Assembly: GCA_015231715.1 (NCBI GenBank) | Contig: JADGBB010000021.1 | Location: forward strand, 1 to 25,055 | DNA from: Candidatus Omnitrophota bacterium | Lineage (GTDB): Bacteria > Omnitrophota > Koll11 > Tantalellales > Tantalellaceae | DNA: 25,055 nucleotides | Direction: 5' to 3' | Shown here: positions 1 to 25,055 of the stretch, piece after piece | Position numbering within the stretch: the stretch's first letter is position 1 | How the letters are laid out: every line of letters starts with the position of its first letter | Made by a program: the position numbers and the translations under genes | The notes under the pieces: model-generated | Databases searched by the model: none | Told to the model about the DNA's origin: nothing | Seen by the model: the letters and a program-made list of their open reading frames with translations, nothing else

Positions 1-2
1 TG

Positions 3-110
3 GACGGAATTTGTAAGCAGGGAACTAACGGGAAATGTGAGGATTGTGATGTGTATAAATTGACTAAAACTCACAGCACTTTTGTTAAAGGGCATCAGAC
101 ACCAAACTGA
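3..110 (+). CDS. 3' end of a two-CW-domain Cys-rich protein (partial)
   Basis: The reading frame is open from the window edge to TGA at 108-110 and encodes 35 residues with one lone Cys followed by a CEDC pair and a VYK segment (DGICKQG, then KCEDCDVYK). This matches the end of the 'two-CW' domain carried by the minus-strand PAS protein at 23121-24089, which shows CDGQMQG followed by KCESCLVHK. The N-terminal part lies outside the window, so the full architecture is unknown. The domain is Cys-rich and probably binds a metal or senses redox state; that role is inference. It is followed by a gap of 67 bases before the HTH gene. The ORF is too short for automatic ORF callers; the homology with the second copy is the main support. 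Confidence 0.6.
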   Translation, partial: DGICKQGTNGKCEDCDVYKLTKTHSTFVKGHQTPN

Positions 111-115
111 TAAAA

Positions 116-151
116 TTTTTTTGCCCATATGATGATAAAAATTTGTATAAG
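116..151 (+). promoter_or_regulatory. candidate sigma-70-like promoter upstream of the magnetosome gene run
   Basis: TTGCCC at 121-126 is followed after 19 bases by TATAAG at 146-151, about 27 bases before the ATG at 178. The -35 is imperfect and the spacer is long, so this is weak. It is the only non-coding gap upstream of the co-directional gene run, which is the main reason to place a promoter here. Confidence 0.3.
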
Positions 152-177
152 GTATTCTGATACGGGAAGTGATTAAG

Positions 178-1023
178 ATGAAAGAAATAGAAAAAAACAA
201 TGAAAATAATAATGACGATAAGTACTTAACTACGTCCCAAGCTGCAAAGTTTTGCAATGTAACAAGGTTCACTATCAGAAACTGGGCGATAGAAGGAAAG
301 TTGAAATTTAAACAAACCGGCGGAGGGCATAGGCGTATTTTGAAAGATGATCTAGTTCGTTTTATTGACGACAATGGAATATCTTCACAATTGTCTGATA
401 CTGTTACTGAGCTCATACCGCATTGCTACGATTATAAAAAATTTAAAAATTCTGATCTTCATAACTGCAAGCAATGTCTAGTTTACAGAGAAAAAGCCGG
501 AAAATGTTTTCTTCTGATCAAAGAATTCGGTTCAAAAAAGGTTCAATGCCAGCATGACTGCGCGACTTGTGAATTTATGGGTACTTATTATTCCAAAGAT
601 CAAAAGACGATGAAAAAGCAGGATGAAAAGAACGATGACGATAATGCTAAACAAGTTTCACAAGACCTCAGTAAAAATAATGTATCAAAATGTTATGAGA
701 TGAAAGAACTTGTAAGTTCTGATGAACATGATTGTGATAAATGTTTAGTATTTAAGCAAAAAGCCGATAAATGTTTTTTGGTTACCAGGCAGTTTGGTGA
801 GGATAGAGTGTTGTGTGAACATGATTGCGTCCATTGTGAGTATATGCGTAAAAATTTTCCGAAAGAATGGAAAATACTTTTAGAAGCACATTCGGGTAAT
901 TTGGGCAATGAAAATAAAAAAGTTGAAAATGATAAAAAGATAGTTCACAAAAGTATTTATTCGTCAGGAAAATATTTGGCCTCGGTTGCAAGAGTGATAA
1001 CCGGTAAGACTAAAAAGAAATAA
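178..1023 (+). CDS. HTH (MerR/excisionase-type) regulator with duplicated Cys-rich sensor-like domain
   Basis: The ATG at 178 is preferred over the in-frame GTG at 169 because GGGAAG at 164-169 gives a sensible ribosome-site spacing. Residues about 16-66 form a winged-helix DNA-binding domain of the MerR/excisionase ('helix-turn-helix 17') type, with LTTSQAAKFCNVTRFTIRNW and the wing TGGGHRRI. Two tandem copies of a Cys-rich module follow (residues about 84-139 and 172-227). Each has the order C, then CxxCLV, then GKCFL or DKCFL, then a CxHDCxxCE cluster, and they are joined by a Lys/Asp-rich linker. The module resembles the CxxC-V-[YF/H]-K ends of the two-CW proteins at both window edges. 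It is the first gene of the long run and abuts fixC (1 base gap). A metal- or redox-responsive regulator of the cluster is a reasonable inference; the ligand is unknown. Confidence 0.7.
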   Translation: MKEIEKNNENNNDDKYLTTSQAAKFCNVTRFTIRNWAIEGKLKFKQTGGGHRRILKDDLVRFIDDNGISSQLSDTVTELIPHCYDYKKFKNSDLHNCKQCLVYREKAGKCFLLIKEFGSKKVQCQHDCATCEFMGTYYSKDQKTMKKQDEKNDDDNAKQVSQDLSKNNVSKCYEMKELVSSDEHDCDKCLVFKQKADKCFLVTRQFGEDRVLCEHDCVHCEYMRKNFPKEWKILLEAHSGNLGNENKKVENDKKIVHKSIYSSGKYLASVARVITGKTKKK

Positions 1024-1024
1024 A

Positions 1025-2338
1025 ATGAAATACAGAGATAAAGTTGATGTCATAGTTGTAGGAGCAGGCCCTTCAGGGCTTGCTTGTGCATATACTCTCG
1101 CAAAAAGCGGTGTCAATGTTGTAGTTATTGAGCGCGGTGATTATCCGGGTGCTAAAAATATGTTCGGCGGTATATTTTTCTCGCCGGTTATGGAAAAATT
1201 ATTTCCCGAGTATTTGGAAGAGGCGCCTTGGGAAAGATTTGTTTCTAAACGAAGGTTTTCTATTCTTTCAGGCGATAGTGAATTAGCTTTTGAAATGAGG
1301 CCGGGAGCGTTTAATACTCCGCCGTTCAATCATTCATTCATGGCTAAAAGAGCAAAAATGGACAGGTGGTTTGCTTCTAAAGCGGAAAAAGCCGGAGCGA
1401 ATATTATATGTAATTATTGCGTGCGGGATTTTCTGTATGAAAAAGGGAAGATAGTTGGGATAACAAGCGGCTGGGATGATGACAGCCTTTTAGCTGATAT
1501 TGTTATTTGCGCCGAAGGAGCTAATTCAATACTTTCGGAAAAAGCGGGCCTAAGAAAGAGAATAGTCCCGGAACGAAGATCTATAGCTGTTAAAGAAATA
1601 ATTAAGCTGTCTCCGGAAGTTATTGAAGATAGATTTTGTGTCGCGGGTAAAGAAGGAGCGGCATTAGAATTTTTTGGAGATTCAGTTAAGGGACTTTTAG
1701 GTAACGGTTTTATATATACAAATCATGATAGTATTTCTGTCGGTGTTGGGTTTTCTTTAAGTGATTTCCTTAAAAATGTTAAAGACAAGAATCCTAATGA
1801 TGTACTGGAAGATTTTAAAAACCATCCGGCAGTGAGACCTTATGTTAAAGACGGGGAGACAATAGAGTATTTGGCGCATATGATACCGTCAGACAATTAT
1901 AGAAACTTACCCGGATTGTACCGCGACGGATTGATGCTTGTTGGTGATGCGGCAGGTCTATTGAATGCGTCTTTTTTTCATGAAGGAGTTAATTTAGCAA
2001 TGGCTTCGGGTATTTTTGCGGCTGAGACGGCTATAGAATCGATTAAAAGCAAAGATCATTCTGCTGAAATGTTAAAATTGTATAAAGATAAGCTTGATAA
2101 TAGTTTCGTAATGAAAGATATGAAAAATGCTAAGAACTTTATATCTTTTTTATATGAGAACAAAAGCATTATAAATGACTATCCAGCTCTATTTAATGAT
2201 ATTTTGGTTGATTATTTTGGGGTATCGGATAAATCAAAATCTGAAGTTAAAAAAGGGATATTGAAAAAAGTATTAAAAGATGTAAATAAAACCAAAATGG
2301 CCTCAGATATGTGGGGAGCCTTTAGGAATTTGGTGTAA
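1025..2338 (+). CDS. fixC: FixC-like electron-transfer flavoprotein:quinone oxidoreductase
   Basis: This is a FAD-dependent oxidoreductase of 437 residues, normal for FixC. The dinucleotide-binding motif VVGAGPSGLA is at residues 11-20, followed by IERGDYPGAKNMFGG near 36-50, and a second FAD motif LMLVGDAAG with the downstream FHEGVNLAM segment lies near residues 305-325. In characterised systems FixC accepts electrons from the FixAB flavoprotein and passes them to quinone, with FixX as ferredoxin partner. No fixA or fixB is in the window, so its electron donor must be encoded elsewhere or differ. It follows the regulator after 1 base and precedes fixX by 7 bases. Its position at the head of a magnetosome cluster suggests a redox role in biomineralisation, but it could simply be a neighbouring operon gene. 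The wider geranylgeranyl reductase family is the alternative call; the fixX neighbour favours FixC. Confidence 0.88.
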   Translation: MKYRDKVDVIVVGAGPSGLACAYTLAKSGVNVVVIERGDYPGAKNMFGGIFFSPVMEKLFPEYLEEAPWERFVSKRRFSILSGDSELAFEMRPGAFNTPPFNHSFMAKRAKMDRWFASKAEKAGANIICNYCVRDFLYEKGKIVGITSGWDDDSLLADIVICAEGANSILSEKAGLRKRIVPERRSIAVKEIIKLSPEVIEDRFCVAGKEGAALEFFGDSVKGLLGNGFIYTNHDSISVGVGFSLSDFLKNVKDKNPNDVLEDFKNHPAVRPYVKDGETIEYLAHMIPSDNYRNLPGLYRDGLMLVGDAAGLLNASFFHEGVNLAMASGIFAAETAIESIKSKDHSAEMLKLYKDKLDNSFVMKDMKNAKNFISFLYENKSIINDYPALFNDILVDYFGVSDKSKSEVKKGILKKVLKDVNKTKMASDMWGAFRNLV

Positions 2339-2345
2339 CGATAAT

Positions 2346-2621
2346 ATGAAATTAGAAGATAAATTATTTTTGGTGGATACTAAGAAATTTAAAGATTCTC
2401 ACATCATTATTAAAGTTGAAAAGTGTGAGGAGTGTGAGGATAAATTTTGTTTAAAGATATGTCCGGCTAAAGTATATGAGCAGAGTGAAGACGGCAAGAC
2501 TATCAATGTGGCTTATGAAAATTGTTTGGAATGCGGGTCGTGCAGAGTGGTTTGTTCCAAAAACGCTATTGAGTGGGAAAACCCTTATGGCGGGTTTGGT
2601 GTTACTTTTAAGAATGGGTAG
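2346..2621 (+). CDS. fixX: FixX-like ferredoxin
   Basis: This is a 91-residue ferredoxin-like protein. It has cysteines at 27, 30, 35 and 39 (CEECEDKFCLKICP) and at 60, 63, 66 and 70 (CLECGSCRVVC), followed by the FixX signature NPYGGFGV. FixX forms a complex with FixC and relays electrons between ETF and quinone. The gene starts 7 bases after fixC stops, in the conserved fixC-fixX order. The C-terminal GGFGV motif separates it from generic 2[4Fe-4S] ferredoxins. Its stop lies 15 bases before the mamI start, so it is likely co-transcribed with the magnetosome genes. Confidence 0.88.
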   Translation: MKLEDKLFLVDTKKFKDSHIIIKVEKCEECEDKFCLKICPAKVYEQSEDGKTINVAYENCLECGSCRVVCSKNAIEWENPYGGFGVTFKNG

Positions 2622-2636
2622 ATAAAGGGAGGAATA

Positions 2637-2813
2637 ATGACACATGTAATAGGCGGAGCGATAGCGATAGTAATGGGAATTATGGGGATCATAGGCTGGT
2701 GGGATAATTTTGGTGATTTTTTAAGAGGATGCGTTCCTCTAATACTTTTGATCGGCGGTCTTGCTGCAGTAGGCATAGGCATGCAGGAAAAAGAAGAAAA
2801 AAAAGAAAACTAA
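2637..2813 (+). CDS. mamI: MamI-like magnetosome membrane protein
   Basis: A 58-residue ORF starts at ATG 2637 behind a strong ribosome site (AGGGAGG at 2626-2632). It has two hydrophobic segments (residues about 4-20 and 33-48) separated by a WWDNFGDFLRG loop, then a charged tail KEEKKEN. The WW pair, the LRGxxPxxLxxGG core and the small-residue-rich helices match MamI, a protein of about 70 residues needed for magnetosome membrane biogenesis in Magnetospirillum. The protein is slightly shorter than alphaproteobacterial MamI. It sits between fixX and further membrane genes, the first unmistakable magnetosome gene in the run. Assignment rests on motif order and context, not on an alignment score. 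Confidence 0.8.
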   Translation: MTHVIGGAIAIVMGIMGIIGWWDNFGDFLRGCVPLILLIGGLAAVGIGMQEKEEKKEN

Positions 2814-2842
2814 AATTTGTAGCGTAAAAACAGGAAAAAGAA

Positions 2843-3070
2843 TTGAAAGTAAAAGATTCTAAAACATGTGTTAGTCCGTGGGTTGGGCTTATGATAATAA
2901 CAGCTATTTGTATTGTTATGTCTTTAGCTGTTTTTGTACAGTTTGGAGGATTGAATAAGAAAAAAGCGGTTCATGGGATGTCTAAAAATTTTAAAAATAA
3001 TGAACAAGGGAATTTTTCACAAGCTGCATATAGTCCCGCAGTCGTAACAGTGAAAAAGATATCTTTTTAA
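2843..3070 (+). CDS. small single-TM membrane protein, unknown
   Basis: The ORF encodes 75 residues from a TTG start, supported by AGGA at 2832-2835 with 7-base spacing; no internal ATG gives a better start. Residues about 14-34 form one transmembrane segment (GLMIITAICIVMSLAVFV), with a short basic and polar tail containing SQAAYSPAVVTVKK. I do not recognise a family. It lies 29 bases after mamI and 14 bases before mamE, so a magnetosome membrane role is likely by context only. It could be a small scaffold or a diverged relative of another small Mam/Mad protein. Confidence 0.6.
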   Translation: MKVKDSKTCVSPWVGLMIITAICIVMSLAVFVQFGGLNKKKAVHGMSKNFKNNEQGNFSQAAYSPAVVTVKKISF

Positions 3071-3084
3071 AAAAGAGAATAATA

Positions 3085-4470
3085 ATGGATAACGGATCAT
3101 TTTGCGATAAATCTTTAAAACCTTGGTATGTGGCGCTTGGAGTTATGACTGTTGTTCTTATCGGTTGGGTAATTCTGCAGCGGGAAGAATTCATGTTTTC
3201 CAATGAGAATGAACCGCGGTCGGTAAGACAACCCGTGCAGCCTATACAGCCCTTACGAGGCGAGCCTGTGTTTCCCGGCCCAATAAGGCAGGCGGCTATG
3301 ACTAATCCGTTTCCTGCTAAAAATTTCGGGGTAGCGGCACTGACCAAAGCTACACCTCACGGCGGGTTTCAGCTTGTCGCAAATACTGCTCATATGGGTT
3401 TTCAGGAATCATTGACAGATGCGGTTAATGATGTACTGCCTTCTGTTTGTGATATTCATGCTACATGGATAAGACGTTCTCCCGTAAGTCCTTCACCTAG
3501 AGCGGCGGCAAATAGTGATCTATTATTCTTGCCGCCGTTTGACGGAACTATAGACAAATTTATAAGGAATAAAGGGTATGAAAATATTGGTGGAGGGGTG
3601 ATCGTTGACAGCCGGGGTTATGTTCTGACTAACTACCATGTTGTTCAAGACGCTACGGATATTATAGTGACAGTTCCAGGACTGCCTTCAAGGGATTATA
3701 GCGCTAAACATGTTGCGCATGATATACAAAAAGATCTCGCGCTTTTAAAGATCGATTCAAATGATCTTTTCCCGGAAGCTAGAATAGGAGACTCCAGTTT
3801 TGTAACTATAGGAGAATATGTTATCGCTATGGGAAGCCCTTTTGGTATGGAGCAAACAGTAACAAGCGGAATAATAAGCGGAATAAGAAAATCAATAAGA
3901 ATTAACGGAGTTAGATATAAAAATATGTTTCAAACTGATGCTCCTATAAACAGAGGATCTAGCGGCGGCCCGCTTGTGAATTTGAGCGGAGAAGTTATTG
4001 GTATTACAACAGCAATATATGCTCCTACCGGAGTGTTTAACGGAACAGGATTTGTTATCCCTATAAATGATGCAAAAGACTTTTTATCTACTAATCTAAA
4101 CCGAACATATTCACGAACACTTGACACAAAAGGGGCTTTAACTAATAAGCCTAATGTTCAAACAAATACGGCCTCTCAAGCCCTTCCCGTAAGGTTTGGT
4201 ATCGAGGCGATAGATCTTGATCCTGTTATGGCTAAAACCCTTGGCTCACAAGGATCGTCGGGTGTTTTGGTCAACAAAATAACTATAGGTTCACCGGCTA
4301 ATTTAGCAGGGATAGAAAGAGGAGACATAATTACTTTTATTGCCGGACTACCTATAAACAATATAGACGATATACCTGCCATTGCGTCAAATTTCAAGGC
4401 AGGCGACAATGTAAATATGAGAATTGTTAGGAACGGCAGAACAGATGAAATTTTATTGAGGGTAATATGA
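3085..4470 (+). CDS. mamE: MamE-like HtrA/DegP serine protease with one PDZ domain, no magnetochrome
   Basis: This is a 461-residue membrane-anchored trypsin-like protease. It has a TM segment at residues about 14-31, a Pro/Gln-rich linker at 45-70, a protease domain from about 110 to 335 and one PDZ domain at about 368-461. The HtrA catalytic triad is intact: His185 in TNYHVV, Asp217 in KDLALLKI and Ser293 in NRGSSGGPL. MamE in Magnetospirillum sorts magnetosome proteins and cleaves substrates to switch on crystal maturation. There it also carries two CxxCH magnetochromes and two PDZ domains; here no CxxCH is present and only one PDZ is seen. An intact triad argues against MamO, whose site is degenerate in AMB-1. 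The stop codon overlaps the next start (ATGA at 4467-4470), indicating translational coupling. Confidence 0.88.
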   Translation: MDNGSFCDKSLKPWYVALGVMTVVLIGWVILQREEFMFSNENEPRSVRQPVQPIQPLRGEPVFPGPIRQAAMTNPFPAKNFGVAALTKATPHGGFQLVANTAHMGFQESLTDAVNDVLPSVCDIHATWIRRSPVSPSPRAAANSDLLFLPPFDGTIDKFIRNKGYENIGGGVIVDSRGYVLTNYHVVQDATDIIVTVPGLPSRDYSAKHVAHDIQKDLALLKIDSNDLFPEARIGDSSFVTIGEYVIAMGSPFGMEQTVTSGIISGIRKSIRINGVRYKNMFQTDAPINRGSSGGPLVNLSGEVIGITTAIYAPTGVFNGTGFVIPINDAKDFLSTNLNRTYSRTLDTKGALTNKPNVQTNTASQALPVRFGIEAIDLDPVMAKTLGSQGSSGVLVNKITIGSPANLAGIERGDIITFIAGLPINNIDDIPAIASNFKAGDNVNMRIVRNGRTDEILLRVI

Positions 4471-5069
4471 ACGAAAAATTAAGCATTGACGGAATAATTG
4501 AAAAAGTTAAGCAGCAGCCTCTGTATTGTGCTTTTATGACAATAGCAGGGATATCAGTGTTATGTTTTTTTATGGCTATTTTTGAATTAAGTATTCCTAT
4601 GCCTGAATTTAATAAAGCTGAAGCGCCTGAAAGGCAAGTAATAGAGATAGGAAATAGCTTTATATGGCTGGGGATGGAAGTTACCCCTTTTACAAGAAGC
4701 ATTAGAAGAGAATTTGATATTCCTAGTACCGTTAAAGGAATGTATGTTGTTAAAGCGGGTAAAGGTCTGGCTATGTCCAGAGGAGTATTAACCGGAGATA
4801 TTATTTGTTCAATTAACAGATCGAACATAACAAGTAAAGTATTGTTTTTGAAAACCGTGAAAAACGCAAAATTTTATGACGGAATAGTTCTGGATATATT
4901 CAGGAACAATGAAAGAACTTTCATAACTGTACCATATACGTATCAGCACGGACCGTTCTTTGGTCCTAATAAAGGGCATTGGCAGTTAGGAGCACCTATT
5001 TTAAATCAGGCTTTTAGATATAGTGAGTTTGTGCAGCCTCAACAAAATAAAACAGTACAGAATAAATAG
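4467..5069 (+). CDS. membrane-anchored PDZ-domain protein
   Basis: This 200-residue protein has one TM segment at residues about 21-38 and one PDZ domain at about 54-152. The PDZ opens with FIWLGMEVTPFT, contains RGVLTGDIICSINR and ends in a short Gln/Asn-rich tail. The WLGME opening recurs in the second PDZ of the MamP-like protein (7105-8217), so the two probably share ancestry. No CxxCH motif is present. It overlaps mamE by 4 bases. PDZ domains in magnetosome proteins are thought to bind partner peptides; a partner or regulator of MamE is a plausible inference. It could be viewed as a MamP without magnetochromes. Confidence 0.75.
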   Translation: MNEKLSIDGIIEKVKQQPLYCAFMTIAGISVLCFFMAIFELSIPMPEFNKAEAPERQVIEIGNSFIWLGMEVTPFTRSIRREFDIPSTVKGMYVVKAGKGLAMSRGVLTGDIICSINRSNITSKVLFLKTVKNAKFYDGIVLDIFRNNERTFITVPYTYQHGPFFGPNKGHWQLGAPILNQAFRYSEFVQPQQNKTVQNK

Positions 5070-5098
5070 CCCTTAAACATAAGAGGCAGGAGAAAAAT

Positions 5099-6790
5099 AT
5101 GGGTAGCGAAAATAACAAATATAGACAAAGTAAAAGGGTTACCGACATCTCTCTCGAAAAGTTTAAAAATAGAGTGAGAGAAGCTGACCTTAATAAATAC
5201 TTTGTGGCGGGTTCTGTCGTTTTAGTTATCTGTATCGGGATATATGCTTTATTTTCCCCTGTACAAAAAAATGCAAGATTGAGTAATCCTGCTTGCGGAA
5301 AGATAGTTGTAGCAGCAGACGGGTCGAATCTAAGATCAAATGTATCGCCAACTCTTGAGGGAGCAAAATACTTTTTAATTATTAATCCATTATCTCAAAA
5401 ACTTCTGGAATCCGCGCTAAATCCTTATTTTGCTAAGCCCGGGACACAGAGTGAAATAGCTTATTTTGTTGCCGGAAAGGGTGAAGAGGCAGTAATAGCG
5501 GGAAGCATAAATCCTACATCTTATAAGATCCTTGGGCAATTTGGAGTACGTGGATTTGGGGGATATAGCGGCAAAGTAAAGACTGCGGTTGATCTTTATA
5601 GACAAGCCAGAATATCACAGGGAATGTCTGGGGTTAACGGCAATGTAGGAACACAGGTTGCGTTTGGATTTGGGAAAAAATGGTATATTTGTCCCGCATG
5701 TAACTGGCAAATGGAAGTAGCTCCTGGGAACAATTTTCCGGTTTGCCCTAACTGTAAAATGTCAATGGCAACAGATGTTAATAAAAGATGGTGGAATAAT
5801 GTAAATCCTTTTGACTGGGTTGCAAATACTGTTCCTGTTCAGGGACAGTCTCAGGTTCAGACCCAGGGGCAAGTACCGATGGGCCAGCAAAAGGTGACTT
5901 TTTGGCAGGGTCCTGAAACTACAGGATTTTTTATATGTCCTCAATGTAATTGGCAGATGTCTGCACAAAGAGATCTGGGGCAGTATCCAACATGTCCTAA
6001 TTGTTCGGCAAAAATGGCAAGGTCAGGGATAATTAATCAGGATACAACAATGAGCCCGTTTATATGTCCCACATGTAACTGGCAAACATTAGCAAAGAAT
6101 AATACCGGAGTATTTCCTGTGTGTCCCAATTGTAAAAGTACGATGGCTGTGATTGATGCAACTCCTAAAAACGCTGTGAGTTCTTTTGCTTCTCCGGGTG
6201 TTCAAGGGAAAAATCTACAAACTGTTGCTCTCGGGCAGCTTGCTTCAGCGCCTACTTTCTGGCAGGGGCCTGACAGCACAGGTTTTTTTATATGCCCAAA
6301 ATGTAATTGGCAGATGAAATCACAAAATGACCTTGGTCAGTATCCGACATGTCCTAATTGTAAGGCTATTATGGCTAGAACAGGCATGGTTACTCAAGAT
6401 CTGAGTTTAAGAGCATATGTTTGTCCTATATGTAATTGGAATACAACAGCAAAAAGCATTCAAGGTCAATTCCCTGTTTGTTCAAATTGCGGAAGTCAAA
6501 TGGCTTTAGCAGGACAGAATGCAGTTATAGCTAGTGCTGCTCCTACATATATGATATGTCCAAGTTGTAACTGGCAGGTTAATGCTCAAAGTCTAACAGG
6601 AAGATTTGCCAGATGTCCAAACTGTCAAGCAATAATGACAGGGCCGGCGGTTGAGCAAGGCGTTGGAACAATGGGGCCTGCCGGGAGAAACGGACAGACA
6701 TCAAATCCGGGTGATAGAACACCGGCTAATAATGATGCCGGAAATCAGCAGGTTGCTTTTGTCGGTAACGGTACATGTGTGGTTCGATAA
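5099..6790 (+). CDS. membrane protein with NifX/NafY-like domain and six Cys4 zinc-ribbon-like repeats
   Basis: The ORF encodes 563 residues; AGGAG at 5088-5092 supports the ATG at 5099. There is a TM segment at residues about 36-53. A domain of the dinitrogenase iron-molybdenum cofactor (NifX/NifB C-terminal/MTH1175) type spans about 66-172, with KIVVAADG, AVIAGSI and GVRGFGGYSGKVKTAVDLY. Six modules follow at about 196-224, 278-307, 321-350, 397-426, 439-468 and 484-513. Each has the form [YFM]xCPxCNWQ, then 8-12 residues, then G-x-[FY]-x-x-C-[PS]-NC and MA or MT. Modules 2-3 and 4-5 are a duplicated unit, each opening with FWQGP and GFFICP. Domains of the NifX type bind Fe-S or Fe-Mo clusters; the Cys4 modules could bind zinc or iron. 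Linkers are Gln/Pro-rich. A luminal iron-handling role is inference. No characterised family combining these parts is known to me. Confidence 0.8.
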   Translation: MGSENNKYRQSKRVTDISLEKFKNRVREADLNKYFVAGSVVLVICIGIYALFSPVQKNARLSNPACGKIVVAADGSNLRSNVSPTLEGAKYFLIINPLSQKLLESALNPYFAKPGTQSEIAYFVAGKGEEAVIAGSINPTSYKILGQFGVRGFGGYSGKVKTAVDLYRQARISQGMSGVNGNVGTQVAFGFGKKWYICPACNWQMEVAPGNNFPVCPNCKMSMATDVNKRWWNNVNPFDWVANTVPVQGQSQVQTQGQVPMGQQKVTFWQGPETTGFFICPQCNWQMSAQRDLGQYPTCPNCSAKMARSGIINQDTTMSPFICPTCNWQTLAKNNTGVFPVCPNCKSTMAVIDATPKNAVSSFASPGVQGKNLQTVALGQLASAPTFWQGPDSTGFFICPKCNWQMKSQNDLGQYPTCPNCKAIMARTGMVTQDLSLRAYVCPICNWNTTAKSIQGQFPVCSNCGSQMALAGQNAVIASAAPTYMICPSCNWQVNAQSLTGRFARCPNCQAIMTGPAVEQGVGTMGPAGRNGQTSNPGDRTPANNDAGNQQVAFVGNGTCVVR

Positions 6791-6836
6791 ATAAGAATTA
6801 ATAGCAATGTTGTTATAAATTATAAGGAGAGTCGAT

Positions 6837-7097
6837 ATGGGAAAAGTTCTGATATGTAATTTGTGTAGCGGTGAAATGAAAGAGTACAAAGGACGTAGAT
6901 ACAGCATGAGAGCGGCAATGACTTTTATTGTAATAGGCGCATTTGCATGTTTGTTTTGGGTGGGTCCTGTGCTGGGTCTTCCTTTAGCTATGATAGGAAT
7001 TTATATGGCCGGATCTAAAAGAGAGCTTTGGCTTTGTCAAGATTGCGGTGCCGGTTATGAAAAAGTAGATATAAAAAACAATTTAAAACAAAAGTGA
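6837..7097 (+). CDS. small two-TM protein flanked by CxxC pairs
   Basis: The protein is 86 residues long, with AAGGAG at 6823-6828 upstream of the ATG. CNLC (residues 7-10) precedes two hydrophobic segments (about 26-41 and 43-57). CQDCGAGY (67-72) follows, so the two CxxC knuckles would sit on the same side of the membrane and could together form a Cys4 metal site. The layout is like small zinc-ribbon membrane proteins of unknown function. The start lies 46 bases after the NifX-like gene and its stop 7 bases before the MamP-like gene. I do not recognise a named family; the Cys pairs echo the zinc-ribbon theme of neighbouring genes. Confidence 0.65.
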   Translation: MGKVLICNLCSGEMKEYKGRRYSMRAAMTFIVIGAFACLFWVGPVLGLPLAMIGIYMAGSKRELWLCQDCGAGYEKVDIKNNLKQK

Positions 7098-7104
7098 GAT
7101 CAAA

Positions 7105-8217
7105 GTGCCTAAAATTGGTTACGAAATAAAGAAAAAAAGAAAACAGAGAAAGAGGATGATAATAATATTATCTCTACTTTTCGTTTTCTTCATTGCCGCT
7201 ATGTCGCGCATTGGTGTCGGTGATGCTGAATGGGCCGGAATGACGGTAAGCAACATCACTCCTACATTGAGAATGGAATTTAATGTGCCTGATGATGAAC
7301 AAGGAGTTTTGGTTAATTGGGTAGAAGAAGAGGCATATTATTCAGGCATGAAAGAAGGTGATTTTGTAAAAGCTATAAATAATGAAAAAGTAAAAAATAT
7401 AGCTGAGTTTTTACATGTAGCCAAAAAGTATGACGTAAAAGACGGAGTACTTCTAGATCTGCTTAGAGATAGAGAACCATTATTTATCACACTAAAAGAT
7501 GTTCATGGTCTTCACGGACAGATCAAAGAGATGATATTAGGTTCTAGTGAGCCGGTGTCAAATATGCCGAAGAAAGGAAGTTCTAAAACTCCTTTAACAG
7601 ACGGAATGCTTCAAGTAGCTTTGACTAATCAAACAGCTCCTGTAAGTGCGAGTCTCCCTACTCCCAAAGAACAGGGTGCAGCCGATAAAATATTGGTAGA
7701 AGGTCATTGGCTTGGTATGGAGCTGATACCTTTAACACCTGAACTTGCGATAGAGAACAAAATAGATCCTAAAACAAAAGGTCTTTTAGTCGATGAAATT
7801 TCTTTAGAAGCCGCGGAATCCGGTCTTTTGGCGGGAGATATGATACAGGCTATAAATGGGCGAGCGACACCTGATCTTATTGCTTTTACTGAAGCCACAA
7901 GACGCGTGAAAAATAAGAAAAAAGCCGAGATGTTGGTAAATAGAAGAGGCACCTTGATAAAAATAATCATAACATCGAAACGGACTTTAGGGTTTTCACA
8001 AAATGAAGCTGCTCAGCCGATAATGCCGGGAGCACTCAGCCCTCATAAAGATATGGGTAAACCATGTACTTCATGTCACATTATAATGAAGACGGGAGGT
8101 CAATTGGCGACAGATGCAGGAGATATTTTACCCAATCCGCCGCCGATAACTAAAGGCTCGGTAATGCCTCATAGGTATAGAGGGGAATGTAAAAATTGTC
8201 ACATAATATTGAAATAG
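7105..8217 (+). CDS. mamP: MamP-like protein: TM, two PDZ domains, two magnetochrome (CxxCH) motifs
   Basis: This is a 370-residue protein from a GTG start. It has a basic N-terminus, a TM at residues about 17-33, PDZ1 at about 41-135 and PDZ2 at about 196-292. Two haem-binding magnetochromes follow: CTSCH at 321-325 and CKNCH at 362-366, each preceded by a [LM]xPH motif (GALSPH, GSVMPH). In Magnetospirillum, MamP has one PDZ and two magnetochromes and oxidises Fe(II) to control magnetite formation. Here there are two PDZ copies and the haem motifs sit at the extreme C-terminus, 37 residues apart. With the haem-less MamE of this cluster, it looks as if MamE and MamP functions are distributed differently from alphaproteobacteria. 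A MamE C-terminal-half relative is the alternative. A nearby ccsA could supply haem ligation. Confidence 0.78.
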   Translation: MPKIGYEIKKKRKQRKRMIIILSLLFVFFIAAMSRIGVGDAEWAGMTVSNITPTLRMEFNVPDDEQGVLVNWVEEEAYYSGMKEGDFVKAINNEKVKNIAEFLHVAKKYDVKDGVLLDLLRDREPLFITLKDVHGLHGQIKEMILGSSEPVSNMPKKGSSKTPLTDGMLQVALTNQTAPVSASLPTPKEQGAADKILVEGHWLGMELIPLTPELAIENKIDPKTKGLLVDEISLEAAESGLLAGDMIQAINGRATPDLIAFTEATRRVKNKKKAEMLVNRRGTLIKIIITSKRTLGFSQNEAAQPIMPGALSPHKDMGKPCTSCHIIMKTGGQLATDAGDILPNPPPITKGSVMPHRYRGECKNCHIILK

Positions 8218-8232
8218 AAAAGGAGAGATAGC

Positions 8233-8376
8233 ATGGAAGGAATTATGATCGTTGTGATGACTGTGGTTGTTGTTGTGATGCTATTCGGTTTATTGGGTAA
8301 GGTTGCCTGCAATTGCAAAAAGACAGAAGATATTGAAGAAAAATTAAAAGATACCACAAAGACAACAATTAAGTAA
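8233..8376 (+). CDS. 47-residue single-TM microprotein
   Basis: The ATG at 8233 follows AAAAGGAGAG (8217-8226). The product has a Val-rich TM segment (residues about 4-22, with TVVVVVMLFGLLG), then CNC and a charged Lys/Glu/Thr tail. It fills the gap between the MamP-like gene and ccsA, with 15 and 14 bases of spacing, and the strong ribosome site argues that it is real. No family is recognised. Small single-TM proteins recur through the cluster, so a membrane or assembly role is plausible by context. Confidence 0.55.
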   Translation: MEGIMIVVMTVVVVVMLFGLLGKVACNCKKTEDIEEKLKDTTKTTIK

Positions 8377-8390
8377 GGGTTTGGAACGAG

Positions 8391-9176
8391 ATGACATATA
8401 ACGTTATATTTTTTTATATTTCGGTTTTTTTCTACATTTTATCATCGGCCATATTTTGTTTGTTTATGATAAAAAAAGACGAAAACTTTTTTGTTTCCTC
8501 CAAACAATGGCTGGGTATAGCGGTAGCGTCGGGTTTATTTTGTCTGATAATAAGGTACAGGGAATCAGGCCATCTGCCGATGGTGAATTTGTTTGAGATA
8601 ACGTATTTTTTCGCGTGGACAACGAGCGTGCTTTATTTTTTCGTTATTAAAGAAAAAACACCTTTGTTCGTCGGTGCCGCCGGATTAACGGCGGTTAACT
8701 CGCTACTTGTATGGACTATTTTTATGGATAAAAACATAAATCCGCTAAATCCTTTGCTTGATAGTTTTTGGCTTGGGATACATGTTCCGGCGGCGATGTT
8801 AAGTTACGGTGCTTTTGCGTTAAGTTTTGGATTCAGTTTATATTTTATTATCGCGGCTAGGACCAAATGGAAAACAGGATCTATCCCCGAACTAAATTCT
8901 TTTTTGATAAGATCGGGAACGATACTTTTGGGAATCTGCATCGTAACCGGCGCGGTGTGGGCTAATACTGCATGGGGAACGTATTGGAGCTGGGACCCTA
9001 AAGAGACATGGTCGCTGATAACATTTTTGATCTATGGATTCAGCATCCTGCTTATTAAGTTATTCAAGATAGGGCATATGTGGCAGGCAGTGTTGTCGGT
9101 CGTAGGTTTTTTGGCGGTAGTGTTTACTTTTTACGGCGTGTCGCTGATCCTTGTCAGTCATCACGCGTATCAATAA
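8391..9176 (+). CDS. ccsA: CcsA/ResC-type cytochrome c assembly protein
   Basis: This is a 261-residue polytopic membrane protein with the haem-handling WWD-type motif WGTYWSWDPKETWSL at residues about 195-209. The conserved histidines of the CcsA family are present: His61 in SGHLPMVNLFE, His131 in GIHVPAAMLSYG, and His257/His258 near the C-terminus. CcsA works with CcsB/ResB in system II cytochrome c biogenesis to export haem and attach it to CxxCH. No ResB partner is in the window. Its location directly after the magnetochrome gene suggests a dedicated maturase for the haem proteins of this cluster, which is inference. The length is at the short end for CcsA. Confidence 0.88.
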   Translation: MTYNVIFFYISVFFYILSSAIFCLFMIKKDENFFVSSKQWLGIAVASGLFCLIIRYRESGHLPMVNLFEITYFFAWTTSVLYFFVIKEKTPLFVGAAGLTAVNSLLVWTIFMDKNINPLNPLLDSFWLGIHVPAAMLSYGAFALSFGFSLYFIIAARTKWKTGSIPELNSFLIRSGTILLGICIVTGAVWANTAWGTYWSWDPKETWSLITFLIYGFSILLIKLFKIGHMWQAVLSVVGFLAVVFTFYGVSLILVSHHAYQ

Positions 9177-9201
9177 AAGGTGAATAAACAGGAGAGTTTT
9201 A

Positions 9202-9465
9202 ATGCGGTTTTTTACGGTTATTAAAGTGATCATAGTGATGCTTTTAACAACATTGACGGTGATCTTCGTGAGCCAGAATACCTCGCCGGTCATGATACAG
9301 CATCCTTTTGGACATTCTGAGAAATTTGGACTTATACATGTTATGGTTTTTATGTTTTTGCTGGGATCGATCACAGGTGTATTTCTTACTTTATGGTTAA
9401 AAGCTAAATTTTTTAAAGAAGAAGCTCATGATGATGAGGATGAAGACTTAGTAGACGATGAATAA
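9202..9465 (+). CDS. LapA-domain two-TM protein, MamL candidate
   Basis: The protein is 87 residues, with GGAG at 9191-9194 before the ATG. Its hairpin architecture is that of the LapA (DUF1049) family: TM1 at about 6-24, the short FVSQNTSPVMIQHPFG loop, TM2 at about 44-65 with a LLGSITGVFL small-residue face, then a tail. MamL in Magnetospirillum has the same two-TM topology but a basic tail; here the tail ends in a run of Asp and Glu (DDEDEDLVDDE). The gene overlaps mamM by 8 bases. MamL identity is suggested by topology and context (mamI and mamQ are also here); a general LapA protein is the alternative. Confidence 0.65.
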   Translation: MRFFTVIKVIIVMLLTTLTVIFVSQNTSPVMIQHPFGHSEKFGLIHVMVFMFLLGSITGVFLTLWLKAKFFKEEAHDDEDEDLVDDE

Positions 9466-10369
9466 AGAAATAAAGAAAATAAAAAACCGGGCAAAATGTG
9501 AAAAATGCGCTCAAAGGACTAGCTGGGTGGGGCTTGTATCCGGTTTTTTTCTTGCTTCTTTTAAATTGGTGATAGGATTTCTTGGCGGCAGCCGCGCTTT
9601 AATGGGCAGCGGGATGTGTAATCTTAGCGATATTTCGTCATCTATTATTGTAATGTTGGGAGTCAAATATTCCCGTAAAGGCGCGAATAAAAAATATCAT
9701 TATGGTTACGGTAAGGTCGAATCAATAGCTCAAGTAGCTATCGGCGCCCTAATGATGCTGGGCAACATTGTACTTATATTCAGTTCATTTGTTGTTATTG
9801 CCAGAAGCACCGTAAGTATCCCGCATATGGTTGTATTTGTTACAGCTATCATAAGCGCGATAGTTAACGGATTGATATACAAGTTCGCGCTTTGCGGAGC
9901 TAAAGAATTAAATAGCCCGGCATTAATGTCGCACGCAGAACACAATAAAGTTGACGTTGTTTCTTCGGTGCTTGTAGCAGTCGGTGTACTCGCGGCAAGG
10001 ATCGGGCTTCATTGGGCGGACCCTGTCATAGCTATTTTTGAGGCTATACATGTTGTACACGGAAGCTGGGTTATATTTTGGGACGGGTTTAAAGGGCTTA
10101 TGGATACCAGCGTTCCGGCGGAATATATAGATGATATTCGTGAACGAGTTTATGAAATAGAAGGCGTAAAAAAAGTAGCGAAAGTAAAAGCGCGCCAATC
10201 GGGACAGATGTTTTATTTGGATATTTCGGTAACGGTAGATCCAAGTATGTCGGTGATGGATTCTAAGGATCTTGTGCAAATGATAAGAAAACATCTTAAA
10301 GATAGAGATAGGTATATAGGCAGCATATTAGTGCAGGTAGTGCCGGCCGGATTAACGGTGGCAGGATAA
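9458..10369 (+). CDS. mamM: MamM-like cation diffusion facilitator (iron transporter)
   Basis: This is a 303-residue CDF transporter with six TM segments and a C-terminal cytoplasmic domain. The N-terminal CEKC (14-17) and the following TSWVGL, then FLGGSRALM, resemble the MamM N-terminus. The transport site reads Cys54-x3-Asp58 in TM2 and His162-x3-Asp166 in TM5; MamM of Magnetospirillum uses Tyr/Asp and His/Asp, so the Cys at the first position is unusual but plausible. MamM and MamB form a heterodimer that loads iron into magnetosomes and nucleates crystals. mamB follows after 5 bases, and the start overlaps the LapA-like gene. Assignment to MamM rather than MamB rests on the His/Asp TM5 pair and on the N-terminus. 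Confidence 0.87.
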   Translation: MNKEIKKIKNRAKCEKCAQRTSWVGLVSGFFLASFKLVIGFLGGSRALMGSGMCNLSDISSSIIVMLGVKYSRKGANKKYHYGYGKVESIAQVAIGALMMLGNIVLIFSSFVVIARSTVSIPHMVVFVTAIISAIVNGLIYKFALCGAKELNSPALMSHAEHNKVDVVSSVLVAVGVLAARIGLHWADPVIAIFEAIHVVHGSWVIFWDGFKGLMDTSVPAEYIDDIRERVYEIEGVKKVAKVKARQSGQMFYLDISVTVDPSMSVMDSKDLVQMIRKHLKDRDRYIGSILVQVVPAGLTVAG

Positions 10370-10374
10370 AAATA

Positions 10375-11295
10375 ATGAACGATAAATGTATAAAATGCGG
10401 AAAGATGGTACCTTGGGTGTGTTTTTTCGGAAACTCGCTCTTGGCTATATTTAAGACTTTTGTAGGAATTGTTTCCGGATCAAAAGGGCTAGTAGCTGAC
10501 GGTATGCATTCGGCCAGTGATGTTCTAGCAACGATAATGGTTCTTATCAGTTTGAGGATAGCCGGACGAAAAGATGATCACACACATCCTTGGGGGCATG
10601 GGAAAGTCGAGTTTGCCGGGGCACTGATGGTGTACACGATACTTTTGTCATTATCGATATTATTATTCAATGATGCACTTAAGGCGATAATAGCGGGTGA
10701 GCTTAAGCCGCCGCATATAGTATCTTTTGTTGCGGCGTCAGTTTCAATAGTAGCGAATTATGTTTTAAGCGGGTACGGGTTTTGCGCCGGAAAACAGCTG
10801 GGGTCTCCGGCGATGATAGCTAATGCTAATGAAAATAGAGCAGATATGCTTTCAAGCGTTGCGGTTGTAATAGGTATTATCGGCGCTAATATGGGCTTTC
10901 TTATTTTGGATTCACTGGCAGCTATTTTGGTGGCTTTAATAATTTTTAAAACAGCGCTTTCTCTTGGGATAGAAGCGTTTAAGAATTTGTTAGATATGTC
11001 TTTGCCGGCCGAGAAAGAAGGGCTCATAAAAAAATTGGTCATGCAGTACCGGGATGTAAAAGGTGTTAGCGCCGTAAAGACACGCAGAGTCGGACAGCAG
11101 GTATGGATAGATATGGAGATATTGGTTGATGCAAGAAAAAGTGTTGAAGAAGCCCATGCTTTGGTGAGAGAACTAAGGCAGGCGCTGATGAGAAAATACA
11201 GACAGATCAAAGATGTTTCGATCAGTTTTACTTGTAAGAATAAAGTTTCAATAAAGAAAAAAAGATCATTGCTTTTTGCCGGCAGTGGAAAATAG
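10375..11295 (+). CDS. mamB: MamB-like cation diffusion facilitator
   Basis: This is a 306-residue CDF protein. It has N-terminal CIKC (5-8), TM2 site His45-x3-Asp49 in ADGMHSASD and TM5 site Glu153-x3-Asp157 in NENRADMLSSVAVV. The region CAGKQLGSPAMIANANENRA parallels CVGNENNSPAIIANAWDNRS of Magnetospirillum MamB, a strong match. The C-terminal domain includes the RRVGQQVWIDMEILVD strand seen in MamB/MamM. MamB is essential for magnetosome vesicle formation and is stabilised by MamM, whose gene lies directly upstream. All four metal-site positions are filled by potential ligands, so it is likely transport-competent. Confidence 0.9.
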   Translation: MNDKCIKCGKMVPWVCFFGNSLLAIFKTFVGIVSGSKGLVADGMHSASDVLATIMVLISLRIAGRKDDHTHPWGHGKVEFAGALMVYTILLSLSILLFNDALKAIIAGELKPPHIVSFVAASVSIVANYVLSGYGFCAGKQLGSPAMIANANENRADMLSSVAVVIGIIGANMGFLILDSLAAILVALIIFKTALSLGIEAFKNLLDMSLPAEKEGLIKKLVMQYRDVKGVSAVKTRRVGQQVWIDMEILVDARKSVEEAHALVRELRQALMRKYRQIKDVSISFTCKNKVSIKKKRSLLFAGSGK

Positions 11296-11312
11296 CGAAA
11301 AGGAGAACAAGA

Positions 11313-12029
11313 ATGGAACCAAAACTTAAAACAAAAAATAATGAAGCAAAAGAAAAACGTGAGGATAAAAATGAAAGTACGCCTGAGTTAATGGCAACTG
11401 TAACCGATAAGGTTGGACAAGGTGTTCAGGGCGTAATGATAGTCAGCGAACGCATTATTGATATGATTATGAGAACGTATAAAAATATTTTTGTAATCGA
11501 TAAAGAGATCGGTAAAGGGTTTTACAAAGATAAAGCTTTTAAAATGTTTGATAAAGGTGAATATGAAAAAGCAGTAGAATTTTTTCATAAAACCATAGAT
11601 GAAGGTGAAGGTGCAAGTGTTGATGTATTGTTTTATCTGGCGAGCGCATATGTTAATCTTGAAAAATATAATGATGCCATTATTTATTTCAGAAAAGCTG
11701 AAAAAATAGATCCGGAAGACAATGACATCATAATGGAAATAGCAGCGTGTTTAGTTAAGCTTGAAGAATACCAGGATGCGATAGAATATCTTGAAAAGAT
11801 AATACTGCAGATACCGGATGTTTCGGAAAATTATTATTTACTAGGTACGTCTTATGAAAAATCAGGCAATATGCAAAAAGGGATCGAAAGTTATAAAAAA
11901 GCCATTGAATTAGATCCGCGTGATTCTGTGTATTATCACGCACTTGGATTTGCATATGAAACAGACGGTAAGCATAACGATGCGATCGCTTGTTTTAAAA
12001 AAGCAATGGAGCTTGAGAAAAAAGGATAA
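11313..12029 (+). CDS. mamA: MamA TPR scaffold protein
   Basis: The protein is 238 residues; AAGGAG at 11299-11304 supports the ATG. An acidic/basic N-terminal extension is followed by about five TPR units at residues 69-102, 103-136, 137-170, 171-204 and 205-238. The first reads YKDKAFKMFDKGEYEKAVEF, matching the YYRDKGISHAKAGRYSQAV segment of MamA. The ending ALGFAYETDGKHNDAIACFKKAMEL parallels the MamA C-terminus. MamA self-assembles into a coat on the cytosolic side of magnetosomes and is needed to activate them. It sits between mamB and mamQ, a typical neighbourhood. Confidence is high; generic TPR proteins are the only alternative. Confidence 0.92.
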   Translation: MEPKLKTKNNEAKEKREDKNESTPELMATVTDKVGQGVQGVMIVSERIIDMIMRTYKNIFVIDKEIGKGFYKDKAFKMFDKGEYEKAVEFFHKTIDEGEGASVDVLFYLASAYVNLEKYNDAIIYFRKAEKIDPEDNDIIMEIAACLVKLEEYQDAIEYLEKIILQIPDVSENYYLLGTSYEKSGNMQKGIESYKKAIELDPRDSVYYHALGFAYETDGKHNDAIACFKKAMELEKKG

Positions 12030-12056
12030 TAGTAAACACAATTTAAGGAGATGGGG

Positions 12057-12758
12057 ATGGCTACTAATAGGATTGCGGATGCGCTTAAAACACTTTTTCC
12101 TGATGATATGGAAATGCTGGTTCCCGCGAAAAAACACTGGTGGGAAAAAGTCGACTGGTCTCCGGTAGTTTCAGGATGGAGATTATGGGCGATATGTTTA
12201 CTTATTGCTGCCTCAGCCTATTTGGGAATTCATTATTATAACCGTATGGTAGTTTTGGAAACTCAGGTTTTAACTGATATGTCACAAATAGAAGCTCAGC
12301 TTCAGAGAAGAAAAGACCTGATAATTAATCTTACAAGAACAGTAGTGGACTACGCTGAACACGAAAAAAGCATGTTCATGTATATGGCTGATACTCGTGC
12401 GGGCTCTATTTCGGATCCCGAAAAACTTATTAATGAAGTAAAGAAAAAAGGGCTGCTGGATTTTTCTGCTATAAAAGAAGCTGACATCAAAGGAGCCATG
12501 GCCGGAGTAATGGCATTGGCTGAAAATTATCCGGAATTAAAACTAAGTTCAAATTTTCAAAATTTTATGGATGCTCTTATTAATATAGAGGACCGTATAG
12601 TTGAAAGAAGAATGTTGTATAACACTTCATGTAATCAATATGGGACTTATTTAAGAAAATTCCCGCAAATGATATATGCCTGGATGTTCAGGTTCAAGAC
12701 TTATGATTTTATTAAAGTTGATAAAGACGTAGCGCTTTTTAATCGGATCGAATATTAG
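12057..12758 (+). CDS. mamQ: MamQ, LemA-family membrane protein
   Basis: The ATG at 12057 is chosen over the ATG at 12051 because AAGGAG at 12045-12050 abuts the latter and sits 6 bases from the former. The product is 233 residues, with a TM at about 41-58 (WAICLLIAASAYLGIHY) and a LemA helical domain from about 63 onward. That domain holds VLTDMSQIEAQLQRRKDLI, the family signature, and NFMDALINIEDRIVERRMLYN. MamQ is required for magnetosome membrane formation in Magnetospirillum. It follows mamA and precedes mamN, both typical partners. The VDWSPVVSGWR segment before the TM helps separate MamQ from general LemA proteins. Confidence 0.92.
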   Translation: MATNRIADALKTLFPDDMEMLVPAKKHWWEKVDWSPVVSGWRLWAICLLIAASAYLGIHYYNRMVVLETQVLTDMSQIEAQLQRRKDLIINLTRTVVDYAEHEKSMFMYMADTRAGSISDPEKLINEVKKKGLLDFSAIKEADIKGAMAGVMALAENYPELKLSSNFQNFMDALINIEDRIVERRMLYNTSCNQYGTYLRKFPQMIYAWMFRFKTYDFIKVDKDVALFNRIEY

Positions 12759-12780
12759 TTTATAGGAGCAGGGGTTTTAT

Positions 12781-14646
12781 ATGGATATTGAAAAATTTGA
12801 TTTTAGGCAATTCTTTGAGTCTATAAATAAGTTTGTAACTGAACGTTTTGGAAAGAGAAAGAAAAAACAAGGTGCTCTTCTTCTTCTTCTTCTTCTTCTT
12901 CTTCTTCTTCTTCTTCTTCTTCTTTTCGTAACCGGCCTTTTTGGCAGCAAGAGGATTCTTAATCAAGAAGGGATGCCCGCGAGAGTTACAGTATCTGCGC
13001 CTAATGCGCTTGATATAAGTGTTATTAATGTTGATCCTGTAATAGCAAGACAGTTTAATGTGCCAAGCGGGGAAGGCGTTTTAATAAACGATATTCCTAG
13101 AGGTACAATGCGTAAGCTTTTAAATTTTAAAAGAGGCGACGCCATATTAGAACTTAACGGAACAATTGTACAATCAAAAGCGCATTTGGGTTTACTTTTG
13201 TCGCAGACGAAACAAGGAGATACGCTGTCTTTTCTGGCGTCAAGGAACGGCAGGCAGTTTGTCGCAAGAGCTGAAATACCGCAAACCGTGGGAATAAGCG
13301 GGACTGTAACAAAATCAGTTATATCTGTATTTCTTGTGCTTGTTATTCTTGGTCTTACATTCGGAGCACTTTTCTTTAATATCGCAAATAGAACCTTGTG
13401 TGTGGGTGTGGGCGCGGCTGTTATGCTTATTGTCGGATCACTTTTTGGTTTTTATCCTCAGTCTCAAGCTTTTGATTCAATAAAGATGAGCCCGATATTT
13501 ATATTTATCGGAATGAGTATTTTTTCTATTGTTTTTGAAAAACTTAGGGTGTTCGAATATTTAGGGAAAAAGATGGTTATAAAAACGGGAGGAGAAGCCA
13601 CAAAGGTTGCTATCGCTTTATGCTCTTTAACTTTTTTGGTCTCGCTATTGATAAATAATATTTCGACCATATTGGTTATCGTACCTTTAACACTATATAT
13701 TTGCCGCAATTTAAAGATCGATCCTGTTCCGATAGTTATAGTTGAAGTAATAAGTTCAAACATCGGCGGGGCATCTACCATGATAGGTGATTTTCCTAAT
13801 ATGCTTATTTCATCAAGCACAGGGCTATCTTTTAATGAATTCTTGATATTTATGCTGCCTATATGTGTTGTTTTAATGCTTGCTCTTTTTTGGTATGTAA
13901 AACATTTCAATGTGTTTGAAATGTCTAAAAATAAAGCCGCTATCTTAAAGAAAGCTTTTCTTGAAAAGCAAAAAACCGAAATTGATGCAATGAATATTGA
14001 TATGAAAGCGGTAAAAAGAACAGCCTGGATGCTTGCGGGTGTTATAGCTTCATTTATGATACTGCCGCGTTTCGGGGTAGGGAACGCTACGATAGCTTTA
14101 GCAGGTGGGTTTGCTCTTTTAGCTGTAGAACACGATTCTGCCAGGCAAATAATTAAAAAAATAAGTTTTCAAGACATAATATTTTTTATTTCGCTTTTTA
14201 TTCTTGTTGGCGGAGCTTTAAATTCCGGGCTTTTAGCCAAAGTATCGGATCTGATCATAGGGATATCCGGAGGAAATAAATTGATATTTCTGATCGCGTT
14301 AATGTGGATGGCCGCGTTGTTTACGGCATTTCTTAATGCCGGACCCGCGGCTGTTTTTTTTATACCAGTTGTAATGCATTCGCAGTTTGCCGCGTTTAGC
14401 GATGTTGTTTGGTGGGCATTATCACTTGGTGTACTTGCCGGGTCATGCGCGACTATTGTCGGGGCTACTGCCGGAATAGTTACTCAAACTTTATTGGAAG
14501 ATCATATTGATCTATATGGCGAGAAAAAAAGAGGCATTTTGACATTCGGCAGATACAGTAAGGATGCTATACCTATTTCGGTGATGTTTTTGGGAATATC
14601 GACTTTGTATATCATGTTCCTCTATAGCGTGCCGTGGATACAGTAA
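12781..14646 (+). CDS. mamN: MamN-like ArsB/NhaD permease with N-terminal PDZ domain and 16-leucine tract
   Basis: This is a 621-residue protein from ATG 12781. A basic N-terminus is followed by 16 consecutive leucines (residues 33-48) that form the first TM. A PDZ domain sits at about 70-160 (ISVINVDPVIARQFNVPSG, then LNFKRGDAILELNG). A polytopic ArsB/NhaD/CitT-type permease runs from about 175 to the end. Permease marks include LLINNISTILVIVPL, GGASTMIGDFPNMLI and FLNAGPAAVFFIPVV. MamN is proposed to move protons or cations out of the magnetosome lumen to regulate pH during crystal growth. The N-terminal PDZ fusion is not part of alphaproteobacterial MamN, which is about 440 residues. The leucine tract is coded by a perfect (CTT)16 repeat, so its length may vary among cells or strains. 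Confidence 0.82.
   Translation: MDIEKFDFRQFFESINKFVTERFGKRKKKQGALLLLLLLLLLLLLLLLFVTGLFGSKRILNQEGMPARVTVSAPNALDISVINVDPVIARQFNVPSGEGVLINDIPRGTMRKLLNFKRGDAILELNGTIVQSKAHLGLLLSQTKQGDTLSFLASRNGRQFVARAEIPQTVGISGTVTKSVISVFLVLVILGLTFGALFFNIANRTLCVGVGAAVMLIVGSLFGFYPQSQAFDSIKMSPIFIFIGMSIFSIVFEKLRVFEYLGKKMVIKTGGEATKVAIALCSLTFLVSLLINNISTILVIVPLTLYICRNLKIDPVPIVIVEVISSNIGGASTMIGDFPNMLISSSTGLSFNEFLIFMLPICVVLMLALFWYVKHFNVFEMSKNKAAILKKAFLEKQKTEIDAMNIDMKAVKRTAWMLAGVIASFMILPRFGVGNATIALAGGFALLAVEHDSARQIIKKISFQDIIFFISLFILVGGALNSGLLAKVSDLIIGISGGNKLIFLIALMWMAALFTAFLNAGPAAVFFIPVVMHSQFAAFSDVVWWALSLGVLAGSCATIVGATAGIVTQTLLEDHIDLYGEKKRGILTFGRYSKDAIPISVMFLGISTLYIMFLYSVPWIQ
12877..12924 (+). repeat. perfect (CTT)16 trinucleotide microsatellite inside mamN
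   Basis: Sixteen uninterrupted CTT codons encode the first TM helix of the MamN-like protein. Because the unit is three bases, slippage would change helix length without shifting frame. All 16 Leu codons are identical, although leucine elsewhere in the gene is encoded by TTA, TTG, CTT, CTG and others. That points to recent slippage expansion. On the opposite strand it reads as a poly-Lys shadow ORF. Confidence 0.97.
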
Positions 14647-14676
14647 AATTTAACTTTAAAATGGATAAATAAAAAA

Positions 14677-15630
14677 ATGGAAAAAGTAAGTGTTATATCT
14701 GATAAACAAAATGTACTAAACATAGTAATGTCGCTGATAGTAGTCGGTCTTTGCGCTTTAGCGATGTTTGGTGTGCCTTCAATGAGCTCTCAGGGGCCTA
14801 GCCAAATTGCGACAGCAGGGCCGTCAGTTTTTAGTATAATTTCTATAGGCCTGGCGATAGGTTGTTACGGTACTATTGTCGGTATAGGCGGGGGACCTTT
14901 AATAGTTCCTATTCTTGTATTGTTCTATGGGTGGGATAACGAAATACTGGTTGCTACTTCTTTGTTCATTGTTTTTCTAAATGCTTTATCAGGGTCAGTA
15001 GGGTACGCCAGGCAGAAAAGGATCGAGTATAAAGGAGCAATTAAATTTTCTTTGGCAGCAATTCCGGGAGCGCTTCTTTCGGCCTTTATCCACCATACGT
15101 TTGATATAAAAGCCTTTGATCTGATGTTTGGAATATTTTTGATATTTTTAGCGGTATATTCACTTGTCAGCGCAAAAAAAATGGATCGTGAGATACCTAA
15201 AATCAATAAAAAGCTCATAGAAAAAGGGCATAGGCTTGTTGAACTCAAGGACAAGTTTAATGATAAATTTAAATTTACTGTTGATGACGGTTTAGGTATA
15301 AAGATGAATCTTATTCTTGGTTTTTTTGTAGGGTTTTTGGGAATAGGCGGAGGAGTCTTTCAAGTTCCTGTTTTGATATTTTTGTTGAAGTATCCGCCGC
15401 ATATAGCTACGGCAACAAGTCATTTTGTAACTATGGCTACATGTCTTTTTGCCCTTATTCCTCATCTATTTCTGGGTAATGTTATGTTCGATGAAGCATT
15501 ATGGATGGGTGTGGGGATCGTGACAGGTGCACAGTTAGGTGCGTATTTGTCACCTAAATTGAACGCAAAATTGATCGTTTATTTGTTTGTACTTATATTG
15601 TTTGTTTTTGCTTTAAAAATGTTTTTGTAG
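14677..15630 (+). CDS. TauE/SafE-family permease (MamO C-terminal-like)
   Basis: This 317-residue polytopic protein has the two-half TauE/SafE (DUF81) fold. The first half carries IVGIGGGPLIVPILVLFY and ATSLFIVFLNALSGSVGYARQ; the second carries GFLGIGGGVFQVPVLIFLL and ATATSHFVTMATCLFAL. In Magnetospirillum this domain is the C-terminal half of MamO, fused to a degenerate protease. Separate genes for it ('mamO-Cter') are known from deltaproteobacterial and Nitrospirota clusters. Here it stands alone, 30 bases after mamN. The N-terminal region has a first TM at about 13-33, then SSQGPSQIATAGPS. The substrate is unknown; sulfite and other anions are typical for the family. Confidence 0.85.
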   Translation: MEKVSVISDKQNVLNIVMSLIVVGLCALAMFGVPSMSSQGPSQIATAGPSVFSIISIGLAIGCYGTIVGIGGGPLIVPILVLFYGWDNEILVATSLFIVFLNALSGSVGYARQKRIEYKGAIKFSLAAIPGALLSAFIHHTFDIKAFDLMFGIFLIFLAVYSLVSAKKMDREIPKINKKLIEKGHRLVELKDKFNDKFKFTVDDGLGIKMNLILGFFVGFLGIGGGVFQVPVLIFLLKYPPHIATATSHFVTMATCLFALIPHLFLGNVMFDEALWMGVGIVTGAQLGAYLSPKLNAKLIVYLFVLILFVFALKMFL

Positions 15631-15647
15631 AGCTATAGAGAGGAATA

Positions 15648-16337
15648 ATGAAGAGAGATATATTAGCGTTTACAGGTGCCGTTTTTGTTTTGGTGCTGGT
15701 TGTTTTGGCGCTATTCAATAACAAGCCAGCTTTTGTAGGCAGCACAAGACAGATGGCGAAAGAAATAGGGCATGAAATAAGAACGGCAGATATGTTCAAG
15801 TTAACTGCATTTTGTCCGACAACTCCGTCGGCTAACTATACTCCTGTGGCATTGACTCAAAAAACAATAATTAAACAGGGAGCTGAAAAACCAGTATTGA
15901 TAAAGGAATTAGGAGTTGAGGCTGTCCCAATTTCCGGAGGTAAGGTCAAGATAACAGGTATTATGGGTAATTCATGGGCCATGAAAGCCGGTTTAAAAAC
16001 TGAAGATATTGTTTTGAACTTTAACGGTAAAAAACTTACAAGCTTATCACAATTTCAAGCTTTGCTTTCAGGCGTTCCGCCGGAAGCAAATTATAAAATA
16101 AAAGTATTACGAGGTTCTGAGGTTGTAAAAAAAGTAGTTTGGGTCGGGGAAGGCGAAATGGAAGGGTTTACTCCGATAGTTCAGGTAGCACTCACAAGGC
16201 CTATTCAAAACCAACAAGGATTTGGGCTTTGTTTTTTTAAGTGTAAAGCCTGCGGTAACTCTTTTATGTCGCAGAATAACGGGACTATTTACGGACCAAA
16301 TTGTCCGATTTGCGGAAATCAAATGTTGAAAGTTTAA
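15648..16337 (+). CDS. membrane-anchored PDZ protein with C-terminal Cys4 ribbon
   Basis: The protein is 229 residues, with GAGAGG at 15636-15641 before the ATG. It has a TM at about 6-23 and a Pro/Thr-rich linker. A PDZ domain lies at about 83-168 (ITGIMGNSWAMKAGLKTEDIVLNFNG). A zinc-ribbon-like tail at about 195-225 carries FKCKACGNSF and GPNCPICGNQM (Cys199/202 and Cys219/222). Joining a PDZ to the same Cys4 ribbon found in the NifX-like proteins links the two domain families of this cluster. Two copies of a VALT-containing peptide (TPVALTQ at 65-71, VQVALTR at 178-184) flank the PDZ. No named family is recognised. Confidence 0.72.
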   Translation: MKRDILAFTGAVFVLVLVVLALFNNKPAFVGSTRQMAKEIGHEIRTADMFKLTAFCPTTPSANYTPVALTQKTIIKQGAEKPVLIKELGVEAVPISGGKVKITGIMGNSWAMKAGLKTEDIVLNFNGKKLTSLSQFQALLSGVPPEANYKIKVLRGSEVVKKVVWVGEGEMEGFTPIVQVALTRPIQNQQGFGLCFFKCKACGNSFMSQNNGTIYGPNCPICGNQMLKV

Positions 16338-16380
16338 CAGTGCACAAGAGATCGAGTGTAGAGAATATAAGGAGAAGCGG

Positions 16381-16563
16381 ATGGAACCGATAACAATGGC
16401 AATGATAGCAGTTGTTGCAGGAGTTGGCGCAATCATTACTAAATCAAGGTCTAATTCAAAGAAGATAGATATGATCAATAAAAAAATTCATAAAGATTAT
16501 GGAATAGAAGGCGATCCTGAACTTGAAAAAGAAATAGACGAAATAATAGCAAAAGTAAAATAG
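16381..16563 (+). CDS. 60-residue single-TM protein with charged tail
   Basis: The ATG at 16381 follows AAGGAGAAG at 16370-16378. The N-terminal hydrophobic stretch (TMAMIAVVAGVGAIIT) is followed by a highly charged, probably helical cytoplasmic tail rich in Lys, Asp and Glu (DPELEKEIDEIIAKVK). The stop is 7 bases before the next start. No family is recognised; small tail-anchored or signal-anchored proteins of this kind are common in magnetosome clusters. The strong ribosome site and tight packing support it as a real gene. Confidence 0.6.
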   Translation: MEPITMAMIAVVAGVGAIITKSRSNSKKIDMINKKIHKDYGIEGDPELEKEIDEIIAKVK

Positions 16564-16570
16564 GCCGGAT

Positions 16571-17281
16571 ATGATAAAAAACAAGTCAACATTATACATA
16601 ATAATACTCGCTTTGGTTGTGGCAGCATTAGGTGTTAAATTTATTACCGAAAAAGCACAGCCGATAACCATGTCAGGCAAAAGCGCAAGATATATAGCTA
16701 TACCTTCAACAGGAAAAGATATTAATAGTCCTGTTTCTTATCTTTGCGGGAGAGCTCCATATTTTATAATTTGCGACAGGGCTACAGGTACATATAAAGC
16801 CATACTTAATAAATACACTGATGCTCAGCATGCCTCAGGCCTAAAATCAGGACAGATGCTGGTCAGTAAAAAAATTGATGCATTATGTGCAAATAATGTA
16901 GGGTTTGAGCCGATGAGAGTTTTGCATAACGCGAATATTGAAGTTTATACAAATATTAAGGGAACAGTTTGGCAGACGCTTAATGCGTACCCTAATTCAT
17001 TGACTAAAATAGAAAAACAGACAGTGCCGTCACATTTCGGAATAACCGGGAGCAAAACTCCTATAGCCTGTAATTCATTTGATATTACAGCTAATTTGGG
17101 TGATATTGTGCAAGGCAAATATTATATATGCGGTGCGTGCCAGTTTAGGATATCGGCTGCAAGTACAGGAGGAACAGTTCCTGTTAACTGCCCGAACTGC
17201 GGAGGCCTATTGCAAGAAGTGATAACGGTTAATCCGATTAACCAAAAAGGCGGAGTGAAGCCCAAAGTCAGGGTTTACTAA
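16571..17281 (+). CDS. membrane-anchored NifX-like domain protein with one Cys4 ribbon
   Basis: This is a 236-residue protein with a TM at about 7-24. A diverged dinitrogenase Fe-Mo cofactor (NifX/NafY) domain lies at about 40-145 (IAIPSTGKDINSPVSYLCGRAPYF..., then ASGLKSGQMLVSKKIDALCANNVG). A zinc-ribbon-like module lies at about 185-213, with YYICGACQFRI and VNCPNCGGLL (Cys187/190 and Cys207/210). It has the same domain order as the protein at 5099-6790 but one ribbon instead of six, so the two are probably paralogues. NifX-type domains bind Fe-S or Fe-Mo precursors; a metal-binding role on the magnetosome membrane is inference. It starts 7 bases after the preceding small gene. Confidence 0.7.
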   Translation: MIKNKSTLYIIILALVVAALGVKFITEKAQPITMSGKSARYIAIPSTGKDINSPVSYLCGRAPYFIICDRATGTYKAILNKYTDAQHASGLKSGQMLVSKKIDALCANNVGFEPMRVLHNANIEVYTNIKGTVWQTLNAYPNSLTKIEKQTVPSHFGITGSKTPIACNSFDITANLGDIVQGKYYICGACQFRISAASTGGTVPVNCPNCGGLLQEVITVNPINQKGGVKPKVRVY

Positions 17282-17301
17282 TAAACTAGGGAAAAACAAT
17301 T

Positions 17302-17661
17302 ATGAATAGAATAATAAAAAATAAAACTTTAGATGATCAAGAATTGATCAAGCTTGTAATAATCGGGACAATAATTTTTGTTTGGATATTTGCATATACT
17401 GCGTATTCTGTTTGTAAATTTAATGAAGTTTCTTCAAGAGCATTAGTTAAACCTAATGTTGTTATGAAGGTTATACATCACGGCGTAAAAAGCGTTTGTC
17501 CTATTTGTGGTTTTAAGGGACTGCCTTTATGTCCTAATTGTTCTGTTGAAATGTACTGGAATGGTTATCAGGGAACATTTGTTTGTTCTTCCTGCGGGAA
17601 GGGCGGTTTCCCTAATTGTCCAAAATGCGCTCATCCAATGTCATGGATAGAAGCAGTTTAG
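17302..17661 (+). CDS. membrane-anchored double zinc-ribbon protein
   Basis: The protein is 119 residues, with a TM at about 17-36 and two Cys4 units. CPICGFKGLPLCPNC spans 66-80 and CSSCGKGGFPNCPKC spans 95-109. Each is followed within two or three residues by a hydrophobic or Met-Ser/Tyr-Trp motif (VEMYW, HPMSW). The G-[FL]-P-x-C-P-x-C signature matches the ribbons at 5099-6790, but the first knuckle is closer to the second. The start is 20 bases after the NifX-like gene. It looks like a stand-alone version of the ribbon module. Zinc or iron binding is likely; function is unknown. Confidence 0.68.
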   Translation: MNRIIKNKTLDDQELIKLVIIGTIIFVWIFAYTAYSVCKFNEVSSRALVKPNVVMKVIHHGVKSVCPICGFKGLPLCPNCSVEMYWNGYQGTFVCSSCGKGGFPNCPKCAHPMSWIEAV

Positions 17662-17679
17662 TATTGGGAAAGGAAAAAT

Positions 17680-17817
17680 ATGCCTAGATGGAAATTGTTG
17701 CTTATAATTTTTTTGGTTGCGCTTATATTACTCATAATAGGTGATTCAAGAGGCGACGTTTTGGAAACACATAATAACGGCGCTGGAATGTGTATGGCAT
17801 GCATAGGTTTAGATTAA
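17680..17817 (+). CDS. 45-residue single-TM microprotein with GMCMACIG tail
   Basis: The ATG at 17680 follows AAAGGA at 17670-17675. The sequence begins PRWKLLL, has a TM to about residue 21, then GDSRGDVLETHNNG and ends in GMCMACIGLD, a CxxC near the C-terminus. The stop is 24 bases before the NapH-like polyferredoxin gene. The pairing with a polyferredoxin suggests a small redox partner, but that is inference. No named family is recognised. Confidence 0.55.
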   Translation: MPRWKLLLIIFLVALILLIIGDSRGDVLETHNNGAGMCMACIGLD

Positions 17818-17841
17818 GAAATAAAATAACGGAGTAAATTA

Positions 17842-18711
17842 ATGGATTTAAATTCAATTAGGGTAGCTATACAATGGGTGTGCTTGATAGGATCGAACGC
17901 GTACCTTGGGTTTGTAAGTACTAAACAGGTATATCAAGGTTCTTTGAAAGGCGCTTGTGTGCCGTTCTTGAATTGTCATGCTTGTCCCAGCGCTTTATTT
18001 TCTTGCCCTATCGGAACTATGCAGCATTATATCACTACACATAAATTTCCTTTTTCTTTGTTGGGATATCTTGTAGGTACGTCTCTTTTAGTCGGATCGA
18101 TGGCTTGCGGGTGGCTGTGTCCTTTTGGTTTTCTTCAGGATCTCGCGTATAAGATCAAAAGCTTTAAGATACGGATACCTGAGAAGCTTGCTCCGTTCAG
18201 ATATTTTATTTTAGTTTTTCTTGTTATTTTATTGCCGGCAGTAACACATGAAACATGGTTTTCAAAACTTTGTCCGATGGGGACATTACAGGCAGCGCTT
18301 CCTTGGGCTTTATGGAATCCAATAATTCCTGTATACAATGAACCTGCGGTAGCCACCGCTGGATTAGGTATGTTTTTTGCAATCAAGATATTGATACTTT
18401 TATTTTTTCTTGGACTATTCGTCATATCAAAAAGACCTTTTTGTAAAGTCATCTGTCCGTTAGGCGCAATATTCGGGCTGTTTAACAAATACAGTTTTTT
18501 CAGATTAAAAGTAGATACTAAAGCGTGTAAAGATTGTGCTAAATGTGTTGATACTTGTCCTGTTGATATTAATGTCGGGGATGATGCGAATTCCAGCACT
18601 TGTGTAAGATGTCTAAAATGTTTGAAATGTGAACATGTAAAAATAGATCTTGGCGGATTGAGTGACAAGATAGAGTTCAAAGGGTTGGGGCCCCTAAAGA
18701 AAAATGACTAA
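17842..18711 (+). CDS. NapH-like membrane polyferredoxin
   Basis: This 289-residue membrane iron-sulfur protein has four or five TM segments. Repeated Cys motifs of the NapH/NosR/RdxA type are present: FLNCHACPSALFSCPIGTMQ (42-61), CGWLCPFGFLQ (89-99), KLCPMGTLQ (142-150) and FCKVICPLGAI (200-210). Two C-terminal [4Fe-4S] sites follow: CKDCAKCVDTCP (229-240) and CVRCLKCLKC (254-263). NapH proteins pass electrons from quinol to periplasmic partners. NapH-type ferredoxins have been reported in deltaproteobacterial and Nitrospirota magnetosome clusters, where they are named as mad genes. Here the likely role is electron supply or removal for the magnetochromes, which is inference. GGAG at 17831-17834 supports the ATG. 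Its end overlaps the next gene by 8 bases. Confidence 0.86.
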   Translation: MDLNSIRVAIQWVCLIGSNAYLGFVSTKQVYQGSLKGACVPFLNCHACPSALFSCPIGTMQHYITTHKFPFSLLGYLVGTSLLVGSMACGWLCPFGFLQDLAYKIKSFKIRIPEKLAPFRYFILVFLVILLPAVTHETWFSKLCPMGTLQAALPWALWNPIIPVYNEPAVATAGLGMFFAIKILILLFFLGLFVISKRPFCKVICPLGAIFGLFNKYSFFRLKVDTKACKDCAKCVDTCPVDINVGDDANSSTCVRCLKCLKCEHVKIDLGGLSDKIEFKGLGPLKKND

Positions 18712-19135
18712 AGCAAATTCATATAAAATAACCAAATCATATCTTATGATCTATATTCTGATCGCTGTTCTCGGAGTATTGTTCACTGTTTTTTTAGAAA
18801 GCAGGATCATGTCAACTGCCGCTTCGAGAAAAGACGCATGGATAGGGATCGAGACAGTTGAGGTCAACAGAGCTTTAGTAAAACAATATGATATGACATC
18901 GTCGCGCGGGCTTTTGGTAACTAGAGTTTTTATGGGCTCGCCTGCGGAGGCAGGAGGGTTAGTTAAAGGCGATATTATAAGAATGTGGAACGGAATAAGT
19001 ACGATCAATCAAAATCAATTTCATAATCTTGCTAAAAGTGTTTATGTAGGACAAAAAGTGCAGCTTTCAGTAGACCGGAATGGTAAGCCGGATATGGTTT
19101 ACGTGAAGATCGGGATAAGACCGGGAACTTATTAA
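18704..19135 (+). CDS. small membrane-anchored PDZ protein
   Basis: The protein is 143 residues: a TM at about 12-32 and a single PDZ domain at about 44-137. The PDZ opens with WIGIETVEVNRALVKQYD, has the GSPAEAGGLVKGDIIRMWNG carboxylate-binding and helix region, and ends in SVDRNGKPDMVYV. The GSPAxAGxxxGDII core is close to the PDZ of the MamE-like protein (GSPANLAGIERGDIITF). It overlaps the polyferredoxin gene by 8 bases, implying coupled translation. No Cys motif is present. It is probably an adaptor or sorting factor; no named family. Confidence 0.75.
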   Translation: MTKANSYKITKSYLMIYILIAVLGVLFTVFLESRIMSTAASRKDAWIGIETVEVNRALVKQYDMTSSRGLLVTRVFMGSPAEAGGLVKGDIIRMWNGISTINQNQFHNLAKSVYVGQKVQLSVDRNGKPDMVYVKIGIRPGTY

Positions 19136-19177
19136 AACCAGGCGTTTAGGCTGTAATAGATAAAAGGAGAAAATAAA

Positions 19178-19864
19178 ATGAAAAAGCGTGAAATAAAAAA
19201 GAAAGAGATATGCACCGATGACTCATGCGGTTCATGTGCAAATGAATCATCCAAACAAATATGGGTTATAGGTATTGTAGGAATAATACTTGTAACACTT
19301 TTTTCTATAGCTATGTTCAATTCAGGAGCTAAAAAGCTGCCGGCAGATACTGCAATGCAGGCGGTAGCTTTTAATGGATTTATGCAGCAGGCAGCTGTAC
19401 CTCCTGCATGCGCAACATGTCCTACCGTCGCACAATGTTTTCCGGCTCAGCCAGTTGCTTTTCAGCAAGGAGGAAATCCACCTCAAGGTGCTGTATGTCC
19501 TACAGGGAATCAGTATTATTCAGCTCAGCCGATGCAGCAGCAACAGCAGTCAGTAATGCAACAAGGGATGCAGCAAGTAGCTTTGGCAATGGCAACACCT
19601 GCTACGGCAACAGCTCCTGTTATTTTTCGTGATGCGATAATGCCCCACGAATTTAGAGGAGTATGTTCGAATTGTCATGTTATACAAGCCGATATACCAA
19701 TATTGAGAGATGCTATAATGCCTCATAATTATAGAGGAGTATGTTCAAATTGTCATAAGATCATGCCGGATATAGCTATAACAAGAGATGCCGTGCCGCC
19801 TCATGAATACAGAGGCGTATGTTCAAATTGTCATGTTATTTCAGGGATGAAAGCAGGAGCATAA
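19178..19864 (+). CDS. triple-magnetochrome membrane protein
   Basis: The protein is 228 residues, with AAAGGAG at 19164-19170 before the ATG. The N-terminus is Cys-rich (CTDDSCGSC at 12-20), followed by a TM at about 28-46. A Gln/Pro/Ala-rich linker with further Cys (CATC at 78-81) spans about 60-148. Three near-identical magnetochromes end the protein: CSNCH at 163-167, 189-193 and 215-219, exactly 26 residues apart, each preceded by RDA[IV][MP]PH and [FY]RGV. Magnetochromes are c-type haem motifs specific to magnetosome proteins (MamE, MamP, MamT, MamX). This protein resembles MamT in size class but has three haem motifs instead of two. An iron redox role with the MamP-like protein and NapH-like ferredoxin is inferred. 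Confidence 0.85.
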   Translation: MKKREIKKKEICTDDSCGSCANESSKQIWVIGIVGIILVTLFSIAMFNSGAKKLPADTAMQAVAFNGFMQQAAVPPACATCPTVAQCFPAQPVAFQQGGNPPQGAVCPTGNQYYSAQPMQQQQQSVMQQGMQQVALAMATPATATAPVIFRDAIMPHEFRGVCSNCHVIQADIPILRDAIMPHNYRGVCSNCHKIMPDIAITRDAVPPHEYRGVCSNCHVISGMKAGA

Positions 19865-19871
19865 AAATAAT

Positions 19872-20765
19872 ATGATAAAACGAAGCATTAGAAATAATCC
19901 TGAACAGGAGCAGAAAGAAAAAGCGGCATATATGCTTTTGTATTTCTTTATAGCATCCTTTTTATGTAAAGTTGCGTTTGGCGCGATATCGGGTTCTAAA
20001 GCTCTTATGGTATCGGGTGTTTTTGCTTTGTTTGGTTTTTTTGTTTCGGTTATAACACTTTTAAGAATACATGTTTCATACAACAAGACGAGTTTAGGTA
20101 AAAATAAGATCAGCTATGAAAAGCTGGAATTTTTTATTGTAGCCGGGATATCTTTAATCATAGCAGTTTCAACAGGAATTATTTTATTTTCTGTTTTACA
20201 TGTTATATTTTTTCACACTTTATATCCGCCCGGATTCAGCGCGGCGTGGATATCGGCGCTTATTGCCGCAGCGAGCATATGGCTTATTTCAGCTATGAAA
20301 GACGGCTCTGAAGAATCGAGCGATGAAGCAGCGGATAGCCACAGCATAATGCACATGGTGAATAAAGATTTTATTTTATCCATAACGGTTATTGTTACAG
20401 TTGTCGTTACTAGATTCGGTTTTTTTGTTTTCGATTATATAGTGGCTATTCTTGAAGCAGTTCTCATCATAGCTTACAGCGTGTATTTTTTATATAATTC
20501 TTTCAAAGGCCTTATGGATGTTTCATGCGATAAAAAAACATTAGAACAAATAAAAAAATCCGTTAAAAAAGCAGATCCCGGAATAAGAATAAAAAACATA
20601 AGAATAAAAACAGATGAAAATAAACTGGATATGGTAATTATAGTAGGCATGTCGAAAAGTACGTCCGGATCTGAAGTGAAAAAAGTAATTGAAAAAATAC
20701 GCGGTTCATTAAGAGCAAATTTAAAAATAGAACATGAAGTTCATGTCGGGGTTGTAGCCGGTTGA
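19872..20765 (+). CDS. degenerate MamM-like CDF protein
   Basis: This is a 297-residue CDF-family protein with six TM segments. Its C-terminal domain ends in HEVHVGVVAG, similar to the VQVVPAGLTVAG end of the first MamM. The N-terminal CxxC is missing. Aligning on GSKALM and on the TM5 Asp puts Phe51 and Gly55 at the TM2 site and Met162 and Asp166 at the TM5 site, so three of four metal ligands are lost. It is probably a non-transporting partner, comparable in concept to regulatory CDF subunits or MamV. It is followed by a MamB-like gene with ATG only 14 bases after its stop, mirroring the mamM-mamB order upstream. FKGLMD before the C-terminal domain is shared with the first pair. Confidence 0.75.
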   Translation: MIKRSIRNNPEQEQKEKAAYMLLYFFIASFLCKVAFGAISGSKALMVSGVFALFGFFVSVITLLRIHVSYNKTSLGKNKISYEKLEFFIVAGISLIIAVSTGIILFSVLHVIFFHTLYPPGFSAAWISALIAAASIWLISAMKDGSEESSDEAADSHSIMHMVNKDFILSITVIVTVVVTRFGFFVFDYIVAILEAVLIIAYSVYFLYNSFKGLMDVSCDKKTLEQIKKSVKKADPGIRIKNIRIKTDENKLDMVIIVGMSKSTSGSEVKKVIEKIRGSLRANLKIEHEVHVGVVAG

Positions 20766-20779
20766 GGTCAAAGGAAACT

Positions 20780-21667
20780 ATGAGTAAGAATAAATGTTTA
20801 GATTTTGATTTTTGCGAATCATGTTCAAAAAAAATATTACTTTGGACTATAGCAGGCAATGTTTTCTTGACAGTTATCAAGCTTTCGGGAGGGATCGTAT
20901 CCGGAAGTTCCGGGCTAATGGCTGACGGGATGCAGTCTGTTTCATGTGTTGTCGCGAGCATCCTCATAATGTACAGCATGGTAATTGCAAAAAAACAAAA
21001 AAATGAAAGGTATCCGTTTGGGTACGGGAAAATAGAATTCATAGTGGCATTGGTTGTGTTCAGCGTTCTTATGGGACTGGGGCTGTATATTTTCTTGTCG
21101 AATCTTATAATGATAATGAAAAGAACGGTTGTGCCTCCTTCAATTATAGGTTTACCTGTTGCGGTCATATCGTCTTTTCTTACTTATATGATGTACAAAT
21201 ATAATGCATGCGCAGGGTCTAAACTTGACAGTGCGGGACTAGTTGCCAACGGACTTCAGGCAAGAGCCGATATGTTTTCATCAGTGGCAGTAACTATCGG
21301 AATAATTATGTCGCAGCTCGGTCCAGTATGTGCGGCATTCGACCGTGTTGCGGCTATGCTAGTCGGAATATTAATTGTGTATGATTCATATCAGCATTGG
21401 GTGGTAAATCTAAATATTATTTTAGATAAAGGTCCGGAACACAGCTATGAAGAAAAAGTAAAAAATATTATTTCTGAAATAATTCCGGGTTTTAGGCCGG
21501 CGGTAATAAAGATAAAAAGGATGGGTAAAAAGTTTTGGTTAGGCATTAGTTTGAAAATGACAGAAAATGAAAATGTAGAAAATTTTAATTTAAAAGCCGA
21601 TGATACGGCAAAAAAACTTCAAGAACAATGTCTTTGGATAAATGAAATTGATTTTTTTCTTGAATAG
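20780..21667 (+). CDS. MamB-like CDF protein with altered metal site
   Basis: The ATG at 20780 is preferred over an upstream TTG at 20762, because AAAGGA at 20770-20775 sits at good distance from it and the TTG overlaps the previous stop. The 295-residue product has CESC at 12-15, the MamB-like ERYPFGYGKIEF and YNACAGSKLDSAGLVAN segments, and six TMs. The metal site reads Gln52-x3-Cys56 in TM2 and Gln160-x3-Asp164 in TM5. The His/Asp and Glu/Asp of the first MamB are thus largely replaced. Transport activity is doubtful; a role as scaffold, metal sensor or heterodimer partner is more likely. It is the second half of a duplicated MamM-MamB pair in this cluster. Confidence 0.78.
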   Translation: MSKNKCLDFDFCESCSKKILLWTIAGNVFLTVIKLSGGIVSGSSGLMADGMQSVSCVVASILIMYSMVIAKKQKNERYPFGYGKIEFIVALVVFSVLMGLGLYIFLSNLIMIMKRTVVPPSIIGLPVAVISSFLTYMMYKYNACAGSKLDSAGLVANGLQARADMFSSVAVTIGIIMSQLGPVCAAFDRVAAMLVGILIVYDSYQHWVVNLNIILDKGPEHSYEEKVKNIISEIIPGFRPAVIKIKRMGKKFWLGISLKMTENENVENFNLKADDTAKKLQEQCLWINEIDFFLE

Positions 21668-21682
21668 GGAGAGCTGAACAAT

Positions 21683-22381
21683 ATGGAAAACAAACAATTA
21701 ATCAGAGGTATATTTATTGGCGCAATTGTGACTATCGTTGTAGTAATGATAATCGCTATGTTTACTGGAAGAGGAGCTATGGTTGTTCCGTTTACGGACG
21801 GCGGAATGGAAATGCAGCAGCCCGGTTTTTATCAACAGCCTGTATATAATCAACAGCCAATGTATAACCAGCAGCCGCAATTTAATCAACAGCCGCAGTT
21901 TAACCAGCAACAAGTATACAATCAGCAACCGGTATATAATCAGCAGCCGATGAATTACGTTCAGCCTCAGTTCAATCAGCAGTTAGCATATCGTCCTATG
22001 CTCGGCCAATGCGCGCCGGGAACACAATTTGTCGCATTGACAAACGCTGTCGGACAAACTATTAAAGGATCTCATCAAATACCACCTATTGGTATAGAAG
22101 TCGGAGCTGCACCTAATAACGGAGTTCTAGTAACAAAAGTTTACGCAGGATCTCACGCTCAGATAGGCGGTATGTGTCCTGGTGACATTATTGTTGCCGT
22201 GGGCGGAACGAAAGTCACTGACTTGAATTCATTTTTCACAGCTATTCAAGCCGCGCAAATAGAACTCACAGCTACTATAAGTGTTATACGTTCGGGAAGA
22301 GTACAGAACTTAAGCGTAATGATAGGCCAATCCGAAATGGACGCCGTAACAGTCCCAACCAACGCCCCGGCTCCGTACTAA
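21683..22381 (+). CDS. membrane-anchored PDZ protein with YNQQP hexapeptide repeats
   Basis: The protein is 232 residues, with a TM at about 8-26. A low-complexity linker at about 45-100 is built from some nine hexapeptides of the type [YF]NQQPx. It is followed by a Cys-containing segment with QFVALTN at 115-121, and a PDZ domain at about 130-216 (PIGIEVGAAPNNGVLVTKV, GDIIVAVGG). The tail is Pro/Ala-rich. The Gln-rich linker may be a flexible spacer across the vesicle lumen or a self-associating segment. It is the last gene of the co-directional run; the pair of large inverted elements starts 15 bases after its stop. No named family is recognised. Confidence 0.75.
   Translation: MENKQLIRGIFIGAIVTIVVVMIIAMFTGRGAMVVPFTDGGMEMQQPGFYQQPVYNQQPMYNQQPQFNQQPQFNQQQVYNQQPVYNQQPMNYVQPQFNQQLAYRPMLGQCAPGTQFVALTNAVGQTIKGSHQIPPIGIEVGAAPNNGVLVTKVYAGSHAQIGGMCPGDIIVAVGGTKVTDLNSFFTAIQAAQIELTATISVIRSGRVQNLSVMIGQSEMDAVTVPTNAPAPY
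21815..21982 (+). repeat. tandem 18-base coding repeats ([YF]NQQPx)
   Basis: About nine imperfect 18-base units encode [YF]NQQPx hexapeptides. Synonymous differences among units (CAACAG, CAGCAG, CAGCAA) suggest the array is not a very recent expansion. It lies in the linker of the PDZ protein at 21683-22381. Confidence 0.85.
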
Positions 22382-22396
22382 AAATAAAATAAACTC

Positions 22397-22673
22397 TACG
22401 ACGTTACATCCTGATGGATTATTTCAGGAACCAGAATTTTGCCTTTGAAAGATAAAAATAACCGAGGCCGCTAAAAAATTACTACCTTTTGCGCCTGCGG
22501 AACTCGGCTTTACAAGGATACATATTCCTTCTTAGGGCGGAATATGTATCCTTGTAAAACCTCAAACAGTCCTCGGCGCCAGAAGTTCTTTCAGAACTTC
22601 TGGAACCAAAAGGTAGTAATTTTTCTTAACGCTAAAATTCCAATATTCCTGAAACAATCCATCAGGATGTAAC
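22397..22673 (+). ncRNA. structured element copy 1 (four nested stems, conserved linkers)
   Basis: Stems read directly from the sequence: P1 22403-22428 with 22648-22673 (26 positions, one mismatch), P2 22474-22491 with 22607-22624 (18 bp, perfect), P3 22510-22528 with 22539-22557 (19 bp, perfect) and P4 22579-22589 with 22593-22603 (11 bp, 3-base loop). P1 encloses P2, and P2 encloses P3 and P4 as a three-way junction. The linkers 22429-22473, 22492-22509, 22558-22578 and 22625-22647 are nearly identical to those of copy 2, while the stem sequences are not. CCGAGG in the first linker can also pair with CTCGG in the second or CCTCGG in the third, allowing pseudoknots or alternative folds. Whether it acts as RNA or as folded DNA is unknown. 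It lies just after the last magnetosome gene. Confidence 0.75.
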
Positions 22674-22719
22674 TCAGCACACCTTAATATATTTTTCAAA
22701 ATAAGTTACAACGAGCAAA

Positions 22720-22992
22720 GTTACAGGGTAGGATGGATGTTTTCAAAACTTCGTGATTTTAGCGTCACGAAAATGCTGGCTTTTGGGATCCAGAGTCCCC
22801 AAGGGACTCTGGACACCGAGGACTGTTTGAGGTTTTACATAAAAATGTATTCTGCCTAAAGAATAGATTTTTATGTAAAGCCGAGTTCCGCAGGTGCAAA
22901 AGCCAGCATTTTCGTAGCGGCCTCGGTTATTTTTACTTTCAGAAGGCAAAATCATGGTTTTGAAAACATCCATCCTACCCTGTAACGTCGTA
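22720..22992 (-). ncRNA. structured element copy 2, opposite orientation
   Basis: Read on the minus strand this is the same architecture as copy 1. P1 pairs 22720-22749 with 22957-22986 (30 bp, perfect), P2 pairs 22768-22785 with 22897-22914 (18 bp, perfect), P3 pairs 22835-22853 with 22860-22878 (19 positions, one mismatch) and P4 pairs 22789-22799 with 22803-22813 (11 bp, 3-base loop). P2, P3 and P4 have exactly the lengths of copy 1, but their sequences are unrelated apart from the closing TTAC/GTAA of P3. Linkers 22879-22896 and 22814-22834 each differ from copy 1 at one base over 18 and 21 bases. The 6-base leader TACGAC before P1 is shared too. A 46-base spacer separates the copies. No protein gene is supported within it. 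Confidence 0.75.
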
Positions 22993-23120
22993 CCCATTGT
23001 ATCTTTTATAGGGGCAAAAATATTAGAAAAATGCCGTTGTTTAGCTCCCGTATCAGAAAATGTACTAACTGCCTCATCCGTACTTTAGTAGAATATAGTT
23101 TATGTGGATCAATTGCGAAT

Positions 23121-24089
23121 CTATAATTGTTTTTTTCTTTTTGTTAATTTTGTTTTATCTGTGTTCTGTTTTAGGTTTTTGTGTACTAGGCACGATTCAC
23201 ATTTTTTTGTTTTTTGTGCGGCTAGTCCCTGCATTTGGCCGTCGCACCATGTGTAGTCTATGTCCCAGCAAGCGTTTCCGTTATTCGGGAAAGCAGGACA
23301 AAGCACTTGTCTTTCGGGCGGACAGCTTAAGATATCCCAACAGGTTGATTTAAAAATATTATTACCGGAATCAGAAAGAGTTTTAGTTATTTCCCTCATG
23401 TTCTTCAATATTTCAGCCGATTCTTTTGAGTTGACTTCTTTGCTTAGAGAAGTGATCATGCCGGTCATTTCACGGCAAAAAATGTCGAGTGTATTTAATA
23501 AGGTGTCAACACGTGACGATATTTCTTTATCCGGCATCGCGTCGCGCCAGATCTCAAAGCCTCCGAGTATTGTTCCTTTATTATCAATCAGAGGTCCGGC
23601 GTTTACTATGATTTGATGTTCTTTATTGTTTTTGTCTTTAACTTTAACCCTTTTACCGACAACAGGTTTTTTTGTTGTCATAGCTTTTAGAATAGCGCAT
23701 TCAGTTTTACAAATGTCGCTTTCAAAAATATCACTGCAGGATACTTTACCCGCGATTTCTTTGAAATTATCTCCGGTAAAATCCAGGCAGGCTGGATTCA
23801 TATACTGAATATTCATATCCGTATCGACTACAAAAAATGGATAAGTCGATGCTTTCATTATGCTGGTTATGAATGAAGACATATCTTCAAATTTTTTGAA
23901 AGCTTTCACTTTTGAAAACAAAAAATCCATAATAACGTTTTTTGGTGGAGCAATCCTGGTATAGGTGCAGGATGAATTTGTTGATTTTGTTGTATCTGAA
24001 CAAAATAACTCTTCATGGGAATTTGCCTTATCTACAGGGTTATCAGCCTTTTTAGGGTCAATTAATTTTGCCATTTGTACCGGTTCCAT
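23121..24089 (-). CDS. PAS-domain protein with C-terminal two-CW Cys-rich domain
   Basis: The 322-residue product reads from ATG 24087-24089, with AAAGGAGG upstream on the minus strand at 6-base spacing. A PAS domain lies at about residues 72-183 (YPFFVVDTDMNIQYMNPACLDFTG, then GPLIDNKGTILGGFEIWRD). It carries an inserted Cys cluster, CSDIFESDICKTECAI, at 118-133. A helical segment spans about 185-245. A 'two-CW' domain (Cys250-Trp, Cys274-Trp, plus Cys256, 264, 282, 297 and 300) and a basic tail end the protein. PAS plus Cys-rich domains suggest a redox- or metal-responsive sensor, without any kinase or cyclase output in this protein. It is convergent with the magnetosome run and divergent from the methyltransferase gene. 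The partial gene at the window start ends in the same domain. Confidence 0.8.
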   Translation of the reverse strand: MEPVQMAKLIDPKKADNPVDKANSHEELFCSDTTKSTNSSCTYTRIAPPKNVIMDFLFSKVKAFKKFEDMSSFITSIMKASTYPFFVVDTDMNIQYMNPACLDFTGDNFKEIAGKVSCSDIFESDICKTECAILKAMTTKKPVVGKRVKVKDKNNKEHQIIVNAGPLIDNKGTILGGFEIWRDAMPDKEISSRVDTLLNTLDIFCREMTGMITSLSKEVNSKESAEILKNMREITKTLSDSGNNIFKSTCWDILSCPPERQVLCPAFPNNGNACWDIDYTWCDGQMQGLAAQKTKKCESCLVHKNLKQNTDKTKLTKRKKQL

Positions 24090-24117
24090 AAGTCCTCCTT
24101 TTGTATTAAAAAAACAG

Positions 24118-24145
24118 TTGCTTATTAATTAGATTATTATATAAT
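24118..24145 (+). promoter_or_regulatory. sigma-70-type promoter for the methyltransferase gene
   Basis: TTGCTT at 24118-24123 and TATAAT at 24140-24145 are separated by 16 bases, 75 bases upstream of the ATG at 24220. The -10 region lies in an AT palindrome (24133-24148), so the opposite strand also has a TATAAT (24136-24141) that could serve the PAS gene, though no clear -35 is seen there. Confidence 0.5.
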
Positions 24146-24219
24146 AATTTTATTGTTATTAAAAGAAAGAATGTAAAAAAACAATAAACAAAGTATAAAA
24201 ACGATAATATGAGAAGAAA

Positions 24220-25023
24220 ATGAAAATAGTGAATCATCCAAGTTTAAGTCAAATTCAAGATGTATATTCAGGTCCCGAAGGAGATCTTTGGGAATTAATA
24301 ATGGGTGAGCAAATACATATCGGCGGTTTTGCATCATCTATGAAGTTAGCAGAAAATGCCGGTATTTGTGAGGGAATGAAGGGATTAGATCTTTGTTGTT
24401 GTTCCGGGGCCGGGATGCGGTTTTTAGCAAGATTTAAAAATGTTCTGAGTATGAAAGGCGTAGATGCTACTGAAAAAGTTATTGCAAGAGGCATAGAGCG
24501 AAATCAAAAAGAAGGATTTAAAGAGAAAATAGATTTTGTTTTAGCTGAAGCTACTCATACCGGCCTACCAAGTGAGCAAGCTGATTTTGTATGGGGTGAA
24601 GATGCTTGGTGTTATGTTGAAAATAAAAAGAAACTTATTGAAGAAGCCGTGAGATTAGTAAAACCAAGTGGAATAATAGCTTTTACGGATTGGGTTAAGG
24701 GACCTAAGGCTATACAGGAAAACGAACTAAAAAGATTTAATAAATTTATGAAATTCCCTAATATCCTTGATATTCAAGGGTATAAGAACCTATTTGAAGA
24801 TAATGGATGTTCAATAATAATGGCGCAAGATACAGGCGAATTTGCTTCACATGTAGATCTGTATTTGGATATGCTGAACAAACAGTTGACATATGATGCG
24901 CTTAAAATAATTAACTTTGATATGGATCTATTGAATGGTATGGCAGGCGAAATGGTGTTTATGCAGTCATTGGCACGTGAAGGCAAGATAGCGCAGGGAA
25001 TGTTTATAGCAAAGAAAAAATAG
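24220..25023 (+). CDS. SAM-dependent class I methyltransferase
   Basis: The protein is 267 residues, with GAGAAG at 24210-24215 before the ATG. It has a Rossmann methyltransferase fold: motif I at about 55-66 (GLDLCCCSGAGM), the acidic residue Asp82 at the end of strand 2 (MKGVDATEKVI), VLAEATHTGLP at about 107-117 and the post-motif VKPSGIIAFTDWV. The order and the FVWGEDAWCYVENK segment resemble sarcosine/dimethylglycine-type N-methyltransferases and the Methyltransf_11/25 group. Three consecutive cysteines replace the usual acidic and glycine residues of motif I, although the GxG core remains. The substrate cannot be told. It is divergent from the PAS gene and has no obvious link with the magnetosome genes. 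Confidence 0.78.
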   Translation: MKIVNHPSLSQIQDVYSGPEGDLWELIMGEQIHIGGFASSMKLAENAGICEGMKGLDLCCCSGAGMRFLARFKNVLSMKGVDATEKVIARGIERNQKEGFKEKIDFVLAEATHTGLPSEQADFVWGEDAWCYVENKKKLIEEAVRLVKPSGIIAFTDWVKGPKAIQENELKRFNKFMKFPNILDIQGYKNLFEDNGCSIIMAQDTGEFASHVDLYLDMLNKQLTYDALKIINFDMDLLNGMAGEMVFMQSLAREGKIAQGMFIAKKK

Positions 25024-25055
25024 CTATGTTTTTCCTGGTGAGGTGAAGGGGACGG

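What the first reader, a model, noticed from the sequence alone, without database searches (positions are those of the whole stretch)
22397..22992. Two facing copies of a four-stem element with rewritten stems and conserved linkers (natural covariation)
Copy 1 (+ strand) and copy 2 (- strand) have the same P1-P2-(P3,P4) layout, with P2, P3 and P4 lengths of 18, 19 and 11 in both and 3-base P4 loops. Stem sequences are almost entirely different between copies but each is self-complementary. The single-stranded linkers are nearly identical (for example CGCCTGCGGAACTCGGCT against CACCTGCGGAACTCGGCT). That pattern means base pairing, not stem sequence, is being kept. It fits a large structured RNA or a mobile element recognised as folded single-stranded DNA (comparable in principle to attC sites or REP elements). 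I recognise no known family (not GOLLD, ROOL, HEARO or an attC by length and motifs), but cannot search.
Basis: seen in the sequence. Interest (0 to 1): 0.95.

Follow-up and report, generated by a model that had tools for sequence, protein, structure and literature searches.

The report
Self-rewriting palindromic DNA repeat
The window holds two facing copies of an unnamed DNA repeat found in many bacterial phyla, whose short linkers stay the same while its long stems are rewritten from copy to copy; it is likely a mobile DNA hairpin predicted to make new stems by copying neighbouring DNA backwards.

Summary
Copy 1 (+, 22403-22673) and copy 2 (-, 22720-22986) share linkers and layout but not stem sequence. 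It is not an Rfam family and not an assembly artefact. Facing pairs recur (24 of 25 inverted pairs, window included). In 14 copies of two Patescibacteria genomes 20 of 31 stem pairs change on both sides and 1 of 434 cells is a one-sided G-U change, which points to upkeep at DNA level. In the genus of G005 (Eggerthellaceae) all 18 measurable copies carry different outer stems, many of them long inverted duplications. Copies lie in frame inside priA and peptidase-U32 genes whose orthologs lack them. I read it as a selfish palindromic element, RPE- or REP-like in behaviour, whose stems are renewed by snap-back synthesis. Its enzyme was not found, Y1/RAYT genes are not neighbours, and which arm is the copy is open.

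The parts
22397..22402 (+). TACGAC just outside the foot of copy 1, shared with copy 2
22403..22430 (+). copy 1 P1, 5' arm
   Evidence: (I2)
22462..22471 (+). copy 1 conserved linker CCGAGGCCGC
22474..22491 (+). copy 1 P2, 5' arm (18 bp, perfect)
   Evidence: I8
22495..22506 (+). core part A, CTGCGGAACTCG, copy 1
22506..22561 (+). copy 1 P3 hairpin
   Evidence: I5
22561..22576 (+). core part B, CTCAAACAGTCCTCGG, copy 1
22579..22603 (+). copy 1 P4 hairpin, 11 bp, loop TTC (GAA on the other strand)
22607..22624 (+). copy 1 P2, 3' arm
   Evidence: I8
22646..22673 (+). copy 1 P1, 3' arm
   Evidence: I2
22674..22719 (.). spacer between the two facing copies
22720..22749 (-). copy 2 P1, 3' arm (30 bp, perfect)
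   Evidence: I3
22767..22785 (-). copy 2 P2, 3' arm (19 bp, perfect)
   Evidence: I7
22789..22813 (-). copy 2 P4 hairpin, 11 bp, 3-base loop
22816..22831 (-). core part B, copy 2
22831..22882 (-). copy 2 P3 hairpin
   Evidence: I6
22880..22892 (-). core part A (TGCGGAACTCGGC), copy 2
22897..22915 (-). copy 2 P2, 5' arm
   Evidence: I7
22957..22986 (-). copy 2 P1, 5' arm
   Evidence: I3
22987..22992 (-). TACGAC (read on -) outside the foot of copy 2

Best explanation
The two copies belong to a palindromic DNA repeat family with a conserved two-part core, dispersed across many bacterial phyla, which is likely a selfish mobile element and is predicted to renew its stems by snap-back (template-switch) DNA synthesis. 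Shown: the family, its copy number, the conserved core, recurring facing pairs, two-sided stem changes in one set, site-specific inverted duplications as outer stems in one genus, and in-frame presence inside genes whose orthologs lack it. Inferred: the core is recognised as a folded single DNA strand (probably the one reading CGAGGACTGTTTGAG...CGAGTTCCGCAG); during synthesis a strand folds at this hairpin and copies the arm or host flank just passed, so that one arm is added to or overwrites the other. A site thereby gains a private outer stem, and point changes in one arm are carried to the other, which looks like natural covariation. Not known: the enzyme that moves it, and which arm is the copy.
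For: CT precedes part A in 141 of 145 and part B in 143 of 145 distinct copies, outside the search pattern. DNA-level upkeep: 14 copies, 31 pairs, 20 with changes on both sides, 76 two-sided cells, 1 one-sided (U-G) cell of 434, 0 of 500 shuffles as high. One strand: of 67 triloops among 118 distinct P3 inserts, GNA 29 times on the minus strand and 0 on the plus strand. Private outer stems: longest exact arms 57 bp in L073, 37 in L023, 30 in L178, 28 in L033; all 18 measurable copies in the genus of G005 differ (and, for earlier loci). Flank capture: the arm holds the last 8 nt of a luxR-type gene in L073 and the last 6 nt of a gene in L247. Mobility: in-frame elements in priA (L254) and in two peptidase-U32 genes (L246, L252, opposite orientations); priA linker 240 nt with element, 84-99 nt in five orthologs without; removing module plus one arm leaves 93-94 nt against 99 in L273, removing both arms leaves 61. 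Facing pairs 24 of 25, cores 151-326 nt apart, window 241.
Against: No transposase or nuclease was tied to it: no hit of a RAYT profile in 3,283 ORFs of 120 loci, no credible core beside 20 Y1 genes, Y1_Tnp absent from 7 of 20 carriers. Private outer stems are not general: copies in G001, G002, G003, G018 and G019 share much of their stems, and the two copies in G226 share one arm (L260, L261). Several private arms are imperfect (L242, L244, L248, L249). Direction of copying is unresolved (99 versus 97) and the priA size argument rests on one site. In G003 6-bp direct repeats (4 of 6 copies with both ends found by script; L150 and L152 also exact by eye, L151 one mismatch, L141 two, L144 none) suit an ordinary transposase. 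MFE folds do not separate elements from tRNAs in G-U content (6.0% plus, 8.0% minus, tRNAs 8.8%, background 10.75%). The G-rich-strand bias of G001 (15 of 15) is not seen over all phyla (65 of 113). No strain-level empty site was found.
Confidence: 0.5

Rival explanations
1. A MITE-type element moved in trans by ordinary DDE transposases; the core is a passenger and each lineage has its own terminal repeats.
For: 6-bp direct repeats and a shared terminal repeat GTTCCCATCCCGAAAG in G003.
Against: In the genus of G005 all 18 measurable copies have different outer stems, so the ends can hardly be the recognised sequence there; in G003, where both ends are among the places listed, they lie about 115-175 bp apart and no kilobase partner is seen (partial list).
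Confidence: 0.17
2. A REP-like element of a divergent tyrosine (HuH, Y1/RAYT) transposase that acts on folded single-stranded DNA from elsewhere in the genome.
For: One-strand GNA loops, dispersal, inverted pairs as in BIMEs, 13 of 20 carriers have a Y1_Tnp gene.
Against: 7 of 20 carriers lack one, including G002 with 31 copies (drafts); 5 of 14 control genomes have one too; no gene-element adjacency; no GT[AG]G foot at the window copies.
Confidence: 0.12
3. The element inserts into inverted repeats that are already there, so its outer stems are target palindromes and nothing is copied.
For: A short inverted repeat brackets the priA linker in the uninterrupted ortholog L273; a sister genome has a long palindrome without the core beside an orthologous gene (L202); L273 is a single case.
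Against: Perfect arms of 57 bp (L073) or about 65 bp with one mismatch (L255) are too long for ordinary terminators, and the priA linkers of 84-99 nt have no room for two arms of about 49 nt beside the rest.
Confidence: 0.1
4. A structured RNA (untranslated-region element or small RNA) with RNA-level covariation.
For: Strong folds; sense orientation to flanking genes 16 versus 2 in G001/G007.
Against: Near absence of G-U changes in the helices, coding-frame insertions in both orientations, no Rfam match, weak bias elsewhere (33 versus 21; 72 copies near contig or stretch ends left out).
Confidence: 0.08
5. Assembly artefact (inverted chimera).
For: Two facing, partly complementary copies.
Against: The copies differ in all stems and 23 other facing pairs are seen in loci of other genomes.
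Confidence: 0.01

Closest known systems
Rickettsia palindromic elements (RPE; passages of PMC10969869, which cites Ogata 2000 and 2002, not opened)
   Same: Short palindromic repeats in many copies with in-frame insertion in unrelated protein genes.
   Different: The review describes RPEs in Rickettsia; here one core spans many phyla and the stems differ from site to site in at least one genus. No sequence comparison with RPEs was made. That RPEs have no known transposase is recalled.
REP/BIME elements with TnpA-REP (PMC6006769, part of the abstract and passages)
   Same: Intergenic hairpins in many copies, often paired, suited to recognition as folded single-stranded DNA.
   Different: REPs are given as 21-65 nt with a GT[AG]G foot and mostly with a tnpA-REP gene within 1 kb; here 100-300 nt, no such foot in the window, no such gene near the loci read.
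Bacterial MITEs (PMC10969869, passages)
   Same: Small elements; direct target repeats in G003.
   Different: MITEs keep their ends; in the genus of G005 this keeps its inside and changes its ends.
Quasipalindrome correction and template-switch hairpins (PMC8794818, PMC7202029; start of abstracts in the listing)
   Same: Template switching makes and keeps perfect stems with two-sided changes.
   Different: Those are mutation events at single sites; here it would act again and again on one dispersed element family.

Membership tests
REP / RAYT system | GT[AG]G tetranucleotide at the hairpin foot | tested here: not met
   Window copies have TACGAC-GTTACA at the foot; not scored over the family.
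REP / RAYT system | tnpA-REP (Y1) gene near the repeats | tested here: not met
   0 hits of a profile built from 13 Y1 proteins among 3,283 ORFs of 120 loci; around 20 Y1 loci only half-motifs and one poor core-like match in L123.
RPE | palindromic repeat inserted in frame in protein genes | tested here: met
   priA in L254 and peptidase U32 in L246 and L252 against orthologs without it.
RPE | sequence relation to RPE families | not tested
   No RPE sequence was fetched.
MITE | direct target repeats | tested here: inconclusive
   G003: 4 of 6 exact 6-mers by script, shuffled pairings as good in 117 of 20,000; other taxa not tested by script.
MITE | terminal inverted repeats shared between copies | tested here: inconclusive
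   Shared in G003 but different in all 18 measurable copies of the genus of G005.
Rfam structured RNA | match at the gathering score | tested here: not met
   0 matches (window and 9 loci); only sub-threshold hits.
Integron attC site | R and L boxes, cassette array, integron integrase | not tested
   No such search was made.

The most novel reading that the evidence does not exclude
A new class of mobile DNA that writes its own ends from its target: a conserved folded-strand core inserts, primes synthesis on itself and copies the host flank backwards, so every insertion acquires private, paired arms and the element spreads across phyla without conserved terminal sequences.
Probability: 0.35. 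Interest if true: 0.92.

Novelty: new variant of a known kind. Interest (0 to 1): 0.76.

Why it matters
How palindromic repeats such as RPEs spread is open (recalled). This family has a fixed core, replaceable stems and insertions inside orthologous genes, so snap-back synthesis versus transposase action can be tested directly. It also warns that strong covariation can arise from copying at DNA level rather than from RNA function.

Tried and rejected
Rfam at gathering and at E up to 10: nothing credible. Viral contigs with five patterns: 0; the gap was too short for the window's own copies, and searches were strict. Phages and plasmids (only chance-level pieces; no match). Motif letters in papers: 38 papers, all with part-A letters or their complement only and none with part B; 1; judged chance by title, none opened. 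Term searches gave no description of this repeat. RAYT idea: no adjacency. Core halves split by a gene (140 loci): none. Autonomous partner by terminal repeat in G003: none among the places listed. Orientation versus GC skew: strong only in Patescibacteria. Wobble counts by strand (47 versus 28, p 0.04) were not used because related copies share sites. Empty site by a flanking gene of L023: neighbours differ. Direction of arm copying in priA: undecided. Prevalence by exact pattern (6 of 119 in the family of G005; 5 of 237 in the phylum of G010; centres included) is a lower bound: the priA search of 15 genomes lists about 75 places that match the element-coded stretch, known exact copies included, some weak. 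A notebook line that says more than 90 is too high.

Full report
1. Observation. Both fold far better than shuffled sequence. In the alignment the linkers are nearly the same and the stem interiors are not. CTCAAACAGTCCTCGG matches nowhere else in the window within 3 mismatches.

2. A dispersed family. By title they include Pseudomonadota, Patescibacteria, Bacillota, Actinomycetota, Bacteroidota, Myxococcota, Omnitrophota, Nitrospirota, Desulfobacterota, Campylobacterota and a Gastranaerophilales bin; many are draft bins, some are isolates. Twenty genomes chosen from these loci hold 1 to 41 exact copies each. CT stands before part A in 141 of 145 and before part B in 143 of 145 distinct copies, outside the search pattern. 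Drawn evenly, 6 of 119 genomes of one family and 5 of 237 of one phylum have an exact match, the known carriers included, so exact copies are patchy; degenerate ones are commoner. Phage, plasmid and viral-contig searches found none, with the limits told in Tried and rejected.

3. Layout. Of 25 inverted pairs within 600 nt, 24 are facing, the window's included; cores lie 151-326 nt apart, 241 in the window. Loci with such a pair: 20 of 66 Pseudomonadota/other, 2 of 18 Patescibacteria, 1 of 12 Bacillota, the window, and 0 of the other 24 (groups set by me from the titles). In three loci (L016, L061, L091) two copies lie 1.2-1.7 kb apart with genes between: unknown ORFs, a DUF2971-like match just under its cut-off, and DUF3800.

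4. How the stems change. From G001 and G007, 14 copies with equal hairpin length were aligned (14 of the 21 listed; the 7 with the other length were left out; one conserved A-C mismatch column was left unpaired by me). Of 434 cells 95.4% pair, 20 of 31 pairs have changes on both sides, 76 cells are two-sided and 1 is one-sided (U-G); no shuffle of 500 reaches this and sliding the partner destroys it. The structure was read from these sequences, and the copies are related. RNA helices normally drift through G-U (general knowledge). An MFE comparison does not separate the elements (6.0% G-U plus, 8.0% minus, 39 tRNAs 8.8%, background 10.75%); it also pairs loop bases, so I rely on the alignment count. 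Of 67 P3 triloops, GNA loops occur 29 times on the minus strand and never on the plus strand; such DNA triloops are unusually stable (recalled). This suggests that one strand folds as DNA.

5. Private outer stems. In the genus of G005 (titled Eggerthellaceae) 19 copies were fetched: 12 of G005, 4 of G117, 2 of G134, 1 of G064; one (L253) is cut by its contig end, and the other 18 have different outer arms. Examples: 37 bp exact in L023, 30 in L178, about 65 bp with one mismatch in L255; L242, L244, L248 and L249 are imperfect. L073, from another Eggerthellaceae record, has 57 bp exact. Its arm includes the last 8 nt of a luxR-type gene; in L247 the arm includes the last 6 nt of a gene that reads like a permease by eye. 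Host sequence thus forms the stem and stands inverted on the far side of the core. This is not general: copies in G001, G002, G003, G018 and G019 share much of their stems, and the two copies of G226 share one arm.

6. Insertions inside genes. An element lies in frame in priA of G117 (L254) and, in opposite orientations, in orthologous peptidase-U32 genes of G005 (L246) and G117 (L252). Most orthologs have shorter variable linkers there; some carry other inserts (L263, L288, L292). The priA linker is 240 nt with the element and 84-99 nt in the five orthologs measured (L266, L267, L268, L270, L273); L269 and L271 are also short but not measured, L263-L265 have other longer linkers, and L272 lacks the stretch. 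Taking out the module and one arm leaves 93-94 nt against 99 in L273; taking out both arms leaves 61. So one arm looks old and one new, but the sequence does not say which (scores 99 and 97). A short inverted repeat that brackets the linker is already present in L273, where a copying strand could rejoin; that is one site only, and it also suits the rival of pre-existing palindromes.

7. Mechanism. I commit to a selfish palindromic element whose arms are renewed by snap-back or template-switch synthesis. Template switching that creates and keeps perfect stems is documented in other settings (PMC8794818, PMC7202029; start of the abstracts in the listing). The recognition step is inferred and the enzyme unknown. 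A Y1/RAYT transposase was looked for and not tied to it. In G003 6-bp direct repeats flank several copies, so in some hosts an ordinary transposase may move it; this is the best rival.

8. Place among known kinds. It behaves like Rickettsia palindromic elements (in-frame insertion; PMC10969869, passages) and like REP elements (PMC6006769, part of the abstract and passages), fails the REP features tested, and was not compared in sequence with RPEs. I found no description of it: motif letters and term searches in the held library gave none; most subscription papers are not held.

Noticed in passing
window 3085-22381: A magnetosome-like gene cluster: NCBIfam hits to MamE, MamP, MamB/MamM (three CDF proteins), MamN and a MamO-like TauE protein, each below its curated cut-off, so divergent. 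The facing pair lies just after its last PDZ gene.
   Followed up: partly
   Followed up: no
L005, L014, L016, L029, L091 and other Pseudomonadota loci: Upstream of the element lie further hairpins around AAAGTARCCAAAGAAAAGGCGACCCC.
   Followed up: partly
L016, L061, L091: Genes (unknown ORFs, DUF2971-like, DUF3800) lie between two inverted elements 1.2-1.7 kb apart, cassette-like.
   Followed up: partly
G001 contigs (L211-L230): 15 of 15 elements in the stretches fetched have the core + strand on the G-rich strand, one of them between genes that run the other way.
   Followed up: partly
L202, beside the gene orthologous to L023:346-1147: A different long inverted repeat without the core in a sister genome, hinting that palindrome growth may be common in this genus.
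   Followed up: no
L031: Arms of 114/108 nt reach promoter-like sequence and what read like gene starts on both sides of the element, as if a promoter had been duplicated inverted (by eye).
   Followed up: no
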